This document shows, in pieces, positions 1 through 64,000 of a DNA stretch of 64,000 nucleotides (its first letter is position 1; every line of letters starts with the position of its first letter). The DNA is taken from positions 1-64,000 of the forward strand of contig NZ_CP043628.1 in assembly GCF_016804325.1 (NCBI RefSeq), read 5' to 3'. The notes under the pieces were generated by a model. The model had not been told where the DNA came from. It was given only the letters and a program-made list of their open reading frames with translations, and did not search any database. A program made the position numbers and the translations under genes. The DNA comes from Methylobacterium aquaticum. GTDB lineage: Bacteria; Pseudomonadota; Alphaproteobacteria; Rhizobiales; Beijerinckiaceae.

Positions 1-142
1 CCACGAAGATGAGGGAAGCGACTGCCTCCTGAGAGGCCCAGCTCAAGGCGCAGACCTGTGATTGGCGCGATCGGCGTGATGCTCTCGCGCTCACCAACTT
101 CACGGTCATCTACCTCGAGCTCGTTGGTCACTGACCGAAGAG

Positions 143-163
143 GGGGAGGCGGCACGCCTCCCC
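143..163 (-). terminator. Possible terminator hairpin after umuC
   Basis: A perfect 9-bp stem (GGGGAGGCG paired with CGCCTCCCC) with a 3-base loop lies 25 to 45 bases past the umuC stop codon. No T-run follows it on the minus strand, so it is at best a weak intrinsic terminator. Confidence 0.35.
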
Positions 164-187
164 TGCCCTCTCGGCTCGCTGGCGCGC

Positions 188-1446
188 TCAGACGCGCAGC
201 AGCTCGTCCCACCGCGTCGTGTAGCGCGGCGAGTGGAATTCCGCCTTCAGCTTCCAGCCCCGGTCGAGCCCCGTGCCGGCAAACCGGACCCGGTCCCGGC
301 CGTAGCGGCGGTTGATCGCGTCGATCGCCCCCATCAGCTCGACCCGCCGGTGATCGTCCGGCCGCAGGAACAGCGAGCCCTGCACGCTCCCGGCCGGCGC
401 CAGATCGAGCAGCAGGATCCCGGTCTTCTTGTAGCGGAAGCCCGGCCGGTAGATCTCCCGCAACCCACAGAGCGCCGCCCGGATCAGCCGCGCCGTGTCC
501 GCCGTCGCGATCGTCAGCCGGACATGCCGGGTCGCGTGGTACTGCGGCTCCTCCGGCTTGTGTCGGTTGGTCGACACCAGCACCGCGATCGCCGCGGCCG
601 TCAGCCCCTGCCGGCGCAGCTTCTCGGCCGAGCGCGAGACGTAGGTGGTCAGCGCCTCCGCGAGCTCGTCAAACCCTCCACCGCCCGGCCGAAGCTGCGA
701 GCCGAGCAGATCGTCCTCGCCTCCGGGCTGTCCCGCTCCAGATCGAGGCAGGGAATCCCCCGTAGCTCCAGCACCGTCCGCTGGACGACAACGTTGAACC
801 GCTGGCGGATCATCACCGGGTCGGCCGCCCGCAGTTCGAGCGGCGTCGTGATCCCGAGCGCCATGAGCTTCGGCGCCAGCCGGCCCCCGATCCCCCAGAT
901 GTCGTCGAGCGCGAGCTTGGAGAGGGCGTCGGTCTGCGCCTCCTCGGTGTCGAGCAGGCAGACCCCGCCCCGCGCCAGATCCTTCTTCGCGGTCTGGTTG
1001 GCCACCTTGGCCAACGTCTTCGTCGGCGCGATCCCGACGCAGACGGGTATCCCCGTCTGGCGTGCGACCGTCGCCCGAAGCCGTCGTCCGTGGCCCTCAG
1101 GATCGCCGAACCCCGCGAGCCCCAGGAACGCCTCGTCGATCGAGTACACCTCCAGGTCCGGGGTGAACTCGCTCAGGACCCGCATCACGCGCGCGGAGAT
1201 GTCCCCGTAGAGGGTGTAGTTCGAGCTGAAGACCTGCACGCCCCACGCCGCGAACTCCCGCTTCCGCAGGTGAAAGGCGTCACCCATCTTGATCCCGAAC
1301 GCCTTCGCCTCGTTGCTCCTGGCGATCACGCAGCCATCGTTGTTCGACAGCACCACCAACGGCTTGCCCGAAAGCTCGGGCTGAAACAGCCGCTCGCACG
1401 AGGCGTAGAAATTGTTGCAGTCGACCAGGGCAACGAGTCCGGGCAT
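188..1446 (-). CDS. umuC: UmuC, Y-family translesion polymerase (frameshifted in this sequence)
   Basis: Catalytic subunit of DNA polymerase V for error-prone bypass of DNA damage. The N-terminal frame (1446 down to about 675) has the palm-domain signatures VDCNNFYASCERLF, SNNDGCVIAR and YSIDEAFLG, including the catalytic Asp and Asp-Glu residues. The C-terminal half (little-finger region, from FDELAEALTTY onward) continues in another frame from about 674 to 188. The frames join if one G is added to the GGG run (CCC at 674-676 on the plus strand), giving a protein of about 420 aa, the usual UmuC length. It starts 16 bases after umuD on the same strand, as in a umuDC operon. As written, translation stops after 265 aa and the product would lack its DNA-grip domain. 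A sequencing error is the simplest explanation, but real inactivation cannot be excluded. Confidence 0.85.
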
Positions 1447-1462
1447 ACGCGGATCATCGCCT

Positions 1463-2031
1463 CTAAAAAACGCGCGACGAGCCGGTGACCACGCCCCAGA
1501 CCTGGAAGTCCGCTTCCTCCGGCACGGTGATGTCGGGAAACGCGGGGTTCTCCGCCTTCAGGATCACCTCGTCGCCGCGCTTGAGGTAGGTCTTCATCGT
1601 GAAGTCGCCGTTGAGGCACGCCACCACGATGCAGCCCGACCGCGGCCGGCGCGCCTTGTCGACCACCGCGATGTCGCCGGGAAACAATCCCCGGCCGGTC
1701 ATGCTCTCGCCGGCGACCCGGACCAGGAACACGCTCGGCGCGCCGATCCCATGCAGCTCATTGAGATCGAGCGGACGCTCCAGGCTGTCCTCGGCCGGCG
1801 ACGGGAAACCGCACGCCACCGACGCCGTCACCAGGGGGCGCTCGCGGAGGTCCGGACCTCCCCCTTCAGGAAGGCGCCGATCCCGCTCGCGGAACCGCCC
1901 CGGGCCGCCGCCACACGCCTGGCGGCATCCGCGATGTCGACTGGCAAGCGGACGACCTTCGTCGGCTCGGCCGGCGGCCTCCCCGCCCCTTCCCGGGGCC
2001 CACCCCAGGACGTCCGCTTGCTCTGCCGCAT
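1463..2031 (-). CDS. umuD: UmuD, self-cleaving polymerase V accessory protein (frameshifted in this sequence)
   Basis: LexA/UmuD-type S24 peptidase that matures by RecA-stimulated self-cleavage and then partners UmuC. The C-terminal frame has the cleavage site ACGFPSPAED, the nucleophile Ser in AGESMTG and the general-base Lys in FTMKTYL, so the active site is complete. The N-terminal 66 residues, starting MRQSKRTSWGGPREGAGRP, are in another frame. They join the C-terminal part if the five-G run at 1834-1838 (plus strand) is read as six. The start at 2031 is preceded by GGAGGG. The corrected length is about 190 aa, longer than E. coli UmuD because of the basic N-terminal extension. Confidence 0.82.
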
Positions 2032-2047
2032 CTGCCCGACCCTCCGT

Positions 2048-2072
2048 CTTGAAATCCGTAACGGATATCAAG
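2048..2072. promoter_or_regulatory. Inverted repeat upstream of umuD, candidate operator
   Basis: CTTGAAATCCG, a 3-base spacer and CGGATATCAAG form an 11-bp inverted repeat with one mismatch, 17 bases before the umuD start. I did not find the alphaproteobacterial LexA pattern (GTTC, seven bases, GTTC) here. The repressor is unknown. Confidence 0.4.
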
Positions 2073-2268
2073 CGCACGGGTTGCGCCCAGGGTCGAGAGT
2101 CGTCGCGCGTCAAGCGAAAAGACGCGCCGTAGGGTGTGAATTCAGTGGATAACCCATGCATCCGGACCCTGAGCAGCGCTCGCGACCGCGGTCGGACACC
2201 GCTGCAGGCAACCGCTCGGGAACACCGACGCGGGCATTCCCCTCATCAGCCACCACTCCCGATCGAAA

Positions 2269-2284
2269 GTTGGCCGCGGCCAAC
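2269..2284. repeat. parS-like palindrome upstream of repA
   Basis: Perfect 16-bp palindrome GTTGGCCGCGGCCAAC, fitting the repABC parS pattern GTTNNCNGCNGNNAAC. It lies about 185 bases before repA and is the first of eight identical copies. It is probably bound by the RepB protein encoded downstream. The rest of 2162-2467 holds no gene I can support. Confidence 0.8.
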
Positions 2285-2416
2285 TCCGGCTTTTCCCTCA
2301 CGTTCAATGACTTCTAGAGCCTGGCGCCCTGTCGGATCCATCCGTGCTCACCATCCGCAAGGTAAGGATCCATTAACGATTAAATTCTTGCAAAGCTGAA
2401 CTGTTTATGGATATAT

Positions 2417-2455
2417 AAAACGGATTGGTACCGTTTTTTCGGCCAAATCCGTTTT
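2417..2455. promoter_or_regulatory. Nested inverted repeats before repA, likely operator
   Basis: Two overlapping palindromes sit just before repA. An inner one pairs AAAACGG with CCGTTTT (2417-2437). An outer one pairs AAAACGGATTGG (2417-2428) with CCAAATCCGTTTT (2443-2455). The repeat ends 12 bases before the repA ATG in an otherwise AT-rich leader. It is best read as an autorepression site for RepA or RepA/RepB. An origin role is possible but unproven. Confidence 0.5.
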
Positions 2456-2467
2456 CAAGGGCATAGC

Positions 2468-3688
2468 ATGTCGTCGCTCGCTGTATCTCAGGTAGAAGCC
2501 ACTGCCTCTTCAGACGATCGCATATCGACGCATGCTCGTCTCCTCTCCGCCCAGCTACAGTCAATGCGTGAGCGGTTTTTTCCTCCCGAAGCGCAGAAGG
2601 AGCTTCGTAGATTTTCTATTGGCGAAGTCTCTCGGCTTGTCTCCGTGTCTGACAGCCATCTGCGCGCGCTGTCCCTGGAGCAGCTTGGCCCATCTCCTGA
2701 AATCCAAGCGAATGGTAGGAGACTGTATTCGCTTGCGCAGATCGGTGAACTACGAAAGTACCTGGCTGAGGCAAGACCTAAAGATGCAAAGAACTTCCTG
2801 CCATGTCGTGGTGAGGGAGAGCGTCTTCAAACCCTTGCATGCGTCAACTTCAAGGGCGGTTCAGCGAAGACAACAACCACCCTGTATCTTGCTCAATGGC
2901 TGGCCCTCCAGGGATACCGCGTCCTAGCAGTCGATCTCGACCCGCAGGCATCGCTCAGTGCCATGTTCGGGATCCAGCCCGAATTTGACCTTCGCTGGGG
3001 TGATACGCTCTACGGCGCTATTCGATACGACGATAAACGCAAGCCTCTGCGTGACATCATTCGTAAAACCTATTTTCATGGACTCGATCTCGTTCCAGGT
3101 AACCTCGAACTCATGGAGTTTGAGCACGAGACCCCCAGCATGTTGTCCAGTCCTCAGCGTGCCGACGGAGGGATGTTTTTCGAGCGTGTCGGCCATGCTC
3201 TCGCTTCAGTGCAAGAGGACTACGATCTGGTCGTCATCGATTGCCCGCCGCAACTCGGGTATCTGACCCTCGGGGCGGTGTGTGCCGCGACTTCTCTCCT
3301 GATTACGATCCACCCGCAGATGGTGGACGTCGCGTCCATGTCCCAGTTCCTGCTGATGGCCTCCGATCTGATGCGGGTTGTCCGCGAGGCCGGTGGCGAT
3401 CTCTCCCACGATTTCATCCGCTATGTCGTGACGCGCCACGAGCCGCACGATGGGCCGCAGAGCCAGATCGTTGCTCTCCTGCGCAGCCTGTTCGGGGATG
3501 ACGTTCTTGCCGCCTCCGTCTGGAAGTCCACTGCGATCGCCGATGCCGGCCTGACGAAGCAGAGCCTGTACGAACTCGAGCGGAATAGCGTCGGCCGCGC
3601 GACCTACGATCGGGCTTATGAGAGCCTGGACGCCGTCCATCGGGAGATCCTCGGGCTCGTTCACAGGGCCTGGGGACGGGTCGCGTGA
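2468..3688 (+). CDS. repA: RepA, ParA-type partition ATPase of a repABC-like plasmid
   Basis: Walker-type ATPase that moves plasmid copies with RepB and parS and usually represses its own operon. The 406-aa length is normal for RepA. Residues 1-115 hold the N-terminal region with a helix-turn-helix-like part (FSIGEVSRLVSVSDSHLRAL). The deviant Walker A motif KGGSAKTTTT follows at about residue 136, then AVDLDPQAS (Walker A') and VVIDCPPQLGY (Walker B). The stop codon overlaps a GTG start of the next small ORF, suggesting translational coupling towards repB. A nested operator-like palindrome lies directly upstream. Confidence 0.93.
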   Translation: MSSLAVSQVEATASSDDRISTHARLLSAQLQSMRERFFPPEAQKELRRFSIGEVSRLVSVSDSHLRALSLEQLGPSPEIQANGRRLYSLAQIGELRKYLAEARPKDAKNFLPCRGEGERLQTLACVNFKGGSAKTTTTLYLAQWLALQGYRVLAVDLDPQASLSAMFGIQPEFDLRWGDTLYGAIRYDDKRKPLRDIIRKTYFHGLDLVPGNLELMEFEHETPSMLSSPQRADGGMFFERVGHALASVQEDYDLVVIDCPPQLGYLTLGAVCAATSLLITIHPQMVDVASMSQFLLMASDLMRVVREAGGDLSHDFIRYVVTRHEPHDGPQSQIVALLRSLFGDDVLAASVWKSTAIADAGLTKQSLYELERNSVGRATYDRAYESLDAVHREILGLVHRAWGRVA

Positions 3689-3927
3689 GCCGCAAGCCTA
3701 CAACCCGGGACCCCTCTTCCATGATCTCGGGCGCCGGAAGGTTGGCCGCGGCCAACTCAGGCCGGGACGTCGTGGCCGATTGGGGCCAGCCCTTATGTTC
3801 CGCCGCTGCCGCCCGCGCCCCCTCCCCCGAAAAGTTGGCCGCGGCCAACTTTCGCGCCAGCAGCACCTCACAGCACCGACCCATCCCGGCTGAGTCCGTC
3901 CACACCGCTTGGAGGCGGGCAGCATGA
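3685..3927 (+). CDS. Short ORF between repA and repB carrying two parS sites
   Basis: An 80-codon ORF starting with GTG that overlaps the repA stop (GTGA) and whose TGA overlaps the repB ATG (ATGA). The two tight overlaps argue that it is translated as part of a coupled operon. It has no recognisable domain. Two parS palindromes within it read as RLAAANS and KLAAANF, the same frame used in repB. It may be a real linker peptide, or an ORF kept open only because the palindrome encodes no stops in that frame. Confidence 0.4.
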   Translation: MSRKPTTRDPSSMISGAGRLAAANSGRDVVADWGQPLCSAAAARAPSPEKLAAANFRASSTSQHRPIPAESVHTAWRRAA

Positions 3928-4273
3928 AACGCCGCGACGCAATCCGGGACCTGTATGCCCCGAGCCCCAACCTCGGAAAGTTGGCCGCGGCCAACTCGCC
4001 TCCGAGCACCGGCTCGGATCAGCCCGCCCCCCTGCTGCCGAGGCCGTCAGCCCGACTCCCGACCCCGAGAAGTTGGCCGCGGCCAACTCCGGTTCAGGCA
4101 CTGACGCGGGCCAGGCTATCGATGTCGGCTCCCACCGAACCGAACAAGCACCTGAGTCCGAAAAGTTGGCCGCGGCCAACTCGCCTCGCCACACCGCCAC
4201 GGGTCTGCCCGGGCACCCGGGTCACGAACCGACCTCTCACGCCCCTGCCACAGAGAAGTTGGCCGCGGCCAAC
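3741..4273. repeat. Array of six parS palindromes phased at 93 bp
   Basis: Six perfect copies of GTTGGCCGCGGCCAAC begin at 3741, 3834, 3980, 4072, 4165 and 4258. Start-to-start spacings are 93, 146, 92, 93 and 93 bp. The 92-bp interval contains the C-run where repB appears to have lost one base, so its true spacing is probably also 93. Intervening sequence is not conserved apart from Pro/Glu-rich codons before each site. The last four copies lie inside the repB N-terminal coding region. The palindrome matches the repABC parS pattern. Confidence 0.85.
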
Positions 4274-5236
4274 TCTCGTTCCGCCGACCCGTCACCGGAC
4301 GGAAGGGTACCAGCAGGACCCGTCCGGGCAATGAGCCTCTCGCTTTCTCGGATGGACGACGATCGCCGCGCACTCCAAGCAGCGCTGGCCAGGGGGCAGA
4401 CCATCGTCGACCTCGACCCGGCTTTGATCGATCCCTCCTTCGTGAAGGACCGGCTCGATCATGACGGTGGTACCTTCGGCGAGTTCAAGCGCCAGATCGA
4501 GGAACACGGGCAGGAAGTCCCGATCCTAGTCCGCCCGCATCCCACCCGCATGGGACGGTATCAGGTCGCTTACGGGCACCGGCGTTTGCGGGCCCTGACC
4601 GAACTTGGTCGTCAGGTCCGCGCCGTCGTACGCGAGCTGAACGATGCTGACCTCGTCGTCGCCCAGGGTCTCGAGAACTCCGCCCGCCAGGATCTGAGCT
4701 ACATCGAACGGGCGCTGTTTGCCTGCCGCCTTGAAGACCACGGCTTCGAGCGGACGATCATCACGAACGCGCTTTCCATCGACAAAGGTGAGCTGTCGAA
4801 GCTGATCGCCGTCGCACGAGCCGTGCCGGAGAAAATCGTAACCAGGATCGGTCCCGCGCCGAAGATCGGTCGCCGCCGCTGGGTTGCTCTCGCCGAGCAC
4901 ATCAAGACCCCGTCCGTCGCGAGGGCGGTCGAGAAGGCCGTGATGGATGACGCCTTCGTGGCGCTCGACAGCGATGCACGCTTCGCCAGGATCGCCGCAC
5001 TCGTCACTCCCCAGAAGCCCTCTCCGGCCACATCGAAGCTGTGGGAAGGGCAAGGTGGTCAAGCTACAGCAGAGATCTCCCGCAAGGGTGCAACCGTCAC
5101 CCTGGCCATCAATCGCGACCCCTCGTTCGGTGAATTCGTCGCCGCGCGCCTCGACGAACTTTATGCCACGTTCCTCCACCAGCAGGCGTCCGAGGCCCGG
5201 AGTTCCGAGGATGAAACCGCGCCAGGCCGGCGGTGA
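3924..5236 (+). CDS. repB: RepB, ParB-type centromere-binding protein (frameshifted in this sequence)
   Basis: CTP-dependent ParB family protein that binds parS and works with RepA. The N-terminal frame starts MKRRDAIRDLYAPSP at 3924, overlapping the previous stop. It joins the main frame if the six-C run at 4027-4032 is read as seven, giving PAPPAAEAVSPTPDPEKLAAANS. The next residues hold KLAAANS repeats every 31 aa, encoded by the parS sites. The conserved core begins at GPVRAMSLSLSRM near 4325, followed by the ParB motifs AYGHRRLRA and ENSARQDLSYIERA, a helix-turn-helix region and a C-terminal dimerisation region. As written, translation could start only inside the repeat region or at the ATG at 4331. 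No repC follows. Confidence 0.88.
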
Positions 5237-5254
5237 TCGCCTCGCTTTCCGAAA

Positions 5255-5270
5255 GTTGGCCGCGGCCAAC
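5255..5270. repeat. parS-like palindrome downstream of repB
   Basis: Eighth perfect copy of GTTGGCCGCGGCCAAC, 19 bases after the repB stop codon, in non-coding sequence. Confidence 0.8.
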
Positions 5271-5295
5271 TCCGGTGCTTCGTCGGTAGGGTGCA

Positions 5296-5400
5296 GGGCG
5301 CGTCCCTCCGGGACCGGGCTCTACTCGCCGCCTGCAACGGCTCCCCGAACCCGCTTATGCGGTTTCGGCCCTTCGGGTGACGATCAACCTCGCGCGGCCC
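5296..5400. repeat. 105-bp dispersed repeat, copy 1
   Basis: First of three direct copies (others at 6667-6771 and 8224-8325). Shared blocks include GGGCTCTACTCGC, CGGCTCCCCGAACCCGCT and TTCGGGTGACGATCA. It lies in the non-coding stretch between repB and the nuclease-like gene. Function unknown. Confidence 0.75.
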
Positions 5401-5495
5401 TCCGAGAGGGCTGAGGGCCGCAATAGGCCGGACCTCACGAAACACCCCGCCTCGCAGGCCTCCTTGCGTCGGCCTCTATCCCAGCGCGCGCCGAG

Positions 5496-5876
5496 ATGGT
5501 CGACGGCAACCTGATCCACATCATCGACGGCGATACGGTCGAGTTGGCCGGGGAACGCATCCGCCTCGTAGAGCCGGACGGTTCGGAGTTCTCGAAGCCA
5601 CGCCGCAACACTGAACTCGCCAAGGGCCTGCGCGCTTCGGGGCGCCTGCGCCAGCTCCTCAAGGGGCCGGTCAGGATCGAGCGGACCGAACGCTATCGCC
5701 GCACTCTCGCGTCTGTCGTGGCACCTGAAGGCAAGGTGGCCGACATCCTGATCCGGGAAGGACTGGCGATTCCCTACAAGCCGGGCTTCGAGGCCTACCA
5801 GCAGTGCGCCGAGCATTGGTGCCCGGGACAGGGCAGGGGGCCAACGTCGCCCGTTCAGGGAGGGGAACGGTTCTAG
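5496..5876 (+). CDS. Thermonuclease-like (SNase fold) protein, possibly 5'-truncated
   Basis: Small staphylococcal-nuclease-fold protein of 126 aa. It shows the calcium-site motif IIDGDTVEL, the arginine strand ERIRL and, later, the RYRRTLA arginine segment and a C-terminal EHWCPG typical of the alphaproteobacterial family. The usual acidic loop (IDAPE in relatives) reads EPDGSE, so the catalytic acid is uncertain. The 15 codons before the ATG (5451-5495) read in frame as LAGLLASASIPARAE, a convincing signal-peptide core, but no start codon precedes them before an in-frame TAG. The gene may have lost its first codons, or may start from an unseen codon. Confidence 0.65.
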   Translation: MVDGNLIHIIDGDTVELAGERIRLVEPDGSEFSKPRRNTELAKGLRASGRLRQLLKGPVRIERTERYRRTLASVVAPEGKVADILIREGLAIPYKPGFEAYQQCAEHWCPGQGRGPTSPVQGGERF

Positions 5877-5989
5877 TTGAAGGCCATTGGTCTGGCAGTC
5901 ACACCAGCCTGCCGCCCGTTGGCCGCTCGGTTGGCGTCACCCGCGGGCCGGGCCTCCGTGACGGAGAACACCCCGGTCCGCCGCCCTGC

Positions 5990-6463
5990 TCACCCGATTG
6001 CGAACAGCTCGAGTTGACCGGGCGCCACCCGCTTGCGCGACGATCGCTTGGCCGGGGCCGGCCTGGACATGAGCTTAGGTTGCATGAACGACGGCAGTGC
6101 CTCGCCCGGCTTGCCGTGCAGAACCGCGCCTATGATCGAGCTGCCTTCGCCATGCAGCAGCACGTACAGGACGAGGCTCGAGGCCCGTAGGATCTCTTGC
6201 CGAAGCGGCTCGTTGACAGGCAGCCCAGAAAGCGCCGCCATCAGGCACGACAGGCCGACCGAGGCCACGCCCATCGCCTCGAACTCGATTTCGCGTAGTC
6301 CCCACCGCTGACGCGAAGCCCCCGCCGTTGTCGACGGGAACGGGTTGGCCGCGACCACCGTCGCCTCATCAACCACGAAAGCCGCCAACTGCTCGCGGTC
6401 GATGATCGAACCAGCTCGCAACACGCCGGCGATCCGGCGCTTCTGATCCGCGGTGTCCTGCAA
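5990..6463 (-). CDS. Unknown protein, 157 aa
   Basis: I do not recognise a family. The reading frame is open over 157 codons with plausible GC-rich codon use. It has a hydrophobic middle segment (ASVGLSCLMAALSGL and ASSLVLYVLLHGEG) and a basic tail (PAPAKRSSRKRVAPG) ending LELFAIG. No signal peptide or known catalytic motif is visible. The gene stands alone between the nuclease-like gene and a DUF2726 protein. Confidence 0.45.
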   Translation of the reverse strand: MQDTADQKRRIAGVLRAGSIIDREQLAAFVVDEATVVAANPFPSTTAGASRQRWGLREIEFEAMGVASVGLSCLMAALSGLPVNEPLRQEILRASSLVLYVLLHGEGSSIIGAVLHGKPGEALPSFMQPKLMSRPAPAKRSSRKRVAPGQLELFAIG

Positions 6464-6627
6464 CGAAGCCCCCGATCCACCTGACCATCTTCATGACCCG
6501 AGCGGGGTCGATCAGCCAAGCTCCCATGCGAATGGTAGGGGAGGGGCCGGACAAGCCGAACCAGGTTGGGGCCGATGCGCCCGCGGAGATATCAGGCCAC
6601 TTACACGATCGCCCCACCCTGGAAGAA

Positions 6628-6643
6628 GTTGGCCGCGGCTCAC
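6628..6643. repeat. Degenerate parS palindrome
   Basis: GTTGGCCGCGGCTCAC keeps the left half of the parS palindrome, preceded by AAGAA as in the true copies, but the right half has decayed. It sits in a 6464-6949 stretch without a supported gene. Confidence 0.45.
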
Positions 6644-6666
6644 TTATACGCCGCGCAAAGAGGGAA

Positions 6667-6771
6667 GGGCGCGTCCCTTCAGGATCGGGCTCTACTCGCT
6701 GCCTGCGACGGCTCCCCGAACCCGCTGTCGCCGTGTCGGCCTTTCGGGTGACGATCAACCTCGCGCGGCCC
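6667..6771. repeat. 105-bp dispersed repeat, copy 2
   Basis: Direct copy of the repeat at 5296-5400, slightly diverged in the middle (GCTGTCGCCGTGTCGGCC replaces the hairpin-like section of the other copies). It lies 24 bases after the degenerate parS site. Confidence 0.7.
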
Positions 6772-6949
6772 GCACTCACCGGAGAGGTCATCTCCCGGTC
6801 TGGAGATCCGCAGCTGGCCGCCTTCAGCGCGCAGCCGCTCCTCCGGTCTCGCCGTGACACCCTCTTGGCTCGTCCGGGGCCAATCAGCCAGGCTGGCTCG
6901 TGCCCGGCGTGGGTCAAGCAATCAGGCCCGCCGAACCGGCTTTGCGCTG

Positions 6950-7453
6950 CTACGCGCGGAGAGAGGCCGTTGCCTCCCGCACAATCGACTCTGTTGGCCG
7001 CGGCCGTGACGGGATCCGGATCACCCGGTACTGCCCCAATGCCAGCAACGCATCGCGTGCCCGATCATTCTCCGCATCGTGGCTCGCGTCGTCCAGCTCG
7101 ACCACCGCCTCGACGCTGCCCGTGTCCGGGTCGATCACCACGAAATCCACGATCTTCTGGCCGAACCGGTTCCGTGTCCGCCAGAACTCCTTGCGACTGA
7201 GACCCCGCTGCGGCTTCAGAAGTGCCCCCATCGAGACCTGGCAGGACACGTGATGCCCCGGCAGCACGCGCCGCAGGTACTCGAGGACCTCGATTTCAGC
7301 CCTTGTCAGGAAAGCCTTTCGTTCGATCCGCGGGCCCATTCTCCGGCGAAGTACCGCCAGCAGTGCACCGAGGATACCAAGTACACCGATGGCACCTATT
7401 ATGGTCATAATGTAAAATGGCAGCATGTTCAGTGTATTTACAAATTTATTCAT
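6950..7453 (-). CDS. DUF2726 domain protein with N-terminal membrane anchor
   Basis: A 167-aa protein. Residues 10-35 form one transmembrane helix (LPFYIMTIIGAIGVLGILGA). The rest matches the DUF2726 pattern: a conserved RKEFWRTRNRFGQKIVDFVV segment, then VEAVVELDDASHD and an RVIRI strand. That layout resembles a PD-(D/E)XK nuclease-like fold, and the D in KIVDFVV and the E in VVELDD would be the metal ligands; this is inference. The start follows an AT-rich leader. Confidence 0.7.
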   Translation of the reverse strand: MNKFVNTLNMLPFYIMTIIGAIGVLGILGALLAVLRRRMGPRIERKAFLTRAEIEVLEYLRRVLPGHHVSCQVSMGALLKPQRGLSRKEFWRTRNRFGQKIVDFVVIDPDTGSVEAVVELDDASHDAENDRARDALLALGQYRVIRIPSRPRPTESIVREATASLRA

Positions 7454-7694
7454 GTGACGTATCTCAATATATAGAATATTTGAGCTTTTTTTAGAAAAAA
7501 TATGATATCATCTACGACGCTTTTGTCAAGGCAGTTATTAAATATATGCTCGTTTGCAAGCTCTCATGTTGGAGCGGTTATATGCATCGTCTCGATCCTG
7601 CGGCCTCGCGCAACGTCATGGTGTGCGTGTATATGAACATGCGCAGCCGTATAAGCCCTAAGTGATCACCGGGTGTATCAATCGTGGGGGAGTC
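7454..7694. other. AT-rich intergenic region with divergent promoters
   Basis: About 240 bases of markedly AT-rich sequence separating the minus-strand DUF2726 gene from the plus-strand nuclease-like gene. It must hold both promoters. I cannot fix their boxes with confidence. Confidence 0.4.
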
Positions 7695-8180
7695 ATGAAA
7701 ACATATCTAGCGTCGGTCATCTTGGTTTTCTCGTGCACTTGTGCGAGGTCAGAAACTCAAGAGGACCGTATGTATGTGGTCCCTGAGATCCGCTTGAAGG
7801 AATACCCGTCTACGCGAGAGTATCGGGATCACGACCCGATTGACGGTGAGGCAATCAAGGTGGTGAGTGGAGATGCAGTTATCATTAATGGCGAGAAGCA
7901 CTACCTCGCTTCAGTCTATGCACCGCAGATCGCTCGCCCTCGCTGCATGGATGAGGTAGGAAAGGGCTTGATGGCAGCCGGCCGCCTACGCCTGCTCCTG
8001 AAAGGGCCGATCATGGTCCGTCCTGCCATTTCTCTCGACCTGAAAAGAATCCCTGCAGTGCATCTGTCGTCAAATAACGAAGATGTTGGATTTAGATTAG
8101 TTAAGGAAGGGCTGGCTGTTTATTCGGGTCGCGCTGCAAACTCGGAAGAAAATTTGACATACTGGTGTCGATCGTCATGA
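7695..8180 (+). CDS. Secreted SNase-fold thermonuclease homologue
   Basis: A 161-aa protein with a signal peptide (MKTYLASVILVFSCTCARS). The start at 7695 is preceded by GGGGG at a good spacing. The mature part resembles the nuclease-like protein at 5496: VVSGDAVIINGEKHYLASVYAP corresponds to the DGDT and arginine region, and KGLMAAGRLRLLLKGPIMV matches the same block. DGDT reads SGDA and the catalytic arginines are not obvious, so enzyme activity is doubtful. Lower GC and codon use unlike its neighbours suggest separate acquisition. Confidence 0.65.
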   Translation: MKTYLASVILVFSCTCARSETQEDRMYVVPEIRLKEYPSTREYRDHDPIDGEAIKVVSGDAVIINGEKHYLASVYAPQIARPRCMDEVGKGLMAAGRLRLLLKGPIMVRPAISLDLKRIPAVHLSSNNEDVGFRLVKEGLAVYSGRAANSEENLTYWCRSS

Positions 8181-8223
8181 TAGTATAACTGGTCCTGACC
8201 GACAATGTGCGGATGGGGCTTGA

Positions 8224-8325
8224 GCGCGTCCCTTCGGGATCGGGCTCTACTCGCCGCCTGCGGCGGCTCCCCGAACCCGCTACGCGGTTTCGGCCCTTCG
8301 GGTGACGATCAGCCTCGCGCGGTCC
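8224..8325. repeat. 105-bp dispersed repeat, copy 3
   Basis: Third copy of the repeat at 5296 and 6667, about 45 bases after the second nuclease-like gene. Copies 1 and 3 lie close to nuclease-like genes (copy 1 before, copy 3 after). Confidence 0.72.
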
Positions 8326-8384
8326 CGCGGCCAAGCCGGCGCACATCCTTCACCGCCGGGCCGCAGGCAGCTTGAAGGAGGGCG

Positions 8385-8867
8385 TCAGCCATACAGCCCC
8401 TCTGCCCGGAGCCGTGACAGCAACCTGCCTGCCTCCTCCTGCCCCGCGGTGTCCCACTTCGCCTCGTCGAAGCCGTGCGCGAACATCGGCAGCAGCCGGC
8501 TTGCCGCCCGCGCCATCGCCGAACCCTCCCACAGGATTAGCACCTCGCGGTCGGTTAGATCCTTCAGGAAGTACCAGAGCGTCAGCATCACGCTCAGCGT
8601 CGAGCGATCTTTCCAATCCGCGATCACGCCCCGCGCGATCCGCTCGACCCGCCGCAGCAGGGCGCCCCGCTTCTTCTCGGACAGATCCTCGAGCGGCTCG
8701 AAGCTGGCCGCCTTCAGGTCGGCGCGTAGCTTCGCGATGTCGGCCTCGGCCCTTGCCGTCATATCCGCGTCGGCCGGGACGAACGCACCCGGCGCCGAGC
8801 TCAGCGCGAGCAGGAGGTAGGCCGGGATCGCGAGTTCGACCCGCTGGCGGTCGGTCAGGGTGGGCAT
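8385..8867 (-). CDS. Unknown protein, 160 aa
   Basis: I do not recognise a family. The likely start is the ATG at 8867 (MPTLTDRQRVELAIPAYLLLAL), although the frame stays open further upstream. It is mostly helical and charged, with no signal peptide. WYFLKDLTDREVLILWEGSAM and the C-terminal leucine/arginine-rich segment are the most distinctive parts. Confidence 0.5.
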   Translation of the reverse strand: MPTLTDRQRVELAIPAYLLLALSSAPGAFVPADADMTARAEADIAKLRADLKAASFEPLEDLSEKKRGALLRRVERIARGVIADWKDRSTLSVMLTLWYFLKDLTDREVLILWEGSAMARAASRLLPMFAHGFDEAKWDTAGQEEAGRLLSRLRAEGLYG

Positions 8868-9051
8868 CAGTGCACCATCTGGTTCAATCAGATGTGATAT
8901 AGGTAGCGTCGATCCGGCGCCCCTTTCCGTAGCGTTCCGCGGCGTACCAGAGCTAGAGAGGGCCAAGCCCGAGTAACGGTTACGAGGTCGGGAGAGACGC
9001 TCCGATCCGGGCCGACAAGGAACTGTCCCAGCCCGCTCGGGAGACGACCCG

Positions 9052-9267
9052 ATGGCTATCGAGCCCATCATCACCTCCGCTGCCTCCGCAGCCCAGCGTG
9101 GGGAAGCTGAGCGTACCGGCATGTCTTGGTTCGTGCGTGGCTTCAAGGCATGGCGCGCTACCACCGAGGCGTTCCGGGACCGAGACGACATCGTCGCCAG
9201 CGCGCTCGCCGCAGGCACCGCCGCGATCCGTGCCCGGGCCGAGGCCGGGTTCGACGCCGCCACCTAA
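9052..9267 (+). CDS. Small unknown protein, 71 aa
   Basis: A short ORF preceded by GGGAGACG. It reads as a soluble, largely helical Ala- and Arg-rich protein (FVRGFKAWRATTEAFRDRDD, then ASALAAGTAAIRARAEAG). No family recognised. The region after it, 9268-9549, holds nothing I can support. Confidence 0.38.
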   Translation: MAIEPIITSAASAAQRGEAERTGMSWFVRGFKAWRATTEAFRDRDDIVASALAAGTAAIRARAEAGFDAAT

Positions 9268-9549
9268 CTCGAAATGCAGGCGAGGCGCGGTACCGGCAAT
9301 TCGACAATCTTGGAGGAGGTGCTGCTCGCCGCGCCAGTGACCCAAATCGGCCTCGCTGGCGACGTCGACCCGGGCGAACCGGAGACCGCCTGCCGCATTG
9401 GCCTCGCGTGAGGCCCGCGCCAAGCCGAGGCCTCGGAAGTCTCACCACGTCCGCCAAGACGTCACGCGGCTGCCGGTGGGCAGTCGACAGCCCTTTGGCG
9501 GGCCGAATACGCCACCGCTGCTCTCCTCGCGCTCTTTCTGACACGGGCC

Positions 9550-9645
9550 ATGGCGGCCGGGTGCTGCGGAAAGTCCGGAAAGGAGATGTGCGCCAAGCCG
9601 ATGGCGTCGATATCCATGAAGAGCGGCAAGAAAGGCTGCTGCTGA
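9550..9645 (+). CDS. Tiny Cys/Lys/Met-rich peptide, 31 aa, possible metal binder
   Basis: An ORF of 31 codons encoding five Cys, six Lys and four Met: it begins MAAGCCGKSGKEMC and ends KSGKKGCC. The composition is metallothionein-like. The frame stays open upstream of the ATG and reads ALWRAEYATAALLALFLTRA, a hydrophobic run, so this may instead be the tail of a longer membrane peptide with a non-ATG start, or of a degraded gene. It lies just past the 3' end of cueR on the opposite strand. No strong ribosome binding site is visible. Confidence 0.35.
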   Translation: MAAGCCGKSGKEMCAKPMASISMKSGKKGCC

Positions 9646-9713
9646 GAGGGAAGGGGGCAGGTCGATGAAGATGTGACATCGGCCAGAGGTCAGGGACAGG
9701 TTCGGTCCCGTCC

Positions 9714-10187
9714 TCAACGCTTGGTGCGGGCCTTCCCGCGCTGCGCCAGCGGCTCCGGCGCTGTCGGATCGGGGTTCCGGTGGCAGGCTGGGGCCTCCGC
9801 TCCGGTCTCGAGGCTTACGATGATCGGGCAATCCGGACGTCCGTCGCCGTCGCAGGCGTCGGCCAGGGAGCGCAAGGCATCGGCCATCTCGTTGAGTTGG
9901 CGGGCGCGCTCCTCCAGCTCCCGAATGTGCGCCTCGGCGATGGCCTTCACGTCGGCGTTGCTCCGGCCGGGGTCGTTCCAGAGACCGAGCAGCACCCTGA
10001 TGCGCTCCAGGGAGAAGCCGAGGTCGCGGGCGTGCCGGATGAAGCCGAGCCGGTGCAGGTCGGCGACGCCGTAGTCCCGGTAGCCGCTGTCCCGCCGGTC
10101 GGCCGGAGGCACGAGCCCGATGCTCTCATAGTGGCGGATCATCTTGGCCGAGACCCCGGAGGCTCGGGCAGCCTGGCCGATGTTCAT
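9714..10187 (-). CDS. cueR: CueR-type copper-responsive MerR regulator
   Basis: MerR-family activator sensing Cu(I)/Ag(I). The N-terminal winged helix-turn-helix reads MNIGQAARASGVSAKMIRHY. The metal loop is ACDGDGRPDCP, with Cys112 and Cys120, the same numbering as E. coli CueR. A long coiled-coil dimerisation helix lies between. The 157-aa length includes a C-terminal extension of about 25 residues rich in Pro and charged residues. It is divergent from the glutaredoxin-MauE gene and shares its CueR box. Confidence 0.9.
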   Translation of the reverse strand: MNIGQAARASGVSAKMIRHYESIGLVPPADRRDSGYRDYGVADLHRLGFIRHARDLGFSLERIRVLLGLWNDPGRSNADVKAIAEAHIRELEERARQLNEMADALRSLADACDGDGRPDCPIIVSLETGAEAPACHRNPDPTAPEPLAQRGKARTKR

Positions 10188-10205
10188 GGCAGCGCCATCC
10201 CCGTG

Positions 10206-10232
10206 TTGACCTTACTATGATGGGAAGGTTCA
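10206..10232. promoter_or_regulatory. CueR box in the cueR/glutaredoxin divergent promoter
   Basis: TTGACCTT, 11 bases, AAGGTTCA: the 27-bp layout of the E. coli copA CueR promoter, with the operator lying in the long spacer after the -35 box (TTGACC). The box lies between the cueR start and the gene at 10329, so CueR probably controls both. Confidence 0.72.
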
Positions 10233-10328
10233 CAACGGTCCGCAACCCTTGACGACCGGGCCCGTCCGCCGTTCCGAACCAGGAGCGCGCAGGGCCAAAC
10301 CGGTCCAACCTCACACCCGGAGCTTCCG

Positions 10329-11078
10329 ATGCAAGCCGCGGCCAGCCGCAAGGCCACGCTCTACCGCATGGTCATGCCCCAGCACGTCTGCCCGTACGGT
10401 CTGAAGGCCAAGGACCTCCTGGAGTGCCAGGGTTTCTCTGTCGACGACCGCTGGCTCACCACCCGGGAACAGACCGATGCCTTCAAGGCGGAGCACGGGG
10501 TCAAGAGCACGCCGCAGACCTTCATCAACGGCGAGCGGGTGGGCGGTTTCGACGACCTGCAACGCCATTTCGGCAAGGCGGCCAACGATCCTAACAAGAC
10601 GACCTACGTGCCCGTTATCGCGGTGTTCTCGATGACGGCGCTGATGGCACTGGCGGCGAGCTACGCCGTGTTCGGCACGCCGCTCACCATGCGGGCGGCG
10701 GAGTGGTTCATCGCCTTCAGCATGTGCGTGCTCGCGCTCCTGAAGCTCCAGGACATCGAGAGCTTCTCCTCGATGTTCCTGGGCTACGACCTGCTCGGGC
10801 AGCGCTGGGTCCGCTACGCCTATGCCTATCCCTTCCTCGAGGGCATCGCCGGCGTCCTGATGGTGGCCGGCGCCCTGAACTGGATCTCGATCCCTGTGGC
10901 CCTATTCATCGGCACGGTCGGGGCGGCCTCCGTGTTCAAGGCGGTCTACGTGGACAAGCGGGACATCAAGTGCGCCTGCGTGGGCGGGTCGAGCAAGGTC
11001 CCGCTCGGCTTCGTCTCGCTGACCGAGAACGTGATGATGGTCGCCATGGCTGTCTGGATGCTGGCGGTGCACCATTGA
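10329..11078 (+). CDS. Glutaredoxin-MauE fusion membrane protein
   Basis: A 249-aa fusion. Residues 10-85 are a glutaredoxin domain with a single-Cys motif HVCPYG (Ser/Cys of CPYC replaced by Gly), then TPQTFINGERVGGFDDL, the glutathione-binding part. Residues 95-249 carry four hydrophobic segments with MauE/DoxX-like sequence (AEWFIAFSMCVLALLKLQDI) and a Cys pair IKCACVGG near the end. MauE family proteins handle thiol redox in the membrane. Placement behind a CueR box points to a role in copper stress, such as keeping thiols reduced or passing Cu(I); that is inference. Confidence 0.8.
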   Translation: MQAAASRKATLYRMVMPQHVCPYGLKAKDLLECQGFSVDDRWLTTREQTDAFKAEHGVKSTPQTFINGERVGGFDDLQRHFGKAANDPNKTTYVPVIAVFSMTALMALAASYAVFGTPLTMRAAEWFIAFSMCVLALLKLQDIESFSSMFLGYDLLGQRWVRYAYAYPFLEGIAGVLMVAGALNWISIPVALFIGTVGAASVFKAVYVDKRDIKCACVGGSSKVPLGFVSLTENVMMVAMAVWMLAVHH

Positions 11079-11702
11079 GCGCGTTCGTCGCCCCGGCGAG
11101 CCTATCCAGGAGCCGGGGCGCAAGCCCCCGACCAAGTTGTCGATCCGTTCGACGACCTGGTCAGGGTGCATCAACCAGCGCTCTTTGGCGTGCCGGTGTG
11201 CGGCCATCCTCGTAAGTGGATATCTGCTGCTTGCTGGCGATTTTCCGGGTGACGCCGATGTGCGGGAGTTGCTCCGCCGGCCATGCCCCCGATGTCGACA
11301 ACCCGGCCCGGGTGACCCCTTCGCCGAGCCCGGGCGCTTCGGAAGGGCCACGGCCGTCTCCTTTCGGTCGGTCGCGCCGACGCCGCGAATGCTCGGCCCG
11401 AATTTTAGGGAGGCCTGGTCGGCGCTGCCCATCGGATCATCTCTCGCCCGTCCTCGGAAAGGGGGGAACCTGGTGGCTCGCGTCAACATCCAGCTGCAGG
11501 GGCGCAGGACCGCATCGACTAACCACACGACGAAGGCCGCGGCGTGAAAGGCTACTCAGGGTGGGAAGCGGCGGTTCAGCCACGACATATTGAGCAGCAA
11601 GATCGCACCAGTTCCGAACCTCCGATCCGGCTCACCCGAGCGGACGCCCGTCACCTAGCAGCGGACCTTGCAATGTCACCATCCCAGATCCGGGCTTCGC
11701 AC

Positions 11703-11861
11703 TCATTCGTATAAGGGAGGCTTACGGAACAACGGCGCGATGGACGCAGCCCACGTTTGCTCCCCTAGGACATTTGCAAACCCCGTCTCGATCGTCGCCT
11801 CGCCCGAGAGACCGACCCGCAGCAGCCGAGTGAGCGGCTGGTTCGGGACAATCACGATCTG
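11703..11861 (-). pseudogene. Possible C-terminal remnant of a HlyD/EmrA-like protein
   Basis: A short frame reading PLTRLLRVGLSGEATIETG before a stop resembles the end of HlyD-family adaptor proteins. It is cut off upstream by a stop codon. The surrounding 11079-11907 stretch holds no other supportable gene. Weak evidence. Confidence 0.25.
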
Positions 11862-11907
11862 CACTCAAGCGGCGCGGGACCGGCTCTAACGGCGCGCGAA
11901 TGCGCCT

Positions 11908-12162
11908 CTAAGTCTTCGAAATGATCGCGTAGCGGCCCTCATTGCGAGAGCACGTGGCGCAGCCGCGACGGAGGTACCAGACGAAGCCGATGGCCCCGAG
12001 CACTGCGACAACTCCGGCTAACACGGGCCAGTACGGTGCGATAAACGCGAGTGACACACCTGAGAGAAGAAGGAGAGGCAACCCACAGCAGATGAGGTGC
12101 AGGGCAGCGAAGGCGGCGATCGCGCCGTTCCATTGTTTGCTGTCATTATCTTGCACTTCCAT
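11908..12162 (-). CDS. Small MerT-like membrane protein, 84 aa
   Basis: Two transmembrane helices, the first with LICCGLPLLLLSG, a Cys pair placed as in the first helix of MerT/MerF mercuric transporters, and a cytoplasmic CATC pair after the second helix. Start at 12162 (MEVQDND). An operator-like palindrome lies about 85 bases upstream and resembles the one before the MerA-like reductase at 21912. The IS5-family element inserted just beyond that promoter. Confidence 0.65.
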   Translation of the reverse strand: MEVQDNDSKQWNGAIAAFAALHLICCGLPLLLLSGVSLAFIAPYWPVLAGVVAVLGAIGFVWYLRRGCATCSRNEGRYAIISKT

Positions 12163-12244
12163 GACGATCGCTCTCTTGCACAAAATTCGGCTATACGAAC
12201 TCGACCGTCGTTTCTGGCGAGGGTGTTTCAGAAAGCTAACAAAT

Positions 12245-12261
12245 CTGGAGCCCCTCCAGGT
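12245..12261 (-). promoter_or_regulatory. MerR-family operator-like palindrome before the MerT-like gene
   Basis: CTGGAG, three bases, CTCCAG. On the minus strand the block reads ACCTGGAGGGGCTCCAG followed by ATTTGTT. The same ends (ACCT, CTCCAG, ATTTGTT) recur at the same spacing before the reductase gene at 21947-21963. The layout suits MerR-type promoters with a 19-base spacer. Confidence 0.5.
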
Positions 12262-12289
12262 CCCCGATAAAAAATGACGCGTTTCACTA

Positions 12290-13131
12290 CGGCCTGTTCG
12301 GCCTTGAACGTGTTCCGTGTGCGGGCGTTTTGCTCCTCCTGACTGGGAGGAGTGATGCTGGACGACGCAGAATGGAGAAAGCTGGAGCCGCTGATCGAGG
12401 CATGCCGGCCGAGGGGCAAGACGCCGCCGCAGGATCTGCGTCGCACGATCTCGGCCATCCTCTGGCGGCATCAGAACGGGGCCAAGTGGCGAGCCATCCC
12501 GGCTGAGTTTGGTCCCTGGGCTCGTGCGGCTCAGACCTTCATCCGTTGGGCCCGCCTCGGTGTCTGGGAGCGCCTGCTCCGCCTCGCTCAGCATGCCGGT
12601 GTGCAGCTCGGGATGACGTTCCTCGACGGCACCAGCATCCGTGCCCATCAGAAGGCCGCAGGAGCCCATCGAAAAGGGGCTTACAAGCTGAGCGGGACAG
12701 GCGCGAGGCGCTGGGCCGCTCGCGCGGCGGCTTTGGCAGCAAGGCCTGCGTGATCGCCGACGGTCTCGGTCGCGCGGTCGCCTTCATCTTGGCTCCCGGT
12801 CAAGCCCACGAACTGCCACACGCTATCCCGCTGCTGGACCGTCTGCCAGGCGTGCCCAAGTGGGTGGTGGCCGACCGAGGTTTTGCCAGTCACGCCTTTC
12901 GTGAGCACATCTGGAGCCAGGGTGCACGGCCCGCGATCCCGTCAAAGCGCAACGAAGCTCCCGTCGCCTGCCCGGACTGGATCTACAACAACCGCAACTT
13001 CGTCGAGCGGCTCTGGGCGCGCTTGAAAGAATGGCGTGCCATCGCAACCCGCTACGAGAAGACAGCCTCAAGCTTCATGGGCGTTCTCTCGCTCGCAGCC
13101 GCTCTGGACTGGCTCAAGAGCTAACAGGCCG
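12290..13131 (+). mobile_element. IS5-family insertion sequence, about 842 bp
   Basis: Terminal inverted repeats CGGCCTGTT at the left (12290-12298) and AACAGGCCG at the right (13123-13131), with further partial matches inward. TA flanks both ends (12288-12289 and 13132-13133), consistent with the short target duplication of the IS427 group. It encodes one transposase in two overlapping frames and sits upstream of the MerT-like gene. Confidence 0.85.
12355..13124 (+). CDS. IS5-family (IS427-like) transposase made by -1 frameshift
   Basis: DDE transposase in two frames. Frame A starts MLDDAEWRKLEPLIEACRP and has the DUF4096-type N-terminus and the first catalytic Asp (TFLDGTSIRAHQ). Frame B carries VVADRGFASHAF (second Asp) and NRNFVERLWARLKEWR (Glu). 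The join lies near 12671-12679, where GAAAAGGGG allows the Lys tRNA to slip back one base; the fused product continues KRGLQAERDRREALG. This is the usual expression mode for the group, so I do not count it as damage. Confidence 0.85.
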
Positions 13132-13198
13132 TAATTCGATCGAAGCATCTTTTTGGGATCGCGCTGGCATATCGTGCAGGCTAAACCGATCCGGCGAT

Positions 13199-13762
13199 TC
13201 ACGCTCCGTTGGGGCCGCGCGAGGGCAGTTCAGTCCGGCCGGCCTCCGAATCGGGCGACACGTTCAGGAGACGGTAGAGGCTCTCGGCCGCGAGGGCGGC
13301 CGCGGCTCCATAGACGAGGTGAGCGACAAGACCCCGAACATGCGTAATGTTGGGATAGGCACGGCTCGGCGCGCTGAACCCGAGGGCGGGGGTTAAGGCC
13401 TCGTCCACGATCAAGGACATCGCGGCGCCGGTCACGAAGCCCGCGCCGAGCGGCTGCATCCGGCTTTGGCGCCGCAAGAGGCCGTAGAGCGGCCCCCAGC
13501 CGACGCCCAACCCGTAATGGACCGCCATAGTCGCGAACTTGAGCTTCTGCTGCCCGAGAGGATGCCCAATGGCTTGCATGGTTTTGCGCGCGGCGACCTC
13601 GGGGGGCGGACCAGGCCGAACCGCCTCCTCGGCCTGTTTGACGCTCTCCGGCATGGGTCGGTAGAGCGCCTCCTGGGCGAATTCGGTCACCTTTGTCGCG
13701 ACAAAGCCCGCAGCGAGGCCGATTGCGACATCGACCAGCAAGTTGTCTTTTTGGCTGCCCAT
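13199..13762 (-). CDS. DUF1440-type (YagU-like) inner-membrane protein
   Basis: A 187-aa membrane protein with about four hydrophobic segments. LVDVAIGLAAGFVATKVTEF and the following EALYRPMPESVKQAE match the DUF1440/YagU pattern. Function is unknown in this family. It lies at the end of the mercury region, after the 3' end of the small membrane genes, in the same orientation. Confidence 0.7.
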   Translation of the reverse strand: MGSQKDNLLVDVAIGLAAGFVATKVTEFAQEALYRPMPESVKQAEEAVRPGPPPEVAARKTMQAIGHPLGQQKLKFATMAVHYGLGVGWGPLYGLLRRQSRMQPLGAGFVTGAAMSLIVDEALTPALGFSAPSRAYPNITHVRGLVAHLVYGAAAALAAESLYRLLNVSPDSEAGRTELPSRGPNGA

Positions 13763-13897
13763 GACCGTTCATCTCGCAAGTTGTTCGACCCGCCAAGAAC
13801 ATCCGGCCACTGGGGGCCTGTGATGAAGTGCCGAGAAGTCTCTGGTGCTTGAACGAAGCTGGACCAGCGACAGGTTCCAGGAATTATGATCGCAAAT

Positions 13898-14218
13898 TTA
13901 GAGTAGTGGGGAGGCAGACATCTCGATCTGCTTATCCCAAGCATAGCGCTGGAGCGTGGACCAACGGCGTCGGAGGTAGATTAGCCCGAACCACTGTCCA
14001 AGCATGCTCAAGGTTACGGCCACGCCGACGAGCTTGTAGTGTGCCAGCGCTGGACTGTTGCCGAACCAAGCCGAACCAAGCGCCAGGCTGAAGAGAACTG
14101 CCTTGAGGCGGTTGCCGCACGAGCGACGGACCCCGTCGTCCGGCTGTGGCGATGCCTCGATATGGCCTGCAGGACGGACGACCGGTTTCGGTGAGCCTGC
14201 GCAAGCTGCCCCTGTCAT
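13898..14218 (-). CDS. Small membrane protein with MerT-like helices
   Basis: A 106-aa protein: hydrophilic first 40 residues, then two helices (LKAVLFSLALGSAWFGNSPA and LVGVAVTLSMLGQWFGLIYL) ending in a basic tail. SLALGSAWFGNSPALAHYK parallels SLGVSGAWIGNLTALAPYQ of the merT gene upstream, so it looks like the C-terminal part of a MerT-type transporter. Its ATG overlaps the stop of the gene before it (ATGA). Confidence 0.55.
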   Translation of the reverse strand: MTGAACAGSPKPVVRPAGHIEASPQPDDGVRRSCGNRLKAVLFSLALGSAWFGNSPALAHYKLVGVAVTLSMLGQWFGLIYLRRRWSTLQRYAWDKQIEMSASPLL

Positions 14219-14496
14219 CCGAATTCGCTTCCCCGTCCTGGCGTCGTTGCTGAACACCCGGTTTCGGCTTCCGGCCGAGGCGTACACCGTCGCCCCCGGC
14301 CGCTTATGAAGACGTGAAGCAGAACGAAGGCTCCGGCAGCCGCTGAGGCCACGACGAGCAGGACCATCGACTGGCTCAGCCACGCTACTGTCGCGACAAC
14401 GCCTGACACGAGCGCTGCAGGACCTGCGCAACAGACCACCGTCAGAGGGAATACGAACAAAAACGCTACGAAAGCTGCGACGGGCTTATCGCTCAC
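14215..14496 (-). CDS. Small membrane protein with CCAGP motif, 93 aa
   Basis: GTG start at 14496 preceded by GAGGAGAG. The first helix reads AFVAFLFVFPLTVVCCAGPA, with a Cys pair like that in MerT/MerC first helices, then a second helix and a soluble tail with one Cys. It overlaps the following MerT-like gene by four bases. The two small proteins may together do the job of one mercuric-ion importer; that is inference. Confidence 0.55.
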   Translation of the reverse strand: MSDKPVAAFVAFLFVFPLTVVCCAGPAALVSGVVATVAWLSQSMVLLVVASAAAGAFVLLHVFISGRGRRCTPRPEAETGCSATTPGRGSEFG

Positions 14497-14602
14497 GAAG
14501 TCTCTCCTCGATGTCTGTGATGGGGCGATGACGGCTTCGCGCCCGGGTGTCCCTTGAAGTAGCAATCGGCCGGCAGGGCGGGATCGGCGCTGGCTCGGGA
14601 CA

Positions 14603-15010
14603 TCATCGCGCATCCGTACCGGCTACTCGGAGGATCAGTCCGTCAGGTCCACTCGACAGCAATCGGTAAAAGCAGCTTGCCCGACCCGTATGGCAGCAGG
14701 ACCCATCGCCGCCGACGTTCACCTTCAGCAGAATTGTGTCTTGGTCGCAGTCGACCCACGGCTCCTGGACGTGCTGGATCTGCCCGCTTGTCTCGCCCTT
14801 GTGCCACAGAGACTTGCGCGATCGGCTCCAGTACCAGGCTTCGCCGGTCAGGATCGTCCTGTTCAACGCGTCCGCGTTCATCCAGGCGAGCATGAGCACG
14901 GCTCCGGTCTGACACTCGGTCGCGATTGCCGGGATCAAGCCGGCTTCGTTAAACGCAGGCCTGAGCACCGGGCCTTCTTCAAGCTCGTTCGCGGTTCCGG
15001 CTCCTTGCAC
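14603..15010 (-). CDS. hisI: Phosphoribosyl-AMP cyclohydrolase paralogue (HisI) in the mer operon
   Basis: Histidine-pathway enzyme opening the adenine ring of PR-AMP. The 135-aa length is typical. Metal ligands are intact: DCDQD (Mg site and one Zn Cys) at residues 87-91, CCHTGR at 105-110 and SCFYR at 112-116. The GTG start at 15010 follows GAGGAG at good spacing; the frame stays open upstream into merB. No other his gene is near. It sits directly behind merB, and a second copy lies upstream of merT, so it is probably co-expressed with mercury resistance. Confidence 0.85.
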
Positions 15011-15074
15011 CTGTTTCTTCTCCTCAGCAGGAAAGAGGTCGGCGCCCTCGGAGACGCGCTGCAGGGCGAGGCTC

Positions 15075-15839
15075 TCAAGGCAGCGCGGACACGGGCTCCC
15101 TGAGGATCGGGGCAAAGATCGCGCGACCGAGTTCCAACCCCTCGTTCATGCTCAGCCGAACTCCGGCCCTTGCCGGCTCCTGCCCTTCCAGCCAGCGACG
15201 GAGATGCTCGTCCGAGCAGAAGAACGCGATCGACGGGCAGCAAGAGGAGGCCGCGCTGTCGCCGTAGGCAAAGTCGTACCAGATCACCGCCCCGGCAGGA
15301 GCGACGCTGCCCAGCTTGCGGCCTTGGTCCGTCGTGACGACGCTGATCGTCTCCCCGCAGGATCGGCACTGCGCCTGGACCCTGATGTCCGTCCGATACA
15401 TGTCCCCAACGCCAAGCGCGTCGATCGCGCAAAGGGCGCTGAGAACATGCCGACCGAAACCAACCCGGTGCCCGGTTTCGCTTTCCGTGAACGGGTAGGC
15501 GTGCCGGATCTTATCGGACTCGTTTTCGAGGCCGACAAGGTCGCGCAACTGCAGCTTGCGCAGCAATGCGCCGACCCGGTCACTGGGGATGCCCGTATCG
15601 CCGGCAAGGTCCGCCGCTTGGGGAGGCCGGCCCATGGTGGCGTATCGCTTTAAAATATTCCGCCACACCAGATCCTCGTCGGGATCCAGGGCGTGCGACC
15701 ACTTGTCGAGCAGGCCAGCACGTGCCGACATACGCCCGCTCAGCGCATTGCGGGCGGCCGGGGTTGTCACGGCGGACCAGTCCGGCCGCACCACGCCCGG
15801 CCTGATCTCGGTCGCGAGCTCTTCCGCTTTTGCGACCAT
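15075..15839 (-). CDS. merB: Alkylmercury lyase
   Basis: Cleaves the carbon-mercury bond of organomercurials and hands Hg(II) to MerA. With the start at 15839 ([12 protein letters not shown], preceded by GGAGA) it has 254 aa. The catalytic set is present: Cys137 and Asp140 in LCAIDAL, matching Cys96/Asp99 of the R831b enzyme, and Cys200-Cys201 in [10 protein letters not shown], matching Cys159. A further Cys pair (QCRSCGET) corresponds to the structural Cys117 region. It follows merA by 38 bases. Confidence 0.9.
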
Positions 15840-15877
15840 TCCGTCTCCGTCGCCCGCGCAAGCGTCTTGCCCCGGCA

Positions 15878-17317
15878 TCAACCGGCGCAACACGAAAGCC
15901 TCTTCACGTCCCGATCGAAGGTCTGAGCCGCGAGTTTCAGGCCCTCGACCGTGGTCAAATACGGAAAGATCGTCTCGGCCAAATCGTCGATCGTGAGCCC
16001 ACCGCGTATCGCCATTGCGGCGGTCTGGATGCTGTCGGCCCCCTCGGGTGCTACGATGTGGCTTCCCAGAAGCTTGCGGGTCCCCCGGTCGGCGACGAGC
16101 TTGATCAGACCGCGCGTGTCACGAGCCGCAAGCGCCCGCGGCACATTGTCGAGCGAGAGCACCGAAGTGCGAACGTCGTGCCCGGCAGCACGGGCCTGGG
16201 CTTCAGTGAGCCCAACGCTTCCGACCTGCGGGTCCGTGAACACCACGGCCGGCATCACCCTGTTGTCGTAGCGCAGGCTGTCACCGTTGAGGGCGTTCTT
16301 GGCGGCCAGTTTCGCGCCGTAGGCCGCCATGTAGACGAACTGGTCCTTGCCGGTCACGTCACCCGCCGCGTAGACGCCCAGCTTCGAGGTGCGCATGCGG
16401 TCATCGACCACGATGGCGCCCGTCGGCGTCTGGGCCACACCCGCTTCCGCGAGGCCGAGGCTCTCGGTGTTGGCCGAACGCCCGGTCGCGACGACGATTT
16501 GCTCGGCCGTGACCGTCTCGCTGCGTCCGTTTCGTCGGACCGTGAGGCTCACGCCTTCCTCCGTTCGGCGCACGGCCTCGTAGGCAAGGTCGCCCAGGAC
16601 CGTGATGCCTTCTTCCGCTAAGTAGCCGGCGAGCGCCGCGCCAATCTCAGGCTCTGCCTCGGGCAGAAGCCGGCTGCGGAATACAAGGGTCACCGCGACC
16701 CCGACCCGTGCGAACATCTGCGCAAGCTCCGCACCGATGTAACCGCCGCCCAATACGATCATCGAACGCGGCAGCTGAGTCAGCGCAAGAGCTGCCGTGC
16801 TGTCGAGAGCCGACACCTCCGCGATGCCCGATATGGCTGGTAGGGCCGGGCGTGTACCGGTGGCGATGATGATGCGGTCCGCGGAGAAACGTTGGCCACC
16901 GGCCTCGACCCCGCCTTCGACCAGGCGCGCCTCGCCCTCGTGGTAGGCCACGTTGTTGTAGGCCGGCAGAAGGTCGGCATACTTCGCATGCCGCAGGCCC
17001 TCGACCAAAGCATCTTTCTGGGCAACCTGTGCACGCCAGTCGACCACCCGCGCCTCACCCTGGACGCCTTCGAAGCGGGTGCTGGCGGCGTTGGCGTGAT
17101 GCACGGCTTCCGCAGCCCGGATCAGGGCTTTCGACGGGACGCAGCCCACGTTCACGCAGCTGCCGCCAATCGTCCCGTATCCGATGAGGGCGACCTGTGC
17201 GCCCTGCTCGGCCGCCGTGATCGCGGCCGAGAACCCAGCCGACCCGGCGCCGACGACGACGAGGTCGTAGCGGCCCTTGCCGTCGCTCTCGCGCTGAGTG
17301 TTGCAGCAATCGCTCAT
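15878..17317 (-). CDS. merA: Mercuric reductase
   Basis: Flavoprotein reducing Hg(II) to volatile Hg(0) with NADPH. Of 479 aa; the N-terminal HMA domain (NmerA) found in many relatives is missing. VVVGAGSAGFSAA binds FAD, the redox pair is Cys54/Cys59 in GGSCVNVGC, VLGGGYIGAELAQ binds NADPH, and the C-terminal substrate pair is in LSCCAG. A CC pair near the N-terminus (MSDCCNTQ) may partly replace NmerA. The ATG overlaps the merF stop. Confidence 0.95.
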   Translation of the reverse strand: MSDCCNTQRESDGKGRYDLVVVGAGSAGFSAAITAAEQGAQVALIGYGTIGGSCVNVGCVPSKALIRAAEAVHHANAASTRFEGVQGEARVVDWRAQVAQKDALVEGLRHAKYADLLPAYNNVAYHEGEARLVEGGVEAGGQRFSADRIIIATGTRPALPAISGIAEVSALDSTAALALTQLPRSMIVLGGGYIGAELAQMFARVGVAVTLVFRSRLLPEAEPEIGAALAGYLAEEGITVLGDLAYEAVRRTEEGVSLTVRRNGRSETVTAEQIVVATGRSANTESLGLAEAGVAQTPTGAIVVDDRMRTSKLGVYAAGDVTGKDQFVYMAAYGAKLAAKNALNGDSLRYDNRVMPAVVFTDPQVGSVGLTEAQARAAGHDVRTSVLSLDNVPRALAARDTRGLIKLVADRGTRKLLGSHIVAPEGADSIQTAAMAIRGGLTIDDLAETIFPYLTTVEGLKLAAQTFDRDVKRLSCCAG

Positions 17318-17577
17318 GGTTTCAGCTTTCGTGTGTCATCGTCCGCGTCGCAGCAATCGGATGCCGCCGGGCTCTTTGATGTGTTTCGTCGATAGAGTCC
17401 GATCCCGACCAAGCCGACCGAGGCGACGAGCACTGGGATCAGGACGTAATCGGCCTTGGCAGCCCAGGCCGCGAGCCCGACCGCACCGAGACCAACCGCC
17501 AAGAAGGGCGTCACGCAGCAAAGCGCGGCCACAACGGCGCCGGCGATGCCGGTTCGTACAAGGATGCGGTCTTCCAT
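17314..17577 (-). CDS. merF: Mercuric ion transport protein MerF
   Basis: An 87-aa membrane protein with two helices. The first has LCCVTPFLAVGLG, the Cys pair that takes Hg(II) from MerP, and a second Cys pair (SDCCDADD) lies in the cytoplasmic tail. Start chosen at 17577 (MEDRILVRTG), giving the normal MerF length. It overlaps merA by four bases. Confidence 0.88.
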   Translation of the reverse strand: MEDRILVRTGIAGAVVAALCCVTPFLAVGLGAVGLAAWAAKADYVLIPVLVASVGLVGIGLYRRNTSKSPAASDCCDADDDTRKLKP

Positions 17578-17596
17578 GACGAAGCTACCCCACCGC

Positions 17597-17935
17597 TCAG
17601 CGCGCCTGGGCGGTGCTGCCCGTGGTGTCCGCACTCGCGTTCCTCACCTCCTTCACCGAAGATGGGTATCCGGCACCGGTGGTTGCCTGGGAGAGCGCCT
17701 CGGCTGTGATCTTGTCGTCGTCGAAGGTGACGGTCGCCGTCGCCGCGCCGCCGTGCTCGACCACTGCCACCTGGGTGACGCCGGTCAGACGTGACAACGT
17801 CTTCTTGACGATGGGCGCGCAGGTCACGCAACTCACGTTCTGCACGTCGAGAATGGCCGTGCGAGGAGCGGCGGAGGCAGCGCTGGCCGATATCAGGATC
17901 GATGCGGCGAAGGTGGCACGGAGCAAGGTTTTCAT
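17597..17935 (-). CDS. merP: Periplasmic mercuric-ion binding protein MerP
   Basis: A 112-aa secreted HMA-domain protein. Signal peptide MKTLLRATFAASILISASAASA, then the binding motif NVSCVTCAPIVKKTLSRL and a ferredoxin-like fold. A C-terminal tail of about 17 residues rich in Ala/Thr/Ser is longer than usual. It lies between merT and merF. Confidence 0.92.
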   Translation of the reverse strand: MKTLLRATFAASILISASAASAAPRTAILDVQNVSCVTCAPIVKKTLSRLTGVTQVAVVEHGGAATATVTFDDDKITAEALSQATTGAGYPSSVKEVRNASADTTGSTAQAR

Positions 17936-17966
17936 GGGTGGTCTCCTTCGATCGTGGCGGTGAAGG

Positions 17967-18386
17967 TCAGAGAAACAGAGGCGCGGTGTAGGGGAAGGTC
18001 ACAGCCGCGAGGATGAGCGCGGCGGCCACCCAGAGCCCGATCCGGGCGACCCGGCTGGAGCCTGGCCGCGCGCAAGAACCTTCATCTGAACACGTCGCGG
18101 GTCGGCGGTAGGCCCGCCAGAAGCCAAAACCAAGAAACGCGACCGCCGTGGCGATGAAGAAGGGTTGGTAGGGGGCGAGCGCGGTCAGGTTGCCGATCCA
18201 GGCCCCGCTCACGCCGAGGCTGAAGAGCACGAGCGGCAGGATGCAGCACGAGGAGGCGCCGAGCGCAGCGAGGATACCGCCGACGACCGCGAGCTTCTGT
18301 CCCTTCTGTCCCCCTTCGCTCCTCGGTACGACCGCGTTTCCGCGAGGAGCCGTGCCAGCCAATTTGTCCATCAGAGTTTCCCTCAC
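17967..18386 (-). CDS. merT: Mercuric transport protein MerT
   Basis: Inner-membrane Hg(II) importer with three helices. The first contains ASSCCILPLVLFSLGVSGAW with the Cys pair; a cytoplasmic loop holds the second Cys set (ATCSDEGSCAR). The frame begins at 18386, but the ATG at 18371 (MDKLAG) is equally possible. First gene of the mer operon, 15 bases after the MerR operator. Confidence 0.9.
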   Translation of the reverse strand: MRETLMDKLAGTAPRGNAVVPRSEGGQKGQKLAVVGGILAALGASSCCILPLVLFSLGVSGAWIGNLTALAPYQPFFIATAVAFLGFGFWRAYRRPATCSDEGSCARPGSSRVARIGLWVAAALILAAVTFPYTAPLFL

Positions 18387-18400
18387 CGTGAGAGTGTACG

Positions 18401-18419
18401 ACCTGTAGTAACTACAGGT
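18401..18419 (-). promoter_or_regulatory. MerR operator of the merTPFAB operon
   Basis: Perfect palindrome ACCTGTAG, TAA, CTACAGGT. On the minus strand TTGCAC precedes and overlaps it as a -35 box, the MerR-type layout. Closely similar to the operator at 20105-20119 before merR. Confidence 0.72.
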
Positions 18420-18464
18420 GCAAGAGCTAATTTCGGAAGCTCACTCGCCCTCGTCCGAAGAGCT

Positions 18465-18881
18465 TCAGGACTGTTCCGCAGGGCGTCCGAGGGCGACCGG
18501 GTCGAGGGCGAGCATCGGCCCGCTCACGACGCGACGGTAGAAGCAGCTCGAACGGCCGGTGTGGCAGCAGCCCGCCTGTTCGGACATCCGAACCCTCAGC
18601 CAGATGGTGTCCTGGTCGCAGTCGACCCGGATCTCCTGGATGCGTTGGACCTGCCCGCTCGTTGCGCCCTTGTGCCAGAGACATTGCCGGGACCGGCTCC
18701 AGAACCAAGCCTCGCCCGTCTCGATGGTCCTGCCGAGCGCCTCGGCGTTCATCCAGGCGAGCATCAGCACGGTTCCGGACACCGCGTCGGTGACGACGGC
18801 CGGAAGAAGCCCGGCGCCGTCGGACCGCGGAGTGAGCGCCAAGCCTTCCTCGCGAGCCTGGATCTCAGAATGGCCGGACAT
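18465..18881 (-). CDS. hisI: Second HisI paralogue in the mercury region
   Basis: A 138-aa PR-AMP cyclohydrolase with the same ligand positions as the copy at 14603: DCDQD 87-91, CCHTGR 105-110, SCFYR 112-116. The two differ in many other positions, so this is not a recent duplication. It lies between the Vgb-like gene and the merT operator, all on the minus strand, and could be cotranscribed from the merR-side promoter. Confidence 0.83.
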
Positions 18882-18992
18882 GCAACATCTGTTCTCTGAT
18901 GCGAGTTCTCGGCCATCTGGGCTGACGCGAGTTTTCATGCCCGGGGCGGGGGGGGGCCCGAAACGAGTCAGTGAGGAACCTGGAAACAACGC

Positions 18993-20072
18993 TCATTTCC
19001 CGTCGTTCTTGGGCCGGTGGCGGCCGATGCCGTTCGAGCGCGCGAGAGCAAACCAGACAGTGTCGTCCTGATCGACCACAATCCCGTTCGGGGCTCGCAG
19101 CCCGTCCAGCCCGACCTCGCTGAAGTGTCCGTCTGGCGTGAGGCGGCTGAGCCTTCCGCCGCAATGCTGCGTCACCCACAGGGCGTCCTTGCTCGACGCG
19201 ATGCCGTAGGGAGACTTCGTGCTGGTGCAACGCGAGGGACGGCCATCCTCCGAAGGAGAACCAGGCAGGCACGATGGCAGCGCGAGCTCGGTCACCTTGC
19301 CGTCCGTCGTGATCCGACCGACGCCGTCCACGGCGGCTTCGGTAAACCAGAGGCTCCCGTCGGGGCCGGCAACGATATTCTGCGGCGCGCTGTCGAGGGT
19401 CGGGAGCGGGAACTCCGAGACTTGGCCGGTCGGCGTGATCCGGCCGATGGTGTTGCTGTTGAAGCCCGTGAACCAGAGATTGCCGTCGGGGCCGGCCGTG
19501 ATGCCGTAAGGGGTCAGCGTCTTGCCGAGCCCAAACTCGGTAACCTGACCATCGACCGTGATCCGGCCGATCCGGTTCGTACCGGACAAGGTGAACCATA
19601 GGGCACCATCGAAACCCATCACGATGCCGAAGGGATAGCTCGCAGGTTCCGATAGCGGGAACTCCGCGATTTCGCCCGCGGGCGAGATGCGCCCGATCTT
19701 GTTGCCGCGGTTCTCCGTGAACCACAGGTTCCCGTCAGGACCCAAAACGATGTCCTGAGGCCGGCTGTCCTGCGTGGGGATAAAAAACTCGTTCAACTGT
19801 CCGTCGGGCGCGAGACGTCCGATCTTGTTGCCTTGCTTCTCCGTGAACCAGATGGCGCCGCCGGGTCCGACGGCGACACTCTCTGGATAGCTATTCGGGG
19901 TCGGAACCTCGAAAAGCTTCACGCCTTCCGCACTCGCCGGGGCTGTCAGGACCAAAGCGGCATAGAGGCTTCCTAGGCGAAGCATCCGAGCGCCGAAACA
20001 CGCGATGTCAGGGGCGGCCGTCGGGGCCAATCGGCGCGCTGCTTGGATGACATGATTAATTGCTTCGAACAT
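18993..20072 (-). CDS. Secreted Vgb-like (streptogramin-lyase family) beta-propeller protein
   Basis: Start taken at 20072, preceded by GAGGGAAAG. A signal peptide-like segment (MLRLGSLYAALVLTAPASAEG) lies about 30 residues in, so a later start is possible. The rest is about seven propeller blades of the pattern G.DG.LWFTE..GNKIGRI..DG...EF. This matches the virginiamycin B lyase family, but I could not confirm its catalytic His/Glu set, and most such genes have no proven lyase role. It shares a MerR-type divergent promoter with merR, which suggests mercury-linked expression. Confidence 0.75.
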   Translation of the reverse strand: MFEAINHVIQAARRLAPTAAPDIACFGARMLRLGSLYAALVLTAPASAEGVKLFEVPTPNSYPESVAVGPGGAIWFTEKQGNKIGRLAPDGQLNEFFIPTQDSRPQDIVLGPDGNLWFTENRGNKIGRISPAGEIAEFPLSEPASYPFGIVMGFDGALWFTLSGTNRIGRITVDGQVTEFGLGKTLTPYGITAGPDGNLWFTGFNSNTIGRITPTGQVSEFPLPTLDSAPQNIVAGPDGSLWFTEAAVDGVGRITTDGKVTELALPSCLPGSPSEDGRPSRCTSTKSPYGIASSKDALWVTQHCGGRLSRLTPDGHFSEVGLDGLRAPNGIVVDQDDTVWFALARSNGIGRHRPKNDGK

Positions 20073-20104
20073 GGCTTTCCCTCGAACCGCAGAGGGCGTA
20101 ACAT

Positions 20105-20119
20105 CTGTACCAACTACAG
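20105..20119. promoter_or_regulatory. MerR operator in the divergent merR/Vgb-like promoter
   Basis: CTGTA, five bases, TACAG. On the minus strand TTGAAG precedes it as a -35 box. The core matches the palindrome before merT. It lies between the merR start (20137) and the Vgb-like start (20072). Confidence 0.62.
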
Positions 20120-20136
20120 CTTCAAGGTAAATTTCG

Positions 20137-20565
20137 ATGGGTGCGCTACCAGCGACACGAGGGCCTGCTTCCTTGACTATCGGCGCGCTCTCGGAGCGCA
20201 CCGGCGTCAACATCGAGACGATCCGGTACTTCGAGAAGGTGGGCCTGCTCCCCCGTCCCCCACGCACCGAAGGGGGGCATCGGTCCTACGATACCGAGCA
20301 TGTGCGCACCCTGGCCTTCATCCGGCGTGCGCGCGAACTCGGCCTCAACCCCAAAGAGGTTCGGGCGCTCCTTGAATTGCGTCAGCCCGGCAAGGCGTCC
20401 TGCTGCGAGGTGCAGGAAATCGCGGTGCATCACCTCGACCGGGTGCGTGCGAAGATCGCCGACCTGACCCGGCTCGAACGGCTCCTGACCAGGACCATCG
20501 ACCAGTGCTCGGGTGAAGCGGCTCCCGAATGCCCTGTGCTCGACATGATCGATCACTCGGGGTGA
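20137..20565 (+). CDS. merR: Mercury-responsive regulator MerR
   Basis: A 142-aa MerR-family protein. The DNA-binding region reads IGALSERTGVNIETIRYFEK; the Hg ligands are Cys90 (SCCEVQEI), Cys124 (DQCSG) and Cys132 (PECPVLD), the three-Cys pattern of MerR. An extra Cys89 sits next to the first ligand. It is divergent from the Vgb-like gene and is the only MerR-type gene near the mer operators, so it probably controls both. Confidence 0.9.
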   Translation: MGALPATRGPASLTIGALSERTGVNIETIRYFEKVGLLPRPPRTEGGHRSYDTEHVRTLAFIRRARELGLNPKEVRALLELRQPGKASCCEVQEIAVHHLDRVRAKIADLTRLERLLTRTIDQCSGEAAPECPVLDMIDHSG

Positions 20566-20568
20566 GCG

Positions 20569-21912
20569 TCACAGCATGTATCCGATATCTGAGGATCCGG
20601 TTGGATAGGCGAACATCGTGGATTTCAGATCGTCGGCCGTCAGCCCATGCCGGATCGCCAGGGCGAAGACGTTGATGGTCTCGTCCACGTGCGGGCCAAC
20701 GAGATGGGCTCCCAGGATGCGCCCGGTCCCTTCCTCGACCACCGTCTTGTAGCCGTAGACCCGTTCGGCTTCGCGCCGCGCCGTGAACCAGCCCGAGGTG
20801 AACTCGGACTTGATGCGGACGCGCAGGCCGCTCTCCCGAGCTGCGGCTTCCGACATGCCGACCGCTGCGATGGGAGGCGAGGTGAAGGCGACACTCGGCA
20901 CGCCCGTGTAGTCCGGCTTCGCGTGATTGCCTTCGAGCAGGTTGGCGGCGGCGACCTTCGCATCGTGACTCGACACGGGCGTAAGCGGCGGCCCGACCAG
21001 CGCGGCATCCCCGGCCGCGTAGATCGCGGGGTTCGTGACGCTCTGAAGGTACTCGTTCAGCTTGAGCCGTCCGTGCTCGACCGTGACATCGGCGGTGGCC
21101 AGATTGAGCTTGTCGAGCGCGGGCCTGCGCCCGGCTGCGTGGACGACGAGATCGGCTTCGAAGGTCTCCTGGCCCGCGTCGGAGGATGCCTCGACCCGGA
21201 AGATGTCACCAGCCCGCTGGATCGCCGTGACGGTCGTCCGGGTGCGCACATCGACGCCCATCCCGTCGAACGCTTTCATGAGCCAACCGACGAGATCGGG
21301 GTCGAACTGCAGGAGCATCCGCTCTCCCCGCTGAAGCACCGTGACTTGTGCCCCGGCTCGTGCCGCGATGCGCGCGAACTCGGCCGCGATGTAGCCGCCA
21401 CCGACAAGGACGATGCGAGACGGTAGGTGCTCCAGAGCAAGGAACTCCTCGCTCGTCGCCAGATGCTCCTCGCCAGGAATGCCGAGTGGCACCGGCACTG
21501 CCCCAGCCGCGATCAGGATGTGCCGTGCCTGGATCGCCGTTCCGGCGACATCGAGCGTGGTGCGGCCCGTGAACCGGGCCTCGCCGTGGAAAGTGTCGAT
21601 GTCCTTGTCGGCATACCGGTGCTCGTTCTTCACCGGCACCGGATCTGTGAAGGTGCGCTTGAAGGCGATCAGGTCAGGCCAGTCGATCCGCACATCTCCG
21701 ACGATGCCATGACCGCGCATTCGCCCTGCGGCGTCGATCACCTCGGCTCCCGCGATGAGCATCTTCTTCGGGTCGCAGCCCCGAAGTGCGCAGGTGCCGC
21801 CGAATGGCTTGTGGTCAATCACGGCGACATTCCAGCCTGCACCACGAACACGCATGGCCGCGACCATGGCCGCCGTGCCGGTGCCGATGATCGCGAGATC
21901 ATAGATTTTCAT
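20569..21912 (-). CDS. MerA-like pyridine nucleotide-disulfide reductase
   Basis: A 447-aa FAD/NAD(P)H oxidoreductase. LAIIGTGTAAMVAAM binds FAD, the redox pair is Cys41/Cys46 in GGTCALRGC (not the CVNVGC of MerA), IVLVGGGYIAAEFARI binds the nicotinamide cofactor, and VVHAAGRRPALDKLNL and YAAGDAAL are family motifs. The C-terminus ends SDIGYML with no Cys pair, so it is not a standard mercuric reductase. A glutathione- or other thiol-reductase role in mercury stress is plausible. Its upstream operator resembles that of the MerT-like gene at 12162. Confidence 0.82.
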   Translation of the reverse strand: MKIYDLAIIGTGTAAMVAAMRVRGAGWNVAVIDHKPFGGTCALRGCDPKKMLIAGAEVIDAAGRMRGHGIVGDVRIDWPDLIAFKRTFTDPVPVKNEHRYADKDIDTFHGEARFTGRTTLDVAGTAIQARHILIAAGAVPVPLGIPGEEHLATSEEFLALEHLPSRIVLVGGGYIAAEFARIAARAGAQVTVLQRGERMLLQFDPDLVGWLMKAFDGMGVDVRTRTTVTAIQRAGDIFRVEASSDAGQETFEADLVVHAAGRRPALDKLNLATADVTVEHGRLKLNEYLQSVTNPAIYAAGDAALVGPPLTPVSSHDAKVAAANLLEGNHAKPDYTGVPSVAFTSPPIAAVGMSEAAARESGLRVRIKSEFTSGWFTARREAERVYGYKTVVEEGTGRILGAHLVGPHVDETINVFALAIRHGLTADDLKSTMFAYPTGSSDIGYML

Positions 21913-21946
21913 GTCGGGTACTCCAGCATTCTGAAGGACAACAAAT

Positions 21947-21963
21947 CTGGAGTTGGTATAGGT
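21947..21963 (-). promoter_or_regulatory. MerR-family operator-like site before the MerA-like reductase
   Basis: On the minus strand, ACCTATACCAACTCCAG followed by ATTTGTT, with the same ends and spacing as the site at 12245-12261. GGAACC just upstream could be the -35 box with a 19-base spacer. Confidence 0.48.
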
Positions 21964-22231
21964 TCCGGGCGATTACATTCTGCCTTTTGCGCTGGACACC
22001 GTCATCGACGTTCTCAAGGCCTCGGTCACGGCCTTTCTCTTGTCGGTCGGCGGGTGCGCCCGGCTCTGGTTGAGGTCCGCAGACGTCGGCCCGCATCGTC
22101 ATCGTCGCCCCGCCCCGTGTCTGCGAACGCTCGCGAGATCGAAGCAGGGCCGACAACGTTCTGCACCTGCCTATCATTTCGTGCCACGACCCCGTGTTCA
22201 GGATTTAAAGGGCGTAAGGCAGGGAGACACG

Positions 22232-23443
22232 TTATCCTCGGGCTTCCGTGGCTGGCCGGGTCTCTGCTCGGAAGAGCCGGATTGCGGTGATGGCAAGCGC
22301 CAGTTCCGCGGCCGCGAACAGCGCCAGGGCAATCCCGAAGTCGTAGCGAAGCGCCCAGCCGAAGAGCAGGCTGCCCACTCCAAACCCGACGAAGAGGAGA
22401 CAGACGTTCAGGCCCATGGCCTGCCCCGGGCGCTTGCCGCCGAACGCCGTGACGATGCCGGCGAGGAGGGGCTGGGTCATGTCGTAGCCGAGGGATAGGA
22501 CCGTCACCGCCAGCGCCGCCGGGAGCAGGGGCGCGTCGAGGATCAGCGCCGCCGCCGCGAGCGAACCCAGGAGGAGCCCAAGCGGCAGGAGGCGGCCGCG
22601 GCCCTGCCGATCCGCCATCCGGCCGATGAACGGGCCGAGCAGGAGCCCAGGAATGCCGTAACCCAAGAGGGCGAGGCCGACCCCCATTGGACCTAGGCCG
22701 TAGCGTCGCTCGAAATACAGCCCGAGCCAGGTGAACACGCCGGAGTGGAACATCGAGTTCAGCAGGACGGTGGCGTAGGTGCGCCGCCCGCGTGAGGAAG
22801 CCAGAAGATCCCGATACCCGCGTACCAACATACCGAGGCTTGCCGCGTTCGACGTTGCGCCTGGGATGATTCCGCGGGCCGGTATGAGAACGAACAGGAT
22901 CGCCGCCCCTGCCGCCCCGACGGCCAGGAAGAGGCCGCGCCATCCGAGATAGGGTTCGAGCAGCGCGCCGAAGGTCGATCCGAAGGCCATGCCGCCGGCC
23001 ATGGCGCCGAAGAGCCAGCCGAGGGGGCGCCCGCGTCGCTCGTAGGGGAAAAGCCGGGCGACGAGGACGAGCGCCAGCGGAACGACGCCGCTCGCCCCGA
23101 GCCCGGTCAGTACCCGCCAAAACGCGAGTTGCTCGACGGACCCAGCCGTGGTGGTCAGGACGCTCAGTACGGCGAAGGCCGTCAGGGAGGCCGCCATGAT
23201 GCGCCAGATGCCGAGGCGGTCCGCCAGGAGGCCGTAGACCAGCGTCGCCACCCCGTACGGGACCAGATAGGCCGGCACGATCAGGCCGACCCTCTCCGGC
23301 GAGGTCCCGAACGCCGCCCCGAGCTGCGGCAGGATCGGGGCGACCATGAACGCCTGGAAGAAGATGACGAAGGTGGCGGCCGCAAGCAGCCGAAGCAGGC
23401 GCTCCAGCTGGATATCCGGCAAGTCGGGTGTCGCTGACATCAT
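22232..23443 (-). CDS. MFS permease in the metal operon
   Basis: A transporter of about 403 aa with roughly twelve hydrophobic segments. YLVPYGVATLVYGLLADRLG carries the MFS loop 2-3 motif, and FGGKRPGQAMGLN and GRMADRQGRGRLL are later loop motifs. Substrate unknown. It is the last gene of the operon led by the MerR-HMA regulator, and its start overlaps the stop of the HMA gene by four bases. Confidence 0.85.
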   Translation of the reverse strand: MMSATPDLPDIQLERLLRLLAAATFVIFFQAFMVAPILPQLGAAFGTSPERVGLIVPAYLVPYGVATLVYGLLADRLGIWRIMAASLTAFAVLSVLTTTAGSVEQLAFWRVLTGLGASGVVPLALVLVARLFPYERRGRPLGWLFGAMAGGMAFGSTFGALLEPYLGWRGLFLAVGAAGAAILFVLIPARGIIPGATSNAASLGMLVRGYRDLLASSRGRRTYATVLLNSMFHSGVFTWLGLYFERRYGLGPMGVGLALLGYGIPGLLLGPFIGRMADRQGRGRLLPLGLLLGSLAAAALILDAPLLPAALAVTVLSLGYDMTQPLLAGIVTAFGGKRPGQAMGLNVCLLFVGFGVGSLLFGWALRYDFGIALALFAAAELALAITAIRLFRAETRPATEARG

Positions 23444-23685
23444 GCCCGGGCCTCCTCGCTCTCGAACCCTTTGTCCGCGAGGGCCGACCGGATCTCTGCA
23501 GGCCCGACCCGGGACGGCTCGAAGCGGACGGAGGCACGCTTGCGCCGGGCGCTGGACTTCGCCTGCCGGACGCCGGGTACGGCCAGGAGCGCGTCCCGCA
23601 CCTTCTCGGCGCAGCCGTCGCACATCATGCCCGGCACGGACAGCGTGACCTCCGTGAGAGGGGCGTTCGTGTCGTTGCTCATCAT
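23440..23685 (-). CDS. Small cytoplasmic HMA-domain metallochaperone
   Basis: An 81-aa protein consisting of one HMA domain: VPGMMCDGCAEKVRDALLAV with the CxxC metal site, then the usual second half ending GFESEEARA. Start chosen at 23685, preceded by GGAAG. No signal peptide. Probably passes metal to the ATPase at 24737 or to the regulator. Confidence 0.82.
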   Translation of the reverse strand: MMSNDTNAPLTEVTLSVPGMMCDGCAEKVRDALLAVPGVRQAKSSARRKRASVRFEPSRVGPAEIRSALADKGFESEEARA

Positions 23686-23697
23686 GACTTCCAAGGT

Positions 23698-24378
23698 TCA
23701 GACAAGGTCCGCGTAGACCTGGGCGTAGTAGGCGCCGACCATGAGAAGGGCCCCGCCGCTGAAGATTTGCAGGGTCCGGCCCCATAGGCCGAGGCGCGCC
23801 AGCCGCGTGACGGCCCCTCCGGCCACCCCAGCGGCCAGGAACGGCAGACCCCGGCCGAGGCCGAACACGAAGGCGAGCAGGATGCCCCGTCCCAGGTCCC
23901 CGTCAGACGCGGCGACCGTAAGCAGGAGAAGCAGGGGCGCCACCGAGGTGCCGACGCTGAACACCAGCCCGTAGGCGAAGGCGCCGAAGAGGCCGGGCCG
24001 GCGCCAGGCGGTGAGACCGTCGATGCGCATCCGGGGCCACAGGAACGCCAGCAGCGCCGACGCGAACGAGAGGAGGGCCATGAAGAGGGCCCAACCCCTG
24101 CCGAACGCCTCGGTGGCCAGGGCGCCGAGATGGCCCGCCACCGCTCCGAGAACGGCGAGGCTCAGGACGATTCCGGCGAAGAAGGCTCCGGCGACCTGAA
24201 GCCCTGAGCGTCGCGATCCGGCCTCGGAGGCGCTCGCCACGCTGGCGAGGCCGAGCCCCACCGGTAGCGTGCAGGGGCAGACCGCGCTGGCCAGGAGCCC
24301 CGCCAGGAAGGTGACCCACAGCGCCGCGGGTCCGCCAACGCCGGACGCGAGCGGCTGGATCAGTCCTTCGAGCGTCAC
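23698..24378 (-). CDS. CcdA/DsbD-like membrane thiol-electron transporter
   Basis: A 226-aa protein with six hydrophobic segments. The first helix ends in SAVCPCTLPVGLGLASVASA, the Cys-Pro signature of CcdA/DsbD-beta, and GRGLPFLAAGVAGG matches the later half. These proteins carry reducing power across the membrane. In this operon it may keep the Cys pairs of the periplasmic MerP-like protein reduced; that is inference. Confidence 0.8.
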   Translation of the reverse strand: MTLEGLIQPLASGVGGPAALWVTFLAGLLASAVCPCTLPVGLGLASVASASEAGSRRSGLQVAGAFFAGIVLSLAVLGAVAGHLGALATEAFGRGWALFMALLSFASALLAFLWPRMRIDGLTAWRRPGLFGAFAYGLVFSVGTSVAPLLLLLTVAASDGDLGRGILLAFVFGLGRGLPFLAAGVAGGAVTRLARLGLWGRTLQIFSGGALLMVGAYYAQVYADLV

Positions 24379-24722
24379 GGTTCGAGAACCGGAGTGCCGG
24401 GCTTATAGCCGAGGCCGACGATGGCGGTGCTCACCCGGCCGAGGAGAAAGACCTTTCCGGACGCGTAGGTTACGCGGAGCGAACGGTGGACGAAGTCGAT
24501 CTCGGCGTCGGTGACCCCGTCGACCTTCCTGACGGCCTTCTTGATGGAGGCGGCACAGGAAAGGCAGACCATTCCTTCGACCGGGATGGTCGCGACCTTT
24601 AGGCCGGTGGCCCGCACCGACATGGGCGGCGGATCCTCGACGGCTTGCGCCAGGTTTGCCGTCACGAGCGACATCAAGGCGGCGGAGAGCGCAGCGGCCA
24701 CGCCCGAACGCTGGTTTTTCAT
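24375..24722 (-). CDS. Periplasmic MerP-like HMA protein
   Basis: A 115-aa secreted protein. Start at 24722 preceded by GAGGAG; signal peptide MKNQRSGVAAALSAALMSLV ending at ANLAQA. The HMA motif is VEGMVCLSCAASIKKAVRKV. It overlaps the CcdA-like gene by four bases. Confidence 0.83.
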   Translation of the reverse strand: MKNQRSGVAAALSAALMSLVTANLAQAVEDPPPMSVRATGLKVATIPVEGMVCLSCAASIKKAVRKVDGVTDAEIDFVHRSLRVTYASGKVFLLGRVSTAIVGLGYKPGTPVLEP

Positions 24723-24736
24723 CGAGTGAGCTCCTC

Positions 24737-27187
24737 TCAGGTCAGGTTGCTGCGTGACGCCTCGGGCACGTGACCGACGTTCATGATCGCGCCGAGGAAG
24801 AGGCCCGGTTGTCCCCAAAGCGAGTTGAGGAAGATCGCGGTGACGCTGACAGCCATGGCGACCATCGCCCAGATCGGGTTGACCAGGCCGGTGGCGGCCA
24901 CCGGGATGCCGATCCCGTTGAAGGCGAAGGCCAGCCAGACGTTCTGGAGCATCTTGGCGTAGCTGCGGCGGCTGATCCGGCGAGCGACCGGTAGGGCTGC
25001 AAGGCGGTTCGACAGGATGATGATGTCGGCGGCCTCGATGGCGATCTCCGTGCCGCCGCCCATGGCGATGCCGACGTTGGCCTGCATCAGCGCAGGGGCG
25101 TCGTTGATGCCGTCGCCGACCATCGCGACCTTGCCCAAGACCTGGAACCCACGAACGATCTCGGCCTTGCCGTCGGGCAGCACCCCGGCATGGACCTCGT
25201 CGATGCCCGCTTCTGCGGCGATCCGACGTGCGGCCCGCTCGTTGTCTCCGGTGAGGAGAACCGTCCGCAGGCTCTCCTTGCGCAGGGCCGCGATGGCCTG
25301 CACGGCATCGGCGCGTAGCCTGTCGTCGAGGGCAAGCAGGCCGAGTAGGCGCCCGCCGCGTCCCACCACGATGACGGTGCGCCCAGCCTCTTCCAGGGCA
25401 CCGATGCGGAGCCGGGCGAACGAGAGGTCGATACCTTCGCCGGAAAGGAAGGCGGGGCTGCCGACCAGCACGTCGCCATCCCCGATCCGGGCTACGACCC
25501 CCTTGCCCGGAATAGCCTCGAACGCGTCGACCTCCGGAGGCACGGCACCGTGCCCAAAGGCGGCCTTGACCACGGCTTGGGCTAACGGGTGCTCGGAGGA
25601 GGCTTCGGCCGCGGCGGCGAGGGCCACGAGCTCGGCCTCGGTGCCTGCAAACGCCTCAACCTCGCGAACCACGGGCCGGCCCTGGGTTAGGGTCCCGGTC
25701 TTGTCGAGCACGATGGTGTCGACGAGGCGGTAGCCCTGGAAGGCCTCGCCCGTCCGCATCAGGATGCCGTGCCCAGCGGCCTCTCCGGCACCCCGCACGA
25801 TGGAGAGCGGGGCCGAGATGCCGACCGCGCACGGGTATCCCATCACCAGGACGCTGAGGCCCGCGAACACGGCCCGCGCGATGTCTGCCTCACCACCGAG
25901 GAGCCAGGTGCCGGTAAGCCAACCCGTGAAGGCGAGTGCGGCCACCATGAGCACGGCCGGGGTGTAGACCTGCAGCACCCGGTCGACGAGATGGAGCAGG
26001 CCGGGCTTGAGGGCGCGGGCGTCCTCGACCTCGCGGATGACCTTCTGCAGGAAGCTCCCGGCCCCGACCGCCGTCACGCGAACCAGCAGGGTGCCGGTGC
26101 CGTTGATCGAGCCGCCGATGACAGCGTCGCCTTCGGTGCGTTCGACCGGGATGGGCTCGCCGGTCACGAGGGCCTGGTCGACGGCGGAGCGCCCAGAGGC
26201 AACTGTGCCGTCGACGGGTACACGCTCCCCGGGGCGGATGCGGACGAGGTCGCCAACCGTCACCGCTTCCAGCGGAAGGTTCTGCTCCAGGCCGTCTCGG
26301 ACCACGCGGGCAGTCTCGGGTTGTAGGTCCAGGAGGCGCTTGACGGCTTGCGAGCTGCGCGTCTTGACGATGAGCGACAGCCACTCCGAAAAGATGTGGT
26401 AGGTCACGACCATCACCGTGACAGCGAAGAACGGGGCCGTCGGGTAGCCCGGCTGGTCGAGTACGAGCCCGATCACGCCGCCGGCCATGCCCGCGAAGGC
26501 GCCGATCTCCAGCAGGGCATGCTGATTGAGGATGCCCCGGCGCAGGGCCTGGAAGGCCATGTGCAGGATGTGGCGCCCGACCCCGAAGACGAGGATCACG
26601 GCTAGCGCCGCGACGAGCCAGGGTGCAGACCTAGTGAGGTAGCCCTGCAGGTTCAGGTAGAGCAGGCCCAGCGCCAGCGCGGTCAATCCGGCGGTGCTGG
26701 CGACGGCAGCCACGAGGCTCGTCTTCTTCAGGACGAGGAACACCATCGCGCCGAGGCTGATGCAAACCAGAGCGGGCAGGTAGCCGATCCAGCCGAGTGT
26801 CGGATCCGCGATGATGGGGATGGAGGCGACGCTCAGGGAGACCGCGACTACGAAGCGGCGGCTCTCACGGACGAGGTCCTGCTCCTCCTCCTCGTAGGGC
26901 CGGACCTTACGCGGGTCCGAGATCGTGTAGCCGATGTCGCGCAGGATCCCGAGCAACGCCGCAGGGCGGGCGACGGCCGGATCGTACTCGACGAGCGCCT
27001 GCTCGTGCGTCAGGCTGACGGCGACGTGGTCGACGCCGCGCTGGCTGCCGAGCGCCTTCTCGATGGTGCCTGTGCAGAGCGAGCAGTGCAGGCCGCCGAT
27101 CCTGGCGCGGATGCGGGCTCGGTCGGGCCGGCTGGCCGGTTCCTCGCTCCAAAGCGGCGGTTCCAGATCGAGCATCGCTGAGGCCAT
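24737..27187 (-). CDS. P1B-type heavy-metal ATPase with YPC in place of CPC
   Basis: An 816-aa P-type ATPase. An HMA domain at the N-terminus has Cys35 and Cys38 (LHCSLCTG). Actuator motif TGEP at 342-345, phosphorylation motif DKTGT at 495-499, and GDGINDAPAL near the end are intact. The membrane metal motif reads GYPCAVG (451-453), where the first Cys of the common CPC motif is Tyr. This removes one thiolate ligand, so metal choice may differ from ZntA or CopA. It is flanked by a MerR-HMA fusion and by thiol-handling proteins. Substrate unknown. Confidence 0.9.
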   Translation of the reverse strand: MASAMLDLEPPLWSEEPASRPDRARIRARIGGLHCSLCTGTIEKALGSQRGVDHVAVSLTHEQALVEYDPAVARPAALLGILRDIGYTISDPRKVRPYEEEEQDLVRESRRFVVAVSLSVASIPIIADPTLGWIGYLPALVCISLGAMVFLVLKKTSLVAAVASTAGLTALALGLLYLNLQGYLTRSAPWLVAALAVILVFGVGRHILHMAFQALRRGILNQHALLEIGAFAGMAGGVIGLVLDQPGYPTAPFFAVTVMVVTYHIFSEWLSLIVKTRSSQAVKRLLDLQPETARVVRDGLEQNLPLEAVTVGDLVRIRPGERVPVDGTVASGRSAVDQALVTGEPIPVERTEGDAVIGGSINGTGTLLVRVTAVGAGSFLQKVIREVEDARALKPGLLHLVDRVLQVYTPAVLMVAALAFTGWLTGTWLLGGEADIARAVFAGLSVLVMGYPCAVGISAPLSIVRGAGEAAGHGILMRTGEAFQGYRLVDTIVLDKTGTLTQGRPVVREVEAFAGTEAELVALAAAAEASSEHPLAQAVVKAAFGHGAVPPEVDAFEAIPGKGVVARIGDGDVLVGSPAFLSGEGIDLSFARLRIGALEEAGRTVIVVGRGGRLLGLLALDDRLRADAVQAIAALRKESLRTVLLTGDNERAARRIAAEAGIDEVHAGVLPDGKAEIVRGFQVLGKVAMVGDGINDAPALMQANVGIAMGGGTEIAIEAADIIILSNRLAALPVARRISRRSYAKMLQNVWLAFAFNGIGIPVAATGLVNPIWAMVAMAVSVTAIFLNSLWGQPGLFLGAIMNVGHVPEASRSNLT

Positions 27188-27220
27188 CGGGTTGTCTCCA
27201 GACCACGTCGGATGAGCAGA

Positions 27221-27889
27221 TCAGGCCGGGTCGCGCGCCACGACGCGAAAGCCGCGCTTCTCGATCAGCGCGACGAGGCGGTCCTCGCTGGTGGTCGCGG
27301 GGTCGTAGAGAACGCGGGCGCGTCCCTCCTCGAACGAGACGTCGACGCTGCGGACGCCGGCATGGGCGTCCAGCAGCGAGCCGACCGAGGCGGCGCAGGA
27401 CGCGCATCGCAGGCCCACGACCTTCAGGGTGACGGTCTTCATGGTGGTGTCCTCTCTCGGTTCGTCGCATCCGCACGGCACTGGTCCGTGCTTCGGATCT
27501 TCCAGGGCTTCCAGGATGGTGCATCCCTCCAGGCCGCCGTGCCCGGGGCAGGAGGCGACGACCGCCTCCAATGCTGCGCGGACCCGCAGCAGCTCGGCGA
27601 TCCTCTCGTCCACCACGGCGATCTTATGCTCGGCCTGGGCGCGCACCTCCGCGCAGTCGGCGTTCGGGTTGGCGCGCAGGGCCAGGAGCTCCCGCGTCTC
27701 CTTCAGGGAGAACCCGATCCCCTGGGCCTGCCGTATGAAGCGGATGCGGGCGACCACCTCAGGTGCGTAAGTCCGGTATCCGGCCCCCTTGGCTGGCTGC
27801 TCGATCAAGCCCTTACGCTCGTAGAAGCGGATGGTCTCTACGCCTACGCCGGCGTCCCGGGCCGCTTTCCCAATGGTTAGATCCCTCAT
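27221..27889 (-). CDS. MerR-family regulator fused to a C-terminal HMA domain
   Basis: Start chosen at 27889 (MRDLTIG), giving 222 aa; the frame is open to 27913. Residues 1-135 are a MerR-type regulator with Cys79, Cys114 and Cys123 as likely metal ligands and a CGC cluster at 139-141. Residues 150-222 are an HMA domain (GLRCASCAASVGSLL, Cys162/Cys165). Met150 (ATG at 27440-27442) has AGAGGAC ten bases upstream, so a free HMA peptide could also be made. The promoter overlaps its own start, suggesting autoregulation. It leads the operon down to 22232. Confidence 0.85.
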   Translation of the reverse strand: MRDLTIGKAARDAGVGVETIRFYERKGLIEQPAKGAGYRTYAPEVVARIRFIRQAQGIGFSLKETRELLALRANPNADCAEVRAQAEHKIAVVDERIAELLRVRAALEAVVASCPGHGGLEGCTILEALEDPKHGPVPCGCDEPREDTTMKTVTLKVVGLRCASCAASVGSLLDAHAGVRSVDVSFEEGRARVLYDPATTSEDRLVALIEKRGFRVVARDPA

Positions 27890-27926
27890 CGCCGTTCCCG
27901 TCATCGTAACCACTCCATCACCCTAC

Positions 27927-27951
27927 GGTCCGTACCATGGTACAGAGTCAA
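27927..27951 (-). promoter_or_regulatory. Operator/promoter of the MerR-HMA operon
   Basis: On the minus strand TTGACT (-35) is followed by CTGTACCATGGTACGGAC. The palindrome GTACCATGGTAC lies in a long spacer, as MerR-family activators require. It ends about 37 bases before the regulator start. Confidence 0.6.
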
Positions 27952-28082
27952 GGGGCTTTCAGAGGGCGATGGCGTCTGTTGGTGCGGGATTACTTGCTCA
28001 AGGACCGGAACGACACCGCGTCAGTTTCGGGTATAGTTTCAGAGGTGCCCAAATGCATTTCAAGGAAGTCAGCACACATGCT

Positions 28083-28485
28083 ACGACGAGGGGAAGCAGT
28101 ACGGCACCCACGTCGACGACGCCTTGATGCAGGGTATGCGCACCGACGTGTCCTTCACGCTCTTCCTGGCCGAGCCCGAGAGCTACGTAGGGGCGAGTTG
28201 GTCATCGAGACGAGCGCTGGCGAGCAGCCCTTCAAGCTATCGGCCGTCTCGATGGTGATCTACCCTTCGACCACCCTGCACCGCGTCGCGCCGGTCGAGA
28301 GTGGGATGCGGGTTGCGGCGGTGGGCTGGGCGCGTAGCTACGTGCGCAGTGCGGAGAACCGCGAGATCTTGTTCGACCTGGAAACGTTGCGCCGCGATCT
28401 GTTCACCCGAGAGGGCAAGACGGGTGCCTTCGACTTTCTCTCGAAGTGCAGCGCCAACCTGCTGCGTCTTTGGGCGGAAGACTGA
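28083..28485 (+). pseudogene. Fragment of a PKHD-type Fe(II)/2-oxoglutarate hydroxylase
   Basis: Two frames together give the C-terminal two thirds of a PiuC/YbiX-like hydroxylase: [19 protein letters not shown] (His and Asp of the iron site) in the first, then [18 protein letters not shown] and TTLHRVAPVESGMR (second His) in the other. They join if the GGGG run at 28190-28193 is read as five Gs. The N-terminal third is missing, so besides the apparent frameshift the gene is truncated at its 5' end. Confidence 0.7.
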
Positions 28486-28584
28486 GACGTTTTGAGCGGG
28501 TGTAGGTGGAGTTCGCGAGGAATGACCATGACAACATCCGAGCCCCTACACCTTGGAGTAAAGGGCAAGCAGGTGTGAAAGTCA

Positions 28585-28827
28585 GGACTTGATCTGTCGG
28601 ACAGTGTCAGGTTGAGGCGCGATCGAGGGGAGAGTAGTGCCCCTACTGCAAGCCATTTTCGGCCCGAAAACCTCTGGCTTGGTTCGGTCAGGCGGTCGGG
28701 CCGCGAAGCCGCGAAGCCGCGAAGCGGTGCGCCGCAGGCGCAGGGCTTGAGGGCGTGACCGCACGCCAAGCCATTCTCGGTCGGGCTGAAGGGAAGTGAA
28801 GCTGACACTGTCTGTCTAATCAAGTCC
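28585..28827. mobile_element. MITE-like element, about 243 bp
   Basis: Imperfect 26-bp terminal inverted repeats: GGACTTGAT then GACAGTGTCAG at the left (28585-28610), mirrored at the right (28802-28827). The interior holds no gene; it contains short direct repeats of GCGAAGCC. The ends begin GGAC and carry a CAGTGTC/GACACTG core reminiscent of the nearby IS1182-family element. Confidence 0.6.
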
Positions 28828-28838
28828 AGGTTTTTACA

Positions 28839-29000
28839 AACCTCGTCGGGGGTCTCGCGATGCTTATATCCAGCGTAGTTGCCGGTGCAGTCTGGGACTC
28901 GTACGAGCCCACCATGACCTTCCTTGCCGGAGCCGGATTTACGATCCTGTCCCTCATCGGGCTGATGCGTGTTCAGCGTCGGCTCGTTAGGCCCATCTAA
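28839..29000 (+). pseudogene. C-terminal fragment of an MFS permease
   Basis: A frame reading NLVGGLAMLISSVVAGAVWD, then a last hydrophobic helix (TFLAGAGFTILSLIGLM) and a basic end before TAA. This matches the last two helices of MFS transporters. It is cut off by the MITE-like element on its 5' side. Confidence 0.6.
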
Positions 29001-29070
29001 ACGGCGATCCCATTATGCTTGACCGCATAGAACGTTCCAAATCCCACTGCCGCGCATGTAGATAAATCGA

Positions 29071-30829
29071 TCGGACACTGTTGGCGAACTCGACAGCTAA
29101 GCTGTGAGTGCCTTGAAGCGTGAGGTGCGTGTGGGGGCCAGCGGCCGCAGCGCGAACCAAGCGGCCAGCCGATCCAGGTTGAGAGCGGCCGCCGTCGCCA
29201 CACTCTGGAGGGTCGTCTTGGCCAGCCCCCGGTAGCGCGCCCGGCGTAGGCCGAAGCGGCGCACGCCCTGCGAGATTGTCGCCTCGATGCCTTGCCTCTG
29301 CCCGTAGAGCCGCCGCCCCTCATCGCTCTCCAGACGCTCTCGCGCACCTGCCAGGGCCTCATGCTCAGCGCGCGGATGCAGGCTCAGCCGGCGGCTTCCC
29401 GCCCGGGTGCAGCGCGGTTTGGCGGAACACACCCGGCAGACGGCAGGGCTGAAGCCCGCGCGGATGAACGGCCGTCCGCTCGCCTTGTCGCGGTAGGCGC
29501 GCCAGCTCGTGCTCTCACGGCCCTCGGGGCACCTTACGCGCTGGCGCTCCCAGTCGACCGCGAAATCGGTGACGTGGAATGCCCCTTCCTCCCTCGTCTG
29601 CCATCCCTGCTTCGGCCGGGCGGGGCCGATCAGGATGACGCCGTGCCGCTCGCGTGCCGCAACCAGGTGCTCAGCGCTGACGTAGGCCGCATCGACCAGG
29701 TGCTCGGAGGGGATCAGATCCAGGCCTGCCAGGCCGGTATGGATCGCGCCGGTGCGCATCGCTTCGTGCACGTTGGCCGGTGTGGTGTCGGTGTGAACGA
29801 CCAGCCGAGGCAGGTCGGGGTCGCAGGTCTCGGTCAGATGGACCATGTAGCCGGTCCACTCCGTTCCAGACTTGGCCCGGAACCGGGCCTCGACGTCGTA
29901 GGGCGACTCGATCCGGTCGCCGGGCCCACGTCCCTGCACCGGGCGCAGCCGAACGCTGTCGCCGGTGGGCGGACTGCCCTCCCATTCGCGCGCGAAGTGC
30001 CGTGCCCACACCCGGCGCAGCACGGCCACCGCTGGCGCAGCGACCGCGAGGGGTGGGGCGCCCGCACCATCCATCGCGTCGAGCAGGCGATAGCCGTCGG
30101 CTCCGACCTGGAGCACAAACGCCTCGCGCTTGGGGCCGGTCTCCGGCAGGCGCGCGTCTTCGATGCGGCGGTCGTAGCGCTCGTACCACTCGGGCGGGGC
30201 GAGGCTGCGCAGCCAGTCAGGAGCGAGGGTCGCGACGGTATTGAGCGCCGCCCGCAGCGTCTCGGCCAGCAGTTCGACGCGGTTGAGGTCGCGCACTGCG
30301 GCCAACACGTGGGTGCTGTCGGTCCGTTGACGCCCGCGCGCCTTGAGCACGCCCTGGTCGCGCGCGGTGTCGAGGATGCATGTCAGTAGCCGTTCTGCTG
30401 CCTCGTGCTGCAGCAGTCGGCCGCGAAACTCACACAGAACGCTGTAGTCGAAGCCGGGATCGGCTAGATCCAGACCCAGCAGGTACTTCCAGTCAATCCG
30501 CGCCCGAACCGCGTCGGCAGCCTGACGATCGCTGAGGCCTTCGCGGAACTGCAAGAGGGTGACGAGGGCCAAGCGCCAGGGTGCGTAAGCCGGCTGGCCG
30601 CGGGCGGGGTAGAGGTCAGCGAACTCGGCATCAGCGAAGATCGGGCCGAGCCGCGTGCGCAGCAGCAGGTAGGGATTGCCACGCCGGAATGCCGTTTGAG
30701 CGACGCGGGCGGTATCCTCTGGCACGGGTGGTAGCGAGAGTTGGGGTCGGAGCGACATAGGCGGCCTCCGAGCGGGATGGCCAGCCTACACCCTCCCGCC
30801 CGTTCCCGGAATTCGCCAACAGTGTCCGA
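29071..30829 (-). mobile_element. IS1182-family insertion sequence
   Basis: Perfect 18-bp terminal inverted repeats: TCGGACACTGTTGGCGAA at 29071-29088 and its reverse complement at 30812-30829. One intact transposase gene lies inside. I could not identify a clear target-site duplication. The 30830-31112 stretch beyond it holds no supported gene. Confidence 0.88.
29097..30758 (-). CDS. IS1182-family transposase
   Basis: A 553-aa DDE transposase, full length. The N-terminal DUF772 region (RLALVTLLQFREGLSDRQAA, DWKYLLGLDL, FDYSVLCEFRGRL) is followed by the catalytic RTDSTHVLA and HLVDAAYVSAEHL segments, and by a C-terminal zinc-like CRVCSAKPRC and the QGIEATISQGVRRFGLRRAR region. No frameshift, so the element may be active. 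Confidence 0.92.
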   Translation of the reverse strand: MSLRPQLSLPPVPEDTARVAQTAFRRGNPYLLLRTRLGPIFADAEFADLYPARGQPAYAPWRLALVTLLQFREGLSDRQAADAVRARIDWKYLLGLDLADPGFDYSVLCEFRGRLLQHEAAERLLTCILDTARDQGVLKARGRQRTDSTHVLAAVRDLNRVELLAETLRAALNTVATLAPDWLRSLAPPEWYERYDRRIEDARLPETGPKREAFVLQVGADGYRLLDAMDGAGAPPLAVAAPAVAVLRRVWARHFAREWEGSPPTGDSVRLRPVQGRGPGDRIESPYDVEARFRAKSGTEWTGYMVHLTETCDPDLPRLVVHTDTTPANVHEAMRTGAIHTGLAGLDLIPSEHLVDAAYVSAEHLVAARERHGVILIGPARPKQGWQTREEGAFHVTDFAVDWERQRVRCPEGRESTSWRAYRDKASGRPFIRAGFSPAVCRVCSAKPRCTRAGSRRLSLHPRAEHEALAGARERLESDEGRRLYGQRQGIEATISQGVRRFGLRRARYRGLAKTTLQSVATAAALNLDRLAAWFALRPLAPTRTSRFKALTA

Positions 30830-31112
30830 CAATTTTCCTTACAGTGCAGGTTTGGGTAGGCTGATGCGTTCGACACGCGATCAAAACGCGATTGCCGATG
30901 TCAGGGCAGTGTGTCGTAAATTAAAATGTCATAACCGATCGTAAGTAGACATTTCGGATATAGATTGCGGGTGTCGGATTAAGATCAGCTGCGTAGACTG
31001 ATCATGTGCACTCGAAATATCCGAGCGGGGTCGACAAGCGTCACCACATGGCAATAATAATTAGACCTAGAACAAGAAATACGGCCAATATTTTTAGTCG
31101 ACCGCGCTTTCA

Positions 31113-31505
31113 TCAGCGTACCAGCTCGACCGTCACGCCGACGGCTTCGTCCAGCTTCGCCCAGGCCTGGTCCGCCGTCAGGGCGGTGAGGCCCTTCGAT
31201 TTCGCCAGCGCTAGGCAGGCGCGGTCGCCGAATGAGAGGCCTGCCTGGCGCGTCGCCTGCCGCAGTGCGCCGCCGTCGACAGCCTGCGCGCGATCGAAGT
31301 CGACCACCGTGAGGTGCAGGTGCTCGAGCGCCCGGCTGATCGACGCGACGACAGCACCGCGCTCCACAAGCTTGGCAACCACCTCCGAGTAGTTGACCGC
31401 GGAGATGGCCGCTTCGGCCAGCGCGGAACGGACGCGATCCTGTCCCTCTTCCTGGTTGAGGAGGCAGAGCAGGGCCGAGGCGTCCAAAGCGTATCTCATG
31501 GCCAT
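31113..31505 (-). CDS. vapC: VapC toxin, PIN-domain ribonuclease
   Basis: PIN-domain RNase toxin of about 130 aa. Acidic active-site residues: the Asp in ALDASALL, the Glu in VNYSEVVAKL, the Asp in LSFGDRACLALAKS and the Asp in LTADQAW. Starts at 31505 or 31499 are possible; the gene begins a few bases after the vapB stop, so they are coupled. Confidence 0.9.
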   Translation of the reverse strand: MAMRYALDASALLCLLNQEEGQDRVRSALAEAAISAVNYSEVVAKLVERGAVVASISRALEHLHLTVVDFDRAQAVDGGALRQATRQAGLSFGDRACLALAKSKGLTALTADQAWAKLDEAVGVTVELVR

Positions 31506-31509
31506 GGTC

Positions 31510-31758
31510 CTACTCTTTGGCCGCTTCGGCACGCCGGTCAGCGATCAGCTCATCGGACAAGCAGACACCCTCTGGAACCAGGCCGCGAACGAGCTTCTGG
31601 ATCTCGGCAATGGCAGCATCGCGCGATCGGACCCGAAGCTCGCCATCTACCATTTCCATGACAACGGTATCGCCGACCTGAAGCCCCATCTCCCGTCGGA
31701 AGCTGGCAGGGATCACGAGCTTCCCCCCATCGACGATTTTGGATGCGCGCGACTCCAT
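31510..31758 (-). CDS. vapB: VapB antitoxin, AbrB-type
   Basis: An 82-aa antitoxin. The N-terminal swapped-hairpin DNA-binding domain reads SKIVDGGKLVIPASFRREMG; the C-terminal tail (EIQKLVRGLVPEGVCLSDEL) would wrap VapC. Start at 31758 (MESRASKI). The pair lies next to the recombinase gene and would serve plasmid maintenance. Confidence 0.88.
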   Translation of the reverse strand: MESRASKIVDGGKLVIPASFRREMGLQVGDTVVMEMVDGELRVRSRDAAIAEIQKLVRGLVPEGVCLSDELIADRRAEAAKE

Positions 31759-31877
31759 GGCGTTCCTCTTTGGTTGAGTACCAGATGGATGTTTATACCA
31801 GGCGCGCTGCCAGCGCCAGGTTTTCGGACCCAGTCGCCTTCTCGGCCCAAAACGGAACACCGTTCTGAGTTGCTTGA

Positions 31878-31911
31878 TTGTGACCGATAACACCATCTAT
31901 CGGTCACAATT
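31878..31911. other. lox-like recombination site, 13-8-13 bp
   Basis: Perfect 13-bp inverted repeats ATTGTGACCGATA (31878-31890) and TATCGGTCACAAT (31899-31911) around an asymmetric 8-bp spacer ACACCATC. Total 34 bp, the loxP architecture. The palindrome stops exactly at these limits on both sides. It lies 37 bases before a Cre-like recombinase gene. From memory, the arm end (GTG-CCGATA) resembles that of the SloxP site recognised by SCre. An alternative is an operator for vapBC or for the recombinase. Confidence 0.7.
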
Positions 31912-31948
31912 AGTAGATCGTTAAGGCCCGGCCGGGTAGGCTCCGCCC

Positions 31949-33010
31949 ATGGACCTCGATCGCGCCGACCCGACCCCGGAACCCACCCACGAGGCGCCAG
32001 CCCTGCCGGTCCCGCTCCCCGCAGGCCTCCCGCCCGCCAACGAGATCCTGATCGAGCGGTTGGAGGGCTACGCCCGCGCCGCACGCGGTGCCTTCGCCGA
32101 CAACACGGTCCGGGCCTTCGCCGCCGACAGCCGGATCTTCGCCGCCTGGTGCCGGGAAAACGACCGGACGATGCTGCCGGCGACCCCGGAGACGATCGCC
32201 GCCTTCATCGACGCCCAGGCCGACATCAAGTCCCGCGCGACGGTCGAGCGCTACCGCTCATCCATCGCCGCGCTGCACCGGGCCGCGGGCCTGCACAACC
32301 CATGCGCCGACGAGATCGTCCGGCTCGCGATCAAACGCATGAACCGGACCAAGGGCCGGCGCCAGAAACAGGCCGAACCGCTCAACCGCACCAGCATCGA
32401 CCGCATGCTCGCCGCGAAAACCACCGAGCGCCTGCACCGGCGCGTAGCAGAGGGTGAGCAAGGGGCTCCACTGATCGCGCTCCGCAACACCGCCCTGGTG
32501 GCGGTCGCCTACGATACGCTCTTGCGCCGCTCCGAACTCGTGTCCCTGGAGATCGGAGACTTGGAACGCGGCGCCGACGGCTCCGGCACGATCCTCGTGC
32601 GGCGATCCAAGGCCGACCAGGAGGGCGAAGGCGCGATCAAGTACCTGGCGCCCGACACCATGGCGCATGTCGAGGCGTGGCTCACCGCGGCTGGGTTGGA
32701 GAGCGGGCCGCTGTTCCGGCCGTTGACCAAGGGCGGCAAGGTCGGGGCGAGCGCGCTCGGGGACAGGGACGTGGCGCGGGTATTCCGCAATCTTGCTGCG
32801 GCGGCCGGGCTGAAGCTCACGCGTCTCCCCTCTGGGCATTCGACCCGGGTCGGGGCGACGCAGGACATGTTCGCGGCAGGCTTCGAGCTGCTCGAGGTTA
32901 TGCAGGCCGGCTCGTGGAAGACACCCGCGATGCCAGCGCGCTACGGAGAGCGGCTTAGAGCGCAGCGTGGCGCGGCACGGAAGCTTGCGACACTGCAAAA
33001 CAGAGCTTGA
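31949..33010 (+). CDS. Cre-like tyrosine recombinase
   Basis: A 353-aa tyrosine recombinase, close to the length of P1 Cre (343 aa). Catalytic residues: Arg193 (YDTLLRRSEL), Lys221 (RRSKAD), His297 and Arg300 (SGHSTRVGA), Trp323 (AGSWKT) and Tyr332 (ARYGERL). The His-Arg, His-Trp and Trp-Tyr spacings (3, 26, 9) equal those of Cre. The N-terminal half also aligns: DNTVRAFAADSRIFAAWCRE against the Cre helix ending SWAAWCKLNNR. The likely job is resolving plasmid dimers at the lox-like site just upstream. Confidence 0.9.
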   Translation: MDLDRADPTPEPTHEAPALPVPLPAGLPPANEILIERLEGYARAARGAFADNTVRAFAADSRIFAAWCRENDRTMLPATPETIAAFIDAQADIKSRATVERYRSSIAALHRAAGLHNPCADEIVRLAIKRMNRTKGRRQKQAEPLNRTSIDRMLAAKTTERLHRRVAEGEQGAPLIALRNTALVAVAYDTLLRRSELVSLEIGDLERGADGSGTILVRRSKADQEGEGAIKYLAPDTMAHVEAWLTAAGLESGPLFRPLTKGGKVGASALGDRDVARVFRNLAAAAGLKLTRLPSGHSTRVGATQDMFAAGFELLEVMQAGSWKTPAMPARYGERLRAQRGAARKLATLQNRA

Positions 33011-33066
33011 ACAAAAAGTCTATCCTTGTATGCCATCAGTAAATTGATATAATTAGGTTATATCGT

Positions 33067-33375
33067 TCAATGCACCGCAAAGCCTGTCTGTCCGTCCCCG
33101 GGCTCGACGATCTCGACGGTGAGGGCGGTGGCAGTGCCGACGCGTCCTCCTCGGTAGGTGCGCTCGGCAAAGCAGTGGGCGAGGAACTGCCACAACTTGC
33201 GTGGGGCGCGCAAAGGCGGAAAGTCGAGCGGCAGGTGACGCCAGGCGCAGCCGGTGCGCAGGACATAGAGGATGCCGTCGAGCACGGCCCATCCAGCATC
33301 GCTCAGGCAGGTTGCATACGGCAGGGGTTCGCGCGCAAGCTCGGCGCGCGCGGCGGGCGTCCGCATTGGGGCTCT
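33067..33375 (-). pseudogene. Fragment of an IS5-family transposase
   Basis: CLSDAGWAVL and GILYVLRTGCAWRHLPLDFP are DUF4096-type N-terminal transposase motifs, but the segment between them is missing and no DDE domain follows. A decayed remnant. Confidence 0.6.
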
Positions 33376-33579
33376 CGGGTTGAGCGTAAGACACTCATCC
33401 AACGCCCGCGACGCCTGCCGCTCACCCAACCCTCAAGCTCAGCAGCCTGGTAAGAAATGGGGTTTCAAAACAATACTTAAGAAGATGGCAGACAATATAG
33501 CAGCTATTTTTTTGATTGAATCACGCGCGAGGACCTGAAAGAAGTAGATACTCGCACGTTGCAGTTATAAAAATAAATG

Positions 33580-33771
33580 TTATGCCGGTCGACGGCTGTT
33601 GATCTTGCCGCGACGAGAAACGCCCAGCCCCTTGCGGGCATCACACTTGATGCCGTGACTGTGCCAACCATCCATGGGAGCCTGTTGCCAGCCGCGGTGG
33701 CAACCATGCGCCGCGGCGGGGCCCATCCATAGAGCTGTCAGTAGTCCGATCGAAACAGCTAGAGTGCGCAT
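33580..33771 (-). CDS. Small secreted protein, 63 aa
   Basis: Signal peptide MRTLAVSIGLLTALWMGPAAA, then a short mature part GCHRGWQQAPMDGWHSHGIK and a basic tail. Start at 33771. Family unknown; two Cys and several His/Trp in the mature part. Confidence 0.5.
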   Translation of the reverse strand: MRTLAVSIGLLTALWMGPAAAHGCHRGWQQAPMDGWHSHGIKCDARKGLGVSRRGKINSRRPA

Positions 33772-33780
33772 GTGGCAAGA

Positions 33781-35317
33781 TCCTTTCAGATGAAGGAGAT
33801 ACGGCGTCAGAACCGACCGGCCAAGGTCCGCCGAACGGCAGTGGTTCACCCGGGTGGAAGTGCCGGTCGGCGACACCAGCGCTGTCTTCGCCCGGCAGGC
33901 TTGGTACGTAGTTATAGGTGTTCCGACCCGCCTTGACGATAGTTGAGTTCAGAGCGTCAAATGAGAGCCTGACTCCATCAACAAAGTTGAAGCCGACCTA
34001 GCTATCGGGGAATACGGCGAACTTTGAGCGCACTGATCTGCCCTCGATCCGCGGTCAGAAGCCAATGTAGCGGAAACGTAGGCTCGCGATCTAGCTCGGG
34101 CACTCATCGGAAATGCTGCCGGGCGCGGCAACATTGGTTGTTGTATCTGTCACCGATACGAAAATCTTAAGTAAAATGTTTGATATCCAGGGAATGAAAT
34201 TTAGTATGATACAATGTTTTTTGGTTTTATATTGCTGTATTTTATTTATAAAATCATATAATAAAGCGATATCATTACAATAGTAAATATTATACCACAT
34301 ACAATATTAAGAAAATCCCTATTTGCACTTTCTAGAACTTGACTACGAACGCGTCGACGCCCTTTGGGAGAATGCTGTGTGGGATAATGCTGACGCGCGA
34401 GTTTCTTGCTGGACATGGAATTTTTTATCGACGCCTGAGAGACTTATGACGCAGATTTCCTATTCTAGATCAGAACGGTTGTGTGGCGAATGTTATGATG
34501 AGCATTCATGGCACAACAAACCGATCAAACCAAATAAGAGGTGGATGCTCGATCATTCGTATCGGCGTAGCAAAGGATGACTTAAAAGATCAAATTCGAT
34601 GTCTGTATATGTTCTAATATTCCCAAGTTGGTTACCCGCTGACAACGTTCCTCTAGCTCACGACTTAGAAATTGTAATTCATCTGGCTATCGTAACTACA
34701 AGCATGCAGAAACCTCCTTTTTGTAAATTCGAGATGCGACCCGATCAAACTAGTAGGTAGATCGCCGCAACTGTGAAAGCGATAATCAAAACGCACTTCC
34801 AGAATGGAAAGCGTCTCTTCCGCCTTTCTTCTGTTTCATAGTCGTACCATAGTGGATCATCTTGGTGTGTCATGACGGTATTCCTCAGTGTAGCTCGGCC
34901 GGAACGTAACGCTCCCGCTCTTGGTGTCAGGTGTCAGCGGTAAAGCACGAGAAGCGCCTTAGCACTTGGGTGGCGACAGGTTGCTGCATGCTCGCCATCC
35001 GAAGCTGGCTGCCTGGAATTCGACTTCGACGCGTGGCGCGCCCTGCGGATGACCAGTGACGAGCGGCATAAGGCGAGTCTGGTGCAGTGTGCTGATCCAT
35101 GACAGCGATCAAGCGGGCATTTACTCGAAGCTGAGAATGCCCCCCGAACTGGTTCTCGATTAGCATTCTGATTTGCGGCCTTCGTTTCTAGATGGATATG
35201 TAATGGTCCTACAAATCCGAGATTGTTCAAGGATTTCATCATGTGGCAGAAGCTAAAAATCCTCCATATATATCTGGTATGATGCATATTTATGTATTTG
35301 ATATTGTTTTTATTCGC
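33781..35317. other. Gene-poor, partly AT-rich stretch
   Basis: About 1.5 kb without a gene I can support. 34130-34320 is strongly AT-rich. Short ORFs exist (for example 34323-34580 plus strand, 85 codons; 34091-34300 minus strand) but show no signal peptide, domain or convincing ribosome binding site. It probably represents decayed, foreign DNA. Confidence 0.5.
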
Positions 35318-36553
35318 TTAATACATGGCCAAAGATGTTCGATTTGGCATGAGGTGGCGGACGGGCACCTCGGTGGTCTGTGAGGTTGCTGACGCAGATT
35401 GCTCAAGCACCTGCGTGACCTCATCGTAGCGTGCCCTGGCATCCGACCAGTTCTGCGCGAAGTCGAATAATTCCCGCAAGGCCGGTGCGATCTCCTTATA
35501 CGCCGCCAGTGCTGCGACAAGGGCTCCCAGCGAGAGCCGACCTTGGATTACCAGATATCCACCGATCGAGAACAGGAAGAATGGCGTTAAGTTTGAGGTA
35601 AAATTGTACAGTCCCTTCAATCGACCTTTGAAATCGGCGATATCAATACGCACCATCTCTAGTTTTTCAACTTGAGATATTTGTTGATTTAGGGTCGAAG
35701 TTTGTCCAACATTCCGCTGTGACGACGTGGTCAAGAGACTGCCGAGCGCCCGGGTTGCATGCACTCGCTCGCGTACCTTGCCGTTTAAGCGCCGCTGAAG
35801 GCGCGGCAAGATGCTGAGCTGCACCGGCAGCATCACCAGCGCCGCTAAAGCCAGGGCAGCGTTCTGGAGGAGCAGGAAGAGGACGCTGGTGAGAAGCGTG
35901 CCGCCCTGAACGAGCGGCACAGCTACCAGGCTGGCGCCGAAGTAGCCGACCGGCTCAACCTCCTGCACCGCCACCGCCGAGAGCGCAGCCCGGCGCTCGG
36001 GCGAGCGCTCCGAGCGTGTCCGGCGGACGACCGCGAGGCGCAGCCGGCGCACGAGACGCTCGTTCAGGCGTCCACGTGCCCAGGTAACTGCATATTTCGC
36101 TAATCCGCCCAGCATGAGAACGGCGAGATAGCTCGCGCACAGCGCGAACAACAGCTCGACGCGCCCGAGATCAAAGCCCAGGAACATCATCCTGGATGTG
36201 CGGCCGCCCTCAGCGTCTGCGAGGGCGTGGTTGATGATGTGCTTCGGAATTTCTAGAAGAAGCCAAGCCGCCGGCAAGGTCAGGAGCGAGAGTAGGACAA
36301 GGCGGTACTGGTAGCGCAGTGTCGCACGAATGATGTAGCGCTCAAAGTGCCACCCCACTGGAGTTTCTGCGTCTTGACGCTGGTGCCACCTTACTAACCA
36401 GCGCCAGCCGAGCCGGAGCGCCAACGATCCCGTCCAGACCGGTGCCACGATCAGAACCAGGAGCGACACGAGCTCGATCCACCAGTGTCCGTGGGGCTGG
36501 TCCAACCCCGCGACGCGGTGGATGAGGTCATGCACGAAGGCGGGCGTGAACAA
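35318..36553 (-). CDS. ABC transporter membrane domain lacking its ATPase domain
   Basis: A 411-aa protein with an N-terminal extension (HWWIELVSLLVLIVAPVWTG) and a type-I exporter-like transmembrane domain up to about residue 385 (GRLSLGALVAALAAYKEIAP, then LREL FDFAQNW). Relatives continue with a nucleotide-binding domain; here the frame ends shortly after EVTQVLEQSASATS with an unrelated tail, in AT-rich sequence. Probably truncated and non-functional unless a separate ATPase partner exists. Confidence 0.7.
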   Translation of the reverse strand: MFTPAFVHDLIHRVAGLDQPHGHWWIELVSLLVLIVAPVWTGSLALRLGWRWLVRWHQRQDAETPVGWHFERYIIRATLRYQYRLVLLSLLTLPAAWLLLEIPKHIINHALADAEGGRTSRMMFLGFDLGRVELLFALCASYLAVLMLGGLAKYAVTWARGRLNERLVRRLRLAVVRRTRSERSPERRAALSAVAVQEVEPVGYFGASLVAVPLVQGGTLLTSVLFLLLQNAALALAALVMLPVQLSILPRLQRRLNGKVRERVHATRALGSLLTTSSQRNVGQTSTLNQQISQVEKLEMVRIDIADFKGRLKGLYNFTSNLTPFFLFSIGGYLVIQGRLSLGALVAALAAYKEIAPALRELFDFAQNWSDARARYDEVTQVLEQSASATSQTTEVPVRHLMPNRTSLAMY

Positions 36554-36645
36554 CAGAAGCTCCAGAGTAGGGGAAGACAGGCGGAAGGCTGTTCAGTGCG
36601 CTCGATCCCGCCAAGGACGGCGGGGAGGATGCGCCGGGTTCCGAC

Positions 36646-37380
36646 TTACATCCGCTCCTTGATGCCGGAACTGACGAGCCAACAGTTCACCGGGTAGCTA
36701 GTCAGGAACCCTGCGACCATGGCGACCTGCATGGCGAACCAGAACTCGACGGAGTTTACCGGCGCCTGCTGCCCAGCCACGTGCGGGTAGAGCCGGAATT
36801 GAACCAGCGCCATGAGGCCGTACATGCCGATCTGCCAGGCGATAAGCGACAGTGTGTCCGCTTTGAGGGCTGCGACGAAACCCTTGCCAGGTGACAGTCC
36901 TCGCATTGGCACGATGGCATAATATTGGAACGCGATCCCAAGCCCGTAGGCAAAAACGAAGTCCAGAACCCACACGGCGTACATCTTCTCATCGAAGATC
37001 GAGTGCCAGCCGAACCAGACCGCCACCACGGGCACCAGGAAGGCAAGCCACTCGGCGGCAACATCACCGAGCATGCAGCCGCTGCCGCAATGGAGTGCGC
37101 CCTTGCCGACCATCACAGGAAACGGTGTGCCGGTCATGTTCGGCGGCTTCTCGCCCCGCTCCTTGGCGTGGTGATGCGCCTCCATCGTCGCGAGCCGGCC
37201 GTAGCGGTAGTAGGCCCAGACCACGGCGAGCGTGCCGAACAGCGCGCTGACCGGCCAGACCACGTTCATAATGGTCATGTGCTGGGGGTGCCGGATCACC
37301 TGCACTGAAAGTAACAACGAGCAGGCGGCACCCAGCAGCAGTGCGCTGATCGAGAGGGCATGGAGCCAGGTCGGGAACAT
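36646..37380 (-). CDS. DUF4396 membrane protein
   Basis: A 244-aa membrane protein with about six helices. Family motif GKGALHCGSGCMLGDVAAEW with a CGSGC pair, plus an N-terminal two-helix part and a histidine cluster (EAHHHAKERG). DUF4396 proteins are often found beside copper ATPases; the biochemical role is unknown. It lies 9 bases beyond the copA stop, in the same direction. Confidence 0.82.
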   Translation of the reverse strand: MFPTWLHALSISALLLGAACSLLLSVQVIRHPQHMTIMNVVWPVSALFGTLAVVWAYYRYGRLATMEAHHHAKERGEKPPNMTGTPFPVMVGKGALHCGSGCMLGDVAAEWLAFLVPVVAVWFGWHSIFDEKMYAVWVLDFVFAYGLGIAFQYYAIVPMRGLSPGKGFVAALKADTLSLIAWQIGMYGLMALVQFRLYPHVAGQQAPVNSVEFWFAMQVAMVAGFLTSYPVNCWLVSSGIKERM

Positions 37381-37388
37381 GCGTGCTC

Positions 37389-39829
37389 CTATCGGGTCGA
37401 CGCGGGGTCGAGGTTCGCTGCGCGTAGGCGCAGAGCGTTGCCGATCACGCTGACCGAGGAGAGCGCCATGGCTGCCGCCGCGATGACCGGCGAGAGCAGA
37501 ATGCCGAGAAACGGGTAGAGGATGCCCGCCGCCACCGGAACGCCGGCCGCGTTGTAGATGAAGGCAAAGAACAGGTTCTGGCGGATGTTTCCCATCACCG
37601 CTCGCGAGAGCCGCCGTGCCCGAACGATGCCTAGAAGGTCGCCCTTGAGCAAAGTCAGGCCCGCGCTTTCAATGGCCACGTCCGTGCCCGTACCCATCGC
37701 GATGCCAACGTCCGCTGCCGCGAGTGCGGGCGCGTCGTTCACGCCATCGCCGGCCATCGCGACTACCTGCCCGGTCCCCTTGTAGCGCTCGACCACGGCC
37801 GCCTTCTGGTCGGGCAGCACCTCCGCTTCGACTTCCTCGATACCGAGCCGGCGCGCCACTGCCTCGGCCGTGGTACGGTTGTCGCCGGTGAGCATGACGA
37901 CCCGGATGCCCTCTGCTCGAAGCGCCACCAGCGCCTCGGGCGTCGTCGCCTTGATAGGGTCGGCGATGGCAAGGACGCCAGCCACGCGCCCGTCGACGCC
38001 CGCGAAGATCGCGGTGGCGCCCTCGCGCCGGAGGTTGTCGGCCTCGGCCGCATGGGTCGAGACGTCCACGCCCTGCTCGCGCAGGAAGGCGGCGTTGCCG
38101 AGCGCGACGCGCCGGCCATCAACCGTGCCGAGGGCCCCTTGCCGGTTGGGCTGTCGAAATCTGACACGGGAGCCAGGGCGATCCCGCGCTCCCCGGCTGC
38201 CTTCACGATGGCGAGCGCGAGCGGGTGCTCGCTCGCGCGTTCGACGCTCGCCGAAAGACGCAGTACCGTGTCCTCGTCGAAACCGGCCGCCGGCACCACC
38301 CGCGTCACTGCCGGCTTGCCCTCGGTCAGCGTCCCGGTCTTGTCGATCACCAGCGTGGTGACCTTCTCCATGCGCTCCAGCGCCTCTGCATTCTTGACGA
38401 GGACGCCGGCGTGGGCGCCCCGGCCGACACCGACCATGATGGACATCGGCGTGGCGAGCCCGAGCGCGCAGGGGCAGGCGATGATCATCACCGCGACAGC
38501 CGCCAGCAGCGCGAAGGTGAAGCGTGGCTCCGGCCCGACGGCCATCCAAGCGGCAAAGGCCAACGCCGCGACGCCGATGACCGCCGGCACGAACCAGCCG
38601 GCAACCTGGTCGGCCAGGCGCTGGATGGGTGCGCGCGAGCGCTGGGCCTCGGCCACCATCTGGACGATCCGGGCTAGCATGGTGTCGCGCCCGACCTTGG
38701 TTGCCTCGACGACGAGCCCACCGGCCTGGTTCAGGCTGCCGCCGATGACGGAGGCCCCGACCTCCTTGGTGACGGGCATGGATTCCCCTGTCACGAGGCT
38801 CTCGTCGACCGAGCTGCGGCCCTCCACGACGGAGCCGTCAACCGGTACCTTCTCGCCGGGGCGTACGCGCAGGCGGTCGCCGATCCCGATGGCGTCGAGT
38901 TGTACCTCCTCGTCCGTACCATCGGGCCGGATGCGGCGAGCCGTCTTCGGCGTGAGGTCGAGCAGCGCGCGGAGAGCGCCACCGGTGCCCTCGCGAGCGC
39001 GAAGCTCCAGGACCTGCCCGAGGAGCACCAGCACCGTGATGACGGCCGCCGCCTCGAAATAGGCTGGCACTGCCCCACCGTGCCCGCGCAAGGCCTCCGG
39101 GAACACTCCCGGGGCCGACGTCGCGACAACGCTGTATAGCCAGGCAACACCCGTTCCGAGTGCGACCAGCGTGAACATGTTCAGGTTGCGCGAGACGACT
39201 GAGTGGTAGCCGCGCACGAAGAAGGGCCAGCCAGCCCAGAGCACGACCGGGGTCGCCAAGGCGAACTGTATCCAGTTGGACGTCTGCTGGCCCAGGTGCT
39301 CCGTGAGGCCGAACAGGTGGCCGCCCATCTCCAACACGAACACCGGCAAGGTCAGGACCAGCCCGACCCAGAACCGACGCGTCATGTCGAGGAGTTCCTC
39401 GCTTGGGCCCTCGTTCGCGCCGACCAAGGCCGGTTCAAGCGCCATCCCGCAGATCGGACATGCCCCGGGGCCGACCTGGCGCACCTCGGGGTGCATGGGG
39501 CAGGTGTAGATCGTACCCTCAGGCACCGGGTCGACCTTCGCGACGGCCTGGCCGGGGTCGACGTAGCGGACGGGGCTCGCCTCGAACTTGGTCCGACAGC
39601 CGTTCGAGCAGAAGTAGTACGGATGGCCGTCATGCTCAGCCCGGTGCTTGGTCGTGTGCGGATCGACCATCATTCCGCAGACCGGGTCCTTCACGCGGTC
39701 GGCACCGTCCACGTTCGCAGCGGCCGCGCCATGCTTGCCTTGGCCATGCGCGTGCGCGCCGTGGTCATGGCCGCACGCGTGGGCGTGGCCCGCCGATGCC
39801 GCCTGGTGTCCATGTGGCGCGTCGCTCAT
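37389..39829 (-). CDS. copA: CopA-type copper-exporting P1B ATPase (frameshifted in this sequence)
   Basis: Exports Cu(I)/Ag(I). The N-terminus is His-rich ([19 protein letters not shown]), followed by a YHS domain ([18 protein letters not shown]) and a heavy-metal-binding motif ([21 protein letters not shown]) instead of an HMA domain. The core has [24 protein letters not shown] and, in the second frame, [16 protein letters not shown]. The two frames join if the GGGG run (38135-38138, CCCC on the plus strand) is read as five Gs: [15 protein letters not shown]. Corrected length is about 813 aa. Confidence 0.88.
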
Positions 39830-39887
39830 GTCTGTTCCCTCCGTGCGGTTCCGCCGGGCCGAAAGCGACCCGGCGGCGTAGGGTGGA

Positions 39888-40322
39888 TTACCGGCTGCCG
39901 TTCTTCTTCAGCCACGCCTCCATCTCGGAGATCTCCTTCTCCTGGTCGTCGATGATCTTCTGGGCCATCGCCTTGGTCTCAGGGTCCTTGGCGTGCTTTA
40001 GGGCGACCTTGGCCATGGCAACCGCGCCCTTGTGATGCGGGATCATGTGCGTGCGGAAATCGATGTCTGCGTTTCCGCTGTAGGGCACGTGCATGTCGTG
40101 CATCATCGTCATGTCGGCGGCCTTGAAGTCCTTGGTCGAGGCCGGATCCTTCGGATCCGGCTTCATCGACTGCATCATCTTCATCATCTCGTCGTCGTGG
40201 GTCGCGGCCGGGTTGCCCGGCATCTCATGGGTCCCGTGTGAGTGCGTGCCCTGGGCCAGGGCGGTGCCGACGAGGCTGCCGGACAGGAGGGCGACGAGGG
40301 CGATCGTGCGGATCTGGGTCAT
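39888..40322 (-). CDS. DUF305 periplasmic copper-associated protein
   Basis: A 144-aa secreted protein. Signal peptide [20 protein letters not shown] ending ALAQ, then a Met/His-rich four-helix bundle: [25 protein letters not shown] and the family signature [19 protein letters not shown]. Proteins such as CopM of this family bind copper in the periplasm. It sits between the RND module and copA. Confidence 0.87.
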
Positions 40323-40348
40323 GGAACTTCCTCTCTCGGGGTTAGGGG

Positions 40349-40714
40349 TCAGTTGAACTTGCCGCTGGCGGTCGCGCCGTCCGGGCCAGTGAGCTGCACG
40401 GCGCCCTTCGGGCTGTCGCCGAGCGTGGCGGTCGCCTTGCCAGTGAGGCGGTTGCCGTCCGCCGGCTCCAGCGGCACGCGGGCCGGCTTGCCGCCGACAA
40501 CGAGGATGGCCGTGCCCTTGAAGCCGGTGGCCGGGACTGGCTTCTGCTCGCCGTCGGACAGGAACACGTCGACGGTCTCGCCCTTGGCGACGAGCTCGAC
40601 GTGGAACTTGCCGGCGTCCGTCACCCGGCCGCCGTGCTGGCCGGCGGTCTCGTGGGCACTCACGCCTGTCGCAGTCAGCAGGCCGACGACGAGGGTCAGT
40701 CTCGGTAGGATCAC
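40349..40714 (-). CDS. Small periplasmic protein of the RND module, type 1
   Basis: A 121-aa protein starting with GTG at 40714 (GGAGG upstream), with signal peptide VILPRLTLVVGLLTATGVSA. The mature part begins HETAGQHGGRVTDAG and is a beta-rich domain. It has a paralogue at 47331 with QATGPNGGQTTVADGHPIEF, next to the other cusA gene. The shared G-x-x-GG motif and conserved context suggest a helper of these pumps, perhaps a metal-binding protein. Function unproven. Confidence 0.65.
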   Translation of the reverse strand: MILPRLTLVVGLLTATGVSAHETAGQHGGRVTDAGKFHVELVAKGETVDVFLSDGEQKPVPATGFKGTAILVVGGKPARVPLEPADGNRLTGKATATLGDSPKGAVQLTGPDGATASGKFN

Positions 40715-40733
40715 GCTGTTGCCTCCTCTGGGG

Positions 40734-43700
40734 TCAATAAGCCTCGGCCGAACGCGGTCGCGCGCCGTCCGGGGATGGGTAAGCCGGCGCATCGGCGTGG
40801 AGGGCGCGAAGCCGCTCGAGCGGCTTGCTGCCGAAGCGCAGGAACAGAACGGGGGTCAGGAAGGTGTCGAGCAACGTCGCGCTGATCAAACCGCCGAAGA
40901 TCGTCACCGCGACCGGGTGCAGGATCTCCTTGCCTGGGCTCGCCGCGTCGTAGAGCAACGGCACCAGCGCCACGCCGGCCGACAACGCCGTCATCAGGAC
41001 CGGGGTCAGCCGCTCCAGGCTGCCACGGATCACGAGGTCGGGCCCGAACGGCACCCCCTCGTGGAGCGACAGGTTCAGGTAGTGGCTGATCTTCAGGATG
41101 CCGTTGCGTGCTGCGATGCCGGTCAGCGTAATGAACCCGATCATCGACGCGACCGAGAGTGGCTGCCCGACCAGCCACAGAGCGGTCACCGAGCCGATCA
41201 GCGCCAGCGGCACGTTGCCCATGATGATGAGCGCCAGAGCGACCGAGCGGTAGCGGCTGTAGAGGATGGCGAACACCATGGCCAAGGATAGGGCCGAGAG
41301 CGCCGCGATGGTCCGGCTCGCCTCCTCCTGCGCCTGGAAGGTGCCCTCCAGGCTGGTGAAGAAGCCCGGCGGCATTGGCTCCTTCGCCACGGCCTCGCGG
41401 ATGGCCGCCACGATGGTGGTCATGTCGCTCTCGCCGTTGGTGTTGGCCTGTACGACGATGCGACGCCGCGCGTTCTCGCGCAGGATCTGGTTCGGGCCGT
41501 CCGTCTCGCGGATATCGGCCACTTGGCGCGCCGGCACCCAGCCCGAGGGCGTTTCCAGCAGGAGGTCGCCGAGGCCAGTCGTCGTCCGCCGGTTCTCGGA
41601 GAGGCGCAGCACGACGTCGAAGCGGCGCACGCCGTCGACGACAGTCGAGACCACGCGCCCATTCGAGAGGCGGCTGATCTGCTCGACGACGGCGGCCGGC
41701 TGCACTCCGTAGAGGGCCGCCCGGGTGTAATCGACGCGTACCTCCAACTGCGGGATGCGCACCTGACGCTCGACCTGCAGGTCGACGAGGCCCGGGATCT
41801 TGGTCATTCGATCGCGCAAGGCGTTGGCCACCCGGCGCAGGGCATCGAGGTCCTCGCCGAACACCTTGAGCGCGATCTCGGCGCGCACGCCGGAGAGCAT
41901 GTGGTCGAGCCGATGCGAGATGGGCTGGCCGACGTTGACCGCTACCGGCAGGGCCGCGAGGCGTCCGCGGATGTCGGCAACCAACGCCTCCTTCGGCCGC
42001 TTCTCGCCCTCGTCGAGTGCCACCTCGATCTCGGAGGAGTGAACGCCCTCGGCGTGCTCGTCGAGCTCGGCCCGGCCGGTTCGCCTGCCGACCGCCTTCA
42101 CGCCCGGGATATCCAGCAGCAGCTTCTCGGCGATCAGTCCGACCCGATTGCTCTCAGCGAGCGAGATGCCCGGGTTGAAGGTCACGTTGACCGTAAAGGA
42201 CCCTTCGTTGAAGGGCGGCAGGAAGGCGCGCGGCAGGTTCCAGGCGGCGATGCCCGCGCCGATCACTGCCATCGCGACGGTGCCCACCAGAAGGCCCTGA
42301 TGCCGGAACGCAACCCGCAGCAGAGCGGCATTGCCTCGCTTGAGCAGCTTGAGAAAGCGGCTGTCGTGCTCCTCCAGGTTCTTGAGGCCCGGCAATAGCA
42401 GGGAGGCCAGCACTGGTGTCAGGGTAATGGAAGTGAGCAGGCTTGCCAGGATCGAAATGATGTAGGCCTGACCGAGTGGCGCGAAGAGCCGACCCTCGAT
42501 GCCTGACAGCGCAAACAGTGGCACGAAAACCAGGATGATGATCAGCGTCGCGTAGACGATGCCGGAGCGAACCTCGTTCGAGGCCTCCACAACCACCTGG
42601 AACGTGCTCTTCGGGTTGCCTGCCCGCCGGTTCTCGCCGAGGCGTCTGTAGATGTTCTCCACGTCCACGACCGCGTCGTCGACGAGCTCGCCGATGGCGA
42701 TGGCAAGGCCGCCGAGCGTCATGGTGTTGATGGACAGACCGAACAGGTGGAACACCACCGCGGTGGTCAGCACCGAGACCGGGATGGCCAAGAGCGAGAT
42801 GGCGGTGGTGCGCACGTTCAGCAGGAACGCGAACAGCACCACCGCCACCACCAGCACGGCCTCGACGAGGACGCGCTCGACGTTACGGATGGAGGTCTCG
42901 ATGAAGTCGGCCTGCCGGAACAGGACCTGGTCGGCCTTGATGCCACCGGGCAGGTTTGGGTTGAGCTCCTTCAGCGCCGTCTCGATGCTGCGGGTGAGGC
43001 GCACGGTGTCGACGTCGGGTTGCTTCTCGACCGAGACGATGACCGAAGGCTTGGCCATGTAGCCGGCATCGCCGCGCTTCACCCGGGCTGCGAAGGACAC
43101 CTCGGCGACTTGCCGGAGGTGGACCGGCGTGTTGGCGACCGTCGCGACCACGAGGTTGCGCAGGTCGTCGAGGCTCATGGTCCGGCCGATGTTTCGGATC
43201 AGGTACTCGCGGGAATGCTGGTCGGTGAAGCCGCCGCCGGCGTTGGTCCCGAATTGCGCGAGCGCCGTCTCAAGCTGGGCGTTCGTCACCTCGAGCGAAC
43301 GCATTGCCGCGGGGTTCGGGCTGACCCGGAACTGGCGCACCTCGCCCCCGATGGGGATGACCTGTGCCACGCCCGGGATGGTCAGCAGCCGCGGCCGGAT
43401 GGTGAAGTCGGCGACCTCGCGAACCTGCATCGGGCTCGCGGTCTCGCTGGTGACCGCCACGAGTAGGATCTGACCCATGATGCTGGAGATCGGCCCCATC
43501 ACCGGCGTGACGCCGCGGGGCAGCTGGTCCTGCACCAGGCTCAGGCGCTCGGCGACCTGCTGCCGGTTCCGGTAGATGTCCGTGCCCCAGTCGAACTCGA
43601 CATAGGTGATGGACAGGCCGACGCCCGAGACGGAGCGCAAGCGAGTTACCCCCGGCAGGCCGTTCATCCGGGTTTCGATGGGGTAGGTGACGAGCTGCTC

Positions 43701-43883
43701 GACCTCCTGGGGCGCGTAGCCCTCCGCCTCCGTCATGATGGTGACGGTGGGCTTGTTGAGGTCGGGGAAGACATCGACCGGCAGCTTGGTGGCGGTGAAG
43801 GCGCCGTAGATTACCAGCACCGCGGCGAGCGCGAGGACGAGCAGGCGGTTGCGGACCGACTGGCTGACGAGGAAGGTGAACAT
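40734..43883 (-). CDS. cusA: HME-family RND metal efflux pump, CusA/CzcA type
   Basis: A 1049-aa inner-membrane pump with twelve helices and two large periplasmic loops. N-terminus [20 protein letters not shown], then the HME signature [17 protein letters not shown]. The proton-relay helix reads [16 protein letters not shown]. It follows its adaptor by 13 bases. It is closely similar along its length to the pump at 47755. Copper/silver export is the likely job from its CueR box, but the metal is not proven. Confidence 0.92.
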
Positions 43884-43896
43884 CGGGGCTGCCTCC

Positions 43897-45636
43897 TCAG
43901 CGGACCTGGTCGAGGAGCTCGGCGCCCTGGGTCACGACCCGCTTACCGGGCCCAACTCCCTCGGCGATCAGCACGCGCCCGCCGTCGAGCGGCTCGACCC
44001 GGACAGGCCGCGCCTCGAAGCGCTCTGCGGTGGTGTGCTCGTAGACGACGTCCTGGCCGTTGCCGGTGCGCACGATGGCCGAGCGCGGCAGCGCGAGGCC
44101 GGACTGCTCGGCGTCCGTGCCGGCCAGCACGGTAACAAACTGGCCGACCCGCAGACCGGAGGCGCCACCCTGGATCGCGAACTGGACCGGAATGGCCTGG
44201 TTGCGGTCGGCGAGCCCGGTGCCCTGGTAGGCCAGCTTTAGGGTGCGCCCGTCGGCCAACCGGGCCGTGGCGTTCTGCGCCGCAGTCAGGGCGTCGAAGC
44301 TCAGCGCCTCGACCCAGAGGCGGTTGGGATCGACGATCTGGAAAACCATGGCGCCAGGCGCCGCCATCTGGCCCGCCACCGCGGTCGCCTGTGCCACCAC
44401 GCCGTCGACAGGAGCTACCAGCGTCTCGGGCTGCTGCCGGGCCTTATCGAGGGCCGACCGGCGGTCGTGCAGGCCGGCCAATTCGGCCTGAGCATCGTCT
44501 AGCTGTGTCTGAGCCACCGCACCGGTGGTAGCAAGCTTGCGGTAGCGCTCGACTCGGCGTTCGACGATGGCGATCTGCTGGTCGAGCTCGCCTTGGCGCT
44601 GGCGCATGTCGGAGACGTCGATAGCCTGGACCGGCGGTGCCACGCTGGCAAGTACATCCCCCTTCCGGACCTTGGTCCCCAGGCGCGGGAACAGGCCGGA
44701 GGGCGGCGGTGAGAGGCGGCCACCGACAGAGGACTGCACGACGCCACTGGCGTTCGGGTCCGGAATGATGCGGCCCGGCAACTCGACCGAGCGGTGGAAG
44801 CTGCCCTGCTCGGTCATCGTGGTGCGCAGCACGAGCAGCCGCTGCGTGGGCTTGGGCACGAACACGGAGCCGTCGGGCAGGCGCTGGGCGAGGTCAGAGG
44901 TTGCTGGTGCGGATGGGCGCGGCTCGATCAGGGCCGCCCCCTGCACGGAGGCGCCGTGATCCTCGTCGCCGTGCGCGAAGGCGGCGGTGCCGAGGACGAG
45001 GGTGATGCCGATGGCCAGCAGCGCCACGGCGGGGGCGCTGCGGCGACCACGCACCGCTGCCGTCACGAGCATGCCGAGCAGGAACGCCACGGCGACCGAA
45101 GCCACCAGCGTCGGGTCTCTCTGCCCGAGGCGCTCCCGTACCCCATGGGCGACCTCGGAGACGCGTGCCATCACGGCCTGCGTGGGGGCAGCAGGAGCCG
45201 GTGCAGCAGTCGGGGAACCCTTCGGATCGGGCACGGTGACCGCGACGGTGAGCACGTCGACGGCGCCGCCGGCCGTGACGGTCGCGACGAGCTCGTGGCG
45301 GCCGGGCTTCGACAGCCAGGGCACCGGCAGGGCATAGCCGCCTTCCTGCGTGGCCATGGCGGTCCGGGGGCCTTCGGGTGTCTCGACCTCGACGGCGGCA
45401 CCCGGAACCGGCTCGTTCGTCCGGAAGTGGTCGAGGTAGAGCATCAGGATGCCACCGCGCGGGATGGCGACGAGTTCGAAGGCGTCGGACAGGGCCTCGC
45501 CACGTGGGGCAATGGTCGTGGAGACGGACGGCAGAGCCACGCCATGGTCGTGCCCGCCATGGGCATGAGCAGGCCCCACCAGGACGGCGGCAAGCAGCGC
45601 CACCGCGCCCAGGGCGGCGGCAAATCGGGTCGGCAT
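43897..45636 (-). CDS. Periplasmic adaptor (CusB-like) with extra N-terminal domain
   Basis: About 579 aa with the start at 45636 ([15 protein letters not shown] upstream). After a signal peptide and HAHGGHDHG comes an Ig-like domain (residues 35-140), then two hydrophobic stretches ([16 protein letters not shown] and [20 protein letters not shown]) and HGDEDHG, and then the adaptor proper: barrel-sandwich ([13 protein letters not shown]), a coiled coil ([20 protein letters not shown]) and the membrane-proximal part. Normal CusB proteins lack the first 200 residues. Confidence 0.85.
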
Positions 45637-45725
45637 GAACAGAAATCCTCGCGTCGGGGAGGCCGGACGCACGCCGCCGTTCGCGGACGCAATCCGGGTG
45701 TCGCGCGCCTCAGGCGCGCCTCATC

Positions 45726-46193
45726 TCACGCGAGGGTTCGTGGGGGTTTGGGCAGGGCCTCGGGACCGGTGCCGGCGCGACCCGAGACGTCGTGCGGGAT
45801 CAGCGTGACGGGCCGGAACAGGGACGGCGACAGGGTGGAGGGACCGGACAGGATGCCGGTGGCGCAGCAGGCCATCGGCCCGCAGCAGCGGGTCTTGCAG
45901 GGCCCAGGGCAGCAGCCGCCGTCCTGGTCCGCCTGGATGCGAGCGGGCTCGACGAAAGCGACCGGGAACGCGACCTTGAACCGGGGCGGCGCCTCGGCCC
46001 GAACCGCCGGCTTGGCGGGCACCGTCTCCGCGGCATTGGCTGTCGCTGGGACAGCCTTGGGCTGCGTCGCGGTCACGTGGTGACCGTGGTGCGCGTGCCC
46101 CTCGTGGGCCTGGACGGCGGACGGCGCGACGTAGGCGATGATCGCTAGGATCATCGCCGCCATCAGGCGCACGATTTGCCGGTCGAGGCTCAT
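45726..46193 (-). CDS. Secreted His/Cys-rich protein of the RND module
   Basis: A 155-aa protein with a signal peptide (IVRLMAAMILAIIAYVAPSA), a His cluster (HEGHAHHGHHV), a middle Ala/Pro region and a Cys cluster GGCCPGPCKTRCCGPMACC. The residues suit metal binding in the periplasm. It ends PKPPRTLA; its counterpart in the second module ends RPPRTFA, showing the two are related. Confidence 0.7.
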   Translation of the reverse strand: MSLDRQIVRLMAAMILAIIAYVAPSAVQAHEGHAHHGHHVTATQPKAVPATANAAETVPAKPAVRAEAPPRFKVAFPVAFVEPARIQADQDGGCCPGPCKTRCCGPMACCATGILSGPSTLSPSLFRPVTLIPHDVSGRAGTGPEALPKPPRTLA

Positions 46194-46285
46194 GGGGTCT
46201 GGCTTACACCGTTTTTGGTGGCGGGACTATGTCTGCCGTTGAGACGTGAATGCCCGCGAACAGGTTTGGTTTCCGCCGCAGCTTT

Positions 46286-46498
46286 TCAAGCGGCAGCGCG
46301 GATCGGTTCCGCTGGGAAGCTGGCGGCGATGATGGCTTGGGCGATGCGGTCGGCCGGGCCGGAGGTTCCCGACACCGTGACGAGCTTAGCTTCCAGATCC
46401 ACCTCGACCTGGGCGTTTGGCGCGACGCCGAGGACGGCGCGGGTGACAGACTTGGCGCAGCCGCCGCAGCCCATCTTGTCGACCTTGTAGCGGAACAT
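46286..46498 (-). CDS. copZ: CopZ-like HMA metallochaperone
   Basis: A 70-aa cytoplasmic protein: one HMA domain with KMGCGGCAKSVTRAVLG (CxxC site) and a C-terminal half ending PAEPIRAAA. First gene behind the CueR box at 46529, in the same direction as the RND module. Confidence 0.82.
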   Translation of the reverse strand: MFRYKVDKMGCGGCAKSVTRAVLGVAPNAQVEVDLEAKLVTVSGTSGPADRIAQAIIAASFPAEPIRAAA

Positions 46499-46528
46499 GA
46501 CGCTCTCCCGTTTGGCGTCCTACCCATA

Positions 46529-46555
46529 TGAAGCTTCCCATAATGGGAAGGTCAA
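46529..46555 (-). promoter_or_regulatory. CueR box before the copper export genes
   Basis: On the minus strand TTGACCTT, CCCATTATGGG, AAGCTTCA, the same 27-bp layout as the box at 10206-10232. TTGACC is the -35 and CATATG, 19 bases later, the likely -10. Transcription would run into copZ and the RND module. Confidence 0.72.
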
Positions 46556-47062
46556 GAGTGATCCTGTCGGACGGTAGGCTCAGGCCGGCTCGCTACCCCG
46601 GTAGCGTGCGAAGACGCTTCGGTCCGAACAGGGTGATCTCATAGTGTAGCGCTCCATGCCTCCGGCATCCATTCCGGCTGACCCGACCGGCTCTTTTTTG
46701 TGAAGGCCGCTGCGGCATTAGTCGCGCTGCGGGTGAACGGGCAGCGTCTGCTGCTTCGATAAGGCCAGGCGGCCTGACAAGTTGCTCCGTCACCATGCAC
46801 TTACGATGAAAATAAACTATGAGGCAAAAAATACGCGTAGACGTACTAATTTATATTATTACACAATTTGTATTATGGCAATCAATGGCATCCCTCCCAC
46901 CGAGGTGGAAGGGATCTATTATGATCACGCCGGCAGCTGATCTCTGATCGCCTCTTGAAGGCAACAAGTCTTGGAGAAATCCGGGGTAGTTCTGGGGATT
47001 AGAATTCTTTTCATCTGGCCGGAATTGTGCGGCATGCGATCATCCGAGGCGGTTTTGCACCC
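46556..47062. other. Spacer between the two RND modules
   Basis: About 500 bases with no supportable gene; 46800-46880 is AT-rich. The sequence divides the CueR-controlled module from the second RND module. Confidence 0.45.
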
Positions 47063-47344
47063 TTATGGTAAGTCATCGTCCGAACTATGATTGCTAGGAT
47101 CGTCCGACATGCAAACCCTCCCGTTGCAGACTACAAACACGCGATCGGGGGATCGTCCTAGGCAGTCTACATCGTAAATGATCATGGTGCCCTGATGCTG
47201 CGTCACTGTAGTCTTCACGGGTATGCAGCGCGCATCCTGCAACGCACGCTTGAGCTGGTGATGGTCGGCCTGTGCAGGCAATAAAGACGCGCTGCCTGCG
47301 AGCCCAATGCCAACCGCGGCTGCAAGAACGCTACTTGGTTTCAA
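47063..47344 (-). CDS. Small secreted protein downstream of the second RND module
   Basis: About 93 aa if it starts with TTG at 47344, where the N-terminus becomes a good signal peptide (LKPSSVLAAAVGIGLAGSAS, LLPAQA). The mature part has three Cys (DARCIP, VDCLGR, VVCNGRVC) and an acidic tail. The start overlaps the 3' end of the previous gene. Family unknown. Confidence 0.5.
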   Translation of the reverse strand: MKPSSVLAAAVGIGLAGSASLLPAQADHHQLKRALQDARCIPVKTTVTQHQGTMIIYDVDCLGRSPDRVFVVCNGRVCMSDDPSNHSSDDDLP

Positions 47345-47696
47345 AGCGGGCCTGCACGTTGTGACCGTGGATCTTGCTCGATAGGACGACTTTGCTCCCA
47401 GTAGGGAGCGACAATGCAGTCGTACCAATGAGTTTGTTGGGGGCGACAGATGTCAGGGTGATTGTTTCCGTCTTGCCGCCGGCCTGAACAAAGGCACGGG
47501 CGCTCAGGCCCTTAGTGTCGACTGGTTTGCCGTCCTCGCCAACCACGAAGAACGCGATGTCTTTATCTTTGCTGACGAATTCGATCGGATGTCCGTCAGC
47601 AACAGTCGTTTGTCCACCGTTCGGCCCTGTCGCCTGTGCCAGGGCAGGACCGATGAACGACGCGGTTAACAATGCTGCGAAAGTGGTAATGCGCAT
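47331..47696 (-). CDS. Small periplasmic protein of the RND module, type 2
   Basis: A 121-aa secreted protein, signal peptide MRITTFAALLTASFIGPALA. The mature part begins QATGPNGGQTTVADGHPIEF and parallels the protein at 40349, which holds the same place next to the other cusA. Beta-rich; no Cys. Ends GHNVQARFETK. Confidence 0.65.
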   Translation of the reverse strand: MRITTFAALLTASFIGPALAQATGPNGGQTTVADGHPIEFVSKDKDIAFFVVGEDGKPVDTKGLSARAFVQAGGKTETITLTSVAPNKLIGTTALSLPTGSKVVLSSKIHGHNVQARFETK

Positions 47697-47754
47697 CAGA
47701 TCATTTCCTCCAGGAAAACGGACTAAAAAAGTCCAGGGAACACTGAATGGGGGC

Positions 47755-50700
47755 TTAGAACGCTTCGACAGGAGGCGTCCCGGCGCTGTCGACCCGGGCC
47801 GGAGCGGCCTGATGCGCAGCGCGCAGCCGCTCCAACGGCCTGCCGCCGAAGGTCAGGAACAGGACCGGCGTCAGTACCGTATCGAGCAAGGTGGCACTGA
47901 TCAGCCCACCGAAGATCGTCACCGCGACAGGATGCAGGATCTCCTTGCCCGGTGCGTCGGCACCGTAAAGCAGTGGTACGAGGGCGACGCCGGCCGACAG
48001 CGCAGTCATCAGGACCGGTGTAAGTCGCTCCAGGCTGCCGCGGACGACCAACTCGCGCCCGAACGGCAGCCCATCGTGCAGGGCTAGGTTCAGGTAGTGA
48101 CTGATCTTTAGGATGCCGTTGCGAGTGGCGATGCCGGTCAGCGTGATGAACCCGATCATCGACGCCACGCTAAGAGGCTGGCCAGTGACCCAAAGTGCAG
48201 CAACCGAGCCGATCAGCGCCAGCGGAATGCTGCCGAGGATGATAAGCGTGAAAACCGCGGATCGGTAGCGGCTGTAGAGGATCGCGTAGATCATCGCGAG
48301 TGACAGCAGCGAGAGCAAGCCGATAGTGCGGCTGGCTTCCGCTTGGGCCTGGAACGATCCCTCGAGGCTCGCCGTGTAGCCCTCCGGCCATGCTGTCGCC
48401 GCGACCTGCTCCTGGATCGCCGCAACGACCTTGGCCATGTCGGTCTGACCATCGGTGTTGGCAAATACCGCGATCCGCCGGCGGGCGTTCTCGCGCAGGA
48501 TCTGATTGGGCCCATCGGTCTCGCGAATATCCGCGATCTGCCTGGCCGGCACCCAGCCGGATGGGGTTTCGATCAGCAGATCACTCAGCCGCTGCGTCGT
48601 GCGCATGCTGTCGGGCAGACGCATGACCACATCGAAGCGCCGGTAACCGTCGACCACGCGTGAGACTACGTTGCCGTTCGACAATCTGCTCAATTGCTCA
48701 ACGAACGCGGCCGGTTGCACGCCGTACAGAGCCGCACGGCCGTAGTCGACACGGATCTCGAGTTGCGGGATCAGAACCTGCTTCTCGACCTGTAGGTCGG
48801 CGATCCCTGGGATCCCGGCCAAGCGTCGGCGCAGGTCTTCAGCGAGCCGGCGCAGGGTATCGAGATCCTCGCCGAAGATCTTGAGGGCGATCTCGGCGCG
48901 CACGCCGGACAGCATGTGGTCGAGGCGGTGCGAGATCGGTTGACCGACGTTCACGCTCACAGGCAACACGGCGAGGCGATCGCGGATATCGGCGATCAAC
49001 TCGATCTTTGGGCGAGCATCGGGCTTGAGCGCTATCTCCAGATCGGAGGAGTGGACACCCTCGGCATGCTCGTCGAGCTCGGCGCGGCCGGTTCGCCGCC
49101 CTACCGACTTTACACCCGGCATCTCCAGCAGCAGGTTCTCGGCGATCAGCCCGACCCGGTTGCTCTCGGAGAGCGAGATCCCCGGGTTGAACGTCATGTT
49201 GACCGTAAACGAGCCCTCGTTGAACGGCGGCAGGAACGCCCGCGGCAGGAAGGTCGCAGCGATCCCGGCAGTGAACACCGCCACCGCGGCCAGCGTCATT
49301 ACTGGGCCAGGATGGCGGAAGGCACCTCGCAGCAGCGCCCGGTTCGCGCGCTTAAGCCCGCGCACTAGGCCGCTCTCGTGCTCCTCAAGCCGCTTGAGAC
49401 CCGGCAACAGGTAGTAGGCCATCACCGGTGTCAGGGTGATCGAGACCAGAAGACTAGCCAGGATTGAGATGATGTAGGCCTGCCCAAGAGGCGCGAAGAG
49501 GCGCCCCTCGATGCCGGACAAGGCGAACAGCGGCACGAACACCAGCACGATGACCATCGTGGCATAAACGATACCCGAGCGCACCTCCTGCGAGGCGGAC
49601 ACGACCACATCGAACACCGAACGCGGGTTGCCTTGCTCGCGGTTCTCGCGCAGACGTCGGAAGATATTTTCGACATCGACCACGGCATCATCGACCAGCT
49701 CACCGATAGCGATAGCCAAGCCGCCCAAGGTCATCGTGTTGATTGATAGTCCGAGTTGGTAGAAGACGATCGCGGTGACCAGGATAGAGACCGGGATTGC
49801 GGTCAGCGAGATCACCGTGGTGCGCACGTTAAGCAGAAATGCGAACAGCACGACGGCTACCACTAGGACGGCCTCGAGCAGAACCTTCTCAACATTGCTG
49901 ATCGAGGTCTCGATAAAGTCAGACTGACGGAAGATCAAACGCTCGGCCTGCACGCCCTTGGGCAGGCTTGAGGCCATTTCGGCCAGCGCAGCCTGAACCG
50001 TCTTGGTCAGACGGACAGTGTCGACACCGGGTTGTTTCTCAACGGAGACGATTACCGCCGGCTTGCCCATGAAACCTGCGTCGCCGCGTTTGGTTCGAGC
50101 GGCGAATGCGACGTCGGCTACCTGTCGTAGGAACACTGGGCGACCGCCCACTGTCGCCACGACCATGTTGCGCAAGTCGTCCAGGCTGGTAGTCCGACCG
50201 ATATTGCGTATCAAGTACTCGCGGGCATGCTGGTCGGTGAACCCGCCGCCGGTGTTGGTGCCGAACTGGGCGAGCGCCCGCTCGACCTGCTCGTAGGTCA
50301 CACCCAGAGCGCGCAGGGCAGCCGGCTGGGGTGCCACGCGGAACTGGCGTACTTCGCCCCCCATGGGAATGACCTGGGCGACGCCCGGGATCGTCAGCAG
50401 GCGCGGCCTGATCGTGAAGTCGGCGAGTTCACGCAGCTGCATCGGCGAGACTGCATCGCCGGTCACCGCCACCATCATGATCTGTCCCATGATCGAGGAG
50501 ATCGGACCAATCATCGGCGCGACGTTGAGCGGCAGCTGAGGCCGCACCATCGCCAGTCGTTCTGAGACCTGCTGACGATTACGGTAGATGTCGGTACCCC
50601 AGTCGAACTCGACGTAGGTCACCGACAAGCCGACGCCGGAGACAGAGCGCACCCGGCTCACGCCGGGCAGCCCGTTCATCTGGGTCTCGATCGGGAAGGT

Positions 50701-50895
50701 GACGAGTTGCTCGACCTCCTGGGGCGCAAGCCCCTCGGCTTCGGTCATGATGGTGACGGTCGGCCGGTTGAGGTCGGGAAAGACGTCGACCGGCAGTTTG
50801 GTGACGGTGAAAGCGCCGTAGGCGACCAGCACGGCAGCGATCGCGAGAACCAGCAGGCGGTTCTGCAGCGAGCGGGAGACCAGGAAGGTGAACAT
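47755..50895 (-). CDS. cusA: HME-family RND metal efflux pump, second copy
   Basis: A 1046-aa pump, paralogue of the gene at 40734 with the same N-terminal pattern ([37 protein letters not shown]) and the same [14 protein letters not shown] helix. Both modules keep the order adaptor, pump, small periplasmic protein, so the whole unit was duplicated. Divergence is spread across the gene, not in blocks, so the duplication is old or the two modules arrived separately. Confidence 0.92.
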
Positions 50896-50908
50896 GCGAT
50901 CCAGCTCC

Positions 50909-52585
50909 TCAGCGCACTTGGTTGAGGAGTTCGGCGCCCTGCGTCACTACCCGTTGCCCGGCGGCGAGGCCCGACAGCACCAGCACGCGGTCGGCGTCGA
51001 GTGGCTCGACGCGGACCTCCCGCGGCTCGAAGTGCTCGGGCTTAGTGTGCTCGTAGACGATGCTCTGGCCGTTGGCGCCGCGAACCACACTGGCGCGCGG
51101 AAGCGCCAGACCATGCTGAGGTGTGGTGGTGCTGGCCAGTACGGTGACGAACTGACCGGTGCGCAAGTCAGTGGTGGCGTCCACCACGGCAAACTGCACC
51201 GGCACCGCTTGGTTGCGATCAGCGAGGCCCGCACCCCGATAGACCAGAGTCATCGTGCGACCGTCTGCGAGCCTTGCCGAGGCAGTCTGCCCAGCCGATA
51301 GGGCGTCGAAGCTTAGTGCCTCGACCCACAGCCGCCGCGGGTCTACGATCATGAAGACTTGGGCGCCGGGACCCGCCATCTGGCCGGCGACGGCGTTGAC
51401 CTCGGCGACCACGCCGCCGACTGGAGCAATTAGAGCTTCGGATTGCTGGCGGACCCGATCCAGGGCCGCGCGGCGGTCGCTCAGACCCTTCAGCTCGGCT
51501 TGAGCCTCATCCAGCTGTACTACCGAAACCGCCCCCGACGTCACAAGTTTGCTGTAGCGCTCGACGCGACGTTGCACGATCGCGATCTGCTGCTCGAGTT
51601 CGCCTTGGCGCTGGCGCATGTCGGAGACATCGACAGCCTGCACGGGCGGGGTCACGTAAGCGAGGACGTCGCCTTCCTTAACGGGCATTCCCAAACGCGG
51701 GAAACCGCCAGGAGGAGGCGATAGGCGACCACCGACCGACGACTGGACGACGCCACTGGCATTCGGATCGGGGATCACCCGACCGGGCAGCTCGATGGTG
51801 CGCGGCATCGTGGCAGTGGTGGTGATTGTAGTGCGGACCGACAGGATCCGCTGGGTCGGCTTGGGCACGAACACGCCGCCATCCGGTCGGCGCTGGGCCA
51901 GGTCGCGGCTGCTGGACGTCACCAGAGCGGCGTGCTCGCCGCCGCGGTTGTTGCCGTCCTGTGCGAAGGCGGAAGAGGCAAAAACCAGCCCAGCAGTGAG
52001 AGCCAGAACGGCGAAGGCTGGCAGGAGCCGGCGGCGATGAACCAGCAGTACGACCAGGCCGCCAAGGACGAAGCCGCCGCCGCCGATCAGCAGGGCGACC
52101 GGATCGCGCTGAACCAAGTGCTGGCGAACGTCGTGAACGACCGCCAAGGTTGTCGCCCAGGCGGCCGCGGCTCGGGCTGGTTCGGCCGTTGGCGCATGAA
52201 TGTCGAGCGTGACAGGGAACATGTCGGATACGCCGTCGGCATCGATCGTGAACAGCACCTCGTACTCGCCGGGATTACTGCTCCACGTTGCATCGAGGCG
52301 GTAGCTCCCATCCGGCTGCTGCGTGGCCTCTACTTTGCCGGCAGGGGTGTCCGCCTGGATGGTGGCAGTCGTGACGGGCTCGTTGGTGTTGGCGCGGTCG
52401 AGATAAACCGTCAGGGTACCATTGCGAGCGACCGCGACCAGCTCGAAGTTCTCCGAACCAGAGCTGCCGCGAGGTGCTGGCGGCGAAGCCACCGAAGCTT
52501 CGCTGCCGTGATCGTGGCCCGCATGAGCCATGGCGCTGCCGGCCCATAGGCTCAACGCCAGGGCCGCGGCAAACAACGTACGCAT
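50909..52585 (-). CDS. Periplasmic adaptor, second copy
   Basis: A 558-aa protein starting at 52585 ([20 protein letters not shown], signal peptide). Then [12 protein letters not shown], an Ig-like domain, two hydrophobic stretches ([20 protein letters not shown] and the next helix) and the adaptor body ([33 protein letters not shown]). Same unusual layout as the adaptor at 43897. The frame is open far upstream only because the gene before it has lost a base. Confidence 0.85.
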
Positions 52586-52664
52586 GTCTATGAACAGTCC
52601 TTCGCCGTGGTGACCTGCTAGCCGTCTCAACGACGGCCTTATCGGGCGCGCGAACGCGCGCGGA

Positions 52665-53008
52665 TCACGCGAAGGTTCGTGGGGGCGGGGTAGCGCCTCT
52701 AGAAGGGCGTCCAGATGGCCCGGGTCCGTGGGCCGAAAAACCAGGGACGTGAGCTTTGACATGCGCATCGGCAAACCATCCGATGCCGCCAGCGCCATGG
52801 AGCAGGCACAACTGCAACTGGCGCTGCCAAGGTGAGCACCTTGGTCACCGTGCGCCGCCTCCCCAGAAGCGAGCGTCGACATCTCGACCGCACTCGAGAT
52901 CGGCCCGTCCAGGTCTGCAGGCTGAGTGTGCGGCGCCGACGTCATGAAACCGGTCGCGATCAGCACGATCGCCACCAGAACATGCAGAAGGGGCCGCATC
53001 CGGGTCAT
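52665..53008 (-). CDS. Secreted Cys-containing protein, second module (frameshifted in this sequence)
   Basis: Counterpart of the protein at 45726. Start at 53008 (MTRMRPLLHVLVAIVLIATG, signal peptide), then a His-containing part and a Cys cluster SASCSCACSM. If the five-C run (52681-52685, G on the plus strand) is read as six, the protein ends RPPRTFA, matching PPRTLA of its paralogue, with a stop at 52665-52667. Without the correction it runs on into the adaptor gene. Corrected length about 114 aa. Confidence 0.6.
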
Positions 53009-53221
53009 GACCTTACCGTACCACGTTCGAAGGCGTTGGAAATAGCTTGAATTTGGCAAACGCCCATTCGAAAGGCGCGGCTCCGACGTCGACAGCACCG
53101 ACCGGCTTTGCCGCCGTGGGCTCGATCAGGCACCCCTGGCGGTCTAGCCAGGGCGTCGTTCACCAATGTGCTCAGCCTCGCGCGAAACGAGGACGGAGCC
53201 TTACGGGCGGGGCTCGCCGAG

Positions 53222-55357
53222 TCAGTCCTGTGTTTGCAGGAGACGCAGGGCGTTCGCCGTCACCAACACGGTCGCTCCTGTGTCGGCCAAAATCGCGGGC
53301 CACAAGCCCGTGATGCCGGCGATCGTCGTGATGAGGAACACCAGCTTCAAGCCAAGAGCGATCGCGATGTTAGCACGGATGTTGGCGAGCGTCCGGCGTG
53401 AGAGCGAGACCATGCGGGCTACGTCCGCAACCCGCCCGTGCAAGATGGCGGCATCGGCCGTCTCCAGCGCGACGTCGGTGCCGCCGCCCATCGCGATGCC
53501 GACGTCCGCGGCCGCGAGCGCCGGAGCATCGTTGATGCCGTCACCGACCTTCGCCACGATGGCGCCCGCGGCTTGACGCTCTCGAACGATGCGCTGCTTG
53601 TCCTCCGGCAGCAACTCGGCCCACGCCTTGATGCCGAGGACCTTGGCGACAGCCTGAGCCGTGCGGGCGTTATCGCCGGTCAGCATGACTGCCCTGGCTC
53701 CAAACTCGGCCAAGCGGTCGATCCCTGATCGAGCATCCGACCGAAGCTCATCTCGCATCGCGAGGAGGCCACCTGGGGCGCCGTTCACGAGGAGCACGGC
53801 CACCGTCTTGCCCTCACCTTGGAGGGCAGAGATCCGTACCTCCGCCTCCGGCGGGAAGGCTGTACGCGCAGCGGCTTCCCGCGGGGAGCCTAGGAACAGA
53901 TCAGCCCCGCCGACCCGCCCGGCGACGCCCCTGCCGCCGAGTGCGCTCGCCTCCGCAGCCGGCGGCACCGGAGCGCCGGCTTCGGCGGCCTTGGCCAGCA
54001 CGGCCCTCGCCAGCGGGTGCGAAGAGCCGCTCTCCAGCGCTGCGGCGAGCGAGAGCACGTCCCGCTCGGACCGGCCGTAGGGTACGACATCAGTGACGAC
54101 TGGCCTGCCTTCGGTGAGCGTCCCCGTCTTGTCGAAGGCGACCATCGTCACCGCGGCCAACCGCTCCAAGACCGCGCCGCCCTTGATGAGCAGGCCCCGG
54201 CGCGCTCCGGCCGATAGACCGGCCGCGATGGCCGCCGGTGTCGAGATGACCAACGCGCAGGGGCAGCCGATCAGCAGGATGGCCAGCCCCTTATAGACCC
54301 ACTCGCTCCACGAGGCACCGAGAAGGAGCGGCGGTACTGCGGCAACGAGCGCTGCCACCGCGACCACGCCCGGAGTATAGACCCTGGCGAACCGGTCAAT
54401 CATACGCTCGCTCGGAGCTTTCGCCTCCTGGGCCTCCTCCACCAACCGCACTACCCGCGCGATGGTGTTGTCTCGTGCCGTCGAGACCACTCGCACCCGT
54501 AACGCGCCCTCCCCGTTGATGGTGCCGGCGAACACCGCCTCGCCTGGAAACTTGCGATTGGGTACGCTCTCGCCGGTGATCGGAGCCTCGTCGACGGTGC
54601 TCTCACCCTCTATGACGGTCCCGTCCGCGGGCAGTCGGTCGCCGGGCCTGACCAGCACGATCGCCCCAACCCGGAGGGTATCCGCGGGCACCTGTTCGGT
54701 CGTGCCGCCGAGCTCCAGCAGGGCCATATCCGGCACAAGGCTCTTGAGCCCGCGGATGCTTGCCCTGGCGCGGCCGGCGGCCACTCCCTCCAGCATCTCG
54801 CCGACCAAGAAGAGCAGCACCACGGTTGCTGCCTCCTCAGTGGCACCCAGGACGACGGCACCGACAGCGGCGACCGTCATCAATCCCTCTATGGAGAAGG
54901 GTGAACCGTTCCGGGCGGCGAAGAAGGCGCGCCGGGCAATCGGTACCAGCCCAACCGACATGGCAGCGAGGAAGGCCCAGCGCTCCGTTGCGGGTGCGAT
55001 TTGCCCGAGAGCGTAGGCGGCGGCCGTGGCCGTCACGCAAATCAGGGTCAATACGGCCTTCGGTCTTTGCCACCAGACAGTCTCTGCGATCTCGCTGTCC
55101 GGTTCGCATGAGGCATCCGGGTCCTCCGCGCCGTAGCCGAGGGTGCGGATGGCAGCCGCGATCGCCGTCGCATTGATAGTGGGCCCGTGTCGCACCGCGA
55201 TCGTTTCCGTCGCGACCGACACGTTGACATGCGCGACATCGGGCAGGCGCCGCACGGCTGTCTCGACCTTCGCGGCGCACGATGCGCAATCCATACCCGT
55301 CACGCGGAGGCGTGTGACGGGAGCTTCGGACCGGCTCAGGGTATCTGCGTCGCTCAC
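53222..55357 (-). CDS. Zn/Cd/Pb-type P1B ATPase (ZntA/CadA-like)
   Basis: About 711 aa if it starts at the GTG at 55357, which has GGAAGGGA upstream; an ATG at 55372 is the alternative. One HMA domain (GMDCASCAAKVETAV), TGES in the actuator, [22 protein letters not shown] and [16 protein letters not shown]. The last helix carries DTGATVLVTANALRLL, the P1B-2 (divalent metal) signature. Divergent from a ZntR/CadR-like regulator with a shared operator. Confidence 0.9.
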   Translation of the reverse strand: MSDADTLSRSEAPVTRLRVTGMDCASCAAKVETAVRRLPDVAHVNVSVATETIAVRHGPTINATAIAAAIRTLGYGAEDPDASCEPDSEIAETVWWQRPKAVLTLICVTATAAAYALGQIAPATERWAFLAAMSVGLVPIARRAFFAARNGSPFSIEGLMTVAAVGAVVLGATEEAATVVLLFLVGEMLEGVAAGRARASIRGLKSLVPDMALLELGGTTEQVPADTLRVGAIVLVRPGDRLPADGTVIEGESTVDEAPITGESVPNRKFPGEAVFAGTINGEGALRVRVVSTARDNTIARVVRLVEEAQEAKAPSERMIDRFARVYTPGVVAVAALVAAVPPLLLGASWSEWVYKGLAILLIGCPCALVISTPAAIAAGLSAGARRGLLIKGGAVLERLAAVTMVAFDKTGTLTEGRPVVTDVVPYGRSERDVLSLAAALESGSSHPLARAVLAKAAEAGAPVPPAAEASALGGRGVAGRVGGADLFLGSPREAAARTAFPPEAEVRISALQGEGKTVAVLLVNGAPGGLLAMRDELRSDARSGIDRLAEFGARAVMLTGDNARTAQAVAKVLGIKAWAELLPEDKQRIVRERQAAGAIVAKVGDGINDAPALAAADVGIAMGGGTDVALETADAAILHGRVADVARMVSLSRRTLANIRANIAIALGLKLVFLITTIAGITGLWPAILADTGATVLVTANALRLLQTQD

Positions 55358-55394
55358 GACTGTCCCTTCCATCTCTCTTGGAGGACCCCTAAAT

Positions 55395-55411
55395 CCTCTA
55401 GTCGCTGGAGG
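55395..55411. promoter_or_regulatory. MerR-type operator between the ATPase and its regulator
   Basis: CCTCTAG, TCG, CTGGAGG, nearly perfect palindrome. On the minus strand TTGCTC is the -35 box, so the site drives the ATPase. Nearly identical to the site at 55876-55892. Confidence 0.68.
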
Positions 55412-55421
55412 AGCAAGTGCC

Positions 55422-55844
55422 TTGAAAACCTTCGCCATTGGGGAACTGTCGCGGCAGGCGGCTGTGAAGGTGCCCACCATCCGGTTCTACGAGGAACGCG
55501 GGCTCCTGCCGCGTGCGGCTCGGACAGAAGGCAACCGGCGGACCTACAATCCTGCTGATGTGCGGCGGTTGCGCTTCATCCGGCACGCGCGCGAACTCGG
55601 CTTCGAGATCGAGGATATCCGGGCGCTGCTCGATCTCGCCGAGCAGCCGGACCGTCCGTGCGGCGAAGTCGATGCGATCGCTCGGCGCCATCTCACCGAC
55701 ATCGACGACCGGCTCGCGCGTCTAAACGGCCTGCGGGCAGAGATCCACACCATGCTCGAGCAATGTGCACAGGGCCATGTACGCGAATGCCGGATCATCG
55801 AGGTCCTAGCCGATCACAGGGAGTGCCTGCACGAGCACCATTGA
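55422..55844 (+). CDS. ZntR/CadR-like MerR regulator
   Basis: A 140-aa regulator starting with TTG at 55422 after GGAGGAG. DNA-binding part FAIGELSRQAAVKVPTIRFYEE; candidate metal ligands Cys80 (RPCGEV), Cys115 (EQCAQGH), Cys123 (RECRII) and a C-terminal CLHEHH. The set fits divalent-metal sensing. A second copy of its likely operator lies just after the gene, before the two-component system. Confidence 0.86.
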   Translation: MKTFAIGELSRQAAVKVPTIRFYEERGLLPRAARTEGNRRTYNPADVRRLRFIRHARELGFEIEDIRALLDLAEQPDRPCGEVDAIARRHLTDIDDRLARLNGLRAEIHTMLEQCAQGHVRECRIIEVLADHRECLHEHH

Positions 55845-55875
55845 CCGCGCAGGCCTCACCTCAATCGCCCTTGCT

Positions 55876-55892
55876 CCTCCAGTCGCTGGAGG
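55876..55892 (+). promoter_or_regulatory. MerR-type operator before the two-component system
   Basis: CCTCCAG, TCG, CTGGAGG, a perfect palindrome, with TTGCTC as -35 box on the plus strand. It lies 60 bases before the response-regulator gene, placing that operon under the same MerR regulator. Confidence 0.65.
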
Positions 55893-55952
55893 AAGTAGAG
55901 GCTCCGTATGGGCGCTTCGATTGCCCGATGCGGTTCAAGGGGGCGTGGCACG

Positions 55953-56678
55953 ATGCTAAGCACCGACGTGGCCCATGTACTCCTCGTCGAGGATGACGAT
56001 GGGATGCGAGCTCTCATCACCCGTATCGTTCGGGAAGGCGGCTACCGGGTCACGGGTTGCCGGAGCGGTGCCGAGATGTGGCCGCTCCTGTCAGAGACGC
56101 TGGTCGACTTCGTGCTGCTCGACGTGATGCTTCCTGGCGCCTCGGGGTTCGACCTGCTCAGGGCGCTCCGTGCAAAAAGCTCCGTGCCGGTCATTATGTT
56201 GAGCGCACGCAACGAGGAAGCAGACAGGGTGCTCGGACTGGAGCTTGGTGCGGATGATTACATAGCCAAGCCATTTGGGCGCCCTGAACTTCTTGCCCGG
56301 ATCCGGGCTGTTCTGCGTCGTGCTTCGATCGCGTCGCTGCCCGTCGCCGCGGCACGGCCGGACTTGCTTACCTTCGCCAAATGGCGCCTCGACTTGCGCA
56401 GCCGCACCCTCGTCGATCCGGAAGGAGCTGTCGTCGATCTGTCCGGTGCCGAATACGACCTGCTCATGGTGTTTCTGGAGCATCCCGGGCGCGTGCTGGC
56501 CCGGGAGCAACTCCTCGAGATGAGCCGCGGGCGCGTCGCCTCGCCGTCCGATCGGAGCATCGACACGCTGGTGAGCCGCCTGAGGCGCAAGCTTGAACCG
56601 CCCGCGGGCATGGCACCACTCATCAAGACGGTGCGTGGCACCGGTTATATCCTCACTGCCAAGGTGGAGCGAGCATGA
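55953..56678 (+). CDS. OmpR-family response regulator
   Basis: A 241-aa regulator: receiver domain with acidic pocket VEDDD, phospho-acceptor Asp57 (LLDVMLPG) and Lys of YIAKPF, then a winged-helix DNA-binding domain (SPSDRSIDTLVSRLRRKLE, IKTVRGTGYIL). Start at 55953 (MLSTDVAHVLLVEDD, AAGGGGG upstream). Overlaps the kinase gene (ATGA). Likely controls metal-pump genes nearby, such as czcBA. Confidence 0.92.
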   Translation: MLSTDVAHVLLVEDDDGMRALITRIVREGGYRVTGCRSGAEMWPLLSETLVDFVLLDVMLPGASGFDLLRALRAKSSVPVIMLSARNEEADRVLGLELGADDYIAKPFGRPELLARIRAVLRRASIASLPVAAARPDLLTFAKWRLDLRSRTLVDPEGAVVDLSGAEYDLLMVFLEHPGRVLAREQLLEMSRGRVASPSDRSIDTLVSRLRRKLEPPAGMAPLIKTVRGTGYILTAKVERA

Positions 56679-58006
56679 GGGAACTCATCGGCCTGGCTCG
56701 CAGCCTTGAGGGACGAACCGTCACTGTCCTGCTGCTGGCAGTTCTGGTGGTCCATGGCGGAGCTCTCGCGCTCTATCGTCGCTCTGCCGTCGTCGCTGCG
56801 GACGAGGCGTTCGCGAGCGAAGTCGCCAAGCAACTGGTTCTGGCGCGCGAGGCCATCTTGCGGCGCCCGGCCGAGGCACGTCGGATCGAGGCCAAGGCGC
56901 TCTCATCTGCCCATTTCGAGATCGGCTGGGAACAGGCTGAGGCGACCGGCACCGGGCAAACCGATTTCACCCTCAGGCCCCTGCGAGACCGCGTCCTCGC
57001 CCTTGAACCGGTTCTCGGCCCGACGCTCTCCCTCGCTCTCGAAATGCCGGACGAGCCTCTGCACCAGCAGGATTTGCGAGGAGCGCTGGCATTGGCGGAT
57101 GGAAGCGTGCTGACGTTTCGCTCGGCCCACTCGCCTAGCAGCCTTCAGTTGGGGCGCTGGGTGGTCCTGTCGACAGTCATGGCCATCCTCGTTGGCCTTG
57201 CTGCCGTCGTCCTGATGCATCGGATCGCCGGACCGTTACGCGAACTCGCCAGGGCGACTGCCCGGATCGGTCATGGATCGATCATCGCGGTCCCGGAAAT
57301 CGGCCCCGACGAGACCCGCGAAATCGGCCGCGCACTCACCGCGATGCAGGAGCGGATCCATCGGTTGGTGAACGAGCGGACCCACGCCCTTGCGGCCCTC
57401 TCCCACGATCTGCGCACGCCGATCGCCCGGCTTCGCCTGCGCCTCGACCGTGCCGAGGACGCCTGGGAGCGCCGTGCCATGGCGACCGACCTCGACGAGA
57501 TGCGGGAGATGATCGACGCTACCCTGTCCTACCTGCGTGGAGAGGCTGATCCGGAGACGAGGCAGGTCACCAACGTGGCAAGCGTTCTGATGGGCATCGC
57601 CGACGCGTCGTCGGATGCAGGCCGAGACGTCGTGTATCAAGGGCGGGGCCGCGCGCTCGCAACGGTACGGCCCGTCGCCTTCCGGCGGGCGATAGAGAAC
57701 CTCGTCGACAACGGGGTGCGCTACGGCTCGCGGGCACGGATCGGTTTGAGGATCGCAGCGGCCACCCTGATCGTGTGGGTCGACGACGATGGTCCTGGCA
57801 TCCCGTCCGGGGACGTTGCTCGCGCCTTCGAGCCCTTCACTCGGCTGGAGGGCTCGCGCAATCGCAACACGGGTGGAACAGGACTTGGGCTGACCATCGC
57901 GAAGCGCGCCATCGAGGCCGAGGATGGCACGCTCGACCTAGCGAATCGGCCCGAAGGGGGGCTGCGGGCCGAGATCCGCCTGCCCCGGGTCGGTCCCAGC
58001 GGCTGA
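56675..58006 (+). CDS. Sensor histidine kinase
   Basis: A 443-aa membrane kinase. Two helices (TVTVLLLAVLVVHGGALALY and VVLSTVMAILVGLAAVVLMH) flank a periplasmic sensor of about 125 residues; then a HAMP linker, phospho-acceptor His244 (ALSHDLRTPIARLRLRL), N-box ENLVDNGVRYG, and G-boxes DDDGPGIP and GTGLGLTIAKRAIE. Partner of the regulator at 55953. A decayed copy of its 3' end lies at 60156. Confidence 0.92.
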   Translation: MRELIGLARSLEGRTVTVLLLAVLVVHGGALALYRRSAVVAADEAFASEVAKQLVLAREAILRRPAEARRIEAKALSSAHFEIGWEQAEATGTGQTDFTLRPLRDRVLALEPVLGPTLSLALEMPDEPLHQQDLRGALALADGSVLTFRSAHSPSSLQLGRWVVLSTVMAILVGLAAVVLMHRIAGPLRELARATARIGHGSIIAVPEIGPDETREIGRALTAMQERIHRLVNERTHALAALSHDLRTPIARLRLRLDRAEDAWERRAMATDLDEMREMIDATLSYLRGEADPETRQVTNVASVLMGIADASSDAGRDVVYQGRGRALATVRPVAFRRAIENLVDNGVRYGSRARIGLRIAAATLIVWVDDDGPGIPSGDVARAFEPFTRLEGSRNRNTGGTGLGLTIAKRAIEAEDGTLDLANRPEGGLRAEIRLPRVGPSG

Positions 58007-58150
58007 CACAATTTGTCACGAAGGCGGTGACTGGGAGACAAAGGGCTCGGTACATCACGGTCGGACGCGGTCACTGCCGCACCGAAGCTGGAGACGGACC
58101 GATGAACCGCATACTGGCCGCGGCGCTCTTCTCAGGAGGGCTGACCGCGG
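57751..58150 (+). repeat. Direct repeat A, copy 1 (kinase 3' end and following leader)
   Basis: The last part of the kinase gene, the spacer after it and the first 16 codons of the next gene recur at about 60156-60541 in the same orientation, roughly 85 percent identical by eye. Confidence 0.72.
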
Positions 58151-58269
58151 CTGACCCGCTCCAGCACCATGCTGGGGCGGGCTTCGACAGTATTAGTCCC
58201 ACGGGAGCATGGGTATTAATTTTTTTGAAGCGTTCAACCATAAATTTAATAAATAATATTATAATTTAA
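58102..58269 (+). pseudogene. Truncated copy of the His-rich secreted protein gene
   Basis: Begins MNRILAAALFSGGLTAA, nearly the same as the start of the gene at 60492, but after 17 codons it switches to unrelated sequence (DPLQHHAGAGFD) and AT-rich DNA. The switch point is the 33-bp repeat B. A 55-aa product is possible but unlikely to work. Confidence 0.55.
58155..58187. repeat. 33-bp repeat B, copy 1
   Basis: Identical to 60923-60955. Its core CCCGCTCCAGCA and TGCTGGGGCGGG forms a hairpin with a 3-base loop. Marks the point where the truncated gene copy diverges. Confidence 0.75.
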
Positions 58270-58294
58270 AAATAATTATGTTTTATTTTTTGTT

Positions 58295-58561
58295 TTAGTG
58301 ATGTCCGCCTAGGCACAACATATGTGTATGGCATTGGTTTGAATGAACCAACCGATAGTGAGGAAATCCTCCGTTCCTAGCTCTATGATAACATTCATGA
58401 TCGGAGTGAACACAGCCCAAGCTGTCCCAATCAGCATGCTGGGCCATCCGTAGAGTTGAAACCGGTTCCGATGACCGACCATATATCGGGGTTTGGTCTG
58501 CAAGTACAGGTGAGGTTGAGATAAAGAACAATGCGCATGCAAATTTCGAGATGCGTTTCAT
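58295..58561 (-). CDS. Possible small secreted protein in AT-rich DNA
   Basis: Signal peptide-like start MKRISKFACALFFISTSPVL ending ADQ, preceded by GGAGATAGG. The mature 65 residues are rich in His and Cys (DHECYHRAR, NQCHTHMLCLGGHH). An overlapping frame reads as a membrane helix, so the true product is uncertain. Confidence 0.35.
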   Translation of the reverse strand: MKRISKFACALFFISTSPVLADQTPIYGRSSEPVSTLRMAQHADWDSLGCVHSDHECYHRARNGGFPHYRLVHSNQCHTHMLCLGGHH

Positions 58562-59530
58562 AACCTATCTCCGTTGCTAGTTGGGCGGACGTCAGATTAT
58601 TATAATTCTGTCGATTAACTGAAGCTTGCGTTTGACGCATATTGGCGGCAGAATTCAAATAAGCAGGTGCGAGCGGCTTCCCTCCTCGGTGTGAAGGCAA
58701 ACACAATTAGATCACCTTTTTTGAGCCTTGCCAATATGAGGGTAGCGAAGCGCCATCTCTCCATCTTTAGACAGGCGATCCTATCGCCGCCATGAATTGG
58801 ATCGAGGCTCTTCCCTGGCCTACTCTCTGCTGCGGTTATCAAGATTTTCTGGCAAGCTGATTGGCTAATTGTTGTTGCTCATAGATAAAACATTCTAGAT
58901 AGGATGAAAGTCGCTAATATTGTGTACGCAATTATTAGAACAAACTTTATGTAAGATAGGCAGATGTCGCATTGCGTCATTGAGTCTCTTCGGTAGATCT
59001 GGATAAATTTACGTGGATCGCGCGGCGATGATCATGCCGGAATTTAGGAGATCGAGATCCGCTCTTTCGTAGCGTCGGCGCTTGACGAGCTTGAGTTGGT
59101 GATCTGAAATTCAGACTGGCCGCTACTCTAAAGCTATGTCGGATTAGCCCTGACTGCAGCAATGTCCCCATTCAGTCCTGAGTTTGACCGCGTCAGACCG
59201 GACACGGGCAAGCTGCTTTTGAGTGCGGATGAACTCGCAAGGCGAGCGCATGCCGAGCCCTTAATGGGGATGGTGTTCGTTGTAGTCGATTATCTAGTGA
59301 CCCAGGCGCACGAGCACGGTGTCGGCGTCGGGGCTAGGCTGCACGCGGGCATAGTCCCGCTTGAGCGAAAGCGGAAGCCACTCCATGCATGGTTCGCGCT
59401 GCGGTCGCTGGCACTCACCCTCACCTCACGGGTCACGGCACTTACGGCTTGGTTGTTGCTTTCGCTGACAGTATCGGATCGTTTTGGTGCCATTGAGCGT
59501 TCCTGCAGAGAGTCCACGATGGAATGCGCG
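58562..59530. other. AT-rich spacer without supported genes
   Basis: Almost 1 kb, AT-rich from 58562 to about 59000. I see short ORFs only. From 59162 the frame is open into the Gly/His protein, but the real start is near 59531. Confidence 0.45.
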
Positions 59531-59821
59531 ATGAAAGTCTTGTCAGCCTTGCTGGTAGCCACAACGTTTGCTGTCGCTCCTGGCGTTGCCCTAGCGCAGC
59601 ATATCGATGTGGGACCCGGTGGCGTGTCCGTTCATGGTGGCGGCCATGGTGACCGGCACGGCGGTCATGGTGGCGGCTATGGCGAGCGTCATGGTGGCGG
59701 CCATGGCGAGCGTCATGGTGGCGGCCATGGCGAGCGTCATGGTGGCGGCCATGGCGAGCGTCATGGTGGCGGCCATGGTGAACGTCATGGTGGCGGCCAT
59801 GGTGAACGTCATGGCCATTAA
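59531..59821 (+). CDS. Secreted Gly/His-rich repeat protein
   Basis: A 96-aa protein with signal peptide MKVLSALLVATTFAVAPGVA ending LAQ. The mature part is HIDVGPGGVSVHGGGHGDRH followed by six GERH units in the pattern GERHGGGH. The repeats come from a 24-bp tandem unit. The many His residues could bind Zn, Ni, Co or Cu in the periplasm. An upstream ATG at 59519 is an alternative start. Regulation unknown; it stands alone. Confidence 0.65.
   Translation: MKVLSALLVATTFAVAPGVALAQHIDVGPGGVSVHGGGHGDRHGGHGGGYGERHGGGHGERHGGGHGERHGGGHGERHGGGHGERHGGGHGERHGH
59634..59815. repeat. 24-bp tandem repeat encoding GERHGGGH
   Basis: Successive units of CATGGTGGCGGCCATGG plus CGAGCGT (or TGAACGT), about six to seven copies with small changes at the ends. 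Being in frame, expansion or loss changes protein length by eight residues. Confidence 0.8.
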
Positions 59822-60155
59822 CCGATGCGTGTCAAACAATGCCCGCCAATGCTGAAAGCTGGGTGGTGTCGGAATTGGGATTGCTCCGTTTATGAAGTTA
59901 TTGCCCGCTTTGCGTGGATGGCGATGGATTGACTCGGGCCGATGGTGGCCCGATCTGCGCTTCCTACTGTGAAAGGCGTGGACATATCCTTCGCCATCCC
60001 CGAGTACCCAGTCTCCGTTTCATCGATCGTCGAACGAAATGAGGATCACCCCGTCATCTCTGGGCTGCTGGGCGCAGCCAGTGGTCGGTGTCAAGATTGT
60101 AGGCGTGCAAGCCAGTCCGTATATGGCTGCTACTCCCTCCATTCGACTGACCTAA

Positions 60156-60400
60156 GGATCGAAGCGGCCCAACTGATCGTGTAGGTCGACGGCGATGGTC
60201 CGGGTATTCCGTCCGGAGACGTTGCTCGCGCCTTCGAGCCCTTCATCCGGTTGGACGGCTCGCGCAATCGCAACTCAGGCTGACAATCGCGAAGCGCACT
60301 ATCGGGGCCGAGGAGGGTATGCTCCACCTAGCCAATAAACCCGAGGGCGATCTGCGGGCCGAGATACGCCTGCCCGGGTCGGCCCCAGCCGCTGACACAC
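60156..60400 (+). pseudogene. Decayed copy of a histidine kinase 3' end
   Basis: Matches the end of the kinase gene at 57751-58006 but has an in-frame TAG (in LIVW), a deletion removing the GGTGLGL box, and other changes. No promoter or 5' part is present. It is the first half of direct repeat A, copy 2. Confidence 0.72.
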
Positions 60401-60541
60401 TTTGTCACGAAGGCGACGATCGGGAGACAAAGGGCTCGGATATATCACCGTTGGACGCGGCCACTGCCGCACCGAAGCTGGAGACGGACCGATGAACCGC
60501 ATACAGGCTGCCGTGCTCGTCTCAGGAGGGCTGACTGCGGC
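60156..60541 (+). repeat. Direct repeat A, copy 2
   Basis: Second copy of the block at 57751-58150. It ends after the first codons of the His-rich gene at 60492. The two copies enclose the AT-rich region and the Gly/His protein. Confidence 0.7.
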
Positions 60542-60746
60542 CATCGCGCCTGCTTTTGCCTTAGACGGGCACGGCAACGCGTCGAACCCGGAACGTGCGG
60601 TCCCGAACACCGGCTCCGTCTCGGGTGGGCCAGCTCACCGTGACGACCCACGGATCCGCGAGGCGCAGGAGAAGAGCCCCGACGGCAAGCCGGCGCACTC
60701 CGAGAAGGACGGTCACAACCACGGGCACAGCCACGGCAAGAATTGA
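60492..60746 (+). CDS. Small secreted His-rich protein, 84 aa
   Basis: Signal peptide MNRIQAAVLVSGGLTAAIAP ending AFA, mature part LDGHGNASNPERAVPNTG, and a C-terminal cluster SEKDGHNHGHSHGKN that suits metal binding. Start follows GGAGACGGACC. It probably belongs to the czc unit downstream. The gene at 58102 is a truncated copy. Confidence 0.6.
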   Translation: MNRIQAAVLVSGGLTAAIAPAFALDGHGNASNPERAVPNTGSVSGGPAHRDDPRIREAQEKSPDGKPAHSEKDGHNHGHSHGKN

Positions 60747-60786
60747 CGCGATGGCGTGAGGCCGCTCCGATACGGGAAACGCCGAC

Positions 60787-60918
60787 ATGCGGATGCTGCC
60801 TTTGCTGATCGCTTTCACACTCCTCGCCGCGGGCATCAGCTACGCGCTCGCGACCGAGCCGCTGCATGTCCGTGGCCCATTCGTCACGGTGCAATTTCCC
60901 CCATCTCACGCACCGTGA
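60787..60918 (+). CDS. Very small membrane or secreted peptide, 43 aa
   Basis: Begins MRMLPLLIAFTLLAAGISYA, one hydrophobic helix or signal peptide, then LATEPLHVRGPF and a short tail. Lies between two small secreted proteins in the same direction. No family. Confidence 0.38.
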   Translation: MRMLPLLIAFTLLAAGISYALATEPLHVRGPFVTVQFPPSHAP

Positions 60919-60922
60919 TCGG

Positions 60923-60955
60923 CCCGCTCCAGCACCATGCTGGGGCGGGCTTCGA
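60923..60955. repeat. 33-bp repeat B, copy 2
   Basis: Identical to 58155-58187; forms the same hairpin. It starts five bases after the stop of the 43-aa ORF and may double as a terminator. Confidence 0.72.
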
Positions 60956-61034
60956 TTGCATTGAGATCTTGTCGTGTGTGGCATGGTGGACACGGGCTTG
61001 TGAGCGGAGGCGTCGATCGCACATAAGGAGCGCA

Positions 61035-61406
61035 ATGTTCTCGGCACGACGCCATAGGGTTTTCGAGATGACGACGGGCTGGTGGGCAACCACGGCCCGC
61101 ATGCTCGCGCTCGTTCTGGTGCTGGCCGTCAGCTTGCCGGTAACCGGCCTCGCCGAGGATATAGACTTCCACGGCGGCCATACCCGGGCCGAACTCACCG
61201 CCTCCCTCGACGCTGCTTCGCATGGACTAGGCGCCAAGGATCCCGGCCTGATCGGGCATCTGCACTGTGACTGTCACGTGCTCGCAATCCTAGATGCCGT
61301 GGCGCCTGCGCCGGTTTTGGAACTGGCTCGCCCACGCTATAGCCGTGTGAGCGAGGTCGCGTCCTCCCGAGCTCCGGGCCGCCTGCGCAAACCACCACGA
61401 GCCTGA
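61035..61406 (+). CDS. Small secreted protein upstream of czcB
   Basis: A 123-aa protein, start at 61035 after AAGGAG. After a short N-terminal part, a hydrophobic helix (MLALVLVLAVSLPVTGLAED) acts as signal peptide or anchor. The mature part includes FHGGHTRAEL and LIGHLHCDCHVLAIL, a His/Cys motif that could bind metal. Family unknown. Confidence 0.6.
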   Translation: MFSARRHRVFEMTTGWWATTARMLALVLVLAVSLPVTGLAEDIDFHGGHTRAELTASLDAASHGLGAKDPGLIGHLHCDCHVLAILDAVAPAPVLELARPRYSRVSEVASSRAPGRLRKPPRA

Positions 61407-61530
61407 CGAGACAGCCCGCCAGCGCCCGTCCACACCCGGTTCAAACGGTCCGGGAGTTACTACTGTACACCACCAGACGGGATCGACGGGGACGCATGAT
61501 CGTCTCTAGATCCCTGCCGAGCAGGCAATT

Positions 61531-62892
61531 ATGCGCATTCTCCTGATCGCGGTCCTCGTGGCCACCGGCGTCTTCGTAGGGGCAGCCGTTCCCGCCGTGT
61601 CCGGCTTCATTCAAGGCATTCTTGCCTCAGCTGGCCTCGCTCCATCCAGGCTCTCCGCGTCGGTCGCTGCCCCGACTGCGTCGACGACGTTCCCCTCGGC
61701 TGGACCGACGCAAGGCAGCGGTGACGGCCATAACCACGGCAAGCCTGAGACGAAGGGTGACGGCCACGCCCACGGCGAGCACGCCCATTCCGAGGCCGAG
61801 GGCGAAGAGGGTCACATCAAGATGACCACCGAGCAGATCGAGAACCAGGACATCAAGGTAGCCAAGGTCGAAGGCGGAGCGATCTCCCGGCACATCCTCG
61901 TGCCCGGCACGATCACGCCCGATACCGATCGGATCGCCCGCGTCCCGGCCCGGGTCGTCGGTACTGTGGCCGAGATGCGCAAGCGCCTCGGCGATGTCGT
62001 GCAGAAGGGGGAGGTCGTCGCGATCCTCGACAGTCGCGAAGTGGCAGACGCCAAGAGCGAATATCTCACCGCATCGGTCAAGGCTGACCTGGAGAAGACC
62101 AACTTCGATCGCCAAGCTGCGCTCTGGGACAAGCGCATCTCGGCCGAGTCCGCCTACCTCAACGCCAAGGCTGTGTATGCCGAGGCGGCGCTGCGGCAGG
62201 ACCTCGCTCGCCAGAAGCTGTCGGCGCTCGGGCTCAATGCGGCGGAAGTCGCTAAGCTCGCCAAGCAGGACGAGACGACCCCGAACACGTCCACCTTGCG
62301 TCAGTACGAACTACGCGCGCCGTTGAGCGGGCGGGTCGTCGAGCGCAAGGTTGACGTCGGCACCACGGTGGGTGGCCAAGGTGATCCCTCCGACCTCTAC
62401 ACCGTGGCCGATCTTTCGACCGTCTGGATCGAACTTTCAGTGTCGACCTCCGACCTCGCCAAGGTCCGGGAAGGCGCGTCCGTCACCGTGACGCCGGGCA
62501 GAGAGGGCGGTGAGCGTAAGGAGCAGGGCAAGGTCATTTTCGTCAGTCCCCTTCTCAACGCCGAGACTCGCTCGGCTCGCGTCATCGTCGCACTACCGAA
62601 CAGGGATATGGGCTGGCGGCCCGGCACCTATGTCAATGCCGAGCTCGAGGTGTCGCGGGACAAGGTGCCCGTTCGCGTACCCAAGTCGGCGCTGCAGACG
62701 ATTGAGGGCAGACGCGTCGTCTTCGTGCGCACGGACGAGGGTTTCGAGAAGCGCGAAGTCGAACTCGGCCGGTCCGACGATGATGCGGTGGAGGTCGCCT
62801 CCGGGCTGAAGCCGGGCGAGGAGATCGCGATCGCTAACTCCTTCCTCCTCAAGGCTGAGCTCGGCAAGAGCGAAGCCGATCACGATCATTGA
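61531..62892 (+). CDS. czcB: CzcB-type periplasmic adaptor of an RND pump
   Basis: A 453-aa membrane-fusion protein with an N-terminal anchor and a His-rich linker (DGHNHGKPETKGDGHAHGEH). The adaptor body has ILVPGTITPDTDR, GDVVQKGEVVAILDSREVAD, a coiled-coil hairpin, TLRQYELRAPLSGRVVERKV and the beta-barrel WIELSVSTSDLAKVREG. It ends SEADHDH. Eleven bases before czcA. No CzcC outer-membrane gene precedes it. Confidence 0.92.
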   Translation: MRILLIAVLVATGVFVGAAVPAVSGFIQGILASAGLAPSRLSASVAAPTASTTFPSAGPTQGSGDGHNHGKPETKGDGHAHGEHAHSEAEGEEGHIKMTTEQIENQDIKVAKVEGGAISRHILVPGTITPDTDRIARVPARVVGTVAEMRKRLGDVVQKGEVVAILDSREVADAKSEYLTASVKADLEKTNFDRQAALWDKRISAESAYLNAKAVYAEAALRQDLARQKLSALGLNAAEVAKLAKQDETTPNTSTLRQYELRAPLSGRVVERKVDVGTTVGGQGDPSDLYTVADLSTVWIELSVSTSDLAKVREGASVTVTPGREGGERKEQGKVIFVSPLLNAETRSARVIVALPNRDMGWRPGTYVNAELEVSRDKVPVRVPKSALQTIEGRRVVFVRTDEGFEKREVELGRSDDDAVEVASGLKPGEEIAIANSFLLKAELGKSEADHDH

Positions 62893-62903
62893 GGAGAATG
62901 GAC

Positions 62904-64000
62904 ATGATCAGCCGCATCCTCGACTTCTCGGTCCACCAGCGCTGGCTCGTCCTGCTCATGTCATTGCTCGCCGCCGGCTTTGGCGGCTACGCGGTGACGA
63001 AGCTGCCCATCGATGCGGTGCCGGACATCACCAACAATCAGGTCCAGATCAACACGGTCGCGCCCTCGCTCTCGCCGGTCGACATCGAGAAGCAGGTTAC
63101 CTACCCAGTCGAGACCGCATTGGCCGGCATCAAGGGGCTCGAGTACACCCGCTCGCTCTCACGCAACGGCTTCTCCCAGGTGACAGCCGTCTTCGCCGAA
63201 AAGCTCGACATCTACTTCGCTCGCCAGCAGGTAGCCGAGCGGCTTGCGCAGGTGAAGCAGGATCTGCCGCCCGGGGCGGAACCCAGCATGGGCCCGATCT
63301 CGACCGGGCTCGGCGAGATCTACATGTGGACGGTCCATTATGCCAAGCCCGTCGAGCGTAAGATCTCGGAAGCCGGCAGGCCCGGCTGGCAGCCGGACGG
63401 CAGCTATCTGACGCCGGAGGGGCAGCGGCTGCGCACCGCGCTGGAGCAGACTGCCTACCTGCGTACCGTTCAGGACTGGATCATCCGGCCCCAGATCAAG
63501 ACAGTGCCCGGGGTTGCCGGCATCGATGGCATCGGCGGCTTCGAGAAACAGTACCACGTCCAGCCCGACCCGACGAGGCTCGCTGCCCTCGACTTATCCT
63601 TCAGTGATGTCGCGCGGGCACTTGAGACCAATAACGCCAACCAGGGCGCCCGCTACCTGGAGGACAATGGCGAGGGCTACGTCGTGCGCGCCGCCGGCCG
63701 CCTCGAGAGCATGGAGGAAATCGCGGAGGTTGTGGTTGCGACGCGAGGCGGCGTGCCGATCCGGATCCGCGACATCGCCGAAGTGCGTATCGGGCGCGAC
63801 CTGCGCACGGGCTCTGGCAGCGAGAACGGGCAGGAGGTCGTTGTCGGCACTGCCCTGATGCTGATCGGCGAGAACAGCCGTACTGTCGCAGCCGCGGTCG
63901 ACGCCCGGATGAACCAGATCCGCCAGTCGCTGCCTCCCGGAGTCGAGGTTCAGACGGTGCTCGACCGCACTCGCCTCGTCGAGGCGACCGTAAAGACGGT
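62904..64000 (+). CDS. czcA: CzcA-type HME-RND pump, 3' end beyond the window
   Basis: The first 365 residues of an RND metal/proton antiporter. Start at 62904 with GAGGAG seven bases upstream. MISRILDFSVHQRWLVLLMS is the first helix, then KLPIDAVPDITNNQVQINT, the HME signature of Zn/Co/Cd pumps, QVTYPVETALAGIKGLEYTR and the porter-domain region. It has an extra loop (VERKISEAGRPGWQPDG) common in CzcA proteins. The gene is open to the last base of the window. Confidence 0.92.
   Translation, partial: MISRILDFSVHQRWLVLLMSLLAAGFGGYAVTKLPIDAVPDITNNQVQINTVAPSLSPVDIEKQVTYPVETALAGIKGLEYTRSLSRNGFSQVTAVFAEKLDIYFARQQVAERLAQVKQDLPPGAEPSMGPISTGLGEIYMWTVHYAKPVERKISEAGRPGWQPDGSYLTPEGQRLRTALEQTAYLRTVQDWIIRPQIKTVPGVAGIDGIGGFEKQYHVQPDPTRLAALDLSFSDVARALETNNANQGARYLEDNGEGYVVRAAGRLESMEEIAEVVVATRGGVPIRIRDIAEVRIGRDLRTGSGSENGQEVVVGTALMLIGENSRTVAAAVDARMNQIRQSLPPGVEVQTVLDRTRLVEATVKT

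Follow-up and report, generated by a model that had tools for sequence, protein, structure and literature searches.

Organization of the locus and its host replicon

The locus comprises a gene for a Cre-type tyrosine recombinase, a 34-bp candidate recombination site directly upstream of this gene, and, on the opposite strand, a divergent pair of genes resembling those for AbrB/VapB-type antitoxins and VapC-type toxins (Table 1). Over part of its length, the antitoxin gene matched annotated AbrB/MazE/SpoVT genes at the DNA level (68-71%). An AbrB/VapB-type neighbor is present at several homologous loci as well; this gene is a neighbor that lies outside the recombination system. Passages of an earlier study of rhizobial repABC plasmids (PMC10194956) also note a Cre-like recombinase near a toxin-antitoxin pair.

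Table 1. Features of the recombinase locus, in window coordinates
Feature	Position	Strand	Basis or remark
VapC-type toxin gene, divergent neighbor	31113..31532	-	ORF; 67% DNA match (part of query) to annotated VapC
AbrB/VapB-type antitoxin gene, divergent neighbor	31510..31758	-	ORF, start chosen at 31758; DNA match to annotated genes
Left 13-bp arm	31877..31889	+	ATTGTGACCGATA; base 1 is the onset of conservation across 34 loci
Asymmetric 8-bp spacer	31890..31897	+	ACACCATC; presumed strand-exchange region
Right 13-bp arm	31898..31910	+	TATCGGTCACAAT; half-site adjoining the recombinase gene
Conserved 38-bp block from site to start codon	31911..31948	+	Mean 1.23 bits, 34 loci
Cre-type tyrosine recombinase gene, 353 aa	31949..33010	+	phmmer versus Cre; Pfam PF00589; catalytic residues aligned

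The window, that is, the whole stretch of DNA analyzed here, is the first 64 kb of contig C2 (146,795 bp). The ends of C2 overlap by 16.56 kb (window 1-16557 versus C2:130236-146795) with 99.94% identity (1 mismatch, 7 gap openings), so that the contig represents a circular plasmid of about 130.2 kb left untrimmed in the assembly, and features near the start of the window are therefore doubled in the record. Genes for a ParA-type ATPase and a RepB protein are located close to the start of the contig. A Pfam search with ten large ORFs of C2 identified ParA, RepB, ParB_N, ArdC, a serine recombinase, and a cadherin/Ig-repeat protein, and 4 of the 10 ORFs had no match. The serine recombinase is a large one (479 aa, Resolvase and Recombinase domains, C2:83676-85115). 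A RepC-family match at C2:127720-128249 is split (model positions 1-120 and 116-173) and reflects either a pseudogene or an indel error; small frame breaks on C2 may be assembly errors. Inspected by eye, the regions flanking the recombinase gene (window 20569-27913 and 36646-56678) contain ORFs resembling mercury or heavy-metal resistance and efflux genes, among them a MerR-like regulator, P-type ATPases, and RND pumps.

A Cre-type recombinase with a perfect 13-8-13 palindrome upstream

The recombinase matched Cre in a phmmer comparison with an E-value of 1.6e-29 over residues 42-346. This span includes the N-terminal half, for which the earlier note, made from the sequence of this DNA alone, had claimed a resemblance to Cre, and the similarity runs through both the N-terminal core-binding and the C-terminal catalytic domains. 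Among Pfam models, PF00589 scored above the cut-off and PF02899 slightly below it (21.3 versus 22.3 bits). All seven active-site residues of Cre are aligned with identical residues of the protein (R193, E196, K221, H297, R300, W323, and Y332), and the alignment bears out the Cre-like spacings of the catalytic residues that had been read from the sequence (His-Arg 3, His-Trp 26, Trp-Tyr 9).

The whole site, ATTGTGACCGATA-ACACCATC-TATCGGTCACAAT, occupies 34 bp at 31877-31910, in the divergent intergenic region 31759-31948. The perfect 13-8-13 palindrome with an asymmetric spacer that the earlier note had described upstream of the recombinase gene is indeed there; the start it gave (31878) is one base too late, and the gap between the end of the site and the ATG at 31949 is 38 bases, not 37. 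Only one perfect 13-bp inverted repeat with a gap of 5-10 bp is found on the 146,795-bp contig, and it is this site; the chance expectation for such a repeat in the 64-kb window is about 0.006 (64,000 positions x 6 gap lengths / 4^13). At 0 mismatches, the arm occurs twice in the window, both times within this site. The genome (7.28 Mb, five contigs) contains one site and one recombinase of this kind, and neither the site search nor looser patterns detected extra copies of the site elsewhere in it. A chance origin of the palindrome was rejected, given that it recurs beside homologues of the recombinase gene.

The conserved 38-bp block between the site and the start codon probably carries the recombinase promoter. 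We infer this position, because no match to the sigma-70 consensus was found upstream of the recombinase gene.

Site and gene are linked across Methylobacterium and Methylorubrum

A tblastn search of plasmid records yielded matches in 3,081 of these, 13 of them 80-90% identical to the query and all 13 from Methylobacterium or Methylorubrum. We examined these 13 plasmids, H14, and H16, together with 43 loci from a scan of species genomes. Close homologues (79-92% identical, from the same two genera) are preceded by such a site at nearly always the same offset: in all 35 intact close homologues, the window included, it lies at -72 to -39 from the start codon, with the site of one locus, L028, shifted by one base. 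At these 35 loci the site follows the pattern ATTnnnnnnGATA-A(T/C)N6-TATCnnnnnnAAT or a one-letter variant of it.

Within 111 genomes of the genus, the strict pattern was found at 23 distinct places in 19 genomes, compared with none for a reversed-pattern control, and all 23 strict sites lie exactly 38 bases before a homologue of the recombinase gene. Conversely, the protein search identified 27 homologous loci in 21 of these genomes: 23 with a strict site, 3 with a one-letter variant (two Methylobacterium nodulans copies with ATC for ATT, and L028 with one outer base altered), and 1 damaged locus, L113. At least 20 genomes contain arms of this class. Outside the genus, a looser pattern without the fixed A gave one match each in 3 of 60 genomes, and its reversed control gave 1 in 60; the three matches were taken as background.

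Among the 13 complete homologous plasmids, 12 have exactly one site. The 13th (L009, pMaq22A_2p) carries the recombinase gene in three frames and retains the right arm, with the left arm reduced to the inner GATA; the frames could be sequencing errors, and the altered left arm is independent of these. In L113, the gene has a 73-bp deletion, and, by our reading of the sequence, 9 bases between GATA and TATC replace the spacer. Thus, both near-full-length damaged copies have abnormal sites, and the intact copies have normal ones. Palindromy is lower at many homologous sites (down to 8/13), so perfect symmetry is either not required or not maintained.

Among the observations that the earlier note had named as speaking against its reading are homologues without the palindrome, and a palindrome that accompanies vapBC in the absence of the recombinase. 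Close homologues do carry the site, and no strict site without a recombinase was found among the 111 genomes. A VapC is annotated in the 4-kb flanks of 7 of the 13 plasmid copies (the PLSDB annotation being incomplete), and 5 of the 6 copies without one keep the site. The palindrome follows the recombinase rather than vapBC, and its interpretation as a vapBC element was dropped.

Conservation profile and covariation of the right arm with the enzyme

Conservation was quantified on 34 intact loci, a set that omits L018 (whose gene and flanks are those of L019), the two damaged copies L009 and L113, four fragments (L036, L043, L051, and L056), a partial second copy found in L006, and additional loci duplicating genome places already represented. 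Information averages 0.21 bits over the 60 upstream bases, 1.41 over the left arm, 0.99 over the spacer, 1.43 over the right arm, and 1.23 over the following 38 bases, and the sharp rise coincides with the start of the left arm. All 34 loci have the same outer AT and inner GATA in their two arms; the arm positions between them vary, positions 4-8 most.

Variation in the right arm is associated with residue 273 of the recombinase, which is R in the protein of this plasmid and aligns with R259 of Cre. All 9 loci whose residue 273 is R, Q, or S carry C at right-arm position 8, as does one of the two loci with K, whereas none of the 23 loci with G or A does. At right-arm position 6, the base is G wherever the residue is R, K, Q, or S (11 of 11 loci) and C wherever it is G or A (23 of 23). 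The right arm of the G273 clade is ATTTCCCGCGATA. For Cre/loxP, passages of a published study (PMC7438526; numbering converted here) describe a bidentate bond of R259 to the G opposite the C at arm position 8. More distant enzymes tend to agree with this pattern in the sequences compared: R occupies the Cre R259 position in the 371-aa protein of Shewanella sp. ANA-3 and in that of Flagellatimonas, each with C8 in both site arms, VCre has K and C8 in both arms, and the Acetobacter protein has Y and G8 in both arms. The Lichenicola protein has M, and its site has C8 in one arm and G8 in the other, a neutral case.

The covariation is largely a split between clades, and shared ancestry can explain much of it; by mutual information, a measure confounded by ancestry, residues such as N31 and R5 reach scores as high as that of R273. 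No such association with residue 273 holds for the left arm, where C stands at position 8 not only in all 11 loci with R, K, Q, or S but in 12 of the 23 with G or A. Left half-sites swapped by recombination, or a loose requirement on the left side, would explain this mismatch. Distance correlations over 35 loci fit a decoupling at the site (gene versus right arm, 0.57; left arm, 0.31; spacer, 0.12; 60-base left flank, 0.01), with the reservation that they use ungapped gene identity and that the rows of L022, which is one codon shorter, are wrong, so we do not rest the case on them.

Mosaic junctions and spacer diversity

One change point was fitted for each of the 36 pairs of loci with an alignable left flank; these pairs are not independent, and positions are counted from the first base of the site, +34 being the first base past it. 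The lnLR was at least 10 in 15 of the 36 pairs, with the left part more alike in 8 and the right part in 7. The two strongest change points of the 36 are those of L006/L012 and L008/L011. In L006/L012, identity is 99.5% to the left of an identical site and 86.6% to the right, with the change at +35..+49. In L008/L011, it drops from 99.5% to 88.5% at -2..+14, at the left spacer edge, from which point the two spacers also differ. Constraint on the gene cannot account for either step, and we infer a crossover by this enzyme as the cause of both junctions.

For the remaining six left-alike pairs, the change point lies 89-189 bases upstream of the site (L002/L021 at -189, from 98.5% to 85.5%; L020/L021 at -180; L027/L093 at -176; L003/L012 at -104; L002/L034 and L021/L034 at -89), at or downstream of the antitoxin start. 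These changes may come from weaker constraint between the genes and lend no support to crossover at the site. The right-alike pairs change at +18 (L023/L025, support 0..206), +35 (L002/L020, 9..160), +51 (L013/L014, 51..75), +128 (L033/L111), +190 (L011/L024), +207 (L008/L024, 20..233), and +366 (L006/L090), for which constraint on the gene is a possible cause. The L013/L014 pair consists of co-resident genes on the M. nodulans plasmids pMNOD02 and pMNOD01 that are about 99% identical, with less similar sites and left flanks (91.8% over the left 600 bases), as if the gene had been copied across and the spacers had been kept apart.

The spacers of the 34 loci fall into 21 types. The spacer ACACCATC recurs at L011 and L022, whose left arms differ. 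Identical spacers are shared by 21 of 561 pairs, compared with 3.5 expected from 5,000 column shuffles (p = 0.0002), and this excess indicates that spacers are kept or moved as units. The spacers differ in all six pairs of copies co-resident in one strain (L002/L003, L013/L014, L017/L019, L021/L022, L023/L027, and two copies on one G013 contig), an outcome expected by chance about 80% of the time given 21 identical pairs out of 561 overall.

Predicted function

The main claim of the earlier note, a Cre-family recombinase with its own adjacent site, is upheld by the fixed offset, the boundaries of conservation, the joint decay of site and gene, the variation of the right arm, and the two mosaic junctions. 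In this enzyme family, a single Cre-type enzyme acting on one site of a circular plasmid resolves plasmid dimers, and the replicon described here is circular and has a single copy of the site, as dimer resolution requires. We therefore have good confidence in the prediction that the locus is a self-contained Cre/lox-like system on the ~130-kb plasmid, most likely for dimer resolution, which is the likely selected function. Under this model, each plasmid has one site, and homologous recombination would generate a plasmid dimer with two directly repeated sites, the substrate of the reaction. Each of the four 13-bp arms in this pair of sites would be bound by one recombinase protomer; Y332 would cleave at the edges of the spacer, and strand exchange across its 8 bp would restore monomers for segregation. 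Rarely, the enzyme would probably also catalyze exchange between plasmids, linking the upstream DNA of one plasmid to the site and recombinase gene of another. Autoregulation is possible as well, because the site borders directly on the conserved block next to the gene. The large serine recombinase of the plasmid (about 83.7-85.1 kb on the contig) could perform resolution of its own.

Plasmids of the genus might also share a single class of cassette whose right arm is matched to the enzyme and whose spacer serves as an identity tag, such that plasmids with the same spacer would exchange upstream modules through the site and spacer diversification would keep co-resident plasmids from fusing; we put this extension forward tentatively and consider it rather improbable. 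The differing spacers of the six co-resident pairs agree with it, and the finding that just 2 of the 8 left-alike pairs change at or beside the site makes it slightly less probable. Less likely still is that exchange or fusion between plasmids, by module shuffling or cointegration, is the main role and dimer resolution a secondary one. The pairs L006/L012 and L008/L011, in which almost identical left parts give way to diverged recombinase genes at the site or next to it, would be expected under this scenario, as would the excess of identical spacers, some of which occur with quite different arms and unrelated upstream flanks. However, resolution calls for just such an arrangement, a single site per plasmid beside the gene; a fusion made through one site can be reversed and yields no selectable product on its own; most left-alike pairs change well upstream of the site; and the number of spacer types would limit exchange.

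Dimer resolution also has to be weighed against a regulatory role, in which the palindrome would be mainly an operator or promoter element for the recombinase gene or the divergent vapBC pair and no recombination site at all. AbrB-type antitoxins generally bind palindromes near their own promoters, and the location of the site, in the divergent intergenic region and directly upstream of the conserved block, is compatible with such binding. However, the 13-8-13 form, the variability of the spacer, and the association of the right arm with residue 273 fit a recombinase target, the site persists at the five plasmid loci that lack an annotated flanking VapC, two mosaic junctions coincide with it, it decays together with the recombinase gene, and there is no sigma-70 promoter match, all of which makes a purely regulatory palindrome distinctly unlikely.

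Cre and Dre come from P1-like phages, and 29 of 50,697 records in a phage collection match the recombinase, all below 60% identity, most of the matches listed being of the P1 or D6 type. A phage-plasmid recombinase that, like P1 Cre, circularizes incoming linear DNA in addition to resolving dimers nevertheless appears very improbable here, considering that none of these records holds a close relative, that the ten large C2 ORFs sampled include no phage structural family, and that 5 of the 13 homologous plasmids are typed as conjugative.

Relationship to known Cre/lox systems

Comparison of the protein with known recombinases, as the earlier note had suggested, gave 32% identity to VCre, 31% to the 371-aa recombinase of Shewanella sp. 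ANA-3 plasmid 1, which we take to be SCre, 30% to Cre, and 29% to Dre. SCre is thus not the closest protein relative among these enzymes. Closer relatives outside the genus, among those compared, are encoded on Lichenicola, Flagellatimonas, and Acetobacter plasmids (42-49%).

The site, in contrast, resembles SloxP, which has the same 34-bp 13-8-13 layout. Each SloxP arm matches the arm described here at 10 of 13 bases, including the inner CCGATA, and its spacer likewise begins with AC, although the spacers are otherwise unlike. The SloxP 34-mer matches plasmid NC_008573 of Shewanella sp. ANA-3 at 100%, and the statement of the earlier note that the SloxP arms share the GTG-CCGATA end is correct. 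In both systems, moreover, the residue equivalent to Cre R259 is arginine and position 8 of the arm is C; they differ in arrangement, the ANA-3 recombinase gene lying about 4.2 kb from SloxP compared with 38 bases here. Thus, judged by sequence, the site belongs with the SloxP-like sites, and the protein is not specially close to SCre.

Cre of phage P1 is related to the protein over nearly its full length, has the same seven active-site residues, and acts on one 34-bp site of the same layout. In P1, however, about 0.42 kb of DNA with another gene and promoters separates cre from the upstream loxP, and the loxP arms are unrelated to those described here except at single positions. VCre/VloxP of the Vibrio plasmid p0908, whose recombinase is presumably VCre, and Dre/rox of phage D6 are likewise single-recombinase systems; the site is located about 0.43 kb upstream of the gene in the former, with one small gene in between, and about 0.15 kb upstream in the latter, and the arms of both VloxP and rox are unlike those of the present site. 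Jelicic et al. in 2023 reportedly also dealt with Cre-type enzymes. A literature search, mostly of openly accessible papers, retrieved no description of this Methylobacterium system. Passages of one report (PMC4957104) indicate that Nigri/nox and Panto/pox were found in the same manner, from a Cre-like gene and a nearby 13-8-13 palindrome.

On these comparisons, the locus would be a further member of the known Cre/lox class. Its site is not private to this plasmid, because the site class is spread over the genus with many spacers, and any orthogonality to the known systems, which the earlier note had considered possible, would depend mainly on the 8-bp spacer, because the arms recur across genomes and resemble SloxP. 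What the locus contributes is a well-supported Cre-type enzyme together with its predicted cognate site; the 34 intact enzyme-site pairs, many with differing arms, provide raw material on DNA choice by such enzymes and a series that could yield new recombination tools. To judge from the two mosaic junctions, lox-like sites in nature may in addition act as points of exchange between plasmids.

SloxP-like stretches (83-91% identity over 85-100% of the 34 bases) were also observed on Methylocystis, Sphingomonas, and Falsirhodobacter plasmids and in Nocardia (NZ_CP089213.1:57376-57407), in the last case with no recombinase annotated within 2.5 kb. The wider family comprises 26 further loci, most of them distant homologues and 4 of them a damaged copy or fragments of close ones. 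No such site was seen at 16 of the 26, some of which have little upstream DNA. GATA-N8-TATC is present within 700 bases upstream of the match at 6 (Lichenicola, Acetobacter, Flagellatimonas, two Sphingobium, and one alphaproteobacterial MAG), and the damaged L113 described above is a further one of the 26. Three others (L050, L049, and L045, from Negativicoccus, Microvirga, and a Pimelobacter MAG) have a palindrome matching at 11-13 of 13 positions in which GATA and TATC are 9 bases apart, and these may represent a sister group with a longer spacer.
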